A stretch of DNA of 64,000 nt from Paludibaculum fermentans. GTDB taxonomy: Bacteria > Acidobacteriota > Terriglobia > Bryobacterales > Bryobacteraceae. The notes under the pieces were generated by a model. It made no database searches and was not told the DNA's origin. It saw only the letters and a list, made by a program, of their open reading frames with translations. Location of the stretch: the NCBI RefSeq assembly GCF_015277775.1, contig NZ_CP063849.1, forward strand, positions 7,083,501 to 7,147,500, written 5' to 3'. This document shows positions 1 to 64,000 of this stretch, piece by piece; the stretch's first letter is position 1; each line of letters starts with the position of its first letter. The position numbers and the translations under genes were made by a program.

Positions 1-1
1 C

Positions 2-979
2 GACAAGATCGCCCTCTTCTGCGACGTGGACAAGAAAGCGGTCATCTCCGCCTACGACGTGAAGACGGTCTACCAGTGTCCGGTGATGTTCGCCGAGCAG
101 GGTGTCGACGACCTGATTGTCGAGTTGCTGCACCTGGATACCGCAGGGCCACGCGACCTCAGCGAGTGGACTTCGATGCTGGACGCGCTGGCGAATCCGA
201 AAGATGAAGTCCACATTGGTCTCGTGGGCAAGTATGTGGAGTATGAAGACTCCTATAAGTCGCTGAAAGAGGCGCTGTTGCACGCCGGGATCCATCATCG
301 GGTCAAGGTGAAGATGAGCTGGATCGAGTCCGAGGAGATGTTCTGGCCGGAGTGCGTGGACAAGTTGGAACACTATGACGGCATTCTGGTGCCGGGCGGT
401 TTTGGCAAGCGCGGCGTGGAAGGGATGTTGAATGCGATCCGCTATGCACGCGAGAAGCAGGTGCCGTACTTCGGGATCTGTCTGGGCATGCAGACCGCGG
501 TGATCGAGTTTGCTCGGAACGTGTGCGGGATGGCCGGAGCGGATTCAACTGAGTTCGACAACGGCGCGCTGCACCCTGTTATCTATAAGTTGCGGGATCT
601 GCTGGGCGTGGAAGAGTTGGGCGGGACGATGCGGCTGGGCGCCTATGAGTGCCTGTTGCTGGAGGGCTCGTTTGCGCGCGCGGCCTACGGTACGGAAGTG
701 ATCAGCGAGCGCCACCGGCACCGCTACGAATTCAACCGTACGTACGAGAAACCTTTGACCGAGAAAGGGTTGCGGATCACCGGGCAGTCGCGGGACGGCA
801 AGTTCGTGGAGATCTGCGAACTGCCGGATCATCCTTACTTCCTGGGGTGCCAGTTCCATCCTGAGTTCAAGTCGAAGCCGCTGGAGCCGCACCCGCTGTT
901 CCAGTCGTTCATCGGCGCCGCCGTCGAATTTCACCAAAAACGGATGGAAACGGAAACCAATCCGCTGTTTGCTGGATAG
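2..979 (+). CDS. pyrG: CTP synthase, C-terminal part (5' end outside window)
   Basis: CTP synthase makes CTP from UTP, ATP and glutamine-derived ammonia in the cytoplasm. The frame is open from base 2, and the first visible residues (DKIALFCDV) are typical of the end of the synthetase domain, so the true start lies upstream. A class I glutamine amidotransferase domain follows: the oxyanion-loop motif LVPGGFGKRG, the nucleophile elbow FGICLGMQ (Cys codon at 479-481) and the catalytic HPEF near the C-terminus. 325 residues are visible of a family length of about 540. The stop codon directly abuts the start of kdsA, so the two are probably co-transcribed. Confidence 0.96.
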   Translation, partial: DKIALFCDVDKKAVISAYDVKTVYQCPVMFAEQGVDDLIVELLHLDTAGPRDLSEWTSMLDALANPKDEVHIGLVGKYVEYEDSYKSLKEALLHAGIHHRVKVKMSWIESEEMFWPECVDKLEHYDGILVPGGFGKRGVEGMLNAIRYAREKQVPYFGICLGMQTAVIEFARNVCGMAGADSTEFDNGALHPVIYKLRDLLGVEELGGTMRLGAYECLLLEGSFARAAYGTEVISERHRHRYEFNRTYEKPLTEKGLRITGQSRDGKFVEICELPDHPYFLGCQFHPEFKSKPLEPHPLFQSFIGAAVEFHQKRMETETNPLFAG

Positions 980-1789
980 ATGACACCGATCACTGTAATC
1001 CCGGGCGTGGTTTTCGGCGATGGTTCGCTGCAGTTCATTTGCGGTCCATGCGTGATCGAATCAGAGGAGAGCATTCACCGGTTGGCGGCCGGGATTGGCG
1101 CGAGCCTGGGCGCTCCCTATGTGTTCAAGGCGTCCTTCGACAAGGCGAACCGCTCGTCGGTGGATTCCTATCGAGGCCCGGGGATGAAGGCCGGCTTGAA
1201 GATCCTGGCGAGTGTGAAGAAGTCGATGGGGTTGCCCATCCTGACGGATATCCACGAGCCCAGCCAGTGCGCCAAGGTGGCGGAAGTGGCTGACGTCCTC
1301 CAGATTCCGGCATTCCTATGCAGGCAGACCGATCTGCTGCTGGAGGCGGGGAAGACGGGCCGTATCGTCAACATAAAGAAGGGCCAGTTCGTGGCTCCGT
1401 TGGATCTGCGGCATGCGGCGGACAAGGTGGCGTCGACCGGCAACACGAAGATCATCCTGACGGAGCGCGGCTCGTCGTTCGGCTACAACAACCTGGTGGT
1501 GGATATGCGCGGGTTGGTGATGATGCGCTCGATCGGGTACCCGGTGGTATTTGATGCGACGCATTCGGTGCAGTTGCCTGGAGCGGCCGGGTCGAAGTCG
1601 GGCGGATCGCCGGAGTTTATTGCTCCGCTGTCGCGGGCGGCGGTCGCGACCGGGATCGATGGTGTCTTTCTCGAGGTGCATGACAATCCGGCGGCGGCGC
1701 TTTCCGATGGTGCGAATGCGCTGAAACTGGACCTGTTACAATCTCTGGCGGAGACATTGCGCCGGTTGCACGCGGCACGAATCGGGTAA
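980..1789 (+). CDS. kdsA: 3-deoxy-8-phosphooctulonate synthase (KDO-8-P synthase)
   Basis: Condenses phosphoenolpyruvate with arabinose-5-phosphate to KDO-8-phosphate for lipopolysaccharide inner core, so the organism should have an LPS-bearing outer membrane. The 269-residue length fits the family. Visible family features are FICGPCVIES near the N-terminus, FKASFDKANRSS, the DIHEP loop and the DATHSVQLPG segment. The ATG immediately follows the pyrG stop with no gap, a common pyrG-kdsA pairing. DAHP synthases of the same fold are the only alternative, and the substrate-loop residues favour KdsA. Confidence 0.95.
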   Translation: MTPITVIPGVVFGDGSLQFICGPCVIESEESIHRLAAGIGASLGAPYVFKASFDKANRSSVDSYRGPGMKAGLKILASVKKSMGLPILTDIHEPSQCAKVAEVADVLQIPAFLCRQTDLLLEAGKTGRIVNIKKGQFVAPLDLRHAADKVASTGNTKIILTERGSSFGYNNLVVDMRGLVMMRSIGYPVVFDATHSVQLPGAAGSKSGGSPEFIAPLSRAAVATGIDGVFLEVHDNPAAALSDGANALKLDLLQSLAETLRRLHAARIG

Positions 1790-1863
1790 GATCTCTTGCA
1801 CGCCACGGGCCTGCCTTGCGTCTAGAATAGAGTCAAGAACAATTCTCAAAGGAGAGAGTAGCC

Positions 1864-2334
1864 ATGCGCCGTGTTCAGGACCGCCGCCGCCGGGGCTTTT
1901 CGCTGATCGAACTCTTAATCGTTATTGCCATCATCCTGGTGATTGCGGCAATCGCTGCTCCGAAACTGAACAATGCCCGTATGCACTCGCAGGAGATGGC
2001 GGCGATCCGCCAGATCAATACGGTGCACACGGCGCAAACGCAATACTTCTCGCAGTTCGGGAAGTTTGCTGAGAATCTGGCCCAGTTAGGGCCGCCGGCC
2101 TCTGGAAACGCAGGGCCTGCCGCGTCCGACCTGATCCCGGGCGATCTGGCGTTGGGCCAGAAGACGGGCTACATCTTCACGGTGGCGATTACGAAGGAAG
2201 GGTACACGGTGACCGCCGTACCGCAAGCCTTCAACAATACAGGCCGCCGGACCTTCTTCTCCGACCAGTCGCTGGTGATCCGTGAAAACTGGGGCGCTGA
2301 ACCCGCCACAGTCGCCAGCAAAGAGATCAAGTAG
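1864..2334 (+). CDS. type IV prepilin / pseudopilin (first of tandem pair)
   Basis: A 156-residue prepilin-like protein. After a basic leader (RRVQDRRRRG) comes the class III cleavage and methylation motif GFSLIELLIVIA, followed by a hydrophobic helix, so a PilD-type peptidase should cut after the Gly. The globular part shows the HTAQTQYFSQFGKFA and GY.FTV patterns common in acidobacterial pilin-like proteins. No C-terminal disulfide pair is visible. A strong ribosome binding site (aaaggagag) precedes the ATG. It is paralogous to the next gene. Whether it builds a pilus, a secretion pseudopilus or a competence filament cannot be told here, because no assembly genes are in the window. Confidence 0.88.
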   Translation: MRRVQDRRRRGFSLIELLIVIAIILVIAAIAAPKLNNARMHSQEMAAIRQINTVHTAQTQYFSQFGKFAENLAQLGPPASGNAGPAASDLIPGDLALGQKTGYIFTVAITKEGYTVTAVPQAFNNTGRRTFFSDQSLVIRENWGAEPATVASKEIK

Positions 2335-2494
2335 CCATCGATTAGCAAGTTGCCGCTGTGCTCCGGCTGATGCCGGGAGCCTAGCCCGAAGTCTGTCCAC
2401 CCAAATCCATTTGACCATTGCGTGATGCCCCAGACGCCCTTGCCGGCGCCATGGGAGAGGTGTGTCCAAATCTGAACTGTCAGGAGATAGTGCC

Positions 2495-2962
2495 ATGAAG
2501 CTGGTCCGGAACCGCCGCCGCGGATTCTCCCTCATCGAATTGCTGGTCGTGATCGCGATCATCCTGGTGATCGTGGCCATCGCCATCCCCAAAATGGATG
2601 CAGCCCTCGCGAATGCCCGCGAGATGGCAGCCATCGGCCACGTACGGACGATCCTTACCGCGCAGACACAGTATGCGTCGCAGTATGGGAAATTTGCGGA
2701 GCGGCTGAGCCAGTTGGGACCGCCGGCCTCGGGCGGGACCGGACCGGACGGGGCGAACCTGATTTCGGGCGACCTGGCGGGCGGGCGGAAGTCGGGGTTC
2801 CTTTTCCAACTGTCGGTTGCGGGGGAAGGGTATGCGATTCAGGCGGTTCCGGCGGTGTTTGGCGGGACTGGGCGGCGGACGTTCTACTCTGACCAAACGA
2901 TGGTGATCCGGCAGAACTGGGGCGGTGAACCGGCCACCGCCCAGAGTCCTGAGATTCCGTAA
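2495..2962 (+). CDS. type IV prepilin / pseudopilin (second of tandem pair)
   Basis: 155 residues, a close paralogue of the preceding prepilin along its whole length. It has a basic leader RNRRRG, the cleavage motif GFSLIELLVVIA, an N-terminal hydrophobic helix, and then the same TQYASQYGKFAE, LGPPASG and GRRTF.SDQ blocks. I chose the ATG at 2495, preceded by caggag, over an in-frame start 33 bases upstream because it gives the usual short basic leader. The 160-bp spacer separates it from its twin. The duplication with conserved C-terminal blocks suggests a major/minor pilin pair or recent gene duplication. Confidence 0.87.
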   Translation: MKLVRNRRRGFSLIELLVVIAIILVIVAIAIPKMDAALANAREMAAIGHVRTILTAQTQYASQYGKFAERLSQLGPPASGGTGPDGANLISGDLAGGRKSGFLFQLSVAGEGYAIQAVPAVFGGTGRRTFYSDQTMVIRQNWGGEPATAQSPEIP

Positions 2963-2965
2963 GAA

Positions 2966-3607
2966 CTAGAAACTAAACGTGAACGTAGCGTAGGTGTTGG
3001 TCCAGCGGTCGTTAGTCTTCACTGCCGGCGTAGCGCCGATGGGCGGGCCGGAGGTGTCGACGACATAGACTCGGGACAGGACACCCAGGCGGAAGTGCTG
3101 GCCGCGGTCGAGGGCGACGCTGCCTCCCAACAGCGCGTAATACCCCCAGCCGTCACGGGCTTGGCAGACCGGGCAACCGATCTGGAAGTAGTCGCTGGGC
3201 TGCTTGAGGAGTTCGGTGTAGCGAGCGTAGGCTCCGCCGCCGCCGCCGTAGAACTCCACGCGGCCTTTCGCCAGGGGGGCGACGACACGCGCGCCCATGG
3301 GGACAAAGAACTGGAAGTCGCGGATGCGGAGCGGTCCGTAACCGGTGTCGAGATAGTCATTTACGTCGGCTGAATTGTAGGCGGAGTCGAGGCCGATATC
3401 GAGCTGCAGGTACTTCACCGGCCGGAATCCGTAGTCAAAGGTCCAGGCTGGTGCGACCTTGTAGTACGGCTTCAGGTCGGCTCCGGGAACTGCCGCGCCG
3501 ATGCCGGCCGTGATGTGATTGCGCTGGAAATCCCGTCCCCACGACTGCGCGAAGGCACTGCCTGCCCCAATTGCCGAAACGATCAAGCAGACCAAGGCTT
3601 TTTTCAT
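2966..3607 (-). CDS. predicted outer-membrane beta-barrel protein
   Basis: 213 residues beginning with a signal peptide (MKKALVCLIVSAIGAGSAFA, cut before QSWG). The mature part consists of alternating hydrophobic/polar strands rich in Tyr, Gly and Arg, and ends FTFSF. A C-terminal Phe after alternating aromatic residues is the usual outer-membrane beta-signal. A CPVCQ pair lies mid-chain. No enzyme motif is visible. It resembles small barrel proteins found widely in acidobacteria. It converges with the pilin pair, leaving three bases between stops. Confidence 0.72.
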   Translation of the reverse strand: MKKALVCLIVSAIGAGSAFAQSWGRDFQRNHITAGIGAAVPGADLKPYYKVAPAWTFDYGFRPVKYLQLDIGLDSAYNSADVNDYLDTGYGPLRIRDFQFFVPMGARVVAPLAKGRVEFYGGGGGAYARYTELLKQPSDYFQIGCPVCQARDGWGYYALLGGSVALDRGQHFRLGVLSRVYVVDTSGPPIGATPAVKTNDRWTNTYATFTFSF

Positions 3608-3695
3608 ACGCCCTCCTGACGCGGCTGTGAGAGGGTCCGTTTCAATTCAACTAGTATTGTGATTTGTTTGGTTTGCGGGTGGTTCGAGGGTAGGG

Positions 3696-4184
3696 GTGGG
3701 AATCCAGCCCATGTTGACAGAGAAACTCCAGAATGGATATCCTACAGGCACAAACGTGATTCGAATCGAACCGCACCCCTGGGACGTGATGTTGCGGCAC
3801 GCTCTCGACTGCTACCCCCGTGAATGCTGCGGCATCATGCTGGGCACTTTGAACGACGGGGACGAACGCACCGTCACTGCCGCCATCGCCTGCCGAAATT
3901 CCTACGAAGGCGACCAATCGGACCGATTTGAGCTGGATCCGAAAGACCAGCTTGCCGCCCAGCGACTGGCTCGGGAACAGAAGCTCGAGGTTCTGGGATT
4001 CTTTCATTCCCACCCCGACTGCGACTCGTATTTTTCGGCGACGGACCTGGCTAACTCGTGGCCGTGGTATTCCAATGTCGTGATTTCGATTGTCGGCGGG
4101 GCGCTGAACCAAGCCAAGGCCTTCCGGGCCAACGATACACAAACTGAATCGACTGAAGAGATCCTGACATGGCCACAATCCTGA
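3696..4184 (+). CDS. M67-family JAMM metalloprotease (Mec/QbsD-like)
   Basis: A JAB1/MPN-type zinc protease of 162 residues. The complete JAMM set is visible: Glu43 (in PRECCG), His104 and His106 of HSHP, Ser114 and Asp117 of SATD. In known small bacterial members (Mec of mycobacteria, QbsD of pseudomonads) the enzyme trims the C-terminus of a ubiquitin-like sulfur carrier or releases its cargo. It overlaps the ThiS/MoaD-like carrier by 16 bases, strongly suggesting it acts on that carrier. The start is uncertain: GTG at 3696 has gaggg upstream, and ATG at 3711 is also possible. The domain itself begins around residue 22. Confidence 0.88.
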   Translation: MGIQPMLTEKLQNGYPTGTNVIRIEPHPWDVMLRHALDCYPRECCGIMLGTLNDGDERTVTAAIACRNSYEGDQSDRFELDPKDQLAAQRLAREQKLEVLGFFHSHPDCDSYFSATDLANSWPWYSNVVISIVGGALNQAKAFRANDTQTESTEEILTWPQS

Positions 4185-4447
4185 TTCCGACTCCCCTCCG
4201 CCAGTATGCCGGCGGACAGAGCAGCGTGGACGCAGCGGGCGCCAGCGTGAGCGAAGTCCTGGCGTCGCTTACCTCGCAGCACCCCGCCTTGAAGAACCAT
4301 CTTTACAACGACGAAGGGCGCCTGCGCTCGTTCGTGAACATTTACGTGAATGATGAGGACATCCGCTACCTGGACAAGGAGAAGACTGCCGTGGCGGCGG
4401 CCGATACGCTGAGTATCGTGCCCTCGATTGCGGGAGGCGCTGCGTGA
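4169..4447 (+). CDS. MoaD/ThiS-family ubiquitin-like sulfur carrier with C-terminal GGAA
   Basis: A 92-residue beta-grasp sulfur carrier. It has the family's ending with a hydrophobic SIVPSIAGG segment, but two alanines follow the Gly-Gly. A mature carrier needs a free Gly-Gly terminus for adenylation and thiocarboxylate formation, so this looks like a masked precursor that the upstream JAMM protease would trim. It overlaps its upstream neighbour by 16 bases and the downstream MoeZ-like gene by four (gtga), so translation is probably coupled. The final acceptor (cysteine, molybdopterin, thiamine or another sulfur compound) cannot be inferred, because no cysM, moaE or thiG lies nearby. Confidence 0.88.
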   Translation: MATILIPTPLRQYAGGQSSVDAAGASVSEVLASLTSQHPALKNHLYNDEGRLRSFVNIYVNDEDIRYLDKEKTAVAAADTLSIVPSIAGGAA

Positions 4448-5532
4448 GCCTGACGGCGGAAGAACTGGACCGGTATTCACGGCACATCATGCTGCCCGAG
4501 GTGGGCGCCGAGGGCCAGGAGAAGCTGAAGAATTCCAAGGTCCTGCTGGTGGGCACCGGCGGGCTGGGCGCTCCGCTGGGTTTGTACCTGGCGGCGGCCG
4601 GCGTGGGCACGATCGGACTGGTGGACTTCGATACGGTCAGCGTTTCGAACCTGCAACGGCAGGTGATTCACGGCACGAAGGATATCGGCCGGCGGAAGCT
4701 GGATTCCGCGGCGGATACGTTGCTGGACATCAATCCAAACGTCAATATCGTCAAGCACGAGGTGGCCCTGACCAGCGAAAATGCGCTGGCGATTGTGGGC
4801 GCCTATGACGTGGTGGCCGACGGGACGGACAACTTCCCGACGCGCTACCTGGTGAACGACGCCTGCGTGCTGACGGGCAAGCCGAACGCTTATGGTTCGA
4901 TCTTCCGGTTTGAGGGCCAGGCTTCAGTGTTCGCGACCGAAGAGGGTCCGTGCTATCGCTGCCTGTATCCGGAGCCTCCTCCTCCCGGACTGGTTCCGAG
5001 CTGCGCCGAAGGCGGCGTGCTGGGGATTTTGCCGGGCGTCATCGGGCTGATCCAGGCGACGGAAGTGGTGAAGCTTCTCTTGGGGATCGGGCAGACGCTG
5101 GCCGGCCGGCTGCTGCTGTACGATGCCATGAACATGAAGTTCCGCGAGCTGAAGCTGCGGAAGAATCCGGATTGCCCGGTATGCGGCACGAACCGGACTG
5201 TCACCAAACTGATCGATTATCATCAATTCTGTGGAATGCCAAAAGAAATCTCTGCCCTTGAAGTGAAAGCGAAGCTGGCGCGGAAGGATGATTTTGTCCT
5301 GATTGATGTGCGGGAGCCGCACGAGCATCAGGCGCGGAACATTCCGGAAGCGACGCTGATCCCGCTGGGCCAACTGCCGCAGCGGATGCTGGAGATCGAC
5401 CGGTCGAAGCTGGTGATTGTGCACTGCAAGTCGGGTATGCGTTCGGCAAAGGCGTGTACGCTGCTGCGCGAAAGCGGGTATCCGAATGTGCTGAACATGA
5501 CCGGCGGAATTGACGCCTACCCGGCCAGCTAG
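4444..5532 (+). CDS. moeZ: MoeZ/MoeB-like adenylyltransferase-sulfurtransferase (ThiF domain plus rhodanese)
   Basis: 362 residues. Residues 1-240 form an E1-like ThiF/MoeB domain: nucleotide loop VGTGGLGAP, the SNLQRQ loop, DGTDNFPTR, and a structural zinc site C170-x2-C173 / C244-x2-C247. Cys187 lies in the catalytic loop VPSCAEGG. Residues 270-362 are a rhodanese domain with active-site Cys328 in a six-residue loop CKSGMR. The protein should adenylate the small carrier encoded just upstream and transfer persulfide sulfur to its Gly-Gly end. The GTG start overlaps the carrier stop by four bases, making a compact protease-carrier-E1 operon. The symbol reflects domain architecture, not a proven role in molybdopterin synthesis. 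Confidence 0.9.
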   Translation: MSLTAEELDRYSRHIMLPEVGAEGQEKLKNSKVLLVGTGGLGAPLGLYLAAAGVGTIGLVDFDTVSVSNLQRQVIHGTKDIGRRKLDSAADTLLDINPNVNIVKHEVALTSENALAIVGAYDVVADGTDNFPTRYLVNDACVLTGKPNAYGSIFRFEGQASVFATEEGPCYRCLYPEPPPPGLVPSCAEGGVLGILPGVIGLIQATEVVKLLLGIGQTLAGRLLLYDAMNMKFRELKLRKNPDCPVCGTNRTVTKLIDYHQFCGMPKEISALEVKAKLARKDDFVLIDVREPHEHQARNIPEATLIPLGQLPQRMLEIDRSKLVIVHCKSGMRSAKACTLLRESGYPNVLNMTGGIDAYPAS

Positions 5533-5639
5533 AACCAGCCACTGTTTGAAAACGAACCCGGTCTTGGCGAGCCCTCTGGACTCAGCCAACATCGGGTTTC
5601 TTCATTTTTGGGGCGGTCGCGGCGGTCGGCTCGCGCGCA

Positions 5640-5707
5640 CAACACTGAAGTTTCAACTTGACAATCCGGTCAGTCCGTTCAATACTCAAGTCACGACTTC
5701 AGTGTTG
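5640..5707. promoter_or_regulatory. 12-bp perfect inverted repeat flanking a promoter
   Basis: The arms caacactgaagt (5640-5651) and acttcagtgttg (5696-5707) are perfect reverse complements separated by 44 bases, and the promoter at 5658-5686 lies between them. A smaller nested pair, acttga (5656-5661) and tcaagt (5686-5691), overlaps the -35 and -10. The second gene downstream encodes an ArsR-family repressor, so this is a good candidate operator for autoregulation. Binding is inferred, not shown. Confidence 0.6.
5658..5686 (+). promoter_or_regulatory. sigma70-type promoter for the SRPBCC-arsR operon
   Basis: A consensus -35 TTGACA (5658-5663) and a 17-base spacer lead to AATACT (5681-5686, four of six consensus positions). 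The start codon of the SRPBCC gene lies 46 bases downstream. Confidence 0.6.
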
Positions 5708-5731
5708 CCGGGATGCAAGAAAGGAAAGAAC

Positions 5732-6202
5732 ATGGCCGATCAACCCGTGATTCATAGCACTTTCGTGATTGAACGAAGGTATCCGAAATCGCCCGAACAG
5801 GTCTTCGCCGCTTTCTCCGAGGTGGAGAAGAAGAAACGTTGGTTTGCTGTGGGTGAACATCATGATGTGGAGGAGTTCGAGATGGATTTCCGGGTGGGCG
5901 GCGCGGAGCGGCTGCGCTACCGGTTCAATGACAAGAGCCCGTTTCCGGGAGTGCCGCTGATCAGCGAAGGCACTTACCTCGACATCGTCCCGAACCGGCG
6001 GATCGTTTCGGCGTCGAGCATGGCGATGGGCGAGCATCGGTTCTCCAGTTCGCTGGTGACCATTGAAGTGGTCCCGGTGGAAGGCGGCACGGATCTGATC
6101 TGCACGCACCAAGGCGCGTTTTTCGAACGGGCCGATGGCCCGGAGATGCGGGAAGCCGGCTGGAAGAAGCTGTTGGACAACCTGGGGCAAGCGCTCGCCT
6201 AG
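5732..6202 (+). CDS. SRPBCC/AHSA1-family protein
   Basis: 156 residues with the START-like (AHSA1/CalC) pattern: IERRYPKSPEQVFAAFSE near the N-terminus, a central FRVGGAERLRYRF stretch, and a C-terminal helix ending GWKKLLDNLGQAL. The helix-grip fold binds hydrophobic ligands; the ligand here is unknown. I chose the ATG at 5732, with aaggaaag just upstream, over in-frame starts further back because the domain begins directly afterwards and the promoter lies between them. It is followed 32 bases later by an ArsR regulator, a recurrent pairing in soil bacteria. Confidence 0.85.
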   Translation: MADQPVIHSTFVIERRYPKSPEQVFAAFSEVEKKKRWFAVGEHHDVEEFEMDFRVGGAERLRYRFNDKSPFPGVPLISEGTYLDIVPNRRIVSASSMAMGEHRFSSSLVTIEVVPVEGGTDLICTHQGAFFERADGPEMREAGWKKLLDNLGQALA

Positions 6203-6234
6203 CTGCCTCTGGCAAGCTTTTGGAAACAGGAGAG

Positions 6235-6570
6235 ATGAGCAGCCCTAAAGACGACATCGACCGGATCTTCCACGCGCTGGGCGATCCCACGCGGCGGGCG
6301 CTGGTGGAGCGCCTGAGTGCGGGTCCGATGTCGGTGTCGTCGCTCGCAACTCCGCTCGACGTGACCCTGACGGCAGTGATGCAGCATCTGCAGGTGCTGG
6401 AGGAGAGCGGCTTGGTGCGTACGGAGAAGGCCGGCCGGGTGCGAACCTGCCGGGTGGAGCCGGCCGGGTTTGCGGTGCTGCAGAAGTGGCTCGCGGAACG
6501 CCGCTCGATGTGGGAACGCCGTTTGGACTTCCTGGGCGATCTGCTTGCCGAGGAAGACGAGGGCGGCTGA
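6235..6570 (+). CDS. ArsR/SmtB-family transcriptional regulator
   Basis: 111 residues with a winged-helix core: IFHALGDPTRRALVERL (first helices), LDVTLTAVMQHLQVLEESGL (recognition helix region) and TEKAGRVRTCRV (wing). No metal-binding CxC or ELCVCD motif is present, so it is probably not a classical arsenic sensor; it belongs to the group that accompanies SRPBCC proteins. The ATG at 6235 is supported by the ribosome binding site aacaggag. It probably represses its own operon through the palindrome at 5640-5707. Confidence 0.87.
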   Translation: MSSPKDDIDRIFHALGDPTRRALVERLSAGPMSVSSLATPLDVTLTAVMQHLQVLEESGLVRTEKAGRVRTCRVEPAGFAVLQKWLAERRSMWERRLDFLGDLLAEEDEGG

Positions 6571-6601
6571 GGCGCCGTGATGGGGAGCCGGCCGGGCGGC
6601 C

Positions 6602-9079
6602 CTAATGTGCGGCAGCCAAGGCGAGTACGGGTGCGGGGGTGCGGACTGCCCGTACCCTCGGCCGCAGGTCATGAATCGGGGTGGCCGAGCCGCTGCCCTG
6701 GACGGCATAGCCGATGCAATCGATGGTGAGGTGGATCGCGCTCAATTGGGAGAGGTCGATCACCGAGGGTTGAGAGACCTGCAGGCGGAACGTGGTGGCT
6801 ACGCCGCGGCCCCAGAAGGAGAAGGGCGGACCCGGCTCCGCCGACGATTGCGGATTCGCGGGGATCTTTGATTTCAACGTGCCGACTCCGGGGCTGCAGG
6901 CAAACAGTTCAGAGCGTGGGAGCAGGATGAGTTCGGAGGTTGTGCCGTCCGTGCGGCGCTTCATGGTCCAGTGGCCGGAGTGGGTGACCCAGATGTTGGC
7001 GCTTTGGGCGGAGGTGGCTCCGGTGAGTTCCAGGCTCATGGCGTTTACCTTCAGCTCAAACATTTTGTCGGGCATGTCTGTGAGTTCGAGGCTGAAGTCG
7101 AGGGTCTGGCCGCCGGCGAAGGCCTGCAGTTTAGCGGCATCGGTGATGGTGACGCTGAGCTGCGGATGAATGACGTCGAAGCCGATTTGGGCGGTATTCA
7201 ACTGCTGAAAGATTTGATCCCAGGCAAGGACCTGGATAGCCATACCGGAGAGGCTGGTGAGGCTGGCGCTGGCGCGGGTAGCTGGAGACAGGCTGCGATC
7301 GATGTCGGGGTGCAGGAAGCCGTAATCGAAGCGCAGTCCGGAGATGCGGTCCAACTGGTAGATCTCGCGAGCGCGCTGGGCAAGGAAGACGTCTTCCATC
7401 ACCATGTCGACTACGTCCCGCGCGGAGCGGATGAGCAGGCCGGTGGCCGCCTTCAGCGCGGCTGCGTCAGCGGACCAGTGGGCCAGGGTCGATTGGACTT
7501 GCGCTAGCTCGGCGGCAAGATTACTGGCACGGAACTGGGCCGCGGCGACGCGCGACTTCGCCTGGGTTTCGCGCAGGCCCGCGACCATCTTTTCGCGCAC
7601 CAGCAGGATCTGCTGCTTGAGCAGTTTGCCGATGGCGTCCTGGCCGGGCAGCGACATGGCGTTCTCGAGATCGGCCATGACCTTGCCGAAGCTGATGAAG
7701 GAATTCGTGCCTTCGATGAGATCCTTGAAGCCGCCGCCGAGCTTCTTCACCTCCTCGATGTCCTCCGAGGTATTGCTGTTCGGATCAGGCTTCTCCTTCA
7801 TGAATTTCAGGAACTGCACGAGGTCGAGGCCATCGGTGACGCGCTGTAGCGTGGCGAGTCCGCCGGCGACTGAGACGATGGCGCCAACTCCGGTGGCCAT
7901 GCCAACGACCACGCCGGCGATGGAGCCTACATCCGAGAGAATGCCGCTGATGCTGAAGCGGCTCTCGCGGATGGTCTCGATCTGTTTGCCGAGGTCATCG
8001 ATCTGGAGTTGGAGGTTTGCGCCCTCGGCCTGGGCGATGCGCACATCCTGTTGGGCGATGGCGGCGTCGGCCTGGGCTTCCAGCCGGCGGTTGGCCAACT
8101 GCGTGGCCATGAGTGTGAGGCTGTCGCGGATGGAATCGGCGATGGTTTCCAGGGTGACCACCGAGACGTAGGCTTGGAAGGAGTTCTGGACGAGGGCGAT
8201 TTCCGCGGTCAGATTCTGGGAGAGGGCTTGGAAGTCAGGGGCAATGTCTAGGTCGCGAGCCAGCCCGGATGGAGTCTGGCGGTTGGCGATGCGGTCGCGG
8301 ACGGTGAGGGCATCGGGATCATTCGGGTTGATCGTCAGGGCAGCCTGCGCCTCTTCGAAGGCGAAGAGCTGGGAGCCGGGATCAAACCTGCGGAAGAAGA
8401 AGCCGGCCACTTCGGCACGGTAAGCGGCCCAGGCCTGGGCGGAGGCGGCGTCGAGGAGCGTCCACACCTGCTCCGCGGCCACCTGGGCGATGTCGGTGGT
8501 GCCCACTCCGCCGGATCTGCCGAGTTTCCCGCCACGTCCCCGTTTACCGCGTGGTTTGCCTGGCCCGCCGGCTCCACCCGTTCCCCCGCGGCCTCCTTTC
8601 CCGCCTGGCGCACTGGCGGTGGGCTTGGGGGTTGCCGAGGCATAGCGAACGAGAATCCTGCCGCCGGCCCCGCCGCTGCCTCCGTTCTCTCCGTCTCCTC
8701 CCGCGCCTCCTGGCAGCACGATGGGTTTACCACCGCCTTCCGGGCGTTGAATGCCGCTCTCGCCCGGTTCGCCGTTTGCGCCGTCTTCGCCTACCAGGCC
8801 GGAGGCGGTGATGGCCAAGGGGGCTCCGGTGATGACGCGGGCGAGCACAGTGACGGAGGGGGAAGGATTGCCGCCGACTCCCGCCAGAGAGGTGCCCGCG
8901 TTCCGGACGACGTTCAGCTGCTCGGCCAGGATGATGTAGTTGCAATCCGGCAGCAGGCCGATCAGTGTCACCTGCCGGCCGCCTAGCACCAGGGTGTCGC
9001 CTGCTTTGGCCTGGATAGAAGCCGGGATACTCTCGTCGATGCTGAGAGTGTCCCGGAAGAACCGAATGGTATCCGGCAT
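6602..9079 (-). CDS. large collagen-like / coiled-coil protein, possibly toxin-like
   Basis: 825 residues with no confidently recognised family. In order: a short beta-rich N-terminal segment (1-95); a Gly/Pro-rich collagen-like stretch (about 95-200, GxG and GGxGG repeats, many Lys/Arg at its end); a long helical region with Ala/Gln-rich coiled coils (about 200-600) interrupted by a hydrophobic Gly/Val-rich segment near residue 405 (VGSIAGVVVGMATG); and a beta-rich C-terminal part (about 650-825). No signal peptide is visible. The helical-hydrophobic-beta order recalls alpha-pore-forming toxins and the C-terminal part of TcA-type toxins, but that is inference only. AGGAGG eight bases upstream supports the ATG at 9079. 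Confidence 0.7.
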   Translation of the reverse strand: MPDTIRFFRDTLSIDESIPASIQAKAGDTLVLGGRQVTLIGLLPDCNYIILAEQLNVVRNAGTSLAGVGGNPSPSVTVLARVITGAPLAITASGLVGEDGANGEPGESGIQRPEGGGKPIVLPGGAGGDGENGGSGGAGGRILVRYASATPKPTASAPGGKGGRGGTGGAGGPGKPRGKRGRGGKLGRSGGVGTTDIAQVAAEQVWTLLDAASAQAWAAYRAEVAGFFFRRFDPGSQLFAFEEAQAALTINPNDPDALTVRDRIANRQTPSGLARDLDIAPDFQALSQNLTAEIALVQNSFQAYVSVVTLETIADSIRDSLTLMATQLANRRLEAQADAAIAQQDVRIAQAEGANLQLQIDDLGKQIETIRESRFSISGILSDVGSIAGVVVGMATGVGAIVSVAGGLATLQRVTDGLDLVQFLKFMKEKPDPNSNTSEDIEEVKKLGGGFKDLIEGTNSFISFGKVMADLENAMSLPGQDAIGKLLKQQILLVREKMVAGLRETQAKSRVAAAQFRASNLAAELAQVQSTLAHWSADAAALKAATGLLIRSARDVVDMVMEDVFLAQRAREIYQLDRISGLRFDYGFLHPDIDRSLSPATRASASLTSLSGMAIQVLAWDQIFQQLNTAQIGFDVIHPQLSVTITDAAKLQAFAGGQTLDFSLELTDMPDKMFELKVNAMSLELTGATSAQSANIWVTHSGHWTMKRRTDGTTSELILLPRSELFACSPGVGTLKSKIPANPQSSAEPGPPFSFWGRGVATTFRLQVSQPSVIDLSQLSAIHLTIDCIGYAVQGSGSATPIHDLRPRVRAVRTPAPVLALAAAH

Positions 9080-9206
9080 GGTTTGAGCCCTCCTGAGCGC
9101 GTAGCAAGATGGGCATGCCCGCGGGAACGGCGGGCGCACGGCAGCCTCGGAGTATAGTGCCGGCAGCCCGGCAATCGTTACTGAAAATTCAAGCTGGCGG
9201 CCGGAC

Positions 9207-10091
9207 TCAGTCCAGGCGGTTCACCAGTTCGAAGGCGGATTCGGCCGCATTGAGGTGGAACTTGGGCTCGTACCAATCGACGTTTGTCGAGGCGGTGATG
9301 ATTTCTCCGGAGCGGATGAACTCCATGAAATAGAGGGTCTGCCGGTTTGTGGCCTGTCCCTGGGCGAACCATTCCCAGCGCACACGCCTGGCGTCGGCAA
9401 TGCGAAACGTCGAGCGGTCGATGGTTAGTCCTTTGGGGGACCAGATCGAAAGTGTCTCGCCCTGATCGAAGAGAAGGCGTAGCGCCGTCTGTTCAATTTC
9501 GCAGGAAACCAGCGTATACACCTTGTCGTGGGGACGTCCAAACCATTCGCCCCAGAAGCGAAGGCTGCCCTTCAGCCCAATGGGGATCGCATTCCTCAGG
9601 TGGCTGGTGAGCAGCTGCAGTTCAGCCAGGACGACGGAATCGGCCATCCTGCCGAGCGAGGAAACCACGGCACCGTCTGGGGAGGAGACGAAGGGTATGC
9701 GGTAAAGCTCGGTCCAATTGGTCTCAAAGGCAGGAAAGGCGACGAGCTGGAACCAGTCCGCCGGCGCGAGGCAACCGGGGAGATGCCTGGGGAGGTCTTC
9801 CACCAGTTGCTGGTAGCCGGCATCGTCCTCAGACACGGCCAGACGCACCTCTCCGCCGAGGTCGACGAAGGTGATGCAGATCTGGTCGACGGTGGCGCAG
9901 TCCTGTTTATAGGCGAAAACAGCGCCCACTTCGTTCCACCGGATGCTGTGCTGTGTCTCGGTACTGCCGGGGCAACTGGCGAGGGACACGCCGAGTTTGT
10001 TGATGATTACGGCTCTTGGAGACGCGCTGCGGCCGGTGAGGAATTCCGTCCACCAATCCCGGACCCGGCTGAGCAGAGTCATTCTCTCCAT
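9207..10091 (-). CDS. hypothetical protein
   Basis: 294 residues, not recognised. It is soluble-looking, with no signal peptide or membrane segment, and rich in Trp, Phe and Glu. A short N-terminal piece (WNEVGAVFAYKQD, then CITFVDLGGEVRLAVSEDD) resembles small immunity- or regulator-type domains that end in a helix with a short Leu-Pro motif; this is a weak impression. It lies 127 bases upstream of the large collagen-like gene on the same strand and could be co-transcribed with it. A second ATG three codons downstream is equally possible. Confidence 0.6.
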   Translation of the reverse strand: MERMTLLSRVRDWWTEFLTGRSASPRAVIINKLGVSLASCPGSTETQHSIRWNEVGAVFAYKQDCATVDQICITFVDLGGEVRLAVSEDDAGYQQLVEDLPRHLPGCLAPADWFQLVAFPAFETNWTELYRIPFVSSPDGAVVSSLGRMADSVVLAELQLLTSHLRNAIPIGLKGSLRFWGEWFGRPHDKVYTLVSCEIEQTALRLLFDQGETLSIWSPKGLTIDRSTFRIADARRVRWEWFAQGQATNRQTLYFMEFIRSGEIITASTNVDWYEPKFHLNAAESAFELVNRLD

Positions 10092-10298
10092 TGTGCCCTA
10101 ACCGCCTGTGGTTACAGGGGATTGGCGATGATTGAGAAGGCTAGGAATCGTCCGGTGACGTGCAGGTGATTCCCCTAATTGGGGGAGACGATCCTGGCAA
10201 AAAGAGGTACTGGAAAATGCCCTTTCCGCAGGATGCCGGAGGAGGGTGTGGCGCCTATAGTTGGAATAAGGAAGGGTGCCTCCGGGATTGCGGAGGAT

Positions 10299-11216
10299 AT
10301 GATGTCCCCTCAAACTACCTTGGAAACAGGCATACCCCAGATCTCGGTGCACCGTGTGGAAGCGGACGGCGTGAGTGTGTTTTACCGGGCAGCGGGTCCG
10401 GTTGGCGCTCCGGTGGTCTTGCTCCTGCATGGATTCCCCACTTCCTCGTTTCAGTTCCGGACGCTGATGCCGCTGCTGGCCAGCCGGTATCGGGTGATTG
10501 CCCCCGATCTTCCCGGCTTTGGATTTACAGAAGTGCCGGCAGAACGCGGGTACAAGTATTCCTTCGACGCGTTGGCCGGCACATTGGCGGCTTTCACGGA
10601 GGCCCTGCGGCTGGAGCGGTTCGCCCTTTATGTGTTCGACTATGGAGCGCCGACAGGCTTTCGCCTGGCGATGGCCCAGCCGGAGCGGATTGCCGCCATC
10701 ATTTCGCAGAACGGGAATGCGTATGAAGAAGGCTTGAGCGGGGCGTGGGCGCCACTGCGGCACTACTGGCAGGCGCCGACAGCGGAGAACCGCCAGGCGG
10801 TCCGGGCGGTGTTCTCTCCGGAGGGCATCCGGATGCAATATACATTCGGGGTTCCCGATCCGGAAGTGATTGCGCCCGAAGGGTATACGCTGGATGCCGC
10901 CATGGTCGGGCGACCGGGCAATGACGAGATCCAGCTGGATCTGTTCCTGGACTATGCCAGCAACGTGAAGCTTTATCCGGCGTTCCACGAATATTTCCGA
11001 AGGTGGCAGCCTCCGTTATTGGCGGTCTGGGGCCGGAACGATCCGTTCTTCGTGCCCGCGGGGGCCGAAGCGTACCGGCGGGACAATCCGAATGCGGTGG
11101 TTCAGTTCGTGGACACAGGGCATTTCGCGCTGGAGACGCACGTTGTCGAGATTGCAGCGGCGATGAACGAATTCCTGGCGGCGCCTCTGGGCGGCTGGGG
11201 CAGGGAGGCTGATTGA
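10299..11216 (+). CDS. alpha/beta-hydrolase, epoxide hydrolase / haloalkane dehalogenase type
   Basis: 305 residues. The oxyanion motif HGFPTSS (about residue 44), the nucleophile elbow VFDYGAPTG with Asp114 in place of Ser, the acid in VWGRNDPFF and the base in DTGHFALETH give a complete Asp-type triad. Families with Asp in this position hydrolyse epoxides or carbon-halogen bonds through an ester intermediate; the substrate is unknown. cggagg precedes the double ATG at 10299/10302. The stop overlaps the TTG of the following flavoprotein gene by four bases, so the two are translated together. Confidence 0.84.
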   Translation: MMSPQTTLETGIPQISVHRVEADGVSVFYRAAGPVGAPVVLLLHGFPTSSFQFRTLMPLLASRYRVIAPDLPGFGFTEVPAERGYKYSFDALAGTLAAFTEALRLERFALYVFDYGAPTGFRLAMAQPERIAAIISQNGNAYEEGLSGAWAPLRHYWQAPTAENRQAVRAVFSPEGIRMQYTFGVPDPEVIAPEGYTLDAAMVGRPGNDEIQLDLFLDYASNVKLYPAFHEYFRRWQPPLLAVWGRNDPFFVPAGAEAYRRDNPNAVVQFVDTGHFALETHVVEIAAAMNEFLAAPLGGWGREAD

Positions 11217-12622
11217 CAAGAAGTGAACCCCAGACGGAAGCCTACGACCTGTTGGTGTTGGGCAGCGGCGAGGCCGGGAAGTACATTGCCTGGAACGAAG
11301 CAGCCTCGGGCCGGAGGACGGCGCTGATTGAGCGGCGCTACATTGGCGGGTCGTGCCCGAACATCGCCTGCCTGCCGAGCAAGAACATCATCTATTCGGC
11401 GAGTGTTGCCCATTTGGCGGGACAGGCGGCCCAGTTCGGGCTGCATCCGGCGGAACCGGGTGTCGAGATGGAGACCGTGCGCGGCCGCAAACGGACGATG
11501 GTTGACGGACTGATCAAAGTGCACGAGGGGCGGTTCGCCCGGACCGGTGTGGAGCTGATTCGCGGGGAGGGCCGGTTTAGCGGCCCCCGAACGATCGAGG
11601 TGGCCCTGGACGGCGGCGGGGTGCGTGTCCTGACGGCTGAGCATGTCGTGATCAGCACAGGGTCGAGGGCCTCGATCGACCCAATTCCCGGACTGGTGGA
11701 GAGCGCTCCGTTGACTCATGTGGAGGCTTTGGAGTTGGGCGTAGTCCCGGCGAAACTCGTGGTGCTTGGCGGCGGGTATGTCGGCCTGGAACTGGCGCAG
11801 GCATTCCGCCGGCTGGGCAGTGAGGTCACGATCGTGGACCGCAACCAGCGGCTGCTGTCGCGTGTGGATGAAGACGTGGCGGAGGCCGTGACTCGGTCGT
11901 TCCTGAGGGAGGGCATCGAACTGGTGACCGGGGCCCGGGTGACGCAGGTAGAGGGCCGCACAGGCGAGCAGGTGGTGCTGTACCTGGAAGGCGGGCAAGG
12001 AACGCCGCGGGTGAGCGGCACGCACCTGCTGGTCGCGACAGGCAGGATTCCGAATACCCAGGGGATCGGCCTGGAGGCGGCTGGGGTGGCACTGACAGCG
12101 GCGGGTTTCGTTCAGGTAGACGAATGCCTACGGACGACCGCCGAAGGCGTATTCGCGGTGGGGGACTGCGCCGGGAGCCCCCACTTCACGCACGTTGCCT
12201 TCGATGACCATCGGGTGGTCCGCGAGACTTTGGCCGGGCGGAGGCGCGTCACCACGGGCCGGCTTGTGCCCTCATGTTTGTTTGTGGACCCGGAACTGGC
12301 GCAAATTGGGCTAAGTGAGACTGAGGCCCGGAAGACGAACACACCGTACCGCCTGCTGAAGTTGCCGATGGCGTCGGTGCTGAGGGCCGTCACGACCGGG
12401 CACACGGAGGGTTTTCTCAAGGCGCTGGTCGGGGTGGACGATGACCGGATTCTGGGTTTCACGGCACTAGGTTCCAGTGCCGGCGAAATGATGGCTACCG
12501 TGCAACTCGCAATGAGCGCGGGGCTGCCCTATACAGCATTGCGTGACTCCATTTTCGCTCATCCAACCTATTCCGAAGGGCTGGTTTACCTGTTCTCGGC
12601 GGCACCCACGCGAGTTGTATGA
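11213..12622 (+). CDS. MerA-like pyridine nucleotide-disulfide oxidoreductase
   Basis: 469 residues: an N-terminal FAD dinucleotide fold (LVLGSGEAG), redox-active disulfide C48-x4-C53 in GGSCPNIACLPSK, a central NAD(P)H-binding fold (VVLGGGYVGLELAQ), the second FAD motif ending VGDCAG and a C-terminal dimerisation domain (FAHPTYSEGL). The N-terminal HMA domain and the C-terminal Cys-Cys pair of true mercuric reductases are absent, so mercury reduction is unlikely and the electron acceptor is unknown. The TTG start is favoured by agggagg five bases upstream and the four-base overlap with the hydrolase gene. Confidence 0.86.
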   Translation: MTRSEPQTEAYDLLVLGSGEAGKYIAWNEAASGRRTALIERRYIGGSCPNIACLPSKNIIYSASVAHLAGQAAQFGLHPAEPGVEMETVRGRKRTMVDGLIKVHEGRFARTGVELIRGEGRFSGPRTIEVALDGGGVRVLTAEHVVISTGSRASIDPIPGLVESAPLTHVEALELGVVPAKLVVLGGGYVGLELAQAFRRLGSEVTIVDRNQRLLSRVDEDVAEAVTRSFLREGIELVTGARVTQVEGRTGEQVVLYLEGGQGTPRVSGTHLLVATGRIPNTQGIGLEAAGVALTAAGFVQVDECLRTTAEGVFAVGDCAGSPHFTHVAFDDHRVVRETLAGRRRVTTGRLVPSCLFVDPELAQIGLSETEARKTNTPYRLLKLPMASVLRAVTTGHTEGFLKALVGVDDDRILGFTALGSSAGEMMATVQLAMSAGLPYTALRDSIFAHPTYSEGLVYLFSAAPTRVV

Positions 12623-12883
12623 TCAGCGGCCGTTGAATCGCGAGCCGTCCGGCCTGCGTCGTTGCCCGGTCCAGCCAACCTGCGGACGGGGAGGCAGAAA
12701 CCGGCTTTGACCGCGTACGGTCATCTGACCGCATATCGTTAGCGCGTCCCGCAGCCGTAAAGAGCACAAACACCGGCAACCCACTGCAAGGGAGACGAAT
12801 GGCGGGAATTCGTTGTTCTGGATTGGTGGTCCTGATCGTGCACTTGGTCACGTTGTCTGATCCACGCGTATCAAAGGACCACC

Positions 12884-13432
12884 ATGAAAGCTCTCACTCC
12901 GTACTCGTTTCTCCTGGCACTGGCGCTGGCGGGGGCACTGACAGGCTGCGCAACCCAATCCACGAAAGCGGCGGACGTTACCGACAGCGTTCGCGCCTCG
13001 CTGGACACAGCGGGTTTTAAAGACGTCTCGGTCAAAGAGGATCAGGCCAAGGGCGTTGTCACTTTGGGCGGACATGTCACCCAGGACGCTGACAAAGCGC
13101 AGGCGGAGTCCATTGCGAAGTCCCTGGCTGGTGCCCAGGTTGTGTCGAACCAAATCGAAGTCATTCCGGTTGGCGTCGAGAGTGACGCCAAGAAGGTGAA
13201 CTCCGATCTCGACAAGGCCATTGAACACAATCTGGATGCGGCGCTGATCCAGGCGAAGCTTCATGACAACGTGAAGTACTCGGTCAAGAATCACGTCGTC
13301 ACCCTAAGCGGCGAAGTCACGTCCCAGGCGGCCCGCACACAGGCCCAGGATCTAGCCGCCGCGGTACTGAACGTGCAGCAGGTAGTCAACGAACTACAGG
13401 TCAAAGCCCAGAAAGCCAGTTCGACAAAGTGA
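12884..13432 (+). CDS. BON-domain lipoprotein (OsmY-like)
   Basis: 182 residues with a lipoprotein signal (ALAGALTGC, lipidated Cys at about residue 24), then two BON domains (about 33-90 and 110-175), each showing the VTLGG.V or VTLSGEV core and an alanine-rich helix. BON domains bind phospholipid surfaces, and OsmY-type proteins are induced by osmotic or envelope stress in the periplasm. The cluster with a small membrane protein and Dps downstream fits a stress-response role. About 260 bases upstream hold no gene. Confidence 0.86.
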   Translation: MKALTPYSFLLALALAGALTGCATQSTKAADVTDSVRASLDTAGFKDVSVKEDQAKGVVTLGGHVTQDADKAQAESIAKSLAGAQVVSNQIEVIPVGVESDAKKVNSDLDKAIEHNLDAALIQAKLHDNVKYSVKNHVVTLSGEVTSQAARTQAQDLAAAVLNVQQVVNELQVKAQKASSTK

Positions 13433-13521
13433 CGAGGGATTGCCGCAGAAGCAAGTCAGTCTTTTTGCGTGATGGGCAGCCTGTCCGCCGGGCTGCCGGG
13501 CTTTAGCTAGAAAGGACAGTC

Positions 13522-13695
13522 ATGTCATTTGGAATCTACATCGTTGGCTTCCTGATCGTGATCGGCGGACTCATCTATGGCGCTGCGCTGCTGCACGTGG
13601 CGACGCAATGGATTGTGGTTGGCGCCCTCGTGCTGGTGGGCCTCGCCTTGCTGAAGGGCGTTCAGGCCACAAGAGGGAAGGACTCTTCCAGTTAG
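13522..13695 (+). CDS. 57-residue two-helix membrane protein
   Basis: A small gene in good context: ATG at 13522 preceded by aaaggac, stop at 13693-13695, 57 residues. Two hydrophobic helices (about 5-24 and 29-45) are joined by a short polar turn (HVATQW), and the tail is short and charged (KGVQATRGKDSSS). It looks like a small envelope-stress membrane protein and sits between a BON lipoprotein and Dps. No known family was recognised. A weak GC-rich hairpin (13474-13497) separates it from the BON gene. Confidence 0.68.
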   Translation: MSFGIYIVGFLIVIGGLIYGAALLHVATQWIVVGALVLVGLALLKGVQATRGKDSSS

Positions 13696-13825
13696 AGGCC
13701 GGGATATCCGGTGTGGACCAGCGCGCGGGCACTGGATTCTGGCCTTCTCCCACAATCGAGGGCCACCAAAAATTGGGCCTTACCGTGCAGCGCAGTAATT
13801 GAACGAGATCAAGAAGGAGCAACAA

Positions 13826-14329
13826 ATGCATCAAACACAGACTGTTTTACTGCCGTTTCCCACGCGAATCGACCTGCCGGAAGCCGAGCGGGAACCCATG
13901 GTTGAACTGCTCAACGCCCGTCTCGCGGACACTGCCGATCTCTATTCGCAGATCAAGCAGGCGCACTGGAATGTGAAGGGTCCCAACTTCTTCCAGTTGC
14001 ACACTCTGTTCGATCAGCTGGCCGGGGAGATCTTCCCGTTCATCGACCTCATCGCTGAGCGCGCTACCGCGCTGGGTGGAGTGGCCACCGGGACGGTGCG
14101 CATGGCCGCAGGGAGTTCGACCTTGCCCGAGTATCCACTGGATGCAGTCGACGGGCAACGCCATGTGGCGGCACTGATCGACCGGTACGCCCTGTACACC
14201 GCCTCGATCCGAAAGGCCATCGATGTGGCCGACGAGAATCGTGACAGATCGTCAGCCGATCTCTTCACCGAGGTTTCCAGAACGGCCGACAAGCAGTTGT
14301 GGTTCCTGGAAGCCCACGTTCAGTTCTAG
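13826..14329 (+). CDS. dps: Dps-family DNA-protection / ferritin-like protein
   Basis: 167 residues of the Dps fold. The complete inter-subunit ferroxidase site is present: His47 (QAHWNVKG), His59 and Asp63 (QLHTLFD), and Asp74 and Glu78 (DLIAE), at the spacing seen in Listeria Dps. It oxidises Fe(II) with peroxide and stores iron, protecting DNA in stationary phase. The N-terminal tail is short and not strongly basic, so DNA binding is uncertain. The ATG at 13826 has aaggag upstream; an earlier in-frame ATG lacks one. Confidence 0.9.
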   Translation: MHQTQTVLLPFPTRIDLPEAEREPMVELLNARLADTADLYSQIKQAHWNVKGPNFFQLHTLFDQLAGEIFPFIDLIAERATALGGVATGTVRMAAGSSTLPEYPLDAVDGQRHVAALIDRYALYTASIRKAIDVADENRDRSSADLFTEVSRTADKQLWFLEAHVQF

Positions 14330-14403
14330 GCAGCACCAATCGACGACGCCGGCGGTGTTTCATCGCCGGCCAGGCGCGTCCCATAAGCCAAAGGAAAATT
14401 TGA

Positions 14404-15285
14404 ATGCCCTACATCACTGCCGGCAGGGAAAACTCCGGCAACATTAACCTGTACTACGAAGATCACGGTTCGGGCCAGCCGGTCGTCCTGATCCACGGTT
14501 ATCCATTGAGCGGCGCTTCGTGGGAGCGGCAGACGGCAGCGCTGTTGGCCAAGGGATACCGGGTGATCACCTACGACCGCCGCGGATTCGGCAAGTCCAG
14601 CCAGCCTGCATCCGGCTACAACTACAACACTTTCGCCCAGGATCTGCGTGAACTGGTGACGCAGTTGGAGCTGCGCGATTTTGTGCTGGCCGGTTTCTCC
14701 ATGGGTGGGGGTGAAGTGGCCCGGTACCTGGGTGTGTATGGAGACGCGGGGGTCAGCAAGGCTGTCTTCATTTCCTCCGTGCCGCCTTTCCTGCTGAAGA
14801 CTGCGGACAATCCTGACGGCGTGGATGGGTCGGTCTTCGGGGCTATCCAAAAAGAAATTGTGGCCGATCGCTACGCGTTCTTCAGTTCGTTCTTCCGCAA
14901 CTTCTATAACGCGGATGTCCTGTTGGGGCAGCGCGTCAGCGAGCAGACGGTGCAGGCCAGCTGGAACGTCGCGGCCGGGGCTTCCGCAACGGCGTGCCTC
15001 GACTGCGTGGCGACGTGGCATGAAGATTTCCGGGGCGACCTAGCTCGAATCAAAGTGCCGACGCTGGTCATTCACGGGGATTCCGACCGTATTGTGCCGA
15101 TCACGGCATCAGGACTGCTTACCGTCAAACTCGTTGCTGGTGCGCGTCTGTACGTAGTGAAGGATGGGCCCCACTGCATCACGTGGACCCATGCGGATGA
15201 TGTGAATCGCGAGCTGATCAATTTCCTGGGTGCGGATGCCGAGACGGTTACCGGCTCCGGCCTGTCAAGCGCGACCACGGCTTGA
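14404..15285 (+). CDS. alpha/beta-hydrolase, non-heme chloroperoxidase type
   Basis: 293 residues. Triad: Ser99 in GFSMGGGEV, an acid in VIHGDSDRIVP and the His in DGPHCITWTH. The GFSMGGGE elbow with YDRRGFGKSSQP is characteristic of the bacterial cofactor-free perhydrolases (non-heme chloroperoxidases), which also act as esterases. Cytoplasmic, with no signal peptide. aaagga precedes the ATG. An intrinsic terminator follows at 15310-15347, so this is the last gene of the stress cluster. The physiological substrate is unknown. Confidence 0.88.
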   Translation: MPYITAGRENSGNINLYYEDHGSGQPVVLIHGYPLSGASWERQTAALLAKGYRVITYDRRGFGKSSQPASGYNYNTFAQDLRELVTQLELRDFVLAGFSMGGGEVARYLGVYGDAGVSKAVFISSVPPFLLKTADNPDGVDGSVFGAIQKEIVADRYAFFSSFFRNFYNADVLLGQRVSEQTVQASWNVAAGASATACLDCVATWHEDFRGDLARIKVPTLVIHGDSDRIVPITASGLLTVKLVAGARLYVVKDGPHCITWTHADDVNRELINFLGADAETVTGSGLSSATTA

Positions 15286-15309
15286 CCATCGATTCCTGAG
15301 TCGCTCCTC

Positions 15310-15347
15310 AAGGGGAAGCCAGCATAGTTTGGCATCCCCTTTTTTTC
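15310..15347 (+). terminator. intrinsic terminator after the chloroperoxidase-type hydrolase gene
   Basis: Arms aaggggaagcc (15310-15320) and ggcatcccctt (from 15331) pair with a single mismatch around a ten-base loop and run straight into a seven-T tract. Confidence 0.75.
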
Positions 15348-15409
15348 TCTCGAGGCGTGGTGACCGGACGGCGAACCGACTGCGGGATCACCGCCTTCCG
15401 CCAAGCTCA

Positions 15410-16864
15410 CTACACCGCGAAATCGATATGCCCGAGCTGCGGGTCCGTGTGGACGAGCTTCACCTTTAGCTGGTCACCCACATCCACACCCTGCTGGCCG
15501 CGAACGAGCAAGCCCTCTACCGGTGGATTCAGTACGCGGACGAAGACGCCTTTCGGTGTCACGCCCGTTACGACCGCCGCGAAGGTCTCCCCGATACGAT
15601 GCTCCAGCGCCACTGCGGCAATGCGCTTGTTCATCACCCGTTCCACTTTGCGAGCAGCATTCTCGCGGAGGGTGCAGTTCCTTGCAATGGATTCCAGTTG
15701 CTCGCCGGAATAGGGCACGGCCTGGCCGGCCAGCACGCATTTCATCAGACGTTGTGTTACCAGATCAGCGAAACGCCGGTTCGGCGCCGTGGAGTGAGTA
15801 TAGTCGTGAGCGGCGAGTGCGAAGTGGCCCTGATTCGTGTCGCCGGGCCGGGCGAAGGAGTATTCACCAGAACCCATCAGCTTGACCACCGCCAGGGACA
15901 GGTCCTCGAAGTGGACCGGGTCGGCCGCCCTCCTCCTCTCCAGAAATGCGTTGAGAGCTCCGGAATCCGCCGTTGCCGGGAGTGTTTCGCCGTAGCGGGC
16001 GGCGAGTTCCACGATGCGCGGCCACCGCTCCGGGGTCTTGACGACGCGCCGCAGGGAAGGAGCGCCGGCATTCAGCAGGGTGTGGGCCATGACTCCGTTG
16101 GCGGCAATCATGAAGGTCTCGATCAGGGCAGTGGCCCGGTTCTTTCCGCGGGCGTTGATTCCTTGCAGGCGTCCGCCGGAAAGGATGGCCTCGGCCTCGA
16201 CACGATCGATATTCAAAGCGCCCAGGCGATGACGTTCTCGAGAGAGCAGTTGAGCGGCCTCATCCTGAAGTTTGATTTGTGAGTTCAGCTCCGGTTGGGC
16301 GGTGACTTTGGGTGGTGCTCCGGCCGTGCCTTCCAGCCAGGGCCCCACTGCGTTGTAGGTCAACTGTGCGCGATTGCGCACCAGGGCACGATAGATGTCA
16401 CTGGAGGCAATAGCTCCGTCTCCGGCGACCACCATTTCCACAATCATCGCCAGACGATCGGACGCCTCGTTGAGAGAGGTCAGATCGGTCGACAGTTCTT
16501 CCGGCAGCATCGGAAACGTCTTGATGCCTGTGTAGACTGATGTCGTCTGCGACGCGGCATGCCCATCGATGGGGGTGCCGGAGGACACGGCGGAGTCGAC
16601 ATCCGCTATGGCGATAAGCACTCGAATACCAGCCTGGACGCGTTCAGCGACTTCCAACTGATCCAGATCCCGCGAAGTGTCGTTGTCGATGGACGACCAC
16701 TGCAGATGGCGCAGATCGCGGATGCCGTTCATCGCGGCCGGCGCGGGCCGCGCCTTCACCGCCGCCAGTTGGGCGTCCGTGCCAGGAGGGAAATCCGGAT
16801 CGAAGCCTTCGTGAACCATCTCCTGCCGCGCGGCGGCCGCGAGGTCGAACTCACCGTCATGCAT
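15410..16864 (-). CDS. RNB-domain ribonuclease (RNase II/R family)
   Basis: 484 residues, shorter than RNase R. The RNB catalytic motif is SIDNDTSRDLDQLE with Asp60, Asp66 and Asp68; the position of the last conserved Asp of E. coli RNase II is Gln69, as I recall for Deinococcus-type RNB enzymes. The C-terminal end carries an S1-like RNA-binding domain (VTGVTPKGVFVRV). It should degrade RNA 3'-to-5' in the cytoplasm. I prefer the ATG at 16864 to in-frame codons up to 16930; aggaaagg lies upstream. The Nramp-like gene ends 72 bases upstream on the same strand. Confidence 0.86.
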   Translation of the reverse strand: MHDGEFDLAAAARQEMVHEGFDPDFPPGTDAQLAAVKARPAPAAMNGIRDLRHLQWSSIDNDTSRDLDQLEVAERVQAGIRVLIAIADVDSAVSSGTPIDGHAASQTTSVYTGIKTFPMLPEELSTDLTSLNEASDRLAMIVEMVVAGDGAIASSDIYRALVRNRAQLTYNAVGPWLEGTAGAPPKVTAQPELNSQIKLQDEAAQLLSRERHRLGALNIDRVEAEAILSGGRLQGINARGKNRATALIETFMIAANGVMAHTLLNAGAPSLRRVVKTPERWPRIVELAARYGETLPATADSGALNAFLERRRAADPVHFEDLSLAVVKLMGSGEYSFARPGDTNQGHFALAAHDYTHSTAPNRRFADLVTQRLMKCVLAGQAVPYSGEQLESIARNCTLRENAARKVERVMNKRIAAVALEHRIGETFAAVVTGVTPKGVFVRVLNPPVEGLLVRGQQGVDVGDQLKVKLVHTDPQLGHIDFAV

Positions 16865-16936
16865 GCCCGTGATCGCCTTTCCTGCCAATATTTTGCCGCG
16901 GATCCAGCTGTGGCCTGGCGCGCAGCGCAAATCCTA

Positions 16937-18241
16937 TTATCCGGTCACAGAGGTCACGATCATGATCAGGATGGCCAGCAGCATGACTGCGACACAAAGC
17001 CAGCCCAGCCATCGGAGTGCCGGCCCGTTGCGGTGCTCCCCCATTACATCCTTCCGGCTGGTGAGGAGTACGACGAGGATGAGCAGAGGCGGAGCCAGAG
17101 TCCCGTTCACCACAGCCGCCCAGAAGAGCATTCTGACGGCATCGAGGCCGGCGTAGTCGAGGCCGAGGCCAAGGGCCATTGCGATGGCGATGACCGCATA
17201 GAAACCATGCGCCAGAGGTGGGTGCACTTCGAGCGAGCCTACCCAGTCGGCCGCCTCCGCAATCGCGTAAGCGCACGAACCGGCCAGTACGGGCACGCCC
17301 AGCATACCGGCACCAATCAATCCCAGGCTGAAGAGCCAGTATGCCCCGTCCCCAGCCAGCGGCCGCAGAGCTTCCGCGGCATCATGAGCGCTGGAGATGG
17401 ATGTCTTGCCATGCGCATGCAGAGTGGCGGCCGAGGTCAGAATGATGAAGTACATCACGAGGTTCGAGAAGAACATGCCGGTGAGTACATCGTTGCGGGA
17501 CTTCTTGAGATCCTTGCGCGTCGCACCCTCGCGTTCCTTGACCGTGGCTCGCCCCAGCGCAATCTCTTCCTCCACCTCCTGGGCGGCCTGCCAGAAAAAG
17601 AGATAAGGGGAGATGGTGGTACCCAGGATGCCGACCAGGGTCGCCCAGTAGGCTCCGGTCCATTCGATGTGAGGAACCAGGGTCGCCTTCAGTACGGCAG
17701 GCCAGTCCGGGTGCGACAGGAGAGCCGCTCCAATGTAGGCGAACAGGGCCACCGTCAGCCACTTAAAGATGCGGACGATGGTGCGGTAGCTGGTCCAGAA
17801 GAGCAGGCCCACCAGCAGGACGGCATAAACCGGCGTCCAATAGAACGCACGCACTCCGGTGAGCAACTCGGTGACGTCTGCCATGCCGCCCAGGTCGGCG
17901 GCAATGTTGACGACATTGGCCACCAGCAGCAGCACACAGGCGCCCCATAGAGCCCAACGCGGGTAGCGGGTTCGGATGACGCTGGCCAGTCCGAGCCCCG
18001 TCACCATACCGAGGCGCGCGCACATCACCTGCACCGCGGCCATCAGGGGAAAGGAGAAGATAGCGGTCCAGAGCGGCGCATAGCCGAACGCGGCACCCGC
18101 CACGGAGTATGTTGAGATGCCGGACGGATCGTCGTCCGCGGCGCCTGTAATCAGGCCGGGACCCAGGTCTGAAAAGAAGCGGCGAAAACGCCCGCGCAGG
18201 ACAAACGCGGTCCTGACCGCGGTGGAGGTCCGTTTCAACAC
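16937..18241 (-). CDS. Nramp-related metal transporter, non-canonical
   Basis: 434 residues with about eleven hydrophobic segments. The first carries ITGAADDDPSGI, where metal-transporting Nramp proteins have DPGN. The sixth carries GTTISPYLFFWQ in place of the canonical metal-binding MPH motif. It therefore belongs to the Nramp superfamily but lacks the usual Asn and Met-Pro-His ligands; substrates could be Mg2+, another divalent ion or something else. An acidic EVEEE loop follows the sixth segment. The GTG start at 18241 has gagg upstream. Confidence 0.85.
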   Translation of the reverse strand: MLKRTSTAVRTAFVLRGRFRRFFSDLGPGLITGAADDDPSGISTYSVAGAAFGYAPLWTAIFSFPLMAAVQVMCARLGMVTGLGLASVIRTRYPRWALWGACVLLLVANVVNIAADLGGMADVTELLTGVRAFYWTPVYAVLLVGLLFWTSYRTIVRIFKWLTVALFAYIGAALLSHPDWPAVLKATLVPHIEWTGAYWATLVGILGTTISPYLFFWQAAQEVEEEIALGRATVKEREGATRKDLKKSRNDVLTGMFFSNLVMYFIILTSAATLHAHGKTSISSAHDAAEALRPLAGDGAYWLFSLGLIGAGMLGVPVLAGSCAYAIAEAADWVGSLEVHPPLAHGFYAVIAIAMALGLGLDYAGLDAVRMLFWAAVVNGTLAPPLLILVVLLTSRKDVMGEHRNGPALRWLGWLCVAVMLLAILIMIVTSVTG

Positions 18242-18307
18242 CTTGCTGCGATCCTCATCTTTCCATTTTGGATGGGCCGCGGCTCAGTGCAGATACACCC
18301 TTTTCTC

Positions 18308-18649
18308 TCAATGCGTCTGTGTCCGCGAATTCAGTGCTGTGACGGCGCGATACCAGTCTTCCTGCGGCGAGCCTTCGGGGCAGCCCCGGAGTTGCCAGAG
18401 TTCATAGGCGAATGCCGCGATATCCTCTTCCCTGAGTTCGCGGCTGACTTCGCTCACGCCGTACTCCATCCAGCTTATGCGGTTCTCCCACTGGGCTTGC
18501 AGGTAAGCGGTGGTGCTGTGTTCCGGTTTATGCCGGGAGGTCTGCTGTCCTGTCAGGTGGTCGTTGCTGCCGCGATGTTCCGCGCCGTTGAGATGTGTGT
18601 GTTCGGCAAGGTCCCGGCGTTCTTCGGCGATCCGCTTAGGCTCATTCAT
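18308..18649 (-). CDS. DUF2934-domain protein
   Basis: 113 residues from the ATG at 18649. The C-terminal segment IAAFAYELWQLRGCPEGS followed by EDWYRA matches the DUF2934 pattern (a short helical motif of unknown function, common in acidobacteria and alphaproteobacteria). The N-terminal half is polar and His-rich. No strong ribosome binding site marks this start, and the frame stays open upstream to 19435, so the true N-terminus is uncertain. Confidence 0.55.
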   Translation of the reverse strand: MNEPKRIAEERRDLAEHTHLNGAEHRGSNDHLTGQQTSRHKPEHSTTAYLQAQWENRISWMEYGVSEVSRELREEDIAAFAYELWQLRGCPEGSPQEDWYRAVTALNSRTQTH

Positions 18650-19599
18650 GCTGCGGGCAGCCGCACGCGGAGGACCAGTCGCAAGCGCTTTCCGCCGGCC
18701 CGATGTGGGCTGTTTCTGGTCTCCAGCTCCCAGGAAACCGATCGCTGAGTTTGGTTGCCGGGACAATTTTCGTTGCGGAAAGGGTCGACTGAAGGCTCCA
18801 TCTTCAAGTGTGATGCGTGGCCTGTGACGAAATCCGGTCACGTGACCACGCGCGATCACCTTAAAGTCAGCATTCCGCTCTCCACTGGCATCCCGGACCG
18901 CGATTTTCCCGTACGCATTGCCGTGATAAACGGATCCGATTAAGGCTGCGATCCGGCAATCGTCAGCCGTGATCCCGCCGTGGCGAGACTCGAAAGTGGT
19001 TTCAGGATCCCATGCAAATGCACCACTTGCCTTGGATGCCTGAGAACGCGATTGCCAGTTTCCCAGGCCGGGCCCCCGGCGTGTATCTGCCGAATCGGCC
19101 GTGGGGCCGGACACTTGGATCCGGGCAGCCGGAATGTTGGCCCCCGACTTGCAGCCAGAACGGCGTATGGGCCACTTTCCATTTGCGGCAGCAACGCTGG
19201 TCACAACGGCCATGGTGTCGTTGTTGTGCCTGATGGGTCCTTTGGAATTTAAGTCCGTTGGCGCAGTATCGAGGCTCGCACCAGCCGTCCAGCACAACAG
19301 CCTGCCACCGGCTGGAGTTGCGGCACAAACCCAGGCAAATGCCAGGATCCAGGTCTTCCGCCAGCCCGCGGATTCGCGGTCGACCGTTGCTGGAGGGGGC
19401 AGTTTCGCCAGGAAGGGACTCATCCGTCTTCCCACGGCGCCTCAGTCCTCCGTGGTTCGGCGGAAAGTAGTACCTGCTGTGGTGGTTGGGCCGCGGAGTC
19501 CGGCCGCCTTTTCGGCTGCACGGCGCACCCGGCGCTATCCCAGCGGGGCTAGACACGGAATTCAGGGCTGTACACAAGATTGCGGAAAAGGACGAAAAA
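18650..19599. other. 950-bp stretch without a convincing gene
   Basis: The minus-strand frame of the DUF2934 gene remains open through most of this stretch, but the extra residues show no domain, signal peptide or ribosome binding site that I can defend. Plus-strand frames here look equally unconvincing. It may be an unusual long N-terminal extension, a decayed gene or intergenic DNA. Confidence 0.4.
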
Positions 19600-20160
19600 A
19601 TGGCCAGTAAAATGACGGCGGTGTTTGGTATCTACCAGTCCAGAGTTCAGGCGGAAGAGAGCGTGGATCGTCTACTGAAAGGCGGCTTCACAAACGATGA
19701 CATCTCCGTCCTGCTTCCAGACAATCAAGGCTCGAAGGACTTCGCACACGAGAAGAACACGAAGGCGCCGGAAGGGACCACAGCCGGTGTGACGGCCGGC
19801 GGCGCCATCGGCGGCGTTCTCGGATTGCTGGCCGGCATTGGCGCGCTGGCAATTCCCGGTATCGGGCCTCTCATCGCAGCTGGGCCGATTTTGAGCGCCC
19901 TGGCCGGACTTGGCGCCGGCGGCGCGGTGGGTGGCTTCATTGGAGCGTTGGTGGGGATGGGCATCCCTGAGTACGAAGCCAAGCGCTATGAAGGACACAT
20001 CCGGGCCGGTGGTGTGCTTCTCTCTGTCCATTGCGATTCATCGGATGAGATTGCCCGGGCCCGGGATCTGCTCAAGCAGACGGGAGCCCAGGACATCTCT
20101 TCCACCAGCGAGGCAAGCGCGGACTACAAGGACAAAGGCGCCGCCGCCGCACATCTCTAA
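19600..20160 (+). CDS. general-stress YflT/17M-type protein with glycine-rich membrane hairpin
   Basis: 186 residues. The N-terminal part (AVFGIYQSRVQAEESVDRL, then DDISVLLPD) matches the general stress protein 17M/YflT-like domain. A very Gly/Ala-rich hydrophobic hairpin (about residues 65-125, GGVLGLLAGIGALAIPGIG and a second helix) follows, then a ferredoxin-like C-terminal repeat (HIRAGGVLLSVHCDSSDE). Such proteins are often labelled low-temperature-induced or ActD-like; function is not established. The ATG at 19600 follows an A/G-rich ribosome binding site. A structured 3' region and a strong terminator lie downstream. Confidence 0.78.
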   Translation: MASKMTAVFGIYQSRVQAEESVDRLLKGGFTNDDISVLLPDNQGSKDFAHEKNTKAPEGTTAGVTAGGAIGGVLGLLAGIGALAIPGIGPLIAAGPILSALAGLGAGGAVGGFIGALVGMGIPEYEAKRYEGHIRAGGVLLSVHCDSSDEIARARDLLKQTGAQDISSTSEASADYKDKGAAAAHL

Positions 20161-20164
20161 ACTT

Positions 20165-20256
20165 CAGATGAGGCCAGGCAGAGGAACATCTGCCGTTCCT
20201 CATCTGACGGGTTGCACGGAGCAACCACGCCGGTCGTCGCTGACCTTACGACCGGC
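20165..20256 (+). other. cluster of three hairpins in the 3' region
   Basis: Perfect stems: cagatgagg/cctcatctg (20165-20173 with 20198-20206, enclosing ggcaga/tctgcc at 20177-20194), ggttgc/gcaacc (20210-20226) and gccggtcgt/acgaccggc (20229-20256). Together with the terminator at 20278 they make a fully structured 160-base RNA that could be a 3'-UTR-derived small RNA or an mRNA-stabilising tail. Confidence 0.45.
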
Positions 20257-20277
20257 CCCATTCATCGGAGGACTGTT

Positions 20278-20324
20278 CCCCCGCCATCCCGACACCCTCC
20301 TTGTCGAGATGGCGGGGGTTTTTT
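20278..20324 (+). terminator. strong intrinsic terminator
   Basis: An 11-bp perfect stem cccccgccatc (20278-20288) / gatggcggggg (20308-20318) is extended inward by cgaca/tgtcg and followed by six T. It ends the transcript of the YflT-type stress gene. Confidence 0.85.
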
Positions 20325-20592
20325 ATGTGCTTCGGCTTGGAACCAGGCAGGAGCAGTATTCCATGTACTGGAAGTTTGGGCGAAGGGCTTCCGTATTATT
20401 TACAGGCGTCCATGGATGGCGGAGCCAGCCATTCGGGCAGTGGTGCTGAATTTCGAGCAGCGGCGGTGGTTTTCGACCACAATCCGTGAGGAGTTGGCGC
20501 AGCTACTTCGTTTCGTTTCAAATAGATAGATAATCTGGAAGCGGAACTGCAATCACCTCAGTGAGTCCAATGCGGACGAAAGTGAGGACACA

Positions 20593-20886
20593 ATGAAGAG
20601 ATTTGTGGCGATTGGAGTTTTTGCACTGGCGTTGACGAGCGGCGTTGCAAGCGCGGCGGACGTATTCGTGCGCTTTGGGCCGCCTCCTCCGCCTCGTGAG
20701 GTCGTGGTGGTGCAACCGAGCCGGCGCCATGTCTGGGTGCCAGGGTACTACCAGTGGCACCACGGACGCTACGTCTGGACGAATGGGTACTGGGCGGTAC
20801 CTCCGCGCGGGCGGGGGGCGTGGGTGCCCGGGTATTGGGCTCCCAAGCGGGGCGGATACATCTGGTTCGGCGGCCACTGGCGGTAA
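20593..20886 (+). CDS. YXWGXW-repeat secreted protein
   Basis: 97 residues: signal peptide (cut after GVASAA), a proline run GPPPPP, then repeats of the W-V-P-G-Y-Y/W type (WVPGYYQW, WTNGYWAVPP, WVPGYWAP, IWFGGHW) typical of the YXWGXW repeat family. These are small aromatic-rich envelope proteins of unknown function. The ATG lies just after gtgaggacaca. The 270 bases upstream contain no other gene. Confidence 0.82.
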   Translation: MKRFVAIGVFALALTSGVASAADVFVRFGPPPPPREVVVVQPSRRHVWVPGYYQWHHGRYVWTNGYWAVPPRGRGAWVPGYWAPKRGGYIWFGGHWR

Positions 20887-20952
20887 GGCTGCCGGGCGCG
20901 GGGCTCCCCCTGATGAAGGAGCTCCGCCTGCTGAAGTCCTGCCGTAGCCCGG

Positions 20953-21801
20953 CTAGAAGTTCGTCTTCTTCAGATACTCAAAACTTTGCTTGAGTGAATC
21001 GAGCGGGTTGCCGGGCGTCTGGTCCTGCTCGACGAAGTAGTGCTTGACGCCCACTTCGGAGGCGGCTTTCAGAACGGCAGGGATGTCGATGGAGCCGTTG
21101 CCGACTTCCTTGAAGGCTTCCTTGGCCACCTTCTCGTTGAACTGCGGTCCAACACCGGCGGCCACATTCTTGAGGTGCATGAGGGCGATGCGCTTGTTGT
21201 ACTTCTTGAGGATCTCCACGGGGTCGTGCCCGCCAACCTTTGACCACATGATGTCGAGTTCCAGGCTCACATACTTGGGATCGGTGGTCTGCATCAGGAC
21301 ATCGAGCAACGTGCCGCCGGCGGCGGGTTCGAACTCGAAGGCGTGGTTGTGGTAGCAGAGGCTCAGGCCAGACTTGGCACAGGTCTCACCGGCCTTGTTC
21401 AGCGTCTCACCCAGCTTCTTGATGACGTCAACGCCGCCCCGATCTTTGGGGGCGATGTAGGGGCAAACGGCGAACTTCAAACCGCGCTTCTTGGCGTCGT
21501 CCAAAGCGGCGGGTAGTTTGTCCTGGTTGGTGGTGAAGAGGGCGGTGTCGAGGTGGACGCTGACCGGTTTTAGCTTGGTCTGCATCAGGCTGGGCCAGAT
21601 GGCGTCGAGGCTGCCGCCGATCACTTCGGCTTCCGTGAAGCCGATTTCCTCCAGCGCCTTGAGCGTCTCGAGGGGCTTCTGCGGCAGTACAGTGCGTAGG
21701 GTGTACAACTGGACGCCCACAGTCTTCAAGGTGCGGGCGAAGGACGGGACCGCGGAAACGGCGAGCGCGGCGAGGAAACCACGGCGGTGGAGATTCAGCA
21801 T
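20953..21801 (-). CDS. exported sugar phosphate isomerase/epimerase-like TIM barrel
   Basis: 282 residues. An N-terminal Tat-like signal (HRRGFLAALAVSAVPSFA) precedes a xylose-isomerase-type TIM barrel: VGVQLYTLR, FTEAEVIGG, a central LCYHNHAFEF and LELDIMW with likely metal ligands (His, Glu, Asp), and YFVEQDQ at the end. The family isomerises, epimerises or dehydrates sugars and their keto derivatives; export suggests action on oligosaccharide breakdown products in the periplasm. A paralogue lies at 44766-45605. Exact substrate unknown. Confidence 0.84.
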   Translation of the reverse strand: MLNLHRRGFLAALAVSAVPSFARTLKTVGVQLYTLRTVLPQKPLETLKALEEIGFTEAEVIGGSLDAIWPSLMQTKLKPVSVHLDTALFTTNQDKLPAALDDAKKRGLKFAVCPYIAPKDRGGVDVIKKLGETLNKAGETCAKSGLSLCYHNHAFEFEPAAGGTLLDVLMQTTDPKYVSLELDIMWSKVGGHDPVEILKKYNKRIALMHLKNVAAGVGPQFNEKVAKEAFKEVGNGSIDIPAVLKAASEVGVKHYFVEQDQTPGNPLDSLKQSFEYLKKTNF

Positions 21802-21871
21802 CTCTATATCCTATTCCCGAACAGGCGAGCCCGGTAGAGTCCGCCTTTGTGGACGCGCCGGTCGACTGGAA

Positions 21872-22378
21872 TCAGAAGTCGATACTGCTCTTCCTGGCTT
21901 CGATAGTGGCTGCCTTGAGCCCGGGAACTTTCAACAGGTCCTCGACTGTCTTGAACTTGCCCTTTTCCGTACGGTACTTCACGATGGCCGCACCCTGTGC
22001 GTCGGGAATGCCAAGACCGGCGGCCAGGTCTTTTTCGTCGGCGGTATTGACGTTTACACGGGCCACGGGGGTGCTCTTCGAGAGGTGCTGGCTGAGGTAG
22101 TCGACGACTTCACCCCACTGATCGTCGTCGCCCTTGGCTCCGCGCTGGATCATGTCCTCGACGATGCCGCTCCATCCTTCGCGGCTCTCGCGGCGGTTCA
22201 GGAAGATATTCGTTCCGTGGCAGGAGCCGCAGAGTTTCTCCGTGGTGGCCCGGCCCGGTGCTTCCGGCAACTTCGACTTCTGCTGAGCCTCGACGGGCAG
22301 TGTGCCGAGCAGGCCTGCGAACGCGAAACAAGCGATCGACCTGGAAAGAATGCGGTGGCCTGGCTGAGATCCTGTCAT
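21872..22378 (-). CDS. mono-heme cytochrome c fused to a helix-hairpin-helix domain
   Basis: 168 residues: signal peptide (cut near VEA-QQ), a single c-type heme motif C50-GSC-H54 with a likely distal region GVVEDMIQRGAKG, then a C-terminal ComEA-like helix-hairpin-helix domain (VNVNTADEKDLAAGLG and DLLKVPGLKAATIEARK). HhH domains bind DNA backbone, and ComEA binds transforming DNA in the periplasm. A heme and a DNA-binding fold in one exported protein is an unusual combination. I chose ATG 22378, with aagga upstream. Divergent from the Sel1 operon, 100 bases apart. Confidence 0.82.
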   Translation of the reverse strand: MTGSQPGHRILSRSIACFAFAGLLGTLPVEAQQKSKLPEAPGRATTEKLCGSCHGTNIFLNRRESREGWSGIVEDMIQRGAKGDDDQWGEVVDYLSQHLSKSTPVARVNVNTADEKDLAAGLGIPDAQGAAIVKYRTEKGKFKTVEDLLKVPGLKAATIEARKSSIDF

Positions 22379-22478
22379 GCACCATCCTTGTATGCTGGAA
22401 GTAGAGAGCGCTCGCCCAGATGCGCTAGTTTTATTGTGTATCAAACCGCGGGATGAGAGGGAGAGGCTGGGATTGCCT

Positions 22479-22928
22479 ATGCGACTTCTGCTGTTGGCCC
22501 TGATTGCCACGACACTGGCTGTTGCGCAGGACGGTCCGCCGCCGGGACGCGCGCCTCTGAAAGTCCGCGCCGCCCAGGGTGATCCGGAGGCGCAGTTCAC
22601 GCTTGCGAAGAACTTTGAGGCGGGGCGCGGCGGCCTGACGAAGGACTATGTCCAGGCCCACCACTGGTATCTGTTGTCGGCGAACCAGGGCGATCCGTGG
22701 GCGCAGGCGAGTATCGGCCTGCTCTATCGCTTTGGAAAGGGCGTCCCTAAGGATCTTGTGCAGGCCTATATGTGGCTTTCGCTGGCTACCTCGGCGACGC
22801 ACGGTCCGGACTCCGATTCCCTAGCGGAACTGCGTGACGCGGCTGGGGTCCATATGACAAAGGAAGAGATTGCGGAGGCGACCCGCCTGGCCAGCGCCTG
22901 GAAGCCTGCCCCTGTCGCACATCCATGA
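22479..22928 (+). CDS. Sel1-repeat secreted protein
   Basis: 149 residues with a cleavable signal (LLLLALIATTLAVA-QD) and about three Sel1-like repeats (AAQGDPEAQFTLAKNFEAG, SANQGDPWAQASIGLLYRFG, VQAYMWLSLAT). Sel1 repeats form superhelical scaffolds that bind other proteins. It opens the operon with the di-heme peroxidase, whose ATG overlaps this stop (atga), so it may be an assembly partner. The chosen ATG is internal to a longer open frame and gives the signal peptide at the N-terminus. Confidence 0.78.
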   Translation: MRLLLLALIATTLAVAQDGPPPGRAPLKVRAAQGDPEAQFTLAKNFEAGRGGLTKDYVQAHHWYLLSANQGDPWAQASIGLLYRFGKGVPKDLVQAYMWLSLATSATHGPDSDSLAELRDAAGVHMTKEEIAEATRLASAWKPAPVAHP

Positions 22929-23983
22929 AACTGTCGAGTTGTACCGTCGTTCTCCTCGCCTTGATGGCCGTTTCCTGCCGGCAAAGCTCGAAGCCTGGTG
23001 CTGACAGGCCGATCGGGCGGCCCATCACGCTGAAGGCTCCGCTGGGTCTGCCGGAGGTGGCAGTGCCCCAGGACAACCCGGTGACTGCGGAAACCGTGGC
23101 GCTGGGTCGCAAGCTCTACTACGACCGGCGGCTTTCGGCGGATGATACGATCGCCTGTGCCAGTTGCCATGATCCGGGTAAGGGGTTCACCGACGGCAAG
23201 CGGTTTTCCACGGGGTTTCACAACCAGCAGGGCACGCGCAACGCTCCGCCAGTGGTGAACGCTGCTTATAGTCCGCTGCAGTTCTGGGACGGGCGCGCCG
23301 GGACACTGGAGGACCAGGCGGGTGGGCCTATCGCAAATCCGGTGGAGATGAACCAGAAGTACGATGTGCTGGTCGCCAAGCTTCAGGCGGACCCTGAGTA
23401 TCGCTCCCAGTTCGAGAAGGCGTTCGGGCCGGGTGCCATTACGATGAGCCAGGTGCGCAAGGCGCTGGCGAGTTTCGAGCGGACGGTGGTCAGTGGGAAC
23501 TCGGCATTCGACCGGTATGAGTATGGTGGCGACAAATCCGCCCTGTCTCCGGCCGCAGTGCGCGGTTTGGCGATCTTCCGCGATCCGGGTAAGGGGAATT
23601 GCATTGCCTGCCATCCCATCGGGGCGAAGAGTGCACTGTTCACGGATGGCAAGTTCCGCAATATTGGGGTGGGCGTGAATGAGGAAGGTGTGCTGACGGA
23701 TCAGGGCCGGTTTCAGGAGACCAAGATCGAACGGGACAGGGGCGCCGTGAAGACTCCATCGCTGCGCAATGTCGCCCTGACCGCGCCCTACATGCACGAT
23801 GGCAGCTTGAAGACGCTGCGCTCCGTGTTGGAATACTACGCCGGCGGCGGCAATTCAAATCCGGCGCTCGACAAGGATCTCAAACCTCTGCGGCTGAACA
23901 AAGCCGAGCGCGACGACCTGCTGGCGTTTCTTGAGTCGCTGACAGGCGAAATGCCGGCCGATGCGGGCCCGCCGGCCAACTGA
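22925..23983 (+). CDS. di-heme cytochrome c peroxidase / MauG-family lipoprotein
   Basis: 352 residues: lipoprotein signal with lipidated Cys18 (LMAVSC), then the two-domain CcpA/MauG fold with heme motifs C78-ASC-H82 and a second CIACH (in GNCIACHPIG). Conserved blocks such as LYYDRRLSADDTIACASCH, FWDGRAGTLEDQA and TPSLRNVALTAPYMHDGS are typical. It reduces hydrogen peroxide in the periplasm or oxidises a protein partner, as MauG does. The neighbouring cupredoxin-like and propeller lipoproteins are plausible electron or substrate partners. Confidence 0.88.
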   Translation: MKLSSCTVVLLALMAVSCRQSSKPGADRPIGRPITLKAPLGLPEVAVPQDNPVTAETVALGRKLYYDRRLSADDTIACASCHDPGKGFTDGKRFSTGFHNQQGTRNAPPVVNAAYSPLQFWDGRAGTLEDQAGGPIANPVEMNQKYDVLVAKLQADPEYRSQFEKAFGPGAITMSQVRKALASFERTVVSGNSAFDRYEYGGDKSALSPAAVRGLAIFRDPGKGNCIACHPIGAKSALFTDGKFRNIGVGVNEEGVLTDQGRFQETKIERDRGAVKTPSLRNVALTAPYMHDGSLKTLRSVLEYYAGGGNSNPALDKDLKPLRLNKAERDDLLAFLESLTGEMPADAGPPAN

Positions 23984-24001
23984 GTACACTGAACACCAGA
24001 C

Positions 24002-24778
24002 ATGCAACACAGCCCTGCGTGGCGTATCGCCCTGGGAGCGGCGGCGCTGGCGGTTCTTGGCGGATGCTCCCGTCCTCAGCCCGAACAGAAGCAAGAGAAG
24101 GCGAAACCGGCATATTTTCGAGTCGATGCCGGCACGGCGGGCACGATCAGAGGGGTCATCCGGTTCAGTGGGCGGAAGACTGCGAGGCGGGTGATCGATA
24201 TGGACCAGGAGCCGGAGTGTGCGCACCTGCACAAGGATGGCAAGGTGCTGGACGAGGACATCGTAGTCAATCCCAACGGGACGCTGGCGAATGTCTTCGT
24301 GTTCCTGAAGAAGGGGTTGGAGGACAAGAGCTTCGAGCCACCCACGACTCCGGTAGTGATCAATCAGAAGGGTTGCTGGTTCGAACCGCGCGTGCTGGGT
24401 ATGCAGACCGGGCAATCGTTGAAGGTAACCAATTCCGATCCGGTGACGCATAACATCCATCCGATGGCGAAGGTCAACTATGAGTGGAATCATAGCCAGG
24501 CTCCGGAGGATCCGCCGCTGTCACGCCGCTTCGTGCGGGAAGAGGTGATGATCCGGGTGAAGTGCAATGTGCACGGCTGGATGCGCGCCTGGGTGGGGGT
24601 GCTGCCGCATCCCTATTTCGCGGTGACGGGCACCGATGGCTCGTTCGAGATTCGCAATATCCCTCCGGGCACCTACACTCTGGCGGCCTGGCAGGAGCGA
24701 TTCGGATCGGAGGAGCAGACGGTGACGCTGTCCCCTTCGTCGCAACAGAATGTCACGTTCACATTCAAAGGAGACTGA
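24002..24778 (+). CDS. cupredoxin-like lipoprotein with carboxypeptidase-regulatory-like domain
   Basis: 258 residues with lipobox VLGGC. The central part has a blue-copper pattern: NSDPVTHNIH supplies a His, and VKCNVHGWMRAW supplies Cys, His and possibly Met, the usual type 1 Cu ligand order. The last 60 residues (TGTDGSFEIRNIPPGTYTL) form a carboxypeptidase regulatory-like beta-sandwich. It probably sits on the membrane as an electron carrier next to the di-heme peroxidase. It follows that gene by 18 bases, and the next lipoprotein starts two bases after its stop. Confidence 0.82.
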   Translation: MQHSPAWRIALGAAALAVLGGCSRPQPEQKQEKAKPAYFRVDAGTAGTIRGVIRFSGRKTARRVIDMDQEPECAHLHKDGKVLDEDIVVNPNGTLANVFVFLKKGLEDKSFEPPTTPVVINQKGCWFEPRVLGMQTGQSLKVTNSDPVTHNIHPMAKVNYEWNHSQAPEDPPLSRRFVREEVMIRVKCNVHGWMRAWVGVLPHPYFAVTGTDGSFEIRNIPPGTYTLAAWQERFGSEEQTVTLSPSSQQNVTFTFKGD

Positions 24779-24779
24779 G

Positions 24780-25829
24780 GTGACGACACGGAAATACGCG
24801 CTGCTCACGGCCGGGTTGACGATTCTGCTGGCTGGCTGTACGCGGCCGCCTGCCGCTCCCGAGCCCTCGTCCTCGGCCTACCGGATCTATGTGACGAACG
24901 AGGCGTCGGGCGATATGAGCGTCATCGACCCGGCGACGATGAACGTGATCGCGACGGTGCCGCTAGGCAAACGTCCGCGAGGCATTCATGCCAGCCCGGA
25001 CCGCAAGACGATCTATGTGGCGTTGAGCGGATCTCCCATCGCCGGGCCGGGCGTGGATGAGAGCACTCTGCCGCCGCCCGACAAAAGCGCCGACGGCATC
25101 GGCGTCTTCGATGTGAAGCAGAACAAGCTCGTGCGCGTGTTGCACAGCGGTTCGGATCCGGAAAACTTCGACATCAGCAAGGACGGCAAGCGGATGTATG
25201 TCTCCAATGAGGATGTGGCGGGGATCTCAGTGGTGGACCTGGAGACCGAGAAGGCGATCGCGACGCTGCCGACGGGTGAGGAGCCCGAGGGGGTCCGGAT
25301 CAGCCCGGATGGAAAGTGGGTCTTTGTGACGTCGGAAGAGGCCGGAACTCTGGCGGTGGTAGACACAACGACGAACAAGGTTGTGGACTCGTTCAAGGTG
25401 GGCCGCCGGCCGCGCTCCATTGCATTTCTTCCAGATAGCGCTACGGCCTGGGTGAATGCCGAGAACGATGGCGCCGTGGTGCTGGTGGACGCAGTGAAGC
25501 ACAAGATTGTGGATACCGTGCAACTGGGAGAGCGCGGCGTTGTGAAGCCGATGGCGGTGCTGCTGTCACCCGACGCGAAGACGCTCTATGTGAGTTCGGG
25601 CCGGGGGAAGAAGGTTTTTATCCTGGATGCGGCCAATCGGAAGGTGGAGGCGTCGATTGAGGTGGGGCAGCGGCCTTGGGGGATTGCGCTTTCACCAGAT
25701 GGGAAAACGCTCTTCTCGGCGAACGGGCCGTCGAACGATCTCTCGGTAGTGGATCTTGCCACCCGCACGGTGAGCCGGAAAGTGAAGCTCACCGGCTCGC
25801 CGTGGGGTGTCGTTGCGCTGGAACAGTAA
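24780..25829 (+). CDS. YVTN-family beta-propeller lipoprotein
   Basis: 349 residues: lipobox ILLAGC, then about seven YVTN-type blades (IYVTNEASGDMSVIDPATM; IYVALSG; MYVSNEDVAGISVVDLE; VFVTSEEAGTLAVVD; and so on). Such propellers bind proteins, metals or small ligands at the cell surface or periplasm. The GTG at 24780 is preferred because aaaggagac lies just upstream, two bases after the cupredoxin stop. It closes the Sel1-peroxidase-cupredoxin-propeller operon. Its role is unproven. Confidence 0.85.
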   Translation: MTTRKYALLTAGLTILLAGCTRPPAAPEPSSSAYRIYVTNEASGDMSVIDPATMNVIATVPLGKRPRGIHASPDRKTIYVALSGSPIAGPGVDESTLPPPDKSADGIGVFDVKQNKLVRVLHSGSDPENFDISKDGKRMYVSNEDVAGISVVDLETEKAIATLPTGEEPEGVRISPDGKWVFVTSEEAGTLAVVDTTTNKVVDSFKVGRRPRSIAFLPDSATAWVNAENDGAVVLVDAVKHKIVDTVQLGERGVVKPMAVLLSPDAKTLYVSSGRGKKVFILDAANRKVEASIEVGQRPWGIALSPDGKTLFSANGPSNDLSVVDLATRTVSRKVKLTGSPWGVVALEQ

Positions 25830-25835
25830 GCAGCT

Positions 25836-27383
25836 TCAGATCTCCATGAAGATGCCGAAGCCGTAGAGCGTGTTGTCGGTGGTGGTGAAGAAGACGCGGC
25901 CGTTCGCCAAGGTGAGGCCCGTCAGGCTGGCTGGGACCGTGACCTGGTTACCGGTGGAGTAGAGTTCCTTGCCTGTCGCGGCGTCCAAGCCGTAGAGCGT
26001 GGCCTGGCCCGCAGTCGAGAGGGCAAAGAGCGCGCCGCTCGTGATGACAGGAGCCACCGGCGACCTCAGGTCGCGCGAGGCCCAGGCCGGCACGAGGACG
26101 ACCTTGCCGTCCTTCTCTTCGACGCGGAAGGCGACGATGGATCCGTTGGGTGCAGCGCCATTTGCGGCCGCGGGCTTAAAGGCACTGTTGAGGGCGCCCC
26201 AGACCGGAGCGGCGAGCCAACGGGCACCGTCGGCATCCTCCCATGTGGAGAGTCCGCCTGTGATACCACCCTGCGAAGAGGCGATGACAGGGGTCTGAGC
26301 CAGCGGCGTTTTGTGGTCGGCGCCGCCCAGCGACTTGGAATCCAGCAGGACGATGCGGCCATCCGGTGAGGCAGTGGCGATGACATCGCGGCCTTTGAAC
26401 TCGAAGACTACTGGAGTGGTGACGTTCAGGGCCGGATTCTTCCTGGCGGCGGACTTGGGCAGGAGGAAGTAGTCTTTCTGCTCGACTTTCTTGGAGCTGA
26501 GGGCGAGCAGCGCGTTGCCCCACTTGCCGCTGGCAGGATCGGAGACGCCGGAGCCCGTCTGGATATAAACTGTGCCGTCGTTGCCGACAGCGAAACCGCC
26601 AGTGCCATTGGGGTCGGTTCCGGCCAGCGGGAACGAGACGGGGGACGTCTCTTCCTGGGCAAGGTCGATGGCATAGATTGCGTTCGCCACACCGCCACAA
26701 CCCCCGGTGGTCATCGCATAGACCGTGTTGTCCGTCATCAGCAGGCTGGCCGGTTTGGTGTTGGCGGGCAGAAACTTGAGAGCAGGGAACTGATCGCTGC
26801 CGTCGGAAGAGTTGACCATGTGCAGGGTGCCGTCACCGGCGAGCACGTAGACGGAGCGGGAGCCACCGAAGCCGCCGCCGCCCAGGCGCGCGGGCAGCGT
26901 GGGGCGTGGCGTCGCGGCTGCAGCGCCACCGGCAGGTCTGGGGCCCCCTGGACGGCGGCCGAAGACCGCAGGCGGGGTGAGGGCCGGGACCGTGGCGAGG
27001 CTGGCGCATTCAGGTCCACCCTGCGCGGGGGCATTCAGCTTTGTCTTCCAGAATGGCCGGTTCAGGTCGAGATCGATGGCCCACAGATCCCCGGAATTCC
27101 CGTAGACGAAGCCGAGCTCCTTAAAGCCTTTATAGGAGATGAGCAGGCCGATGACGACGGGCGGCGTCAGGGCCTTGCTGCCCGGGGCCGGGCCGTCGAT
27201 TTTGCTTTTCAGGACAAGCTGGAAGTCCTTGACGTTGTCCCTGGTGATGCGGACATCGCTCTTTGCCCAGCCGGTGCGGCGGGCGTCACCCCCGGCGGAG
27301 GGCCAGTCGACCGGCCGGCCTTGCGGGGTGGCGATGCCGGCGGTTGCCATCGCGGTCAGAACCAGTGCACCAATCGATCTCAT
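25836..27383 (-). CDS. PQQ-like beta-propeller secreted protein (paralogue 1)
   Basis: 515 residues with a signal peptide (LVLTAMATAGIA) and an outer-membrane BamB/PQQ-dehydrogenase-type propeller. DWPSAGGDARRTGW at the start is the usual opening, followed by blades such as LWAIDLDLNRPFWKTKL, VYAMTTGGCGGVANAIYAID and ATLYGLDAATGKELY. No PQQ-enzyme catalytic Cys-Cys disulfide was found, so enzyme activity is doubtful. ATG at 27383, with gaggtgat upstream. It lies 70 bases downstream of a paralogue of exactly the same length. Confidence 0.84.
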   Translation of the reverse strand: MRSIGALVLTAMATAGIATPQGRPVDWPSAGGDARRTGWAKSDVRITRDNVKDFQLVLKSKIDGPAPGSKALTPPVVIGLLISYKGFKELGFVYGNSGDLWAIDLDLNRPFWKTKLNAPAQGGPECASLATVPALTPPAVFGRRPGGPRPAGGAAAATPRPTLPARLGGGGFGGSRSVYVLAGDGTLHMVNSSDGSDQFPALKFLPANTKPASLLMTDNTVYAMTTGGCGGVANAIYAIDLAQEETSPVSFPLAGTDPNGTGGFAVGNDGTVYIQTGSGVSDPASGKWGNALLALSSKKVEQKDYFLLPKSAARKNPALNVTTPVVFEFKGRDVIATASPDGRIVLLDSKSLGGADHKTPLAQTPVIASSQGGITGGLSTWEDADGARWLAAPVWGALNSAFKPAAANGAAPNGSIVAFRVEEKDGKVVLVPAWASRDLRSPVAPVITSGALFALSTAGQATLYGLDAATGKELYSTGNQVTVPASLTGLTLANGRVFFTTTDNTLYGFGIFMEI

Positions 27384-27453
27384 GAAATCACCTCGAAGAA
27401 TTCCCGTGGCACGGACGTTGTGGGGCGGAATCGTCAGATTGAGCTGCATGGTG

Positions 27454-29001
27454 CTATTTCCCCGGCAGGCCAAAGCAGTAGAGGACGCTGTCGAACGAAC
27501 CGAGGTAGACCCGGCCATTGGCCACGGACAAGGCTCCGAAATGGACGAACGACGAGATCTCGTCGCCGCTGTTGTAGAGTTCCTTGCCGGTCTGCCCATC
27601 GAGGGCGTAGAGAACAGCATGAGTGGAGGCCTTGATGCGGAGGGGGCTGTAATCGGCCAGTCCCTTGTCGGGGTAGGCTTGGCGGGTGTTCTCGCCGCTG
27701 CCGTAGGCGAAGACGATGCCATTCGCGATGACGGGCGGCTCGGCCTGATCCATGTCGCGGGACATCCAGGCCGGGGTCAGCTGCGGTTTTCCGTTGACCT
27801 CTTCCACCTTGAAGGCGACGACGGCGCCGTGCTCCACCGGGCCGTGCGACACGGGAGGCTTGAAGTTCGGATGAGACGGGCCCCAGAAGGGTGTGAGGGC
27901 CCAGCGGGTGCCCTTATCGTCGAGCCAACTGGCCATGCTGCCCCAGATTCCCGCTGACTGGAAGTCGACTTCCTCGTTACAGAGCAGCGGGGTGCGGAAC
28001 ATGGGGACCATGTGGTTCTCGCCGCCCGCGGAGCGTGTGTCGAGCAGGTAGACCCGGCATTCCTTGCTGCCGGTGACCATCAGTTCGCGGCCCTTGTAGT
28101 CGAAGATGGCGGGGGTGACTTGCATGTCGAGGTCCCGCTTCTGCAGCCACACCCAGTTGGAAGGCTCGAACCAGTCGCGGATCTTGAGTTCGCCGCCGGT
28201 GACTTTTGCACCGATCAGACCGTTTCCATAGACCTCATTGGCGGCGTCATAGCGGCCGTCACCGGTGGGCGCCCAGGCGGTGCCGGTGGAGTCGATGGCG
28301 ACGCCGCTGCGGCCCCAGAGTCCGCCGCTCTTCGGGTGGGCGACCATCACCTTGTGCTCGGGGTCCTTCAGATTGACTGCCCACATCTGGTTTGGATTGC
28401 CGGCGCAGCCCTGCGAGGTGGAGGTGAAGAGGATGTCGTTCCAGAGGTTCAGCGAGTAGTGCTTACCGTTGGGATAGCCGAAGGGGAACGGCGGCGCGAC
28501 TTCCTCCCCATCGCCTACGCTCAACGAGTGCAGCTTGCCATCGCCCGCGAGGGCGTAGAGCGTTCGTGCCCCATTGGCGGCGGCCGGGCCCACTGTCGGC
28601 GCGGCCGTCATGCCAGGCGGGCAGAGCGGATCGCCCGGGCGGCCGCGGCGTTCCGGCTCAGGATACTCAAAATGCTTTTGCCAGAGGAGTTTCCCCGTTT
28701 TGACGTCGATGGCATAAATGTTGTCGGAGATTCCGCCGACGATGCCGATCTCCTTCGGACCGCTGGGGGTGGGTACGTTCTCGACGATCATCGGCGCGAA
28801 GAGCGAATGCATCTCCTGCGGTACGTTGTCGAGCTTCAGTTTCCAGAGGACCTTCAGATTCTTCACATTATCTTTGGTGAGAATCTTCTCGTCCTGCTGC
28901 CATGCCGTACGCTGCGGGTTGCCGCCGTCAGTGGGCCAGTCGGCGCCATAGAGCAGGCCGCAGCCCATCAGTCCCAGGATCCAAACAAAGTGTCTTCGCA
29001 T
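27454..29001 (-). CDS. PQQ-like beta-propeller secreted protein (paralogue 2)
   Basis: 515 residues: signal peptide (FVWILGLMGCGLLYG-AD), opening DWPTDGGNPQRTAW, then propeller blades (IYAIDVKTGKLLWQKHF, AVLYALDGQTGKELYNSGD, GRVYLGSFDSVLYCFG). Same fold and layout as the downstream gene, though diverged in sequence. The second ATG (29001) is preferred over 29010 because gaggag then sits about nine bases upstream. Possible roles are binding of plant-polymer fragments or of alcohols/quinones; none is shown. Confidence 0.84.
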   Translation of the reverse strand: MRRHFVWILGLMGCGLLYGADWPTDGGNPQRTAWQQDEKILTKDNVKNLKVLWKLKLDNVPQEMHSLFAPMIVENVPTPSGPKEIGIVGGISDNIYAIDVKTGKLLWQKHFEYPEPERRGRPGDPLCPPGMTAAPTVGPAAANGARTLYALAGDGKLHSLSVGDGEEVAPPFPFGYPNGKHYSLNLWNDILFTSTSQGCAGNPNQMWAVNLKDPEHKVMVAHPKSGGLWGRSGVAIDSTGTAWAPTGDGRYDAANEVYGNGLIGAKVTGGELKIRDWFEPSNWVWLQKRDLDMQVTPAIFDYKGRELMVTGSKECRVYLLDTRSAGGENHMVPMFRTPLLCNEEVDFQSAGIWGSMASWLDDKGTRWALTPFWGPSHPNFKPPVSHGPVEHGAVVAFKVEEVNGKPQLTPAWMSRDMDQAEPPVIANGIVFAYGSGENTRQAYPDKGLADYSPLRIKASTHAVLYALDGQTGKELYNSGDEISSFVHFGALSVANGRVYLGSFDSVLYCFGLPGK

Positions 29002-29547
29002 CAGTGCCATCTCCTCATCTCGGCTAACAAACGGGGTGCCAGAGCACGCATAGGATTGGAAGTGCACGCGACGACGGACGCCATCGCGACTATCGATCAA
29101 AATCCTTCATCCAGCCAGCCTCTCCGCCGATGTTGAGTAACATACCACCATCGGCACCGGCTACGGGACCCGGCGAGGCGCGGGCGGTGGGTGTGGGGGA
29201 AGTCAGCGCTGGATACCAAAGTGCTGCCGGATCGAGCGGCGGTACCGGCACAGTGCTGTTTGGAAAGCGTGTGAATGCAAGCGTACACAGCTCATTCAGG
29301 CGCTGCCTCTTACGTCGCCTCCGGCGGATCCGTGGCCTCGGCGGCCTGCTCTATGGTGCAAAAGTGACCGTTGGCAAGTACGTTCGATCAAACCATGTCA
29401 GGACCCTGCAGGGTTTTGGGTGCTATTGCTCGGATCTGAGATCCGGCAATCTGGGAGCTGTCCGGAAGGTCGTTCTTGCCACCCTGGGACAGTTGATATA
29501 ATCGCGCCGGGCTATTGCCACTTTACGTAGGGGGCCAGGAGCAAGGT
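29002..29547. other. 546-bp intergenic stretch
   Basis: Lies between the divergently oriented propeller (-) and DUF1080 (+) genes. No frame with a ribosome binding site, domain or signal peptide was found, and no RNA gene is recognisable. It should hold the promoters for both directions. Confidence 0.45.
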
Positions 29548-30354
29548 ATGAATCTGAATGGCGTTCCATCCAAGCTGATGCGGGTGATCGTTTGCGGCAT
29601 GGCGATTGGCGCCGCCGTCTTCGCGCAGCAGGCGCCGCCGGCGGGTGCGGCAGCGGGTGCACAGGGTCGTCCGCGCGGTGCGGGCCGTGCCATGAATCCG
29701 GCGAATCTGGTGCCGCCGCTGGAAGAGTCGGGTTACACACAGATCTTTGACGGGAAGAGCCTGAACGGCTGGGATGTGGATCCGGATTTCTGGCGGGTGG
29801 AAGACGGCGCAATTGTGGGTGAGACCAAGGCCGATCATCAGCCAAAGCAGAACATCTTTGCGATTTGGCGCGGCGGCAAGCCGGCGGACTTCGAATTCAA
29901 GGCGCAATACCGGATGACCGGCGGCAACAGCGGCATCCAGTACCGCAGTATCGAGCGGCCTGATGTCGCGAAGTGGGTGCTGCAGGGCTACCAGGCGGAC
30001 ATCGACGCACAGCAGCAGTACACGGGACAGATCTATGAAGAACGCGGCCGGGGCTTCCTCGCCCTACGCGGCATGTTTGCCTATGTGGGTGACGGCAAGA
30101 AGACGGGCATGGTGGGCAAGGTCGGAGAGAATGAGGAGCTGAAGGCTTTCATCAAGAACGACGACTGGAACGAGATCCACATCATTGCCCGTGGCAATAC
30201 GATCATCCAGCTGATCAACGGCCACGTGATGGCCACGCTGGTGGACGACGACACCACGAAACGCAAGATGGACGGAGTGATCGGACTCCAGCTCCACCTC
30301 ACCAGCACCGGGATGAAGATCGAAGTCAAGAACATCCGTCTCAAAACGTTCTAA
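29548..30354 (+). CDS. DUF1080 (3-keto-disaccharide hydrolase-like) secreted protein
   Basis: 268 residues: signal peptide ([11 protein letters not shown]), an Ala/Gly/Pro linker, then the concanavalin-type DUF1080 domain with [34 protein letters not shown] and [17 protein letters not shown]. Members of this family in Planctomycetes, Bacteroidetes and Acidobacteria hydrolyse 3-keto-glycosides or related oligosaccharides; the exact activity here is inferred. ATG at 29548 after ggagcaaggt. Converges with another DUF1080 gene. Confidence 0.84.
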
Positions 30355-30355
30355 G

Positions 30356-30385
30356 GGAGTGCGCGGGGCCGGGTTCGCGCACTCC
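30356..30385. terminator. perfect 10-bp hairpin between convergent genes
   Basis: Arms ggagtgcgcg (30356-30365) and cgcgcactcc (30376-30385) around a ten-base loop, placed between two converging DUF1080 genes. There is no T tract, so it may be a bidirectional transcript end rather than a classical terminator. Confidence 0.5.
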
Positions 30386-30396
30386 GGCCCATTCCC

Positions 30397-31257
30397 CTAA
30401 TACTTGCAGGCTGAGTTGTCTGCCTTGACGTAGTACGATTTGAAGTTTTTCGCCTTGGGGTCGATGCAGCCCACGAGGTTCAGCAATTCCACCTTGCGGA
30501 ACTCGATCGGGTGGCTTTCACTCTGCAGCGAGATGAAACCCTCATTCAACAGCATCCCGTCGGGTTTCGCCGTGGGATCGAAGTTAGTGACTGAACCGCC
30601 GCCGACCTGCGGCATCTCGTAGGTCAGCACCGTCTCTCCATTCACCACGTGGCGTACGACGCTGTCGCCATGCACCACGGCCTCCACCCGTACCCACTGA
30701 TCGCCATGGAACGTCTTCGACGTGGAATTGATGCAGTGCTTCGTCACCAGTGAGCCATCCATCACCAGATTGGTGCCGGGCGTACAGACATTCGCGTTGC
30801 TACGTGCATCCTTGCCGTTGCCGCCGAGCAGTTGCACTTCGATGGAAATAGGGAAATCCTGGTCCTTGCCCATCGTCTCAGGCCGCTGGCAGTGGATCAT
30901 GATGCCGCTGTTGCGAAACGCCCACGCCGGGCCGCCCTTGGCTTGCTCTCCCGTGAACCGGTATTCGACGGCGATGATGTAGTGCGAGAATTTGTCCTTG
31001 TAGAAGATGTGGCCGAAGCGGCTGTTGAACTGGTCGTATTTGTCGTATGAGACCTTCAGCAGGCCGTCTTCCACGCGAAATGTATTGCCGAAGTTGTCAC
31101 CAAATGCGTAGCCGGTGATCTTGGGCTTCCATCCGTCCAGGTTCTTTCCGTTAAAGAGCTGGACCCAGTCCTTCTGGTCCTGGGCTCCGGCGGGAGCTTG
31201 CGCGAAAAGCGGGGCCAGCAAGACAATCGGGGCAAGGGCGATGAGTATCGGTTTCAT
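30397..31257 (-). CDS. DUF1080 (3-keto-disaccharide hydrolase-like) secreted protein
   Basis: 286 residues: signal peptide (LAPIVLLAPLFA-QA) and DUF1080 domain with [50 protein letters not shown] and PIEFRKVELLNL. A short C-terminal tail (GCIDPKAKNFKSYYVKADN) carries a Cys pair (GC..ACKY) of thrombospondin-type-3-like appearance. It probably acts on exported glycosides. It lies 63 bases downstream of the electron-transfer operon on the same strand, but its content points to carbohydrate metabolism. Confidence 0.84.
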   Translation of the reverse strand: MKPILIALAPIVLLAPLFAQAPAGAQDQKDWVQLFNGKNLDGWKPKITGYAFGDNFGNTFRVEDGLLKVSYDKYDQFNSRFGHIFYKDKFSHYIIAVEYRFTGEQAKGGPAWAFRNSGIMIHCQRPETMGKDQDFPISIEVQLLGGNGKDARSNANVCTPGTNLVMDGSLVTKHCINSTSKTFHGDQWVRVEAVVHGDSVVRHVVNGETVLTYEMPQVGGGSVTNFDPTAKPDGMLLNEGFISLQSESHPIEFRKVELLNLVGCIDPKAKNFKSYYVKADNSACKY

Positions 31258-31320
31258 GACGTGCCAAGTATATCGATTGGGCGGCGCACCGGAAAGCCGG
31301 CCTGGTCTGCCGCGCGGTTT

Positions 31321-32229
31321 TCAGAAATAGCCCATCAGCACAGCGAGCCCGATGTGGAGAAACACGAGGACCGCAAAGGAATAGCTGAATGGCTTGTGAA
31401 TGACGTGCCAGAGATGGAAGATCTCGCCGGCGCGCCGCAGGAAAAGAATCTTGGCCGTCAGCCAGCCCTGCCTGCGTACGATGGCGAGTACTGCTTCCAA
31501 TTCGGGATGGTTCGAGCTTCGAAGGCCACCCAGGGAGAACATCAATTCGCTGCCGCTCAGAACCCGCCGGCGTAGGCGCGCCATTCGAAAGGGTCGCAAT
31601 ACATCCAGCCACGACATCCAGGCGATGGCCTGCCACAGGTGCATTCGATCCACCTGGGCGGCGGACGGCAATTGCAGGGCTTCGCGCAGGTCTGCTCCGT
31701 CGAAAACTTCCTGGCTGCGGATCTCGCGGTTCAGGTCCTGGCTCGTATCCTGCAATTCCCGTAAACTGACCTCCGCCATTGTCACGCTGCGCGGAATCTG
31801 GGCGTACAGGTAACGGCCGGCGATGCCGCTGACGACGATCGCCATCATGATCCAGTAGGCCATTCCAGCGAGGCCCTGCAGTTTGAGCGAGGAGTGAAAC
31901 GTGACAAGGACCGGCACGGCGAGTCCCAGGATGATGTGGATGTCCAACCAGTGACGCGTTTTCCCAATTCGTTGCAGCGGTTTCCAGTGCTTCCGCAGTG
32001 GATAGAGGAAGAGGCAAAGGAAGATCCCTAGCGAGAGCATCCCCACGCGGAGGCCGATCTGTCCCGACGGCCTCAGTTGCCAATGCCTGGGGTGGACAGG
32101 GCGTTCCGCCAGCGGCAGGCGATAGTAGTCGAATCCGATAGCGGTGAGCCAGAGGATCAGCCCCATTGCGCCGAACATGAGAAGTGCGGCGCGCAGGCGA
32201 TGGGGCAGTTCATTTCGAGCAGTACTCAT
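31321..32229 (-). CDS. inner-membrane di-heme b-type cytochrome (ferric-reductase-like)
   Basis: 302 residues with five hydrophobic helices. Two of them carry paired histidines exactly 13 residues apart: His98/His112 (DIHII ... TFHSS) and His278/His292 (VIHKP ... FLHIG). H-x13-H in two helices is the classical bis-histidine arrangement for two stacked b hemes across a membrane, as in cytochrome b and ferric-reductase/NOX proteins. A cytoplasmic or periplasmic helical loop of about 110 residues separates the pairs. No FAD or NAD domain is present, so quinol is the likely electron source. Its start overlaps the upstream stop (atga). Last gene of the electron-conduit operon. Confidence 0.76.
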   Translation of the reverse strand: MSTARNELPHRLRAALLMFGAMGLILWLTAIGFDYYRLPLAERPVHPRHWQLRPSGQIGLRVGMLSLGIFLCLFLYPLRKHWKPLQRIGKTRHWLDIHIILGLAVPVLVTFHSSLKLQGLAGMAYWIMMAIVVSGIAGRYLYAQIPRSVTMAEVSLRELQDTSQDLNREIRSQEVFDGADLREALQLPSAAQVDRMHLWQAIAWMSWLDVLRPFRMARLRRRVLSGSELMFSLGGLRSSNHPELEAVLAIVRRQGWLTAKILFLRRAGEIFHLWHVIHKPFSYSFAVLVFLHIGLAVLMGYF

Positions 32230-33008
32230 TGCTTACCTGTGGTGTCTCCCTTGACCTGGGTAACCTTCGATTCCGTTTCGACCGAGAACCGGCGGTAACC
32301 CGCGAACGTGTGTGTGTTGCGCCAGTGCTGGTGACGGGTGCGCGCATCGATGACAGCGGAGAGCGGCAGCCAAACCTGTGATGCGGCCCCCACCGCTCCG
32401 TACCGCACGAGACTGTGGAGCCCGACGAGGCCGATGTCTTCCAGCGGTTCGCGGAGATCCGATTCAATCTGATGAACCTGGCCGGTGGACTCATCGAGCC
32501 AGGCAACGCCCTTCCAGGGGATAGGGTATTGACGGCCCGAGACCTCGAGTACTGACGGTGAATCCTTCGTGCCGACATGCTCGAAGCTCAGTCTTGCCCA
32601 CTTCACCCCGTCGAGCATTTGTGGTTCCAGTTGCTCGAAGTGGTAACTGCCGGAGAAGCGCGGCAGAAAGATCATGAGCAGGACGGCAAAGCCCGTTGTT
32701 GAGAGCAACGGCTGCCCCGGTAGCTTTTGATGCTTCTTCTCAATACGGGATTCCTCCACCGAGAAGTCGCCACTGGATGCGTCCACCAGCAGCAGGTAGT
32801 CGAATTCGCTCTCACGGTGCTCCTGCACTTTGGAGCCATCGGAGAGCTTCAATTGTTCGAGGCGTTCGGTGCAGGCCATGGACGGGAACTCGGTGGCGAA
32901 CTGCTCGGCGCGGTTCTGTGCCCGCTGCAGCAGAGTGGCTGGAGCATCCTGCGAAGCGGCGGCAGGGACGGCGAGCGCAAACAGACAACAAGACGCGATG
33001 GCGAGCAT
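32226..33008 (-). CDS. secreted protein of the multiheme operon, function unknown
   Basis: 260 residues: signal peptide (CLFALAVPAAASQ), then a soluble domain without CxxCH. A short hydrophobic stretch (TGFAVLLMIFLPRF, about residue 105-118) and blocks such as YLLLVDASSGDF, WARLSFEHVG, GVAWLDESTGQVHQIESD and the VWLPLSAVIDART end resemble the lipoprotein-localisation (LolA-like) beta-sheet fold, but I could not assign it. It starts one base inside the stop of the upstream barrel gene (taatg) and overlaps the di-heme b gene, so it should be an accessory part of the same system. Confidence 0.7.
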   Translation of the reverse strand: MLAIASCCLFALAVPAAASQDAPATLLQRAQNRAEQFATEFPSMACTERLEQLKLSDGSKVQEHRESEFDYLLLVDASSGDFSVEESRIEKKHQKLPGQPLLSTTGFAVLLMIFLPRFSGSYHFEQLEPQMLDGVKWARLSFEHVGTKDSPSVLEVSGRQYPIPWKGVAWLDESTGQVHQIESDLREPLEDIGLVGLHSLVRYGAVGAASQVWLPLSAVIDARTRHQHWRNTHTFAGYRRFSVETESKVTQVKGDTTGKQ

Positions 33009-34660
33009 TAGAACCGGTACCCCACTGTGAGAAAAGTCTGATCATAGTTTTGAACCTGGCCCCGGTAGGTCATCCAGCCGCCTGTAACGAAGTAGTGACG
33101 GGAGAAGGACCAGTCAATGCTGCCGCCGATGAAGCGCGCGCGCGTTTGCTGGGTCAGCGCCCCGTGAAACTCCTGCTGCCCGGCCTGGGCCTCGAGCCGT
33201 AACTGCTCGCCGAGATTCCGAGTGAGCGTAAAGGAGGTGTAGCGGCCAGTGCCGAAGCTGCTGGTGAAGCTGCTGTAGCGCCCTTCCAGCCGGGATTTGA
33301 TCCAGGGCAACTGGCTCCAACTCGCGCTGTACATCTGGTTGAGGGAGGAGCGCGGGTCATTTTCGCGGTGGCTACGCCCCCAGTTGCCGCTCAGCGTCAG
33401 CCGGTCGATGGGTTGGACGCGGATGCCGCCGCTGAAGCCCTGAAAGAGGAAGTTGTCGAGGAGGCCGGTACCCAGCAGACGGATGTCGAAGGTGGGCGTG
33501 CCGCGGAGATGGTTGTGGCTGAGGTCGAAAGTAACCCGGCGGTGGGGCTGGAAGCGTGTGCTGGTGAAGCTTCTCGTGAGCTGCAGTCCGGTCTGGCCAT
33601 CGAACAGCCTCGGGTTGCGCTGGTCCGCTTCCATTGTGTGAAGGAGCGTGAACTTTGTGCCGACAAAGACGGAGTTCTCGGCGAAGAGGAATTGGCGTTC
33701 CGGGCGCCAATGCACGCGAGTGATGGCGACACCGACTGTGCCACTCCAGCGGGCGGATTCATAGTTGCCGCGCTGCGCGTTCAAAAACGTACCGAGCATC
33801 TGGCGATTCGGGTCGTAGTTCCACTGGGTGGGGTCCGGAGTGGAGCCGGCGAAGACACCGGCCGTCAGGGTCTTCCCGAATGAGCGTGCCAGGTAGCCGC
33901 CATCGAGCGTGCTCAGGCTGGATGCCCAGGGCAGCAGGACGCGTCCGAAGCCCAGTTGATAGGGGCTGCGCGGATTCGAGTAGAACAGGCCTATGTGATA
34001 GGTGCGGTTCACGAGGTCAGTCAGGGTTTGCGCCTGGCCGCCACTGGTCGAATTCACACGACCGCGCCAATAACCTGAGATCGACCAATAAGTTCCCTCG
34101 ATACGGGTCCAATCCACCCGAATTGCCATGCCCTCCTGATGGGAGGAGAGACCGGCACCGCTGCGGTCGTTCAGCGAGTTCCACTCGAAACCGAGACGGC
34201 CGGTGAGACGGCCTTCTTCAGTGAGCGGCGGGCTGGGCACATACTCGCGGACCTCCTCCTCCAATGGATCGCCGCTGGTGAAGCTCACGACTTGGGCGTA
34301 GCGCTGACGCCTGGCGGAGTTGCGAATGCGCTCGAGGTTTTCCTGGGCGGCGGTGGCAAGCAGCGCTAGGTCGCCGGGTTCCGGCTGCAGGTCGTCGACT
34401 GTGCTTCTGATTTCGCAGAAGGCTGACTGGGTTGCGACGGAGACGACGACGCCTTCTCCGACGGCTCTGGCGGACATTCGAGCCTCACCTGGAGCGAGAC
34501 GCTGGAAGGTGAGCTTCATGCCCTCAGCCAAGCCGGTGGCGCTCCCCTGGTCCAGATACACACCGCCTGCGACAACCTGGCGGATGTGAATTGGTGGAGA
34601 CGCTGTCTGCGCCAGCAGGACACTTGCCGGCGCCAGAAATGTGGCGATCCATCTCCACAT
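33008..34660 (-). CDS. outer-membrane beta-barrel of the multiheme cytochrome operon
   Basis: 550 residues: signal peptide (FLAPASVLLA-QT), a periplasmic N-terminal domain (about 25-125) with VYLDQGSATGLAEGMKL, a helical linker, then a long run of amphipathic beta-strands rich in Tyr, Trp, Arg and Gly, ending FLTVGYRF. The final Phe and alternating pattern are the outer-membrane insertion signal. The ATG lies two bases after the stop of the giant cytochrome, preceded by aagggga. In porin-cytochrome conduits a barrel holds a multiheme cytochrome across the outer membrane, and this protein could play that part. It shows no obvious MtrB/PioB CXXC signature. Confidence 0.78.
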   Translation of the reverse strand: MWRWIATFLAPASVLLAQTASPPIHIRQVVAGGVYLDQGSATGLAEGMKLTFQRLAPGEARMSARAVGEGVVVSVATQSAFCEIRSTVDDLQPEPGDLALLATAAQENLERIRNSARRQRYAQVVSFTSGDPLEEEVREYVPSPPLTEEGRLTGRLGFEWNSLNDRSGAGLSSHQEGMAIRVDWTRIEGTYWSISGYWRGRVNSTSGGQAQTLTDLVNRTYHIGLFYSNPRSPYQLGFGRVLLPWASSLSTLDGGYLARSFGKTLTAGVFAGSTPDPTQWNYDPNRQMLGTFLNAQRGNYESARWSGTVGVAITRVHWRPERQFLFAENSVFVGTKFTLLHTMEADQRNPRLFDGQTGLQLTRSFTSTRFQPHRRVTFDLSHNHLRGTPTFDIRLLGTGLLDNFLFQGFSGGIRVQPIDRLTLSGNWGRSHRENDPRSSLNQMYSASWSQLPWIKSRLEGRYSSFTSSFGTGRYTSFTLTRNLGEQLRLEAQAGQQEFHGALTQQTRARFIGGSIDWSFSRHYFVTGGWMTYRGQVQNYDQTFLTVGYRF

Positions 34661-34662
34661 GG

Positions 34663-35623
34663 CTATGAGTTCCCCTTCGGATGGCATTGATAGCAACTAG
34701 GGCTCGCATAGACGTAGTTCTTGCGCCCGTTGTGCTTTTTGTCCATGTCGGTCTTGTTGTGGGCGTGGCAATCGATACAGCTGAAGACCGCGTAGTTGGA
34801 CGGCGTTGTGTGGCAGTCGTTGCAGGTGGTCCACTTGCCGGCGTGCTTGCCCGTGTAGATGGGGAAGTTGTGGTTGAACTTGGCACCCTTCCACTGCGTG
34901 GTGGTGTGGCAGGAGGTACAGGTATGCGGGAAACCGGCCGTCAGGTGATTGGGGTTGGAAACCTGCTCGTAGACCTTCTGATGGCAGGCGTAGCAGTCTG
35001 TTGGGGTGCCGGTATAGCGTCCGCCGACATGGCAGTTTGCGCAGGCGACGGAGGTATGTGCGCCGGTGAGCGGGAATTTCGTCAGCGCATGATTAAAGAC
35101 CGCGCCTTTCCACTGCGTGGTGGAATGGCAGACTGAGCAATCCTTCGGGAAGCCTGCCGTGACGTGGTTCGGATTGGTGGTGGAGTTGTAAAGAGGCAGA
35201 TGGCAGGCATCGCAATTCATGGGCGTGCCCGCATAGACCCCATTCACATGGCACAGGCTGCACTGGGTGGTCGCATGCTTGCCGGTGAGAGCAAAGCGCG
35301 TCGCACTGTGATTGAAGACCGCGCCCTTCCACTGGGTGGTGTTGTGGCAGGCGGTGCAATCAGTGGGGAAGCCCGCCGCGGCGTGGTTGGGATTCGTAGT
35401 GGACTTGTACAGCGCCAGGTGGCACGACTGGCAAGTCTGCGGAGTTCCTTTGAAAGTGTTGTTGACGTGACAGCTCAGGCACGGAGCCTGGAGGTGTGCG
35501 CCCGTCAGGGGGAACTTGGTCATGGACGTGTGGTCGAACTGGGCGCCCTTCCACTGTGTCGTGTTGTGGCAGACCGTGCAGTCTTTGGGGAAGCCGGCGG
35601 TGGCGTGGTTGGGGGTGGTCGTT
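34663..35623 (-). CDS. giant multiheme cytochrome c, C-terminal portion
   Basis: About 320 residues in one frame with 13 CxxCH motifs, continuing the same 73-residue module pattern as the upstream portion (CHNTTQWKGA.F.H, FPLTGAH, SCHV....GTP..C..CH). It closes with a different cap (TCNDCHTTPSNYAVFSCID, then CYQCHPKGNS). It is joined to the upstream portion only through the out-of-frame duplicated blocks. The frame itself stays open to 35868 but is out of register with the repeat before about 35623. The stop is followed two bases later by the barrel gene. Heme attachment would need periplasmic maturation. Confidence 0.72.
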
Positions 35624-35992
35624 TCTGGTAGTCGGGCAGGTGGCAGCCGTCGCACGTTTGCGGTGTGCCTTTGTAGACGCCGTTCACGTGACAGAGTGAG
35701 CACTGCGTTTGCACATGGGCGCCGGTCAGGGGGAACTTGGTCATGGCGGTGTGATCGAACTTCGCGCCCTTCCATTGGGTGGTGGTGTGGCAGACGATGC
35801 AGTCTTTGGGGAAGCCGGCGGCCGCGTGATTGGGTGTAGACGTCTTCTGGTAGTCGGGGGTATGGCATCCCTCGCAGGTGGAGACGGTGCCTGCGTACTT
35901 ATTGCCGATGTGACAGCTCTGGCACGGTGTGGCGACATGCGCGCCGGTCAGAGCGAACTTTGTCTTGGAGTGGTCGAAGAGGGCGCCCTTGC
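35621..35992. repeat. 372-bp perfect direct repeat, copy 1
   Basis: Identical base for base to 36128-36499 (offset 507). On the minus strand it encodes about 1.7 cytochrome modules with five CxxCH, but in a frame shifted by one relative to both flanks. It starts at an apparent one-base loss (gtttctggtag where sister modules have gtcttctggtag) and ends at gcgcccttgc. Confidence 0.9.
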
Positions 35993-36127
35993 GTTTGCAC
36001 ATGTGCGCCGGTGAGCGGGAACTTGGTCATGGCGGTGTGATCGAACTTCGCGCCCTTCCACTGGGTAGTGGTGTGGCAGGCCGCGCAGTCTCTGGGGAAG
36101 CCGGCTGAGGCGTGATTCGGGTTCACC
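35993..36127 (-). pseudogene. multiheme cytochrome fragment between duplicated blocks
   Basis: 135 bases in the same frame as the main gene, encoding one half-module (NPNHASAGFPRDCAACH, then TTTQWKGAKFDH and FPLTGAH). It is bounded on both sides by the out-of-frame 372-bp blocks, so it cannot be expressed as written. It is either part of a decayed gene or of a misassembled one. Confidence 0.55.
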
Positions 36128-36499
36128 GTTTCTGGTAGTCGGGCAGGTGGCAGCCGTCGCACGTTTGCGGTGTGCCTTTGTAGACGCCGTTCACGTGACA
36201 GAGTGAGCACTGCGTTTGCACATGGGCGCCGGTCAGGGGGAACTTGGTCATGGCGGTGTGATCGAACTTCGCGCCCTTCCATTGGGTGGTGGTGTGGCAG
36301 ACGATGCAGTCTTTGGGGAAGCCGGCGGCCGCGTGATTGGGTGTAGACGTCTTCTGGTAGTCGGGGGTATGGCATCCCTCGCAGGTGGAGACGGTGCCTG
36401 CGTACTTATTGCCGATGTGACAGCTCTGGCACGGTGTGGCGACATGCGCGCCGGTCAGAGCGAACTTTGTCTTGGAGTGGTCGAAGAGGGCGCCCTTGC
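36128..36499. repeat. 372-bp perfect direct repeat, copy 2
   Basis: Second identical copy. On the minus strand its frame encodes CQSCH, CEGCH, CIVCH, CSLCH and CDGCH in normal module order, but an apparent seven-base insertion near 36494-36506 (gcgcccttgccctttcc where sister modules read gcgcccttcc) and a one-base loss near 36130 put it out of register with both flanks. Confidence 0.9.
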
Positions 36500-39297
36500 C
36501 CTTTCCACTGGGTGGTTGTATGGCAGACGGCGCAGTCCTTGGGGAAGCCCGCTGTGACATGGTTAGGATTCGTCGTCTTCTGATAGTCGGGAGTGTGGCA
36601 CCCCTCGCAGGTGGACACGGTGCCGGCGTACTTGTTGCCGACGTGGCAACTCTGGCAGGGCGTTGCAACGTGAGCGCCAGTCAAAGCGAACTTTGTCTTG
36701 GAGTGGTCAAAGACTGCGCCCTTCCATTGCGTGGTCGTGTGGCAGAGGGTGCAACTGGTGGAGAACCCGGCAGAAGCATGATTCGGGTTCGTGGTCTTCT
36801 GGTAGTCCGGCAGGTGACAGCCGTCGCAGGTCTGTGGAGTGCCTTTGAAGACGTTGCTCACGTGACAGAGTGAACATTGCGCCTGAAGGTGTGCCCCGGT
36901 CAACGGGAATTTTGTCATTGTCGTGTGATTGAAAACCGCACCCTTCCACTGGGTTGTGGTGTGACAGAGCGTGCAGTCTTTTGGGAAGCCGGCTGCGGCG
37001 TGATTGGGGTTTGTTGTCTTCTGGAAGTCTGGAGTGTGACAGCCCTCACAGGTGGATGGAGTCCCAGCGAACTTGTTGCCGATATGGCAGCTTTGGCAGG
37101 CGGTTGCCACGTGCGCTCCGGTCAGTGCGAACTTCGTCCTTGCGTGGTCGAATTGCGCGCCCTTCCACTGAGTGGTGGTATGGCAGATGGAGCAGCTTGT
37201 CGAAAACCCGGCAGAAGTATGATTCGGATTGATGGTCTTCTGGTAATCCGGCATGTGACAGCCTTCGCAGTTGGAGACCGTGCCGGTGAACTTTCCGCCC
37301 ACGTGGCAACTGGCGCATTGGACGGTTGTATGTGCACCCGTTAGTGGGAACTTCGTCTGGGCGTGGTCGAACCTGGCGCCTTTCCACTGAACGGTGGTGT
37401 GGCAGACATTGCAGTCTGTTGGGAATCCGGAGGCCGCGTGATTGGGGTTCGTGGTGCCCTGGTAGTCCTTCAGATGGCAGCCTGAACAGACCGCCGGGGT
37501 GCCGGTGTACTTCCCGCCGACATGGCAACTGGCGCAGGCGACCGTTGTGTGCGAACCGGTGAGAGGGAACCTGGTCTTACCGTGGTCGAACTGGGCGCCT
37601 TTCCATTGGGTGGTTGTGTGGCACGAGGCGCATTCCTGGCTGAATCCCGCGGCCTGATGATTGGGCGAAGTCGTTCCCTGGAAATCCTTCAAATGGCAGC
37701 CAGAGCAGGTCTGCGGCGTGCCCGCGAACTGGCCGCCGACATGGCAGCTCTGGCAGGCAAGTGGAGAGTGGGCGCCTGTGAGGGGGAACTTGGTCATCGC
37801 GTTGTGGTTGAAGTTCGCGCCCTTCCACTGTGTCGTGGTGTGGCACACCGTGCAGTCCTTCGGGAATCCCGCGGCCGCGTGCTCCGGTGACTTGGCGGCC
37901 GTGAAGTCCTTCAAGTGACAGCCTTCGCAGGTTGCTGCTGTGCCGGCGAACTTGTTTCCGACATGGCAGCCGAGGCAGGCCACCGATGTATGCGCACCTG
38001 TCAAGGGGAAGCGCGTGCTGGCCGCATGGTCGAATTGGGCGCCCCTCCACTGGGTGGTGTTGTGGCAGGTGTTGCAAGTCTTCGGGAATGCGGCTGCAAC
38101 ATGCGCGGGGTTTGTGCTGGTCTCGTAGGCCTTTATATGACAGCCGTCGCAGGTTTGAACCGTGCCGGTGTATTTGCCCGCCACATGACACAGAGCGCAT
38201 TCGACAGAGGTGTGCGCGCCTGTCAATGGGAAGCGGCTGAGAGAGTGGTCGAACTTGGCGCCCTTCCAGACTGTGGTTGTGTGACAGCTCGCGCAGTCTT
38301 TCGGGAAGGCACTCGCGGCGTGGTTCGGGTTCACGGTCTTCTGATAGTCGGGCATGTGACAGCCGTCGCACTGCTGCGGTGTCCCGGCGAAGCGCCCGGC
38401 TACGTGGCAGGCTGAGCAGGCCACCGATGTGTGCGCACCCGTGAGAGCAAATGTTGTGCGCGCCGCGTGGTCGAAGACAGCACCGCGCCAGGTCGAGGTG
38501 GTGTGGCAGGTCTGGCACTCTCGGGGGAATCCGGCCTGTACGTGGTTCGGATCGGTGGTGGATGCGAACTGCGTGTTGTGGCAGTCGAAGCACTGCGCGG
38601 GCGTTCCAACATACCGGCCGCCTACGTGGCAGCTGCGGCATTCCAGCGTGGTGTGGGATCCGGTGAGCGCGAAGCCGGTTACCGCCTGATGATCGAAGCG
38701 GGCGCCGCGCCAGGTGTCCATGCCGTGGCAGCTCTCGCACTTGATGGCGAACCGTCCACTGGTGTGCGGCGGGTTCTGGGCTTTCGCGAAATCGGCTGTG
38801 TGGCAGGCTGCACAATCCGTGCTCAGGCCAAGGTACTGCCCGACCGCAGCGCCGCGATGGCAGCTCTCGCAGGGCACGCTCGCGTGCGCCCCAACCAGTG
38901 GGAATCGATTGGAATGTTCACGTGTCTGCTGGACGGCGGTCTTCCAGCCCTTGACGGTGTGGCAATCCTCGCAGCGGCCCCCGAACTGGCGTCGATGGAT
39001 ATCTGCGTGACAGGCGGCGCAGGTGTGGCCCACATCCTTGAAGACTCTGGCAACGTGGCAGCCGGAGCACGCCACCCCGGCGTGCATACCACGCAGTGGA
39101 TAGGCCGTTTCTGTGTTGTGATTGAACTCCGGCTGGGCACGGAGCGGACGCCAACTGCTGGAGGTGTGACAGGTCTCACAAGCGACCTTCAGCGGCCCAT
39201 GTGGGTTGCGGGTCCGGTTGGCGCCCGGTGCTGTCTGGCTGGACAGCAGGGCCGGCAAGCCCATGAGCGCGATCAGAGTCAGGACAATCCTCTTCAT
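36406..39297 (-). CDS. giant multiheme cytochrome c, N-terminal and central portion
   Basis: Signal peptide (LTLIALMGLPALLSS) followed by 37 CxxCH heme motifs before the reading frame leaves the repeat register near 36500; the last 30 residues of the written frame are nonsense. From about residue 190 the protein is built of roughly 73-residue modules, each with three CxxCH plus a conserved W-K/R-G-A-x-F-D/N-H block and F-P/A-L-T-G-A/S-H block whose histidines are likely distal heme ligands. DNA shows a matching period of about 219 bp. The start overlaps the stop of the 23-heme cytochrome (atga). It should be exported and loaded with heme in the periplasm, probably forming a long heme wire. 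Confidence 0.87.
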   Translation of the reverse strand: MKRIVLTLIALMGLPALLSSQTAPGANRTRNPHGPLKVACETCHTSSSWRPLRAQPEFNHNTETAYPLRGMHAGVACSGCHVARVFKDVGHTCAACHADIHRRQFGGRCEDCHTVKGWKTAVQQTREHSNRFPLVGAHASVPCESCHRGAAVGQYLGLSTDCAACHTADFAKAQNPPHTSGRFAIKCESCHGMDTWRGARFDHQAVTGFALTGSHTTLECRSCHVGGRYVGTPAQCFDCHNTQFASTTDPNHVQAGFPRECQTCHTTSTWRGAVFDHAARTTFALTGAHTSVACSACHVAGRFAGTPQQCDGCHMPDYQKTVNPNHAASAFPKDCASCHTTTVWKGAKFDHSLSRFPLTGAHTSVECALCHVAGKYTGTVQTCDGCHIKAYETSTNPAHVAAAFPKTCNTCHNTTQWRGAQFDHAASTRFPLTGAHTSVACLGCHVGNKFAGTAATCEGCHLKDFTAAKSPEHAAAGFPKDCTVCHTTTQWKGANFNHNAMTKFPLTGAHSPLACQSCHVGGQFAGTPQTCSGCHLKDFQGTTSPNHQAAGFSQECASCHTTTQWKGAQFDHGKTRFPLTGSHTTVACASCHVGGKYTGTPAVCSGCHLKDYQGTTNPNHAASGFPTDCNVCHTTVQWKGARFDHAQTKFPLTGAHTTVQCASCHVGGKFTGTVSNCEGCHMPDYQKTINPNHTSAGFSTSCSICHTTTQWKGAQFDHARTKFALTGAHVATACQSCHIGNKFAGTPSTCEGCHTPDFQKTTNPNHAAAGFPKDCTLCHTTTQWKGAVFNHTTMTKFPLTGAHLQAQCSLCHVSNVFKGTPQTCDGCHLPDYQKTTNPNHASAGFSTSCTLCHTTTQWKGAVFDHSKTKFALTGAHVATPCQSCHVGNKYAGTVSTCEGCHTPDYQKTTNPNHVTAGFPKDCAVCHTTTQWKGQGRPLRPLQDKVRSDRRACRHTVPELSHRQ

Positions 39298-41234
39298 TCG
39301 TGGCATGCCTCGCAACGTCTGGGAGTTCCGCGATAGACAACCACCCTTCCGGTGGCACCGGCTTGGCCGGTGTGGCACATCCGGCACGGCACCCGTTCGT
39401 GCGCACCGGACAGAGAGAAGGTGGAGTGCTTCTGGTGATCGAATGAGTCGGCCCGCCAGTTTGTGGGCCCGTGACACCGGCCGCAATCCGGCTGTGGCTG
39501 GCCGGAGCCGCGAAACTGCCCGGCGTGGACATCCGCATGGCAGGCGGCGCATTCTTTGCCCGCAGTATGAAACACGATTGTTCTGCGGGCATTGGCTGTC
39601 GCGGGTTTGTGGCATCCAACACAGGGAGCCCCGCGATGCCGGCCGAGCAGTGGAAACGCGGTCCGGCCGTGGTCGAACGGTGCAGTCTCGCGCCAGTTCC
39701 GCGCAGTGTGGCATTGATCGCAGGACCAGTTGCCCTTGAGCGCCGGGCTGGCCGCGTCGCTATGTGGATTCTCGTGACAGGCGGCGCATTCCTGCCTCAA
39801 CCCGTGGTACTGAATGGGTTCGGCCGCACTGGCAGAGTGGTGGCAGTCGGCACATGGAACCGCCTTGTGGCCGCCGGCCAGAGGGAAACTCGACTTCGCG
39901 TGATCCACCAGGGTGTAGCGCACCGTCTTCCACCCAACGACGTCATGGCATTGCTCGCAGCGGTTCCGCCAAGGTGCGCCGGAAAACTGCCCGGCGTGGC
40001 GGTCCTTGTGGCAGCGCAGGCAGGAGTCGAAGGCGGGATGGAAGTTCAGGGCTGTTCCTCCTCCGGGGTGGCAGTTACCGCACGCTACTTTCGCGTGTCC
40101 ACCCCCCAACGGGTAGCGGGTCTGCGCGTGCGCCGCCGAGTCGAAAAGTATGGTCTTCCAGCCCGACTCGTTATGACAGGCAGCGCACTCCCCACCCGCC
40201 CGGGCGAGCAGTTGTCCCTGGTGCTTGTCGCGGTGGCAATCCATGCAGCGCTCATGCGCTACGGGTGTCCGGAAGTTGGCCGTCGCGTGGCACTTCTGGC
40301 AGTCGACGGCGCGGTGCAGGCCCACCAAAGGAAACTTCGTGCGGCTGTGATCGAAAGTGGATTCGCTGTGGACCGTCTTCCAGTTCTCCGTGGTATGGCA
40401 CTTCTGGCAGTCGGCCGCGAATGCCCCTCCGTGTTTGTCCGCATGGCAGGACTTGCACTGTTCCTGGAAAACGAAGTTCTTGTACTGAACCCGGTTGCCG
40501 AGCGCAGCGACTGGTTTGTGGCAACCATCGCAGCGGACCCTGGTATGCGCACCCGTGAGGGGGAACTCGGTTTTGTCGTGCTGGAAGCCGGAGGCGTTCT
40601 TCCACTGATCCTGCGAATGGCACTTCTCACAATTGGCGCCGAGCGCTCCGCGGTGGATGTCGTCATGACAACTTGCGCATGCCCCACTCAGGCCGAGCAG
40701 CGTCTTGGAAAGGTCGTTCTGTTTCAGTTCCTGCCTGGCGGTGTCCAGGATATGCTTGGGTTGGTGACACTGCTGGCAGGACAGCCCGGCGTGACGTCCT
40801 TGCAACATGAACCCGGCCTGGCGGTGATCGAACTTGGCTTTCGGAACACGCCAGCGGACCAACTCGAAGGCCCGCCCATTGTGCTCAGCGTGACATCGGG
40901 CACAGTCACTGGAAGCGGCGTTGCCGGTTCCCCGGATGATCTGTGCGTGATAGCCGGCTTTCTGTTCCAGGCGCCGGCGGATCTCCACGTGGCAATCCAG
41001 GCACTTGAGATGCGCTCCACCTGTTCCAAAACTGTGGCAGCTGGCGCACTTTAGCGCGCCCTCCAATGCCTGGTGAGAATGGGACAGCTCTCCCGGCGAC
41101 ATCTGCGCATGCAGCGTCCCTAAATTGAACAGCAGCCCGATCAGGAGCGTGCTTCCTACCCCAACCCGTATTCCTAGTAAGAGCATTACCAACCCAACTG
41201 CAGAATTCACTAACGGCGCGTGTGTACGCACCAC
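39294..41234 (-). CDS. 23-heme c-type cytochrome, first gene of the conduit operon
   Basis: About 630-646 residues with an N-terminal hydrophobic signal or anchor (GSTLLIGLLFNLGTLHA) and 23 CxxCH motifs. Motifs come in alternating types: CHADKHGG, CHRDKHQG and CHADVHAG forms, CHT..NWK forms, and an F(D)H....FPL.G.H....C..CH unit, a less regular version of the module in the giant partner. It is presumably periplasmic and passes electrons from the membrane b-type protein towards the outer membrane. GTG 41234 and ATG 41186 are both possible starts; neither has a convincing ribosome binding site. Its stop overlaps the next gene by four bases. Confidence 0.85.
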   Translation of the reverse strand: MVRTHAPLVNSAVGLVMLLLGIRVGVGSTLLIGLLFNLGTLHAQMSPGELSHSHQALEGALKCASCHSFGTGGAHLKCLDCHVEIRRRLEQKAGYHAQIIRGTGNAASSDCARCHAEHNGRAFELVRWRVPKAKFDHRQAGFMLQGRHAGLSCQQCHQPKHILDTARQELKQNDLSKTLLGLSGACASCHDDIHRGALGANCEKCHSQDQWKNASGFQHDKTEFPLTGAHTRVRCDGCHKPVAALGNRVQYKNFVFQEQCKSCHADKHGGAFAADCQKCHTTENWKTVHSESTFDHSRTKFPLVGLHRAVDCQKCHATANFRTPVAHERCMDCHRDKHQGQLLARAGGECAACHNESGWKTILFDSAAHAQTRYPLGGGHAKVACGNCHPGGGTALNFHPAFDSCLRCHKDRHAGQFSGAPWRNRCEQCHDVVGWKTVRYTLVDHAKSSFPLAGGHKAVPCADCHHSASAAEPIQYHGLRQECAACHENPHSDAASPALKGNWSCDQCHTARNWRETAPFDHGRTAFPLLGRHRGAPCVGCHKPATANARRTIVFHTAGKECAACHADVHAGQFRGSGQPQPDCGRCHGPTNWRADSFDHQKHSTFSLSGAHERVPCRMCHTGQAGATGRVVVYRGTPRRCEACHE

Positions 41235-41553
41235 TCCTAGGTGAATGCCCTCAGCATGGCGGTGGTTCGGTAATATCGGCTGAACTTCCGGTAAGAATTT
41301 CCGGAGAAGCCGAGTGGTGAAGCCCGGGATTGTAGCCCAGGCTACACTACATACAAATCCGACAGCTCTGTGAGAAGGCCCTGCTGGTGGGCAGCGGCAA
41401 TCTCGATCACCCGTTACGGAGAAGCTGGAACGCCTTCAGAGAGCTTATTGCACCCTTCGTTAGTTCCCCTTACGTAGCAATCGCTATGCCAGTTTCAATG
41501 ATGTTTGCAGGTTGCCGATATCGTTGGAAAATTCAACAGTTTGAGGTTGTCTC
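41235..41553. other. 319-bp intergenic region upstream of the multiheme operon
   Basis: No gene seen. It contains direct repeats ttccgg (41286-41291 and 41299-41304) and a short palindrome gtagcc-ca-ggctac (41332-41345). These could be regulator sites for the cytochrome operon, but no clear promoter could be assigned. Confidence 0.35.
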
Positions 41554-43047
41554 TCACGCCTTGAGAGCGTTGGGTTTGCGTTCCACTGCCTTAGGTCCGG
41601 AGGCTCCCGGAACAAAGAAGTCCTGCCATCCTAATTTGCACTCTTTGATGATTTGCAGACCATACTCACAGCGCAAAAGATCGGCCGGACCTGTATTGTT
41701 CGTACCCATCGTGAACTTGACGCCAGCGGCTTTTGCCATCTGAACGAATAGGGCGCTGGGCAGCTTATACCGGTTGTTGATCTCCATCGCTACGCCGTTC
41801 CGCGCCAAGGCCGCCACCACCTTCTTCATCCGTTCCTCAGTCCACAAGCTGGCATAGTCCTTCGCAATGGCATCCGGAAGGAACGTCGGGTTGACGTAGA
41901 TATCGACCGGTTCCTTGTCGATGATCCCCACGGCGCGATCGACCAGGGTATCCATGAACTCCTGCGGATCGGCGATCGTGCCGACTTCATCCGGCAGCCA
42001 TGTCCGCATCCGGCGACCTCGATTGTCCGTCCACGTCATGGAATCGGTGAAGACATAGTCGAAGAGCGCCGCTGTCTTACTGGAGAACATTTGCGTCCAC
42101 TCGCGGCCTTCCGCCTGCATGGCGACGAAGACCGGTTGGCCCTTCAGGCTCTCGACGAACTGGCGGGCCGTCGCGTCGTCCTGGACGGGGAAGCCCTTGC
42201 CGCAATTGACGGCGATCCCGTACATGATGCCATCCTGGCGCGACTTCTGGAGCGCCTGCTCGAGAGTGAGTCCGAGCTTCAGGTGCACATGGAAATCGAC
42301 CATGGGGATGTTGTGTGCGCCGTAGTTGATGATGTCCACGAAGGTCTGGTCCGGCGGCGGATAAGCGATCTTCGTTGTGGGGAGCTCATCGGATAACGGC
42401 CGGACACGGATGCTCTTGTACATCGCGTGGGAGCCCGGATCGTGACCCTGCAGCGCGAAAGTCCCGTGATCCAGGAACCGGCCGCGCTCGGAGCCTTCGG
42501 CAATCACGGGCGGGTTGGGCTCGTTGTAATCGACCACCAACATTCCGTTCAGCCGCACCTGTACGTTCTTCATGCGTACCGAGATGTGCAGCTTGAACCA
42601 CTCGTTGTCGGGCACAAATTGCTTGTAGACATTGCGGACCCCATAAAGGGATCCCGTCTTCTTGCGTTCCCGGTAGCTGCCCTCACCCGTCGCCGTATTG
42701 TTGACTTGGACTTCGAAGCCTTTCTGCGGAAAGCCCGTCTCCTGATAGGTGGAATGGAAATAGACGCCCGAGTTGCAGCCCGGCTTGGTCATTACCTCCG
42801 CTTCGAGCTCGAAATTCCGGAAGTCCGCACCCTTCACTGGACCCTCATAGAAAAGGTGTGAGCGTCCGCCATCGTTCGACAGCAGACCGTCAACCACCTT
42901 CCATGTCCCCTTGTTCTCACTGGCTTTCCAACCTTTGAGCGAGGAGCCGTCGAACAGGGGAAGCCAGCCGTCATCGGCGGCGGACAGTTGGCTGGCGGCA
43001 GCCAGAGAGGCGACAAAAGCGCGGCGGGAGATTTCGGAGGTCGGCAT
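41554..43047 (-). CDS. DUF1080 domain fused to a PHP/amidohydrolase-like domain, Tat-exported
   Basis: 497 residues: Tat signal (ISRRAFVASLAAAS), then a DUF1080 concanavalin-type domain (about 28-220: LFDGSSLKGWKAS, NSGVYFHSTYQE, WFKLHISVRMKN), then a second domain (about 240-480) opening MVDFHVHLK. That His-x-His in a TIM-barrel-like context is typical of PHP or amidohydrolase metal sites, with further candidate ligands near VAMQAEGRE and VEINNRYKLP. The fusion of a glycoside-acting module with a metal hydrolase is unusual. Likely periplasmic, acting on a plant- or microbe-derived saccharide conjugate. Confidence 0.8.
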   Translation of the reverse strand: MPTSEISRRAFVASLAAASQLSAADDGWLPLFDGSSLKGWKASENKGTWKVVDGLLSNDGGRSHLFYEGPVKGADFRNFELEAEVMTKPGCNSGVYFHSTYQETGFPQKGFEVQVNNTATGEGSYRERKKTGSLYGVRNVYKQFVPDNEWFKLHISVRMKNVQVRLNGMLVVDYNEPNPPVIAEGSERGRFLDHGTFALQGHDPGSHAMYKSIRVRPLSDELPTTKIAYPPPDQTFVDIINYGAHNIPMVDFHVHLKLGLTLEQALQKSRQDGIMYGIAVNCGKGFPVQDDATARQFVESLKGQPVFVAMQAEGREWTQMFSSKTAALFDYVFTDSMTWTDNRGRRMRTWLPDEVGTIADPQEFMDTLVDRAVGIIDKEPVDIYVNPTFLPDAIAKDYASLWTEERMKKVVAALARNGVAMEINNRYKLPSALFVQMAKAAGVKFTMGTNNTGPADLLRCEYGLQIIKECKLGWQDFFVPGASGPKAVERKPNALKA

Positions 43048-43106
43048 CGGGAAAGTTCTCTGCCGTCAGTATATGGCGAATGCCTCCCTGCCTGCGCAGT
43101 GTGACG

Positions 43107-43499
43107 TCAATCGGCCGCTTTCTCATGAGGCCCTGATGCGGCGCGAGTCAGTTGGCGGCCCACCACCGCCAGCAGGGGGATTCCAATCACCAGTAAGGCC
43201 GACCCGACCGCCGCGTCGTTGGTGTGCTTCGGCCGGACCGAGGCGGTTGCCGCCGCGAGGCAGAACAGCGCGAGTAGCGCGGACGCTGTCAGCAGCCACA
43301 CCAGGCGCTCACGTGCTGGCAGCGTCTGCACCGCATGCCAGTGGAGCAGCGTCGTGGCGGGCAGGCTGAGGATCAGAAACGCGTATTCAAGCCAGTAGGA
43401 GTCCTGGCGTCCCGAGGCGATATCGTGAAGCGCGCCGAACACCGCATACGCGATGCCCAGCGCGCCAAGAATGAAAAGAATGAGTCGCCCGTCGCGCAT
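43107..43499 (-). CDS. small polytopic membrane protein, unknown function
   Basis: 130 residues with four predicted membrane helices (about 5-25, 38-58, 68-88, 98-118) and short charged loops. ATG at 43499. No motif recognised. Flanked on the same strand by the DUF1080 fusion gene and the DUF2911-TPR gene, with gaps of 59 and 41 bases, so possibly co-transcribed. Confidence 0.62.
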   Translation of the reverse strand: MRDGRLILFILGALGIAYAVFGALHDIASGRQDSYWLEYAFLILSLPATTLLHWHAVQTLPARERLVWLLTASALLALFCLAAATASVRPKHTNDAAVGSALLVIGIPLLAVVGRQLTRAASGPHEKAAD

Positions 43500-43540
43500 G
43501 CCCGTAGCATATTCAGCCGCGCGCCCGGCGGCACGGCACC

Positions 43541-44656
43541 TCAGTGCGAGAGTGACTCCACCATACTCTCTAGACTCTTCCGGTTTACCTCATCGGGCGC
43601 CTGGGCAAGAGCCTTCTTCGCGTGCTCCAGCGCCTTCGGCTTGTCGCCGACCGCGGCGTAGGCGCGAGCCAGACCGACATTCACCGGCCAGACGTCGCCG
43701 TTCCGCTTCGCGTTCAGCTGGAACACTTCCAGCGCCTCCTGGTTCTTCTTGTCGTTCAGCAACTGCCGGCCATACTGGTGGATCAGCAGGGGTGTGGCGG
43801 TGGGATGGTTCAGCGCTGTCAACATGATCTCCTTGGCCTCGGCTTCCCGGTTCAGCTTCGACAGAACCTGGGCCTTGGTGCTGAGTGTTAGGAAATTCGC
43901 TTGCCCCACATAGCGCATGTTGATCGCGGCATCGGCCCACTTCAATGCCTGTTCCAGGTGGGTGTTCTCGGCCAGGCAGAACTGGACGGCGGAAATATAG
44001 CCCTCGTGGCTGAAACCCGGAGTGGTGGTGAGTTCCTTCTCCAGGTGAGAGATGTAGATGTCGTTCGCATTCGGCACTTGAATCGTCCAACCGACGGACA
44101 GATCTTCCCACTGGAGTTCCGCCGTGGCTTGCGCGGGCTTGCGGCCCGTGAACTCATAGGTGAGCCATTCGCGATAGTCATGCTTCTGGGGTTTCACGCT
44201 GACTCGCAAAGCGTCCTTGCCCTCTTCGTAAAAGAAACTGCCCCAGGCATCGGAATTCTTGGACAGAATGAGGGTCCACTCTTCCGGGCCCGCCAGCATG
44301 TGCAGCCCGTAGCGCCCGGCAGTCAGCAGCTTGCCCTCGATCATCACATCGTTCGATACCGTGAAGACCGTGTTCTCGTTGGCGCCGGCGCGCCACGGCC
44401 CGGGATTGCCGCTACCAAACCCCAGGTTGGTCATGCCGTAGGGAACCAGTTTGCCCCAGATCTGTCCACGCCGGTCTTTGCCATCCGGGCCATGCACGGC
44501 GGGGCTGGAGTACTCGATACTGACCTTCACCGGGCCGATAAACTGGATGACCGCTGCTTTCTGATTGTTACCGCTCGGGGGCAGTGTCAGGCCCGGATAT
44601 TGGGCCCAGGCAGCCGCGGCCAGAGCAAGTGGGAGAGAGAATCTGAGCATTCGCAT
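43541..44656 (-). CDS. DUF2911 secreted protein with TPR-like C-terminus
   Basis: 371 residues: signal peptide (LPLALAAAAWA-QY), a DUF2911 domain (about 25-180; VSIEYSSPAVHGP.GKDRRGQIWG, WRAGANENTVF, AGRYGLHMLAG) and a C-terminal helical-repeat region (about 215-360) resembling TPRs (ALKWADAAINM, EALEVFQLNAKRNG, VGLARAYAAVGD). DUF2911 proteins are exported and of unknown function. Starts at 44656 and 44650 are both ATG; the signal peptide is kept by either. Confidence 0.82.
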   Translation of the reverse strand: MRMLRFSLPLALAAAAWAQYPGLTLPPSGNNQKAAVIQFIGPVKVSIEYSSPAVHGPDGKDRRGQIWGKLVPYGMTNLGFGSGNPGPWRAGANENTVFTVSNDVMIEGKLLTAGRYGLHMLAGPEEWTLILSKNSDAWGSFFYEEGKDALRVSVKPQKHDYREWLTYEFTGRKPAQATAELQWEDLSVGWTIQVPNANDIYISHLEKELTTTPGFSHEGYISAVQFCLAENTHLEQALKWADAAINMRYVGQANFLTLSTKAQVLSKLNREAEAKEIMLTALNHPTATPLLIHQYGRQLLNDKKNQEALEVFQLNAKRNGDVWPVNVGLARAYAAVGDKPKALEHAKKALAQAPDEVNRKSLESMVESLSH

Positions 44657-44765
44657 CAGTGTCGTCAGACGCGAAGGCAAGGGAAGGGTATCTGGCGGGG
44701 AGGAAGAGTTTGCAGCGGGCAGGGAAGGGGGCGGGAGCGTGCCCCCTCACGCATGTGGACGACTT

Positions 44766-45605
44766 CTAGCCGTGCAGCTTCTGGAACGATTCCAGACAAC
44801 GCTGCGCTGTCTCGATGGAAGAGAAGCGGCTGCCTTCCTGCTCCACCAGGTAGTACTCGATGCCGCCCTTCTTTTCAGCGGCCTCGAAAATCTTCTTCCA
44901 GGGCGCCACGCCTTCGCCAAACAGCACCTTGTAGCCGAGTTCCTTGTCCGGAGACCAGTCCTTGCAGTGGATGCAGTTGATACGGCCCGGATTCTGATTG
45001 ATCCACAGGACTGGATCGGAGCCGGCTTCGATACAGGTGCCGATGTCCAACTGCAGCATCAACGTTTTGGGCGTCTCCTTCGCCAGAATCTCGATGGGCC
45101 GCGTTCCCTCCAACGGCTTAAACTCCGTCTGGTGGTTGTGGTAACCCCCGCGGATACCGGCCTTCATGAACTTCTCATGGCCTTGGGAAAGCGCGGCTGC
45201 GACCTTCTTCCAGCCGTCCAGCCCTTCCACTTTTCCGGAACTCGCCATCACAATAAACTTGCTGCCGATGATCGTATTCAGCTCGATGGCTTTGTCTACA
45301 TTCTCCGGTGCGAATGAACTTGCGCTGTTATGCGTGGAGAACGCCTTGATATTCAGGTCGTCGAGCAACTTGCGGACGTCCTTGGCCTGGGCCGTGGTCC
45401 AGGAGAAGTAGGGGGAGAAAAACTCGACCCCCTGATAGCCAAGCTTGCCGACCTGACGGACCGTGTCCATCATGTCCTTTGCCAGCATGTCGCGAACGGA
45501 GAACAACTCCAAACCTACTGGGATCTTCTTGCCTTTAGCCGAAACAACGGTGGCGGCCGCTGCCGTTGCCAGGAAGGAACGACGAGAAAGCGTTGAACGT
45601 AGCAT
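44766..45605 (-). CDS. Tat-exported sugar phosphate isomerase/epimerase-like TIM barrel
   Basis: 279 residues: Tat signal (LSRRSFLATAAAATVVSA) and a xylose-isomerase-type barrel. Blocks: VGLELFSVR, YQGVEFFSPY, GGYHNHQTEF (likely metal His and Glu), LMLQLDIGTC, NCIHCKDW and YYLVEQEG. Paralogous to the protein at 20953-21801. Probably acts on sugars or sugar acids in the periplasm, fitting the DUF1080 and AGE-epimerase genes in the region. ATG at 45605 is preferred over an upstream TTG. Confidence 0.84.
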   Translation of the reverse strand: MLRSTLSRRSFLATAAAATVVSAKGKKIPVGLELFSVRDMLAKDMMDTVRQVGKLGYQGVEFFSPYFSWTTAQAKDVRKLLDDLNIKAFSTHNSASSFAPENVDKAIELNTIIGSKFIVMASSGKVEGLDGWKKVAAALSQGHEKFMKAGIRGGYHNHQTEFKPLEGTRPIEILAKETPKTLMLQLDIGTCIEAGSDPVLWINQNPGRINCIHCKDWSPDKELGYKVLFGEGVAPWKKIFEAAEKKGGIEYYLVEQEGSRFSSIETAQRCLESFQKLHG

Positions 45606-45618
45606 CGTGGGCAAGATA

Positions 45619-46392
45619 TCACACTCGCCCAGGCTGGATCACTGTTGCGATGTCGCGGGCCACGGCCTGCAAATCCCTCTGCTCCACCAGTTCCGAGAAG
45701 ATCTGCTCCAGCGAAGACAGATGCATGAGGTCCCTCAGGCGTTCGACAGAGTCGTTGGCCATGATGCGGCCCTTGTAGATGATGACAACCCGCTCGCAGA
45801 CGCGCTCCACCACTTCCAACACGTGAGAGATGTAGAGGATCATCTTCCCCTGGCGCGCCAGTTCGTCCAGCAGATGCTTGAACAACTGCGCCGAGGTCAC
45901 GTCCATACCCGAAAGCGGTTCATCCAGGATGAGGAGGTCAGGGTTGTGCATCAGCGCCGCGGAAATCAGGATCCTTTGGCGCATGCCCTTGGAGTAGGTG
46001 GAGATCGCGCCGTGCCGGAAGGCGTGCAAGGAGAACAGCTCCAGCAGGTCGTTGGCGCGCTGCTCGACCTCTCGTTCCCGTAACCCGCGCAGACGGCCGA
46101 TGAGGCGGAGGTATTCGAGCCCTGTCAGGTAAGAGTACAGGATCGCCTCTTCCGGCACATACCCCAGGCGTCGTTTGAATCCGGTCCAGTCCGTGCTGAT
46201 GTCGCGGCCGTCCAGCAGGACTTTGCCTGCACTGGGCGCCAGCAGTCCCGTGATCATCTTGACCGTTGTCGACTTGCCTGAGCCGTTAGGCCCCAGGTAT
46301 CCGGTGACCTCGCCCGGCAGCACCTGGAAGCTCACATCATCAACAACGGCATTGTTGCGGTAGTACTTCGTGAGTCCGGCCAGTTCCAGCAT
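45619..46392 (-). CDS. ABC transporter ATP-binding protein (exporter type)
   Basis: 257 residues with Walker A GPNGSGKST, Q-loop region, signature YSKGMRQRI (degenerate LSGGQ), Walker B LLILDEPLSGMD and H-loop region ISHVLEVVE. The closest remembered relatives energise ABC-2-type permeases. The permease follows directly upstream in transcription order (stop 15 bases before this ATG), so the pair should form one transporter. Substrate unknown. Confidence 0.9.
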   Translation of the reverse strand: MLELAGLTKYYRNNAVVDDVSFQVLPGEVTGYLGPNGSGKSTTVKMITGLLAPSAGKVLLDGRDISTDWTGFKRRLGYVPEEAILYSYLTGLEYLRLIGRLRGLREREVEQRANDLLELFSLHAFRHGAISTYSKGMRQRILISAALMHNPDLLILDEPLSGMDVTSAQLFKHLLDELARQGKMILYISHVLEVVERVCERVVIIYKGRIMANDSVERLRDLMHLSSLEQIFSELVEQRDLQAVARDIATVIQPGRV

Positions 46393-46407
46393 GACGACCC
46401 TCCCGCG

Positions 46408-48138
46408 CTAGCGAATGACCAAGCCAAGGGTGTGAATCGAGCCCTCATCGATGTCTTCATAGTTGACGTTCGTGGTCTCTTTCAGCAGGGTCTGCCGCCA
46501 GATCCCCAGCAGGATGAGGACCGTCGCCACCGTCCCGTAGAAGATCAGGGTAGCCGGCACTGAGCCGTACATCCAGACCTCCAGCCGCGCCATCCATTCG
46601 CTGTAGGTGGTGAAGCCGAGGACATAGATCACCAGCAGGCCGACCAGGTTCACTTTCCCCGGATAGAACGAGCAGGTGAACGGCACCTTGCGGTAGCTGA
46701 GGAACAGTAGTTCCAGGATCACGACAGAGAGCGTCAGGCCGTACGCCAGATGGTAAACCGCCTGGCGCCACGGGAAGTAGCGGAACTCCATCACAGCGAA
46801 GGCGGCGAACATGGGCACGATCGCGCAGAGCACGATCCACTTGCGGGTGGCCCGCAGGCAGGGCTTTGCGATCTGCGCGTCCGTCATCTGGAACAGCCAG
46901 TTGGCGGTGAGCTCCGACGGGAAGTTGAACGCGGCCCGCAGTCCCGAGACCAGGATGAAAGAGAGCACGAGCGGCAGTTGCAGCTTGCCGTTCCGGCCCA
47001 CCGTGAAGTGAAAGAAGGCGAGTGCCGCACCCAGGCCGCCATACATGGCGAGGAACAGCCTGTGCTTCGGGCTGCGCGCAATGGTCTCGCTGATGAAATG
47101 GAATACGGCCCTCTCCACGGCTCCGGTCAGGACGAACCGGTTCAGGAGACCATCGAGAGTCCTCCGCACGAATCCTGGACCGCTGGGGCTAGGCTCCGGG
47201 GCCTCCACCACGCGCCTTACCTGCAGCCGGTAAGCAGGCAGGTAGGTGACCGCAAACAGCAGCAGGACGACGCCAAGGGCCTGCAGGGCGCCCGGCCCCA
47301 TCTCGCGAAACGCCTGATTCCTGGTGGCTGGGCTCAACCATTCGTAGAGGCCCGTGAACCACACGCTGGGCAGGCAATAAAGAATCCAATGCCGCGACGT
47401 CACCAGCATCCGGGTGCTCATCCCGATGAACGGCGTCACCACCAGCAGCAGGACGAACAGGCCCATCAGCAGCGTTTGCAGGAGTACCGAGAGCCGCCGC
47501 AACAGCCAGCCGCTGAACAGGACGACGAGCGCGCCCCGCATTACGGCCACGGTCAGGGCCATGAATAGTCCAGCCGAGCCAACTACGAAGATGTGCCTGG
47601 CCCAGTTGTCGACAAGCCCGCCTCGGCTCTCGATGCCGGGCCAGAACAGGGTGCCGAACAGATTCACGTCCACCAGGAAAATGCTCATGAGCAGGGCGAT
47701 GGCCATCAGCTTGGCCGTGAACATCTGGAGCCGCTTCAGCGGCAGAGGAGTCAGGATCTGGTAATCGCGGCGGTCCGGGAACAGGGCGTCCCACTCGAAG
47801 ACGAGGATGAACCCCATCACGAGCATCGACAGCGAGACAAACATGTGCCGCAATGTGACGAGCGACCAACCCGTCATCCCGAACGGCCGGAAGAGCAACA
47901 CGAAAAAGGCACTGGGCGCCGCAAGAATTCCCAGCAGTTGAGCCAGGCTCGCCATGGGATCCCCCTGAGGCGAGAGGGCTTCCTTGTCGAAAAAGCGCCC
48001 GAAGAAATGCGCCACCAGGACAGCGTGAGTGTTGGCCGTTTTCGCTCCGTCGTCCGCCATCCGCTTGCCCGCCTCGGATTGGAGCAACTTCTGCACGCTG
48101 GTATAGACGCCGGTTGACTCCGGTTGTTCCCGGCCCAA
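46408..48138 (-). CDS. ABC-2-type permease of the adjacent transporter
   Basis: About 576 residues with roughly twelve hydrophobic segments, starting near ASLAQLLGILAAPSAFFVLLF and ending before the last 40 cytoplasmic residues. Length and helix number are larger than a simple ABC-2 permease, suggesting two fused six-helix halves. The TTG at 48138 lacks a clear ribosome binding site, and an ATG at 48060 is an alternative that keeps all helices. It couples to the ATPase gene 15 bases downstream. Confidence 0.75.
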   Translation of the reverse strand: MGREQPESTGVYTSVQKLLQSEAGKRMADDGAKTANTHAVLVAHFFGRFFDKEALSPQGDPMASLAQLLGILAAPSAFFVLLFRPFGMTGWSLVTLRHMFVSLSMLVMGFILVFEWDALFPDRRDYQILTPLPLKRLQMFTAKLMAIALLMSIFLVDVNLFGTLFWPGIESRGGLVDNWARHIFVVGSAGLFMALTVAVMRGALVVLFSGWLLRRLSVLLQTLLMGLFVLLLVVTPFIGMSTRMLVTSRHWILYCLPSVWFTGLYEWLSPATRNQAFREMGPGALQALGVVLLLFAVTYLPAYRLQVRRVVEAPEPSPSGPGFVRRTLDGLLNRFVLTGAVERAVFHFISETIARSPKHRLFLAMYGGLGAALAFFHFTVGRNGKLQLPLVLSFILVSGLRAAFNFPSELTANWLFQMTDAQIAKPCLRATRKWIVLCAIVPMFAAFAVMEFRYFPWRQAVYHLAYGLTLSVVILELLFLSYRKVPFTCSFYPGKVNLVGLLVIYVLGFTTYSEWMARLEVWMYGSVPATLIFYGTVATVLILLGIWRQTLLKETTNVNYEDIDEGSIHTLGLVIR

Positions 48139-48176
48139 ATCTTCAGGAATACGGCTTGGTCAGGGCGGGATCGCGC

Positions 48177-49079
48177 TCAGGCAGGGATGTCGGTCGGCCA
48201 GTTGCGGAGCACTTCGTTGCGATTGACGGCGGATTTCCAGCGCCGGTTCAGGCGGCCCGCAACATCCGGCCGGTCGTGCAGAACGTGGCCCAGGCCGAGT
48301 TGCAGATGCGGCTGCTCCACTTCGTCCTCATAACTCAGGCGGCTCTCGATCTCATGCCAGTGATTGGTGAGACCGCCTGTATCCAGCAGGACGATGCGGT
48401 CGCCGGTCACGCCGTAATTCTTGAGATGTGAGTCGATCGAGAACACACCGTGCTGCCAGCCTTGGCGGCGCGTCTCCAGCAGGCGGGCCAGCCACCGTTC
48501 CATCTCCTCATATCGCCCGGCTGCCGCCAGTTCATTCAGCCGCTGGTAGAGCGTGGACTCCACTCGTTCCGTTGCTTCGGAAATCGTAAGCCAGCCCGGC
48601 CAGCCACCTACACGGACTTTGGCCGGCGGGAAGGTCACCACTTCCGGCATCAACTCGGTCCCGGCCAGGCGCTGCCGGGCCAAACCCTCGCCGCGCCGGT
48701 CCCGCTTTCGATAGATTCGCCACATCTCACCAGCGTGGGATGTGAACCACACACCGCTTGGCACCACCAGCACCAGGGCGTGGACAATGTATCGCAGCAG
48801 GCGGATCTGGCGCGAGGGATGCTCCAGCAGCCGTCGTGCGAAATCGCCTGGCGTGTGGCGTTCCAGGCTGCGAACGAGTTTCCAGACAACAATCAACGCC
48901 AGGATCTCAGATGGTGTGCGCTCACGTTTGACAACCCACTGCTGGGACGCATACACCACTTTGCCGATGCCCTCGCCGAGCCTTACAAGCGTTTGATTGG
49001 TCAACTCCTGCGGTGCCCGGGGCAGCACTCTTGGTTTCCCCGCGCGGCTTTCTACTTCAGCTCGACGCGACATAGCCAT
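48177..49079 (-). CDS. protein-kinase-like / LPS-kinase-like fold protein
   Basis: 300 residues. A Gly-containing N-terminal loop (VRLGEGIGKVVY) is followed by WVVKRE (possible ATP-site Lys). A catalytic-loop-like GVFSIDSHLKNYG (the D....N pattern of kinases) is followed after a strand by IVLLDTGGL, resembling the DFG metal Asp. Together they suggest the protein-kinase-like superfamily that includes WaaP/RdoA, APH and KdoK-type enzymes. No signal peptide. It lies immediately upstream of the ABC permease on the same strand, so envelope-related phosphorylation is plausible but unproven. Confidence 0.6.
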   Translation of the reverse strand: MAMSRRAEVESRAGKPRVLPRAPQELTNQTLVRLGEGIGKVVYASQQWVVKRERTPSEILALIVVWKLVRSLERHTPGDFARRLLEHPSRQIRLLRYIVHALVLVVPSGVWFTSHAGEMWRIYRKRDRRGEGLARQRLAGTELMPEVVTFPPAKVRVGGWPGWLTISEATERVESTLYQRLNELAAAGRYEEMERWLARLLETRRQGWQHGVFSIDSHLKNYGVTGDRIVLLDTGGLTNHWHEIESRLSYEDEVEQPHLQLGLGHVLHDRPDVAGRLNRRWKSAVNRNEVLRNWPTDIPA

Positions 49080-49203
49080 CCTTGTCCTATCACGGTTTCA
49101 CCCGTTTGGGAATCCCCGACGCAAGATAGCGGTGCACCGGCGACGGCTGGCCGGTGCTCCGCGTACTCTTGGTCGGCGAGTCGTGGAACCGTCTCTCCGT
49201 TGG

Positions 49204-49854
49204 CTAGGCCAGCGTCTTGATCCGGATGTTCCGGAACTCCACCTTTGAGCCATGGCCCAGGAATCCGACGTGCCCGCTCTTGCGCAGCAGTCCGGGGTGC
49301 TTCTTCAGGACCTCGGGGTCTTTCACAGTAGCCAGGTCCACATCTGTGATGACGGTGCCGTTGAGCGTGACCTTGATCTTCGTCCCCTTGGCCATGATCT
49401 CTTCGGTATTCCACACACCGTTTCGCTTCACAAATCCGTGCTTGGCGGCGAACACGCCGTAGACCGAGCCGGTGTACTGCTCCGGTTTGATGGGCTCCTT
49501 GCCGTGGTACATGGCTGATTCTTCATCGAGGATCTGAATCTCCATGCCAACGTAAGCGGCGTCACCCTCGAGCGGTGCTCGGATGCCCACGCCGTTGTTG
49601 CTGCCTTCCCACACACGCCATTCCAGCCTCAGGATGAAGTCGGAGTACTCTTTCTCGGTGAAGAGGTTCCCGCCGCCTTCCTTTGGGCATTCGATCACCC
49701 CGTCCGTCACCACATAGCCCGGACCGCGGCCATGCACGAGAGTCCAGCCATCCAGGTTCTTACCGTTAAACAGCGGCGTAAAGCCGGTTTCTTCCTGTGC
49801 GAGCGCGACAGGCGCTGCCGCTAGAGCAGCGAGGAGTGCGCGTCTGGTGGTCAT
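49204..49854 (-). CDS. DUF1080 (3-keto-disaccharide hydrolase-like) secreted protein
   Basis: 216 residues: Tat-like signal ([18 protein letters not shown]), then DUF1080 blocks [38 protein letters not shown] and [18 protein letters not shown]. The ATG at 49854 has ttcaggaa upstream and overlaps the stop of the AGE epimerase gene (atga), so these two are one transcriptional unit that probably works on the same oligosaccharide. Confidence 0.85.
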
Positions 49855-51137
49855 TTTTGTTCCTGAAGTCCTTTGAGTAGTTGGATGCATTCAATCATTG
49901 CCCGGCCGTTGTGGTAACCGGCCTTCCAGGTATTGGCCTTGTCGCCCGAGGACTCGAGCCGTTCACTCACCGATGGCCACCATTCTCCATGCACCCAGTC
50001 GATCTGGTGGCGGTTGGTGAAAACCCATGTCTTCTCGAAGATACCCCAATACAGAGGGTCGTTGGTCAATTTGAACATTGTCAGCGCGCTGACTAACGCT
50101 TCCGCTTCCACCCACCACGTCTTGCTGCGCGCCGTGGCAGGCTGCAGGAATGGCCCCCAGTCCCAGAACCCGCCGTCCTTCTCATCCCAGCCATATTTGA
50201 GCGAATAGGCGAAATTGCTACGGAACAGGTCCATCATCGGCGCCACCGGGACACGAGCCGTCTCGGCTGCGTCCACCAGTAGCCAGATGTTTTCCAGGTC
50301 GTGCCCATAGCTGGCGCGCGCTCCGCCGCCTTCGCGGATCGGCGTCCAATCCAGCTTGTACTGGTCGCTGCACGAGCCCACATCCTTGCGCACCACGGCG
50401 TTGCTCTCGATCATCATTAATTCCAACAGCCGCTCTCGCGCCAGGGGTAACTGGGACGCCCGGTAGAACGTCGTCATCGCCTCCATCAGGTGCAGGTGTG
50501 TGTTCATCAGCTTCACACTGCTGTCCACGCCCATGTAACCCTGCTCGCCTAAGGGCGACGGAGTCCAGTCTTCTTCAAAGGTCTCCCGGTAGCCGCCGTA
50601 CTTTGCGTCGTGCGCCTTCTTCTCGAACAGGTCGAAAACCTTTGTGGCAAAGGCGAGAACGTCCTTGCGCCCGGACGCCTGCGCATACTCGCTGATGGCG
50701 TACAGCGCAAACGACTCGCCGTACATGTGCTTCTTCGGGCGCAACTTCTTCTCGCCCGTCACGTCGACTTCCCAATAGAAGCCGCCGTTCTTCGCATCCC
50801 ACATCTTTGTCGTCAGGAACTGGTAGCCATGCTCGGCCGCCGCCAGCATCTGCTTTCGGTCGCCATAACCCGCCCGGGCGGCGCGCGCGAACAGCCAGAC
50901 CATGCGCGACTGCGTCACGATCATCTTTGGCGCATCGCCCTTCGGCTTCCCCTCCGGACCGTGGTTGATAGTGTAGCCTCCGTGCTTGCGGTCCAGGGAC
51001 TGGGGATACCAGAAGCCCAGGATGTTCTCGCGCAGCGCCTTCTCCATCGGTGCGGCCACCGCTGCCGGAGTCAGGCTTTGGGCGGCCACCGGCCCCAGAA
51101 CAGCACACATCGCGAGAAGACAGCCCACTACATTCAT
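49851..51137 (-). CDS. AGE-family epimerase/isomerase (N-acylglucosamine 2-epimerase-like), secreted
   Basis: 428 residues: signal peptide ([15 protein letters not shown]) and an alpha6/alpha6-barrel of the AGE type. Blocks such as [57 protein letters not shown] and [14 protein letters not shown] carry the conserved His and Glu residues seen in cellobiose 2-epimerases and AGE. It probably interconverts the 2-epimers of disaccharides or mannose/glucose. ATG 51137 chosen for the signal peptide. Divergent from the EEP gene by 25 bases. Confidence 0.87.
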
Positions 51138-51162
51138 GCGTGCGATTGTATAACGTAAGGGC

Positions 51163-51984
51163 ATGTCGAAAGTCCTTCTACTGGCTGTCTTCCTCTCCTC
51201 CCTGCTGCCCGCGGAAACGCTCCGCGTCATGACCTTCAATGTCCGCTATCCGAATCCCGGCGACGGCGCCAATGTCTGGTCCGCCCGGCGCGACCTCTTT
51301 GTCGAAACCGTGAAGGCTAACGCGCCCGACGTGATGGGCACGCAGGAGTTGTTCTACGAACAGGGCCAGTACATCGTGGAGAAGCTGCCAGGTTATGCCT
51401 GGTTCGGCGTCAGCCGCCGCGGCAACCACGAGGACGAACACATGGGTGTCTTCTATCGCAAGGATCGCCTGCGCGTGGTCGACTCGGGCGATTTCTGGCT
51501 CTCCACAACCCCGGAACGGGCCGGCAGCAGTTCCTGGCAGATGAGCCTGCCGCGCATGGTCACCTGGGCCCTGTTTGAGGCGCGTAATGGCGGCGCCAAG
51601 TTTTTATTTCTCAACACCCACTTCCCTCACCGGGACGTCGACGAAGCGGCCAGGGTGAAGTGCGCCAGGTTGCTGGCAGGCCGCATCGGACTCTACGAGG
51701 ACGACCTGCCCATCGTCCTCACGGGCGACTTCAATGCGCCGGCTGCCGGCGGCGCCTATGCGATTCTGAGCCCGCTGATGAAGGACGCCTGGAAGGAATT
51801 GCATCCGGCCCGCGAAGAAGGGACGTTTCACGGTTTTCGGGGCACGCCGCGAGCCGACCGTATCGACTGGATTCTCTACCGTGCGCCTTGGAAAGTGACC
51901 TCGGCCGAAATCATCACCACGCACAACAGTGCGCTGTACCCCTCTGACCACTTCCCGGTCCTGGCGGTCTTTGAGTTGCCTTAG
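51163..51984 (+). CDS. secreted endonuclease/exonuclease/phosphatase-family protein
   Basis: 273 residues: signal peptide (LLLAVFLSSLLPA-ET), then an EEP fold with MTFNVRYPN (metal-site Asn), TQELFYEQ (Glu), LNTHFPH (His), LTGDFNAPA (Asp and Asn) and a C-terminal SDHFPV (Asp-His). These are all catalytic blocks of the DNase I-like phosphodiesterase/sphingomyelinase group. Its substrate may be a phosphodiester or inositol phosphate. It converges with the DUF2490 gene, their stops overlapping. Confidence 0.88.
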   Translation: MSKVLLLAVFLSSLLPAETLRVMTFNVRYPNPGDGANVWSARRDLFVETVKANAPDVMGTQELFYEQGQYIVEKLPGYAWFGVSRRGNHEDEHMGVFYRKDRLRVVDSGDFWLSTTPERAGSSSWQMSLPRMVTWALFEARNGGAKFLFLNTHFPHRDVDEAARVKCARLLAGRIGLYEDDLPIVLTGDFNAPAAGGAYAILSPLMKDAWKELHPAREEGTFHGFRGTPRADRIDWILYRAPWKVTSAEIITTHNSALYPSDHFPVLAVFELP

Positions 51985-52631
51985 TTCTCGTGCGGGGTTC
52001 TGGCCCGGCGAGCCTGCCATTCGAACAGCGTTGCAACGACGTGCGAAGGAGGGCCGGTCATTGCCTGCCGGAACTCATAGCCCGTACCGATCTTCAGGCG
52101 GGCGTTCACTTTCCACAGGACGCCCGCCGTGTAGCGCCCGTACCACACGCCTCGCTCATGCAGCGCCTCGCCGCTGGCGTAGGGCTCGCCCAGGCGGAGT
52201 TTCTTAGTCAGCAGGGTCCGCGTGCGCCACCGGCGGTAGTCCTGGAACTGGTCTGAGTGAAAGCTCTCCAGGGCGCCGCGCGCATCGACTGACCATGTTT
52301 CGCCGCGCAATACCCGGTATTGCAGCCCCCCGAATGCTCTGTGGATGTCGTAGTTGGTGTGGACCACCCGCCGGTTCTGGTTCGTAAAGTAGTAGCCGGT
52401 AATGACCAGTAGCCTCGGGTTGGCCTGCCACAACAACACGGGCCCGCCGCGGAACTGGTTGTAGGCGCCTATGTTCTCAAATGTCCTGAGGCGCGTGTGC
52501 ATCTGCAGCGTCAGGCCGCGTCGCCACTCGAAATTCAGGTTGAGAATGTGTAGCGACTCGACATCGTCCGCATAGGCAGGGGACTGAGCCAGCGCTGCCA
52601 GCATGGCGCCGGCCAACAGCCACTGTTTCAT
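51981..52631 (-). CDS. DUF2490-type outer-membrane barrel protein
   Basis: 216 residues: signal peptide (LLAGAMLAALAQSPAYA-DD), then repeated amphipathic strands with Tyr/Trp/Arg (LQMHTRLRTF, LLVITGYYFTNQN, YRVLRGETWSV, RLKIGTGYEFRQ). The pattern and size match DUF2490, a family of predicted outer-membrane barrels. ATG at 52631; many longer upstream codons do not carry a signal peptide. The C-terminal ARRARTPHEN is polar rather than the usual terminal Phe. Confidence 0.74.
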   Translation of the reverse strand: MKQWLLAGAMLAALAQSPAYADDVESLHILNLNFEWRRGLTLQMHTRLRTFENIGAYNQFRGGPVLLWQANPRLLVITGYYFTNQNRRVVHTNYDIHRAFGGLQYRVLRGETWSVDARGALESFHSDQFQDYRRWRTRTLLTKKLRLGEPYASGEALHERGVWYGRYTAGVLWKVNARLKIGTGYEFRQAMTGPPSHVVATLFEWQARRARTPHEN

Positions 52632-52685
52632 TTCAGTTGATTTTTCATTACAGCACGCTCGCGGCGCGGTGTGGCATGCTTTTAG

Positions 52686-53327
52686 GTGTCTTTCGATTTG
52701 GACCTCGTAGAAGCCCGTGTACTCGGGTGCCTCGCTGAAAAAGACATGGCCACACCGGAATACTATCCGTTGTCGCTCAATGCCTTGACCAACGCCTGCA
52801 ATCAGAAATCGAACCGCGAACCGGTCGTTAGCTACGACGAAGTGACTGTCCGGGAAGGACTTTGCTCCTTGCGGGATCGTGGACTGGCGACTTTCGTCTC
52901 CGAGACTGGAAGCCGCGTGGAGAAGTTCCGGCACCGGCTCAATGAGCGCTTCAACTTCACTCGCGGCGAGCTCTCAGTGCTCACCGTCCTGCTGCTGCGC
53001 GGTCCGCAGACGCCCGGTGAGCTGCGCCAGCGGACGGATCGGATGCACGCGTTCGAGGATCTCGACGCCCTCACGCACACCCTGGAGAAACTGGCCGCCC
53101 GCGATCCTGAGCCGGTGGTCCGCCAGTTAGAGCGCGTCCCGGGCATGAAGGAGGCGCGCTGGGCCCACCTGCTATCCGGCGAACCGGTCCTGGCGGCCAC
53201 GCAATTGGTGGAGTACGTTTCCGTGCAGACGCATGGCTCTCCTCTCCAGGAGCGTGTGGAGTACCTGGAGGCCGCACTGAAGTCCCTGCGCGAGGAGTTC
53301 GAGCAGTTCAAAGCCCAGTTCGGCTGA
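52686..53327 (+). CDS. YceH/DUF480-family protein
   Basis: 213 residues matching the YceH pattern: opening LDLVEARVLGCLAEKDMATP, SLNALTNACNQKSNREPV, LRDRGLATFV, RFNFTRGELSVLTVLLLRGPQTPGEL and RVEYLEAALKSLREEFEQF at the end. It contains two winged-helix-like units and a coiled-coil tail. Function unproven, possibly transcriptional. GTG start at 52686. It converges with the ABC-F gene. Confidence 0.88.
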   Translation: MSFDLDLVEARVLGCLAEKDMATPEYYPLSLNALTNACNQKSNREPVVSYDEVTVREGLCSLRDRGLATFVSETGSRVEKFRHRLNERFNFTRGELSVLTVLLLRGPQTPGELRQRTDRMHAFEDLDALTHTLEKLAARDPEPVVRQLERVPGMKEARWAHLLSGEPVLAATQLVEYVSVQTHGSPLQERVEYLEAALKSLREEFEQFKAQFG

Positions 53328-53338
53328 TCCTGTACCGT

Positions 53339-55123
53339 CTAGGAGAGTTTGGCTTCAAGCTCCGCCCATCGGGCGTAAAGCCGATCCACTTCCGTCTGTG
53401 CTGCCTGCATGGCCGCATAGGCGGCCTCCAGTCGCCGTGCCTCGCCTTCAATCGACGCGTCGTGCACCTCGGTATGTGCCTGTTCTAGCGTCGCTTCCGC
53501 CTGCAGGATCTTCTCCTCCATGCCTTCCCACTCGCGTTGGTCGAGATAGGAAAGGCGCTTCTTCGGTGCGGCTTCAGCAGATTTGCCAGCCGGAGCGGAT
53601 TGCGACTTCGCCAAAGCCGCCTTGGCCTGCCTGGCTTCTTTCAAGCCCGCTTCCCACTGGGACAGGTCGGCATAGATCCGCGCGCCCCCGTCGCCGTCCA
53701 GGCCAAGGACCGCGTTGGTCACCCGGTCCATCAAATACCGGTCGTGCGTGACCAGCACCAGCGCGCCTGGGAACTCCGCCAGGCTGTCTTCCAATACTTC
53801 GAGGGTCGGAATGTCCAGGTCGTTCGTGGGTTCGTCCAGCAACAGGACGTCGGCCTGCTCCAGCATCAGGCGGGCGATATGGACCCGCGCCCGCTCTCCA
53901 CCGGATAGACTCCCTACCGGCTGCACCAGTTGTTCCTCTTTGAAGAGAAACTGCTTTGCCCAACCGTTCACATGGATCGTACGGCCGTTAAACACCACTG
54001 AGTCGCCTTCCGGTGCCAACGCTCGCCGCAGCGTCAGTGCCGGATCAATTTGCTGCCGGTTCTGCTCAAAGTAAACGACCCGCAGATTGTCGGCCCGTCG
54101 GATCTCACCCGCCGTCGGCTTCAGTTGGTCTAGCAGCAGGCGCAAAAGCGTGGTTTTGCCGCTTCCGTTCGGGCCGGCCAGGCCAAGGCTGCGGCCCGGC
54201 GCCAACACGAAATCGAGATTCCGCATCAGGGTGCGTCCGCCGATTCCGTACTCGAGCCCCGTGACTTCGATCAGTTTCTTGGTCTTCCGGTCGCTGGCGG
54301 TGAAGTCAATCTGCGCCTTCGCCGTGCGGGTTCTGGTCTCGATATCGTCCAGGGCCGCAATCATCTCGTTGGCGGTACCGATGCGCGCCTTCGACTTGCG
54401 GGTGCGTGCCTTCGCTCCACGCCGCAGCCACTCCACTTCGCGTTTGACTCGGATCTCCAGCGCCTCGCGGTGTTTGGACTGCGCTTCAAAGTACTGTTCC
54501 CGCTTCTCCAGGAACGTGCTGTAGTTGCCGGCTACCCGGAACAATCCGTCCGGATAAACACGGTTCAACTCCATCATGTTCGTGGCCACATTTTCCAGGA
54601 AGTAGCGGTCGTGGCTCACCACGACGCAGCCGAACGGGGCGGCCGCCAGCATCCGCTCCAGCCACGCAATCCCCTCGATGTCCAGGTGGTTTGTGGGTTC
54701 GTCCAGCAGCATCAGATCCGGGCGGTCGACCAGCGCCACCGCGATCGCCAGGCGCTTGCGCCAGCCTCCGGAGAGTTCTCCGGCACGCACCGTCGGGTCG
54801 GTGAAACCCGCTTGTCCGAGCGCTACGGGAACGAGCGTGGGTTCAAATGCCGCCTCGTCAAGAATCTCGCGGACTGTTTTCTTTGGCTCAAAAACAGGAT
54901 CCTGCGGGACGTAGGTCATCCGCACACCCTTGCGAAGCGCGACTTCTCCGCGGTCGGCTTGGTCCAGTCCGGCCAAGACCTTGAGGAGCGTGGACTTTCC
55001 GGCGCCATTCGGGCCGATCATGCCATGGCGTTCGCCGTCGCTGATCGTCAGCGACACGTTTTCGAAGAGAGTGGTGGCCCCAAATTGGCGGGCGATGGAT
55101 TGGCAGTTGAGCAGCAGCGCCAT
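53339..55123 (-). CDS. ABC-F ATPase (Uup-like)
   Basis: 594 residues: two ABC domains in one chain (Walker A GPNGAGKST and GPNGSGKTT, signature LSGGWRKR and LSGGERARV, Walker B LMLLDEPTNHLD and VLLLDEPTNDLD), joined by the arginine/lysine-rich linker (RRGAKARTRKSKAR) of ABC-F translation factors. A C-terminal coiled coil (EEKILQAEATLEQAHTEV) follows. No membrane segments. It acts on ribosomes or DNA-repair intermediates. ATG 55123, with ggaaagaga upstream. Confidence 0.9.
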   Translation of the reverse strand: MALLLNCQSIARQFGATTLFENVSLTISDGERHGMIGPNGAGKSTLLKVLAGLDQADRGEVALRKGVRMTYVPQDPVFEPKKTVREILDEAAFEPTLVPVALGQAGFTDPTVRAGELSGGWRKRLAIAVALVDRPDLMLLDEPTNHLDIEGIAWLERMLAAAPFGCVVVSHDRYFLENVATNMMELNRVYPDGLFRVAGNYSTFLEKREQYFEAQSKHREALEIRVKREVEWLRRGAKARTRKSKARIGTANEMIAALDDIETRTRTAKAQIDFTASDRKTKKLIEVTGLEYGIGGRTLMRNLDFVLAPGRSLGLAGPNGSGKTTLLRLLLDQLKPTAGEIRRADNLRVVYFEQNRQQIDPALTLRRALAPEGDSVVFNGRTIHVNGWAKQFLFKEEQLVQPVGSLSGGERARVHIARLMLEQADVLLLDEPTNDLDIPTLEVLEDSLAEFPGALVLVTHDRYLMDRVTNAVLGLDGDGGARIYADLSQWEAGLKEARQAKAALAKSQSAPAGKSAEAAPKKRLSYLDQREWEGMEEKILQAEATLEQAHTEVHDASIEGEARRLEAAYAAMQAAQTEVDRLYARWAELEAKLS

Positions 55124-55444
55124 GCGTCTCTTTCCAGTGAACCACAGGCTTGTGGATGTCATCGTCCCGGCCATCCGATTGCTGGGGTATAATATGGGCG
55201 GAGGTGGGTCTTCCCGAGTTTCCACTTCGCGAAACCCTCATCGCTCTTTTCCGCAACCTGGCTTCGGAGAGCCGGGACCCCACTTCTTGCGCTCCTCTTC
55301 CCGGACGACTGCCGAATTTGCGGCGCTGAACTGACTGAATTAAGCCGGATTCCAGTCTGTGCCAAGTGTCTCGAAGCACCCTCCGCTCTTCTCCCTGAGC
55401 ACTTCTGTTCTCAATGCCGGACGCCGTTTCTGAACGCCCGGCCC

Positions 55445-56035
55445 TTGAACAGTGATGGAGTCTGCGGTCTGTGCGCCGCGGGTTTGACCCGGTACGACGC
55501 CGCCTACGCCTTTGGCGACTACGACGGTGAACTGCGCGACCTGATTCATTTGTTCAAATACCACCGAATGCGGGCGCTGGCGCGGCCACTGGGCCGCCTG
55601 CTGACGCGTGCACTGCCGAGAGACCAGATCTTTGACTCCATTGTGCCGATGCCCATCCATTGGCGCAAACTTCTCTCCAGAGGATTCAATCAGAGCCGGT
55701 TACTGGCCGGGGAGGTAGCACGCAGAACCGGGTTGCCTGTGGCAGCCTGCCTGCGCCGCAAACGAAACGCGCGCGCGCAGGCGGGATTGAGCGGAAAACA
55801 GCGCCGGGCCAACGTTGCCGGCGCTTTTTTTGTACCCAAGGGCAGCCGCCCCACCGGGCAACGCCTTTTACTGATCGACGATGTTTTCACGACCGGAGCC
55901 ACGGCCAATGCCGCCGCCACTGCCCTGAAACGGGCGGGCGCCGCGCGCGTCAGCGTTCTCACGTTGGCCAGGACCGACCGGTTGAGCGGATTTCAAGTGG
56001 TAAGAATCGCTGATGGAATGGAGAGGAGTGACTGA
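55445..56035 (+). CDS. comF: ComF-family phosphoribosyltransferase-like protein (5' end uncertain)
   Basis: The first usable start in this frame is TTG 55445, but the frame is open from 55193. Residues upstream of 55445 encode a proper ComF zinc region (CRIC, then CAKC and CSQC), so 55445 is probably not the real start. No ATG, GTG or TTG lies between 55193 and 55445 in this frame. A GTG at 55204 in the neighbouring frame would give a plausible N-terminus if one base were added or lost near 55290. Downstream it has the PRPP loop LLLIDDVFTTGAT and RGFNQSRLLA. ComF proteins act in DNA uptake. The HNH gene starts directly after its stop. Confidence 0.75.
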   Translation: MNSDGVCGLCAAGLTRYDAAYAFGDYDGELRDLIHLFKYHRMRALARPLGRLLTRALPRDQIFDSIVPMPIHWRKLLSRGFNQSRLLAGEVARRTGLPVAACLRRKRNARAQAGLSGKQRRANVAGAFFVPKGSRPTGQRLLLIDDVFTTGATANAAATALKRAGAARVSVLTLARTDRLSGFQVVRIADGMERSD

Positions 56036-56566
56036 ATGATCACGACACCCGACCGCCTGCACAGGCCGGTGCTCGTGCTGAATGCCAGCTACGAGCCCAT
56101 TAACATCTGTGCCGCGCGCCGTGCCCTCGTGCTCGTCTTGAAAGGCGTTGCCTTGACCGAAGAACACACGCCGGGCACGTTTCATGCCCAGCGGGCGGCC
56201 GTCCCGATGCCCAGCGTTATCCGTCTGTTGGAGTACCGTCGAATCCCGCATCAAACACGGGCACTTTCCCGCAAGAACATTATGATGCGCGACCGCTACA
56301 CCTGCCAGTACTGCCACAAAGTTTTCAATAGCGCCGATCTGACGCTCGATCACGTCATTCCACGCTCACGGAGCGGGGAAACCACCTGGGAAAACTTGGT
56401 CGCCTGCTGCCATTCCTGCAATAACAAAAAAGGCAACCGGACTCCCGAAGAGGCGGGTATGCGCCTGCTGCACCAGCCGCGACCCTTCAACCTGCACACT
56501 GGACGCCACCTCATGCGCCTGCTGGCGAAGAGTGACGAGCAGTGGAAGAAGTACCTGTTTTATTAA
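56036..56566 (+). CDS. HNH endonuclease
   Basis: 176 residues with a small N-terminal helical domain (LHRPVLVLNASYEPINICAARRA), then an HNH finger: CQYC zinc half, LTLDHVIPRSRSG (the D-H pair), NLVACCHSCNNKKGNR (zinc half and HNH Asn). The pattern is that of the Rhs/Mox-like HNH proteins common beside comF or uvr genes. ATG immediately follows the comF stop, so the two are coupled. Role unproven: nicking or double-strand cutting of DNA. Confidence 0.85.
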   Translation: MITTPDRLHRPVLVLNASYEPINICAARRALVLVLKGVALTEEHTPGTFHAQRAAVPMPSVIRLLEYRRIPHQTRALSRKNIMMRDRYTCQYCHKVFNSADLTLDHVIPRSRSGETTWENLVACCHSCNNKKGNRTPEEAGMRLLHQPRPFNLHTGRHLMRLLAKSDEQWKKYLFY

Positions 56567-56573
56567 GAGGATA

Positions 56574-56594
56574 GGGGCGGTCGCCGACCGCCCC
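56574..56594. terminator. bidirectional hairpin between convergent HNH and infC genes
   Basis: Perfect arms ggggcggtcg (56574-56583) and cgaccgcccc (56585-56594) with a single-base centre, between two converging genes. No T tract on either side. Confidence 0.5.
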
Positions 56595-56600
56595 CGAGTT

Positions 56601-57218
56601 CTAGGCCCGGCCTGAGTCCGGCGATGCCGGTGGCGGCGGCGGGGGCTTTGGCGGTGCCTTGGGCTTTTCCTTGACAGCGTCCTTCTTCAAGGGGCTTATG
56701 ATGACGTGCGCGTTGCGCCCTTCCAGTTTGGGGGAGCCTTCCACCGCGCCGTGTTCCGCCAGATCACCGGCAAACCGCAGCAGAAGCTTCTTGCCCAGGT
56801 CCACGTGCGCAATCTCTCGGCCGCGGAACTGAACCACGGCTTTCACCCGGTTACCCTCGGCGAGAAACCGCATGGCGTGGTTCATTTTGAAGGTGTAGTC
56901 GTGATCGTCCGTGTTGGGACGGAACTTCAGTTCCTTCACCTGAATCACGTGCTGCTTCTTCTTCGCCTCGTGCTGCTTCTTCTTGACCTCGTACTGCCAC
57001 TGGCCATAATCCATGGCCTTGGCCACCGGCGGCTCCGCCGTCGGCGCAATCAGAATGAGGTCGAGCCCTAGCTCCTGTGCCCGGCGGATAGCCGCCTGGG
57101 TAGGCATCACCTCTACTGAGCCGTCCGGAAAGACGGCGCGCACTTCTCGCGCCCGGATGGCCTCGTTGACGTTTTCTCTTACTTTGATTCGGGGGCGGGG
57201 AAACCTAGAAGGATACAT
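56601..57218 (-). CDS. infC: translation initiation factor IF-3
   Basis: 205 residues: the N-terminal IF-3 domain (ENVNEAIRAREVRAVFPDGS), a linker helix (MDYGQWQYEVKKKQHEAKKK) and the C-terminal domain (KELKFRPNTDDHDYTFKMNHAMRFL, IISPLKK). It keeps the 30S subunit free of 50S and checks the start codon. After the usual end it carries an unusual proline-rich tail (about residues 185-205, APPKPPPPPPASPDSG). It starts with an ordinary ATG at 57218. rpmI and rplT, its usual downstream partners, are not present here. Confidence 0.93.
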   Translation of the reverse strand: MYPSRFPRPRIKVRENVNEAIRAREVRAVFPDGSVEVMPTQAAIRRAQELGLDLILIAPTAEPPVAKAMDYGQWQYEVKKKQHEAKKKQHVIQVKELKFRPNTDDHDYTFKMNHAMRFLAEGNRVKAVVQFRGREIAHVDLGKKLLLRFAGDLAEHGAVEGSPKLEGRNAHVIISPLKKDAVKEKPKAPPKPPPPPPASPDSGRA

Positions 57219-57473
57219 GCGGGAGGTGCTTCTGAGAGATGTTCATGAGGTAGACTTCGATGCTCCTAAAACAGAAAAAGGGCATACCGGAGGAATACTT
57301 TCCCACCAGCGCCCCGGTCTGTTCAAACTCGATAGCGAAAGGAACCGTCAGTAATTGACCCTCTCCAGCCAACTATACACCAGAAAGTCAAGTGGATGGA
57401 AGCACCTGGAGCGTTTAGGGAGACCGTCAAGATTAACTTCTGCTGAAGATCAGGGCTCTGTTCCCTGAATCTT

Positions 57474-58904
57474 CTACTTAAAGTCAGGATTTACGCGCGG
57501 CATTCGCGCTCCGGAGGCCTTCCTCCAGGCGGCGAGCCGCGACTGAAGGGAACGCACCACGTCCGGTAGCTTTGCGGCCAAGTCTATGGATTCTCCGGGG
57601 TCTTCGCGCAGATCGAACAGCTCCAGCCGGCCGCTGTCCAGGTACTCCAGCAGCTTCCACGAACCGGAACGGATCGCCGAAACAGGTGTTGTCGTCGTAT
57701 AGTAGTGCGGAAAGTGGAAACAAAGGTCCCGATCGGCCACGGCACTATCCGGGTTCCTCAGGAGGCCGGCGATCGAGACCCCGTCCAGCGTTTGGGTGCC
57801 CGGCGGAAGTCCATTCAGATCCTGCAGCGTGGGGTAGAAGTCGGTCGTGATCACCGGAGCATGGCAAACGGTACCCGCCGGTGTCACATCCGGCACCCTG
57901 ATCATCAGCGGCACGCGTAACCCGCCCTCATAAAGCGACCCTTTGCCGGAACGCAGCGGCAGGTTGTTGGTCACCGGCACCCCATCGAATTTCTCGGTGT
58001 AGCCGCCGTTGTCTGATGTGAAAATGACGATCGTATTGCGGTCGAGGCCGGTGCTCTTCAGCCGGTCGAGCAGTCTTCCCACGTTGTAGTCATACCGCGC
58101 CAGCATCGCGGCGTAGGCCGGGTTCCTGTGCGTGTGACGCGGCTCCAGCTTGCGCCGGAACTTATCAATCAGCTCCGCCGGCGCCTCGATGGGCGTGTGA
58201 ACCGAATGGCACCAGTAATTCAGGAAGAACGGCTGACCGCCTTTGCGGTCAATGACATCCAGAGCTGCATTGGTGAGCAGATCCGGCAGGTAGTCGCCTG
58301 GTCTTGAGTGCGGCAGCCCCGGCACATACCGGAATTCTCCCCCGTAATGGCGGTCGCCGCTGAACGGGTGAAAATAGGTCTGCGGTGCGCCCCAGAAGGT
58401 GCCCCCGATGTTCAGAGCAAATCCGTGCGCTTCTGGATAGTATCCAGCGGTCCCCAGGTGCCATTTGCCGACATGCGCGGCGTAGTAGCCAGCCTGGCGG
58501 TACAGTCTCGCCAGGGAGATCTCGGATAAAGGGAGATTGCCTTCCGAGCGCGCCGGCAGCATCGGCCGATCCTTCGGCGGATCCATGGATGCCTCGTGCC
58601 AGGTCGTCATCCCTAGCCGGGCCGGGGACTTGCCAGTCAGCAAGGCCGCCCTGGTGGGCGAGCAAACCGGAGCCGAGGCGTAGGCGTTGGTGAAGCGGAC
58701 CGCCGTTCGGGCGAACTCGTCCAGGTTCGGTGTTTCGTGATAGTTCGAGCCGTAGCACGCGAGGTCAGACCAGCCGAGGTCGTCGGCCAGGACAAACAGG
58801 ACATTCATCCGCCCCGCAGGCGCCGACTGTGCAGTCACCGCGGGCATCGCCGCCAGTGTGGATAGGAAGCCGCGCCGGTTCGTCTCGCAGAAAGAGCGCT
58901 TCAT
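57474..58904 (-). CDS. Tat-exported sulfatase (formylglycine-type)
   Basis: 476 residues: Tat signal (NRRGFLSTLAAMPAVTA), then the sulfatase alkaline-phosphatase-like fold. The calcium pair LADDLGW (Asp41, Asp42) and the formylglycine site C81-S-P-T-R85 (in PVCSPTRAALLTGK) are present, with a C-terminal TSDNGG block. C-x-P-x-R means maturation by a formylglycine-generating enzyme. It should cleave sulfate esters from polysaccharides in the periplasm. Divergent from the membrane gene at 58979. Confidence 0.9.
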   Translation of the reverse strand: MKRSFCETNRRGFLSTLAAMPAVTAQSAPAGRMNVLFVLADDLGWSDLACYGSNYHETPNLDEFARTAVRFTNAYASAPVCSPTRAALLTGKSPARLGMTTWHEASMDPPKDRPMLPARSEGNLPLSEISLARLYRQAGYYAAHVGKWHLGTAGYYPEAHGFALNIGGTFWGAPQTYFHPFSGDRHYGGEFRYVPGLPHSRPGDYLPDLLTNAALDVIDRKGGQPFFLNYWCHSVHTPIEAPAELIDKFRRKLEPRHTHRNPAYAAMLARYDYNVGRLLDRLKSTGLDRNTIVIFTSDNGGYTEKFDGVPVTNNLPLRSGKGSLYEGGLRVPLMIRVPDVTPAGTVCHAPVITTDFYPTLQDLNGLPPGTQTLDGVSIAGLLRNPDSAVADRDLCFHFPHYYTTTTPVSAIRSGSWKLLEYLDSGRLELFDLREDPGESIDLAAKLPDVVRSLQSRLAAWRKASGARMPRVNPDFK

Positions 58905-58978
58905 GGTGCAAGTGTTTACTCATTCTAAGCGCGAACTCTCTTCCGTAAGCTAGGCTAACCCTGCCCAACCGTGCGTAA

Positions 58979-60469
58979 ATGGATCGGATGCCCCGAATGA
59001 CTTGGCAGGCAGTTCTGGCCGTCGCCCTGGCGCATTCCATCGGCTGGGGCGTGCGGGGCCAATGGGGACACGAAGCCGGCGCCATGATTCCCGGCGCTCT
59101 CTCCGCCTTGGCGGCAGTGATCTTCGTCGGCCGCGCGGATTGGCTGAAGCGGTTCCTGCATTGCGCCTTCTTTGCGGCCCTTGGCTGGTCGTTTGGGGGC
59201 TCGATGTCGTACATGAAGGTGCTGGCCTTCACGCACTCGGATTCAGCTCCAGACGTCTTCTACGGCTACGCGATGATCTTCGTGATCGGCTTTCTTTGGG
59301 GTGTCCCTGGCGGAGCGGGACTAGCCCTGCCGGCCACGCTGGACACGGCCAGGCTGAAGAGTTTCTTCGGGCCGGTTCTCGCGATCTCCGCCTCTTGGAT
59401 CGTCCTTGGGCAGCTCACGGAGTGGTTGGGCTGGGAGCCCAACTGGTACGACAGCGATTGGCTGGGGGTGAGTCTCGGGCTGGCCGCCGTCCTGGCGTAT
59501 CGGCTGTGGAAAGGGCCGTCGTTTGGCGCATCGCTCATTCTTCACATGGGATTAGGATGGTGGGGCGGTTTCCTGCTGTTTCCTGTTTTGCTCGGTCTCC
59601 GAATGACCCCTCCGCGCGGCGACAACTGGGCTGGCAGCCTTGGGCTCTGCGTGGCGCTGATGTGGTTCTTCCGCCGGAATGGGATGCACACCGTGCTGCA
59701 GGCGGCACTCATCACCGGTTTCTCATCCGGGGTCGGTTTCGTGGTCGGGCAGTGGCTTAAGTTGTGCGGTGTGTCCACGGGCATCGTGACCAATTGGCAC
59801 AGCGTGACGGAGCAGTCTTACGGGTTCATTGCCGGGCTAGGCGTGGCTCTGGCGGCCTACCGCCTGGCGGCGCAGAATCCACCGCTTGCCACTGAGGTGG
59901 GGGAACTGCGCGGGCAATCCACAGCCTATGCGGCCTTTCTTCTCGTTGTCATGACGTGGGTGAACATCTCCAAGAACCTGAATTCGGTGTGGCTGAAGGC
60001 GGGAACCGTGCCCGCTCACTTCTACGGGTTGGATGCTTACACCTGGTTCTCACTGGCTTACCTGGCGCTCGCGGGTGTGATCCTTTTGCTGCTGCGCGCG
60101 CACCTCCACCACCCCTTGGCCATCCTGCCGGCGAGCAATCTGGGCCGCAGCCAGCTTCTCTTCGCGGTTTTGCTGTGGTGGATCGTCCTGGGCAACCTCT
60201 CGCGCGTACTGCCTTTCGCTCCGGAGCGGCTGATCACCGAAGGTATGATTCATTTGAATGCGTGCGCGGCTACGCTCCTCGTGCTGGTCTACCCGCGGGA
60301 GCATCAGGACCAGACGGCGTTGCCGCGATGCCCGCGGTTCGCGATTTGGGCGGTCGCTTCGGTTATAGTGACCGGACTCCTCTCCTGGCACACGCTTTCG
60401 TTATATGATGGCCCCGCACCGGGTGCGCAGTTTCGGTTCGGTCCCCGGAGCAACAATCAACAGCGCTGA
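58979..60469 (+). CDS. polytopic inner-membrane protein of unknown function
   Basis: 496 residues with about twelve hydrophobic segments and no recognised transporter signature. Noteworthy blocks are GWGVRGQWGHEAGAMIPGA at the start, GFLWGVPGGAGLALPA and NWHSVTEQSYGFIAG. Its stop overlaps the ATG of the DapA-like gene (tgatg), so it is co-translated with it; a role in taking up or sensing the aldolase substrate is possible but unproven. Confidence 0.75.
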   Translation: MDRMPRMTWQAVLAVALAHSIGWGVRGQWGHEAGAMIPGALSALAAVIFVGRADWLKRFLHCAFFAALGWSFGGSMSYMKVLAFTHSDSAPDVFYGYAMIFVIGFLWGVPGGAGLALPATLDTARLKSFFGPVLAISASWIVLGQLTEWLGWEPNWYDSDWLGVSLGLAAVLAYRLWKGPSFGASLILHMGLGWWGGFLLFPVLLGLRMTPPRGDNWAGSLGLCVALMWFFRRNGMHTVLQAALITGFSSGVGFVVGQWLKLCGVSTGIVTNWHSVTEQSYGFIAGLGVALAAYRLAAQNPPLATEVGELRGQSTAYAAFLLVVMTWVNISKNLNSVWLKAGTVPAHFYGLDAYTWFSLAYLALAGVILLLLRAHLHHPLAILPASNLGRSQLLFAVLLWWIVLGNLSRVLPFAPERLITEGMIHLNACAATLLVLVYPREHQDQTALPRCPRFAIWAVASVIVTGLLSWHTLSLYDGPAPGAQFRFGPRSNNQQR

Positions 60470-61368
60470 TGTCAGACAACAACTCCTTCTCAGGGATTAT
60501 TCCCCCCCTTGTCACCCCGCTTCTGGAACCGGAACGCCTTGATATTGGCGGACTGGAACGACTGATCGAGCGCGGTATTGCCGGCGGTGTCGACGGCTTC
60601 TTTCTTCTAGGCACAACCGGTGAGGCTCCGAACTTGAGCCACCGGCTGCAACGCGAGTTTATCCAACGCGCGACGCAGATCATCGGCGGCCGGAAACCGG
60701 TACTCACCGGGATCACCGACTGCTGCCTGACTGAGGCGTTGGATCTCTCTCGGTACGCCGCCGGGTGCGGCGGAACCGCGGTGGTGTTTGCTCCGCCTTA
60801 CTACTACCCGCTCTCACAGGAAGAACTGCTGCGCTACTGCCTGCGCCTGATCGACTCGCTGCCGCTGCCCTTCTTTCTCTACAACATCCCCAGCCACACC
60901 CGGAACACGTTCGAGCGAGCGACGGCGCGAGTGCTCAGCCATCATCCGAATTGCCTCGGGATCAAGGACAGTTCCGGCGACTGGCCTTACTTCGCCGGAC
61001 TGTTGGAGGACTACCGGGACCGCAAGGACTTCGCGGTGCTGATGGGGCCCGAAGAGATGCTCGACCAGGCTGTGCTGGCGGGAGCAGACGGCGGTGTCTC
61101 CGGTGGTGCGAATCTATATCCCAAACTATATGTAGATACCTGCAGGGCTGCCCGGGAGGGGCGGGTTGGCGAGGCGCAGGCACTGCAGGCGACTATTCAG
61201 AGGCTGAGCGAGAAGATCTATGAGCCTGCCGGCTACTTACGGGGCATGAAGTGCGCGTTGGAACTCACCGGGGTCTGCTCTGGCGCGCTCACTGAGCCGT
61301 TCGCTCCGTTGGAGGATGAACAACGTGCCGGTGTGCGCCAAGCCCTGATCGAACTCGGGCTGCTCTAG
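60469..61368 (+). CDS. dihydrodipicolinate synthase / N-acetylneuraminate lyase family aldolase
   Basis: 299 residues of the class I DapA/NanA TIM barrel: LLGTTGEA (phosphate/carboxylate loop), LYNIPSHT with catalytic Tyr138, and GIKDSSGD with Schiff-base Lys166. The family cleaves or forms keto-acid aldols: sialic acids, 2-keto-3-deoxy sugar acids or dihydrodipicolinate. The absence of lysine-biosynthesis genes and the neighbouring sugar oxidoreductase favour a sugar-acid aldolase over DapA itself. Confidence 0.86.
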   Translation: MSDNNSFSGIIPPLVTPLLEPERLDIGGLERLIERGIAGGVDGFFLLGTTGEAPNLSHRLQREFIQRATQIIGGRKPVLTGITDCCLTEALDLSRYAAGCGGTAVVFAPPYYYPLSQEELLRYCLRLIDSLPLPFFLYNIPSHTRNTFERATARVLSHHPNCLGIKDSSGDWPYFAGLLEDYRDRKDFAVLMGPEEMLDQAVLAGADGGVSGGANLYPKLYVDTCRAAREGRVGEAQALQATIQRLSEKIYEPAGYLRGMKCALELTGVCSGALTEPFAPLEDEQRAGVRQALIELGLL

Positions 61369-61412
61369 TTCGCCCGTGGACAGCCTGCCTACGCTAAGAT
61401 CCGATCATCGCC

Positions 61413-62696
61413 ATGACTTCCCGACGTAGATTATTGCAGGCTGCCGCGATCGGCTTCCCCACTATCGTGAAGGCTTCCGCTTTGGGGCTCAACAATGCTG
61501 TCCCGCCCAGCGACCGGGTGACTCTTGCAACGGTCGGCGTCGGCTGGATGGGCAGCGGCCACGTGGAGGAGTTCCTGAAATGCTCCGGCCTGCAGTATGT
61601 CGCTCTTGCCGACCTGGACGGACACCATCTCACCGAGAACAAGGCGGTCATCGACACGCATTATGGCGACCAGGGCTGCGCCGCCTACCGCTCGTTCGAG
61701 GAGATCATGGGGCGCCGCGATATCGATGCGGTGAGCATCGCTGTGCCGGACCACTGGCACGGGTTGGTGGCCTTTAGCGCGGCGCGCGCCGGCAAGGATA
61801 TCTACTGCGAGAAGCCGCTGGCTCACAACTTCAATGAAGGCCGGCGCATGGTGGAAGCGGCCCAGCAGGCGAATCGAATCTGGCAGACGGGCAGTTGGCA
61901 GCGGTCGAAGGAGAACTTCCGCAAGGGCTGCGAGTTGGTGCGCAATGGAGCGGTGGGCAAGATTCACACGGTGGAGGTCGGTCTACCCGACGGACACGTC
62001 GATTTCGCCAAAACCAAAGACAGGACCAGCGTGACTGAGCCGCCGGCGTGGCTCTGGTACGACCGCTGGCTGGGGCCGGCCCCGGACATGCCATACGTCG
62101 AAGCCCGGATTCATAAGAACTGGCGCTGGAACTACGCCACGGGCGGCGGGCAGTTGATGGATTGGGTGGGTCACCATGTGGACATCGCGCACTGGGGGAT
62201 GGGTTGGGACGAGACCGGTCCGAGCGAAGTCGAGGGCGTGGGTGAGTTTCCAGCGAAAGACGCGATCTGGAATACCGCGACCCGCTACAAAGTGGTCTGC
62301 AAATATCCCCAGAATGTCACAATGACCATCGCCGGCGGCTACGACGAGGTCCGCAGCGGTACTAAATGGATCGGCGATAAAGGGTGGGTCTGGGTCGACC
62401 GCGGCAAGATCGAGGCGTCGGATCCGGGCCTGCTGGAGTCCAAAGCAGTGGCGACCATCCCATATCCCGTGTCCCCTGGCCACTACCAGGAATTCATCAA
62501 TTCCGTGAAATCGCGCAAGAAGACGCTGACGCCGGCTGAAGTGGCGCTGCGCTCGGCCACACCGGGTTGGCTTGGCAATATTGCCATGTTTACCGGCCGC
62601 AAACTCAAATGGGATGCCGCGAGGATGGAGATTGTGGCAGACGCGGACGCGACCGCAATGCTGGGGCGTGTGATGCGGGCGCCCTGGAAGCTGTAG
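61413..62696 (+). CDS. Tat-exported Gfo/Idh/MocA-family oxidoreductase
   Basis: 427 residues: Tat signal (TSRRRLLQAAAIGFP), an N-terminal Rossmann fold (VTLATVGVGWMGSGH, variant of GxGxxG) with the catalytic-context EKPLAHN, and a large C-terminal beta-sheet domain (HVDIAHWGMGW). Exported members carry a tightly bound NAD(P) and oxidise or epimerise sugars; with DUF1080 and isomerase-like proteins they form 3-keto-glycoside pathways. It follows the aldolase by 44 bases. Confidence 0.87.
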   Translation: MTSRRRLLQAAAIGFPTIVKASALGLNNAVPPSDRVTLATVGVGWMGSGHVEEFLKCSGLQYVALADLDGHHLTENKAVIDTHYGDQGCAAYRSFEEIMGRRDIDAVSIAVPDHWHGLVAFSAARAGKDIYCEKPLAHNFNEGRRMVEAAQQANRIWQTGSWQRSKENFRKGCELVRNGAVGKIHTVEVGLPDGHVDFAKTKDRTSVTEPPAWLWYDRWLGPAPDMPYVEARIHKNWRWNYATGGGQLMDWVGHHVDIAHWGMGWDETGPSEVEGVGEFPAKDAIWNTATRYKVVCKYPQNVTMTIAGGYDEVRSGTKWIGDKGWVWVDRGKIEASDPGLLESKAVATIPYPVSPGHYQEFINSVKSRKKTLTPAEVALRSATPGWLGNIAMFTGRKLKWDAARMEIVADADATAMLGRVMRAPWKL

Positions 62697-62782
62697 GCTC
62701 GCTGCCGTCCGGTTTGTTTTATTAAGATATAAAAATCTGATTATAGGCGCACGGTTCGCATACAATTCCAGCAGGGAATGCC

Positions 62783-64000
62783 ATGCGCCATTCATACCGC
62801 TTACTGCCCGTCCTGATTGGCTTGGCTGCGATTGCGGCCTCCAGTTCCGCGCCTGCCTTCGCGGATCAACCGTACCGCTCCGGTCCTGGCGGTGTGCTGA
62901 ACGACTACCTGATAGCGCGGTTCGGCGGCACGGGCGCCGCCACGATTCTTGCCTTGGCCGGGGACCCATCCGGGAATCTCTATGTCGCCGGGGTGAGCCG
63001 GTCGCCGGCATTCGCTGCGAACAACGGCCTGCCGCGCGGGCTTTCCGAATCCTCCCTGCTGCGGTCCCTGGACTTGGGTGAGACTTGGCGGAAGTTTGGG
63101 GCTGCTCCGGCCGATGCCCAGTTCGTGCTGCCGGATCCGGCTGATCCGATGGTCCTTTTCGCGGGTGGCAGCCAGTCGATCTACCGCAGCGCTGACTCGG
63201 GTGCAACCTGGACGACTGTGTACGAATCCGCGTTCTGGTCCGACAGTTCGTACTTTGTTCAACCGGCAATCGATCCCGCCAATCACCTGCGGCTCGCCGC
63301 CACCTCGCCGTCCGGAAGCTTGCTGCTCAGCGTGGACAATGGAAAGACCTGGACAGAGGGCGCTTGTCCGGTACAGAACTGCGGGCGCCTGGCCGCTGAC
63401 GCCTCGGGCTCCGGCCGCCTGCTCGTTTTCCACGGCAGCGATGGGCTGTTCCTGTCCTCGGATTGGGGTTCCACCTTTGCGCGGATCGCTTTGCCCGGGA
63501 ATGGAAATGTCTTCCTTGTCGCGGCTAGTTTTGACGCATTTCATCCAGGCTGGATGTATGTGGCAACGTCCGCCGGTCCCGCGTCCGACGTCTGGCTCAC
63601 GAAAGATGGGGGCGTTTCCTGGAGCCAGAGGAGCTCACAGCCTGCGGCGATGGGCGCCATCCGCACCCTGTCGCCCGACCCGGAACGTCCTGATACCTGG
63701 TATGCCCTGACGGGGCGCGGCCTGTTTCGCAGTGAGGACGGCGCATCCACCTGGATCTCTCTCCGGGAGTCGTTCGACGGAGCTTTTGCCCTGCCGAGCC
63801 ATAAATGCGGAGCGGGCGGAGAACTGATTGTTCAGAGCGGGCCAAGCAGTTTCTCCAGGAGTTCCGACTTGGGGACCACATGGGGCGCGGATCGGAATCT
63901 GAACTTCACCAGCCTGGCCACCGGGCCGAACTGCACGCTCTATGGCGCCAAATCGTTCAGCGGTGATGCCTTCCTGGCCAAGATTGGCAGCCATGGGAAA
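62783..64000 (+). CDS. secreted Asp-box / SBBP-type beta-propeller protein, 5' part (runs off window)
   Basis: 406 codons open to the window end. Signal peptide (LIGLAAIAASSSAPAFA-DQ), then about seven Asp-box S-x-D-x-G-x-T-W motifs (SLDLGETW, SADSGATW, SVDNGKTW, SSDWGSTF, TKDGGVSW, SEDGASTW, SSDLGTTW) at about 45-60-residue spacing. This is a sialidase-like propeller; it flows into SBBP-type repeat text (LYVAGVSRS and DAFLAKIGSHGK). Likely large, cell-surface and adhesive or carbohydrate-binding. An A/T-rich stretch (62715-62745) precedes the start and probably holds the promoter. Confidence 0.8.
   Translation, partial: MRHSYRLLPVLIGLAAIAASSSAPAFADQPYRSGPGGVLNDYLIARFGGTGAATILALAGDPSGNLYVAGVSRSPAFAANNGLPRGLSESSLLRSLDLGETWRKFGAAPADAQFVLPDPADPMVLFAGGSQSIYRSADSGATWTTVYESAFWSDSSYFVQPAIDPANHLRLAATSPSGSLLLSVDNGKTWTEGACPVQNCGRLAADASGSGRLLVFHGSDGLFLSSDWGSTFARIALPGNGNVFLVAASFDAFHPGWMYVATSAGPASDVWLTKDGGVSWSQRSSQPAAMGAIRTLSPDPERPDTWYALTGRGLFRSEDGASTWISLRESFDGAFALPSHKCGAGGELIVQSGPSSFSRSSDLGTTWGADRNLNFTSLATGPNCTLYGAKSFSGDAFLAKIGSHGK

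Follow-up and report, generated by a model that had tools for sequence, protein, structure and literature searches.

PCC3 is a porin-cytochrome cluster that was predicted, functionally untested, in Proteobacteria (He et al. 2017, PMC5566968); a further source describes it as functionally unverified (PMC12442390). Published descriptions comprise four genes, a flavoprotein not being among them, and Sideroxydans ES-1 carries two such clusters (Slit_0867-0870 and Slit_1446-1449; PMC8788666). PCC3 clusters are widespread, and the literature found gives neither a tested function nor a known cytoplasmic electron source. Judging from the encoded proteins, a five-gene cluster of the Fe(III)-reducing soil acidobacterium Paludibaculum fermentans is very probably a conduit of the PCC3 type. 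In the best reading, it probably exports electrons to Fe(III) or humics, driven by NAD(P)H or quinol; for the complete statement, i.e., a trans-envelope conduit of the PCC3 superfamily that is fed by a flavoprotein and exports to Fe(III) or humics, we see about an even chance.

The locus and its components

Five minus-strand genes in a row, most of them overlapping, had been claimed in the original prediction, and the coordinates bear this out: five consecutive genes on that strand occupy 31321-41234 of the window, i.e., the whole 64-kb stretch of DNA analyzed (Table 1), with overlaps of 4 nt (MHC1/MHC2), 1 nt (barrel/accessory), and 4 nt (accessory/b protein). The gap between MHC2 and the barrel gene is 2 nt, provided that the latter starts at the likelier ATG (34660). 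The claimed coverage of inner membrane, periplasm, and outer membrane was supported as well. A scan for promoters and terminators yielded 10 terminator-like sites (8.8 expected) and no promoter-like site. The barrel was found in 13 of the 61 genomes searched (its own counted), and in all 13 the b protein is encoded on the same strand ∼780-910 nt downstream, which indicates that the gene set is not a product of chance. Chance clustering was rejected on the basis of synteny, and gene order, checked in other Acidobacteriota, was found to be conserved.

Table 1. Features of the cluster, in window coordinates.
Feature	Position	Strand	Description
MHC1	39294..41234	-	c-type cytochrome of 646 aa with 23 hemes; PCC3 periplasmic-MHC family, periplasmic by prediction
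MHC2	34663..39297	-	Giant triheme-repeat cytochrome gene, predicted outer/extracellular wire; frameshift-broken in this assembly; ATG 39297, stop 34663
First exact 373-nt copy within MHC2	36127..36499	-	Other frame; frameshift-bounded
Second exact 373-nt copy within MHC2	35620..35992	-	Same frame problem
Barrel	33008..34660	-	Predicted outer-membrane β-barrel; putative distant PCC3-porin relative
Accessory protein	32226..33008	-	260 aa; hydrophobic N-terminus; probably exported
b protein (IMP)	31321..32229	-	Inner-membrane di-heme b-type protein, 302 aa; PCC3 IMP family

The IMP of PCC3 has about 300 aa, five transmembrane helices (TM), SGxxG on TM4, and WX3HX13H on TM3 and TM5. All of these traits are found in the b protein, which contains WX3HX13H at 94 and 274, S134-G135-x2-G138, and hydropathy peaks near 15-33, 58-76, 97-115, 119-145, and 284-302; W94, H98, H112, S134, G135, G138, W274, H278, and H292 are invariant in all 14 aligned rows. 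At least two WX3HX13H motifs are present in 13/13 close loci, 7/8 further loci, and 19/19 Burkholderiales PCC3 rows, and in eight of nine distant loci, the ninth being a fragment. An IMP HMM matched PCC3 loci of the Burkholderiales Aquabacterium humicola, Rubrivivax albus, and a Rubrivivax MAG (E 2e-35 to 1e-34). In the IMP tree, for which 56 of 58 rows were used (L194 and L104, fragments of 157 and 155 aa, were dropped for being under 180 aa), the acidobacterial clade is separate, and its join with the Burkholderiales IMP clade is modestly supported (87/60). Neighborhoods of the Acidobacteriota IMP were examined in 17 of 49 genomes, plus P. fermentans (G000) and G032.

The barrel has no match in Pfam or NCBIfam and no hydrophobic helix in a hydropathy scan; by eye, its N-terminus is signal-peptide-like, and it ends in YRF, i.e., with a C-terminal Phe. 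When aligned with PCC3 porins via hhalign, the widened barrel set scored 91% (85.8-91.5% without the Emticicia row), compared with at most 1.9% for reversed and shuffled controls. When the widened HMM was run on 509 Burkholderiales ORFs, six porin candidates ranked first, and five of the 12 candidate PCC3 porins were under E 0.001; the same five led when the Emticicia row was omitted (E 9e-6 to 0.0025). The links to both the PCC3 porins and the Emticicia barrel come only from this widened set: the narrow alignment A2 scored 1.1% with PCC3 porins, i.e., no link, and the narrow HMM without the Emticicia row missed the Emticicia barrel. The comparison weakly suggests that the barrel is a distant homolog of the PCC3 porins. 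Single-sequence folds of the barrel (input 33083-34657, lacking the 24 C-terminal residues) and of the b protein were both poor (pLDDT 30 and 52, respectively). The accessory protein also has no Pfam or NCBIfam match; its HMM (E ≤ 0.001) detected a homolog in all eight loci L183-L190 and in none of nine from more distant Acidobacteriota, L191-L199 (some of them truncated).

The two cytochromes

MHC1 contains 23 CxxCH motifs, the number originally claimed, and 35 non-motif histidines, i.e., more than one spare His per heme. It matches Cytochrome_C7/Cytochrom_c3_2 in Pfam and aligns end to end with homologs from R. albus (33% over 637 columns, E 9e-82) and Emticicia (35%), which makes it, by sequence and with its location predicted, a homolog of the PCC3 periplasmic cytochrome with its about 21-27 hemes. 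The published PCC3 range is 22-39 aa per heme (PMC5566968), and both MHC1 (28.1) and the MHC2 of relative G006 (24.9) fall within it. A PDB sequence search returned no convincing relatives for MHC1, MHC2, the barrel, or the b protein.

The extracellular cytochrome of PCC3 is repetitive and carries many hemes (median 34). MHC2 contains repeats and 61 CxxCH in total, but they come in pieces: a single frame from the ATG to about 36500 holds 37, followed by two exact copies of a 373-nt segment, each in another frame and with five CxxCH, one CxxCH between the copies, and 13 after them. No stop-free giant ORF was found for MHC2 in the window; the single giant cytochrome originally claimed is, in the assembly, broken by the two frameshifting copies. 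In contrast, the MHC2 ORF of G006 is unbroken, with 64 CxxCH, and the two genes are collinear at 72% and 81% DNA identity. The longest exact repeat in MHC2 of relatives is 105 nt (G006), 113 nt (G011), 50 nt (G032), and at least 140 nt in G002, where the gene is cut by the contig start; G023 has no exact repeat of 30 nt or more. The two exact copies with their frameshifting ends and the lack of an intact giant ORF could mean that the cluster is decaying, with MHC2 a true pseudogene and the conduit dead or truncated. We consider this decidedly unlikely because the frame returns after the copies and stays open up to a stop codon 2 nt ahead of the barrel gene, because the other four genes are open, and because G006 is intact. 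Moreover, this genome was closed with Nanopore reads that bridged gaps between 454 contigs (PMC8407742), and repeats of this kind would easily be misjoined in such gap filling.

All 14 unbroken loci of the close clade encode an inner cytochrome of 23 hemes, whereas the heme count of the outer one spans 22 to 64. This constancy on the inner and variability on the outer side is newly seen here, and so are single-chain MHC1-MHC2 proteins in distant Acidobacteriota, three loci of which encode both cytochromes in one reading frame. The fused proteins suggest that the two parts are joined in series; together with a heme number that is constant on the inner and changing on the outer side, they constrain how such wires span the envelope. 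The three fused loci fit one compartment as well as threading, and the surface location of MHC2 is a prediction, so both cytochromes might be periplasmic and store electrons or heme, the barrel being an unrelated transporter. This is very unlikely, since the barrel is syntenic with the cytochromes in Acidobacteriota and Emticicia and is a putative distant homolog of PCC3 porins.

Electron donor and direction

Across genomes, the b protein is most strongly associated with a ferredoxin-flavoprotein, a link newly seen here. In Burkholderiales, it occurs in 17/17 PCC3-type genomes and 0/283 others (raw counts, uncorrected for shared ancestry; of 20 IMP hits, the three of FHA type, G087, G217, and G315, were placed in the non-PCC3 group), and in further genomes in 2/2 PCC3-type and 0/2 without PCC3. 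Across Acidobacteriota, the full-length protein was found in 29 of 41 IMP genomes and in none of 355 others, again as raw counts uncorrected for shared ancestry and at cut-offs of E<1e-50 for the IMP (49 genomes pass 1e-15) and >400 bits for the flavoprotein (32 pass 1e-90, the three extra ones, G381, G415, and G427, being partial matches of 307-344 bits). Among the relatives, 13/14 IMP-positive and 0/47 other genomes contain it full-length, shared ancestry being uncorrected; here, 14 of 17 IMP hits were taken (the weak partial G021, G037, and G039 were left out), and the flavoprotein cut-off was >480 bits (39 genomes pass 1e-40, the other matches reaching at most 316 bits and lacking the ferredoxin part). 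In P. fermentans, the gene lies at C1:663301-664611, unlinked to the cluster, as in the two closest relatives (G002 and G006). PDB sequence matches of the flavoprotein are YpdA/thioredoxin-reductase and ferredoxin-NADP reductase chains.

By sequence, the b protein is an inner-membrane protein with two HX13H pairs, and the flavoprotein is membrane-anchored. The membrane domains of ferric reductases and NAD(P)H oxidases are fed by flavins. In these domains, too, helices 3 and 5 bear the HX13H pattern (PMC5566968). In the proposed mechanism, NAD(P)H (or ferredoxin) would reduce the flavoprotein, the Fe-S clusters of which would pass electrons to the two b hemes, thereby crossing the inner membrane as in NADPH oxidases. 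From there, electrons would enter the 23-heme cytochrome, spanning the periplasm at fixed length, and proceed past the barrel into the triheme-repeat wire and on to Fe(III) or humic acceptors.

The original prediction had quinol driving the conduit, which stands as one possibility, although the strongest partner of the b protein is the ferredoxin-flavoprotein. In a quinol-fed PCC3-type conduit, the b protein would oxidize quinol and reduce MHC1, and the flavoprotein would be a regulatory, maturation, or other-route partner. A quinone-linked b protein was proposed by He et al. 2017 (PMC5566968); the flavoprotein gene lies apart from the cluster in P. fermentans, G002, and G006; and the full-length flavoprotein was not found in G028, which has the cluster, nor in 12 of the 41 Acidobacteriota IMP genomes (one of the 12, G381, carries the N-terminal part at the end of a contig). 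The HX13H pattern shared with ferric reductases and NAD(P)H oxidases, and the one-to-one occurrence of the flavoprotein with PCC3-type IMPs in the Burkholderiales searched, argue against quinol feeding, which we hold to be a tenable but lesser possibility. Whether the flavoprotein rather than quinol is the main donor is evenly poised.

As to direction, we consider export rather likely. In the heterotrophic strain P105, Fe(III) reduction is coupled to fermentation (PMC8407742), and P. fermentans would discharge surplus reductant through the conduit while fermenting. PCC3 is also found in iron and manganese oxidizers (PMC5566968), and the IMP gene of one PCC3 copy of strain CL21 rose when cells could oxidize iron (PMC12442390), as would fit electron uptake via the wire, a direction proposed for PCC3 in iron oxidizers, with Fe(II), Mn(II), or partner cells as the source. 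Inward flow is unlikely, given that P105 is an Fe(III) reducer and that the membrane potential would oppose the inward transfer of electrons to an NAD(P)-type flavoprotein. Both PCC3 clusters of ES-1 were down-regulated on Fe(II) (PMC8788666), which speaks against uptake and was also counted against the conduit explanation.

Extended beyond P. fermentans, the flavoprotein-fed reading would have PCC3-type conduits in at least three phyla working in an NADPH-oxidase-like manner instead of being linked to quinone, with an outer wire evolving in triheme steps and single-chain versions passing through the barrel; in some Acidobacteriota, one polypeptide of about 51-53 hemes would cross the outer membrane in this way. 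We advance this generalization tentatively. With a cultured Fe(III) reducer representing the acidobacterial branch and a strongly co-occurring flavoprotein in several phyla, the function and electron source of PCC3 can now be tested. Soils and wetlands are rich in Acidobacteriota. Of 396 sampled genomes of this phylum, 41 gave a strong IMP match (E below 1e-50), so electron export along a PCC3-type path could be relevant to the redox chemistry of iron and humics in soil.

Comparison with known systems

MtrCAB, MtoAB, and PioAB resemble the cluster in combining a porin with periplasmic and outer multiheme cytochromes and would work alike, but MHC1 has 23 rather than 10 hemes and is only weakly similar to DmsE/MtrA-type decaheme cytochromes (TIGR03508, 43.2 bits, far under the cut-off of 192.2). 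MtrB_PioB (PF11854) was absent from the Pfam scan of the barrel and had no match in the genome (the model rang in one of 14 control genomes, below cut-off). Membership in the MtrCAB/Pio group was rejected on these grounds. An NCBIfam scan, which bears on OmbB-OmaB-OmcB, ExtABCD, and Uet, gave no above-cut-off match.

A plasmid search with the b protein matched 12 records, four of which were examined. FHA-10-heme clusters (Sphingobium plasmid L057; L141-L143) and seven-heme clusters (Methylophaga plasmid L056, Salinimonas plasmid L058, L105) combine a multiheme cytochrome with a neighboring, related di-heme membrane protein, and the plasmid loci also have an Fe-S or FAD-type protein. Their IMPs form separate, long-branched clades, and no pair of 20+-heme cytochromes lies beside those examined; the Sphingobium locus, a 10-heme FHA cluster in a separate clade, was rejected as PCC3. 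Plasmid pEMTOL02 of Emticicia oligotrophica (NC_018749.1, Bacteroidota) encodes an IMP (30%), the flavoprotein, a 23-heme MHC1, a 40-heme MHC2, and a barrel; the last belongs to the same family, matching an HMM from which it had been excluded at E 6e-34, with a negative reversed control. The plasmid cluster differs in its order, IMP-flavoprotein-MHC1-MHC2-barrel with ccsA upstream, and contains no match to the accessory family. Its genes bear the annotations hypothetical, NAD(P)-binding, and cytochrome c3 family.

That the barrel and cytochromes were unrecognizable as Mtr, Pcc, or Omc components holds for the MtrB/PioB domain, absent from barrel and genome, but not for PCC3, and the claim of an undescribed system was rejected: PCC3, an already described type of conduit, has homologs of the b protein, of the 23-heme cytochrome, and, weakly, of the barrel. 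This comparison was made with Burkholderiales loci of PCC3 make-up. The acidobacterial cluster belongs to a different phylum and its own IMP clade, has an extra accessory protein, an MHC1 of 23 hemes where PCC3 has 24 or 27, and a shorter barrel with a different N-terminal part, after which the profile match begins. Common to both are a homologous IMP with the same motifs, a homologous 21-27-heme periplasmic cytochrome, a distantly homologous barrel, a heme-dense, repetitive, presumably outer cytochrome of very variable length, and, as found here, the same flavoprotein partner. The order is rotated (MHC1-MHC2-barrel-accessory-IMP-flavoprotein, compared with IMP-MHC1-MHC2-porin in PCC3), but the set of genes is the same, and cluster organization is, thus, largely conserved.

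Gene layout and the giant cytochrome gene

The five minus-strand genes that had been predicted are present in the proposed order, i.e., a 23-heme cytochrome (MHC1), a giant triheme-repeat cytochrome (MHC2), a predicted outer-membrane β-barrel, a 260-aa accessory protein, and a 302-aa inner-membrane di-heme b-type protein (IMP), but the giant cytochrome gene is not intact, being interrupted by frameshifts. The genes join with overlaps of 4 nt, 1 nt, and 4 nt, and one gap of 2 nt. MHC1 has 646 aa, 23 heme-binding motifs (CxxCH), and 35 spare histidines. MHC2 begins with ATG at 39297 and stays in a single frame to ~36500, a stretch containing 37 CxxCH. Two identical 373-nt copies follow (Table), each lying in a different reading frame, with frameshifts at their ends; downstream, MHC2 regains its original frame and stops 2 nt ahead of the barrel start.

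Exact repeats inside MHC2 of relatives are shorter (105 nt in genome G006, 113 nt in G011, and 50 nt in G032); that of G002 covers at least 140 nt, its contig beginning within the repeat, and G023 has no exact repeat of 30 nt or more in MHC2. MHC2 of G006 is unbroken, with 64 CxxCH, and the window DNA is collinear with it (72% and 81%). The genome of P. fermentans P105 comprises a 9,476,802-bp chromosome and a 55,292-bp plasmid, and Nanopore reads were used to connect 454 contigs when it was closed (PMC8407742), which makes a misjoined repeat the likelier cause of the broken gene. The duplication and the frameshifts in the deposited sequence probably arose during assembly.

Conservation of gene order and heme counts

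Conservation of the five-gene order in other acidobacterial genomes, a point raised by the original prediction, was borne out. The barrel was present in 13 of the 61 searched genomes (P. fermentans included) and IMP in 17, lying ~780-910 nt downstream of the barrel in all 13 barrel genomes. The order MHC1-MHC2-barrel-accessory-IMP was found in 7/7 loci spanning MHC1 to IMP (window included), to which the count is limited, the remaining loci of the first set of relatives being interrupted by contig ends. This order, extended downstream by a sixth gene, recurred in 8/8 further loci (L183-L190), seven from the class of P. fermentans and one (G566) from another.

MHC1 carries exactly 23 hemes in all 14 loci of the clade with an unbroken gene; L188 stands outside this count, its split cytochromes (Table) being likely sequence faults in repeats. 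Beyond the clade, the number of MHC1 hemes shifts slightly: distant Acidobacteriota have 20, 23, or 24, Burkholderiales have 24 or 27, and Emticicia oligotrophica has 23. The hemes of MHC2 range from 22 to 64 across the 14 clade loci (window pieces counted as 61); 11 of these counts are 3n+1 and three are multiples of three, as would be expected from gain and loss of triheme units. Half-by-half alignment of two MHC1-MHC2 fusions, L194 and L195, gave the best matches with the separate MHC1 and MHC2 of locus L197 (39-56%, versus 27-28% for crossed pairs). Such fusions support the notion that the cytochromes are wired in series, and the fused chain may thread the barrel.

Table. Positions of features in the window and in compared loci (L) and genomes (G)
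Feature	Position	Remarks
373-nt copies in MHC2	36499-36127 and 35992-35620	window, minus strand
Cluster flanks	29515-30354, 30397-31257, 41554-43047	window; by eye, resemble 3-keto-disaccharide hydrolase (DUF1080) proteins
P. fermentans flavoprotein gene	G000 C1:663301-664611 (locus L180, 9242-11209)	unlinked to cluster; beside RND-efflux-like genes
MHC1-MHC2 fusion, single reading frame	L194 10700-14467	51 CxxCH; distant Acidobacteriota
MHC1-MHC2 fusion, single reading frame	L195 5875-10893	53 CxxCH; distant Acidobacteriota
MHC1-MHC2 fusion, single reading frame	L191 4710-8246	44 CxxCH, cut by contig end; distant Acidobacteriota
Split cytochromes	L188 (G387) 12167-16893	two ORFs each: 4+19 (MHC1) and 5+23 CxxCH
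Plasmid-borne homologous set	L055 5869-17667	Emticicia oligotrophica pEMTOL02 (Bacteroidota isolate): ccsA, IMP, flavoprotein, 23- and 40-heme cytochromes, barrel
Related di-heme membrane protein	L057 8824-11492	Sphingobium plasmid; adjoins 10-heme cytochrome fused to FHA domain

A candidate flavoprotein partner and the predicted electron route

Immediately after IMP, 8 of the 14 loci of the relatives (P. fermentans included) and all eight loci L183-L190 carry a ferredoxin-flavoprotein gene. Among 17 Burkholderiales genomes with porin-cytochrome complex 3 (PCC3), a system predicted in Proteobacteria (He et al, 2017; PMC5566968), the gene stands beside IMP, divergently oriented, in 15, and lies 8 and 18 kb off on the same contig in the other two. 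Its product (~430-505 aa) has a hydrophobic stretch at the N-terminus, a pair of 4Fe-4S motifs, and a pyridine-nucleotide-disulphide oxidoreductase domain, the closest solved structures being YpdA and thioredoxin reductase/FNR-type flavoproteins. All nine rows of the flavoprotein alignment (A3), which span three phyla, have His instead of the second Cys in the second 4Fe-4S motif (C-x2-H-x2-C-x3-C); in four of the nine, Ser takes the place of a Cys in the first motif.

Genome-wide, the full-length flavoprotein was encoded by 13/14 IMP genomes among the relatives versus 0/47 others (Fisher 2e-12), by 29/41 IMP genomes of Acidobacteriota (counted at E<1e-50) versus 0/355 others (9e-35), and by 17/17 PCC3-type Burkholderiales versus 0/283 others (4e-28), all three values being uncorrected for shared ancestry. 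It was also found in Rubrivivax albus and a Rubrivivax MAG, and was absent from two genomes without PCC3. PCC3 is described as four genes in the PCC3 papers. None of FAD, pyridine, ferredoxin, and flavoprotein occurs in the main text of PMC5566968, and passages of PMC10734462, PMC12016527, PMC12442390, and PMC8788666 searched for some of these terms gave nothing connected with PCC3. The partner thus appears to be unreported in the searchable literature, which excludes most subscription journals.

Components, motifs, synteny, and co-occurrence are shown by the sequences; the route itself is inferred, in which electrons would pass from NAD(P)H or ferredoxin to the flavoprotein, via the two b hemes of IMP to MHC1, and through the barrel to MHC2 and Fe(III) or humics. 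P105 is a facultative anaerobe with Fe(III) reduction coupled to fermentation, and its genome announcement names multiple multiheme cytochromes, but not the cluster (PMC8407742). A serious rival is the model of He et al (2017), in which IMP is fed by quinol: some IMP genomes lack the flavoprotein, and its gene is unlinked to the cluster in P. fermentans. Relatives of this gene adjoin IMP in many other Acidobacteriota. According to the accessible reports, PCC3 clusters of Sideroxydans ES-1 are lowered on Fe(II) (PMC8788666), which weakens a role in iron oxidation in that strain; for strain CL21, a significant change was confined to IMP of a single PCC3 copy (PMC12442390).

Relation to PCC3

As described in the accessible text of PMC5566968, PCC3 comprises a porin, an extracellular cytochrome with as many as 85 hemes (median 34), a periplasmic cytochrome (median 21), and a five-helix inner-membrane protein of 300 aa, which bears SGxxG and, on both helix 3 and helix 5, WX3HX13H. 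Both motifs recur in the window IMP. An IMP profile matched four of five Burkholderiales genomes tried, with strong matches (2e-35 to 1e-34) in Aquabacterium humicola, R. albus, and the Rubrivivax MAG, a weak one (1e-9; belonging to a seven-heme cluster) in a Schlegelella, and none in Aquabacterium terrae. Next to the three strong matches, cytochromes of 27 hemes are paired with 70, 24 with 34, and 24 with 11 (cut), which is the PCC3 pattern. IMP matches occurred in 20 of 300 Burkholderiales genomes (17 PCC3-type, three 10-heme FHA clusters). Genes similar to the di-heme protein and 10-heme cytochrome of the Sphingobium plasmid were seen in three Burkholderiales (L141-L143).

MHC1 aligned end to end with proteins of R. 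albus (33%, E 9e-82) and Emticicia (35%, E 4e-131). The window MHC2 is alignable with MHC1 (32%, E 6e-67); thus, both and their homologues are related repeat proteins. The IMP tree, with 56 rows, groups Burkholderiales PCC3 in one clade (support 100/99) and places Acidobacteriota with Emticicia in a second (93/96). Support for uniting these two clades, with the FHA and seven-heme clusters left outside, is modest (87/60), and a long-branch warning applies to the outgroups.

The barrel is the least clear component. No PCC3 porin was found with a profile built from the Emticicia barrel and eight acidobacterial ones. When widened by distant acidobacterial barrels, this profile matched PCC3 porins at 91% probability (E 1e-6, 385 columns; reversed and 12 shuffled controls, all ≤1.9%), and at 85.8-91.5% without Emticicia. 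Searched against 509 Burkholderiales ORFs, the widened HMM ranked porin candidates (the 12 ORFs after MHC2 in Burkholderiales loci) in the top six places, 5/12 at E < 0.001 (1e-5 to 6e-4) and the other seven not. With the Emticicia barrel left out of the widened HMM, that barrel was still matched at E 6e-34, and hhalign gave 98.7% (0.2% for the reversed control).

Literature searches, which may miss subscription papers, found none joining PCC3 with Acidobacteriota, or PCC3, porin, and heme with Bacteroidetes. From the accessible texts, a Holophaga is reported to have MtrB- and ExtB-type conduits (PMC7399161), large multiheme proteins have been noted in Acidobacteriota (PMC8100337), and Verrucomicrobia have a different porin-cytochrome cluster with eight-heme cytochromes (PMC5615132). 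Three Acidobacteria MAGs are described as having extracellular electron transfer systems non-homologous to Geobacter pcc (PMC6137239), and these may belong to the present PCC3 family. The original prediction of an undescribed system gives way to a placement within PCC3: given the IMP motifs and tree, the MHC1 alignment, and the porin comparisons, the cluster is classed, as far as sequence comparison goes, among PCC3 as a deeply branching acidobacterial lineage rather than as a new kind of conduit.
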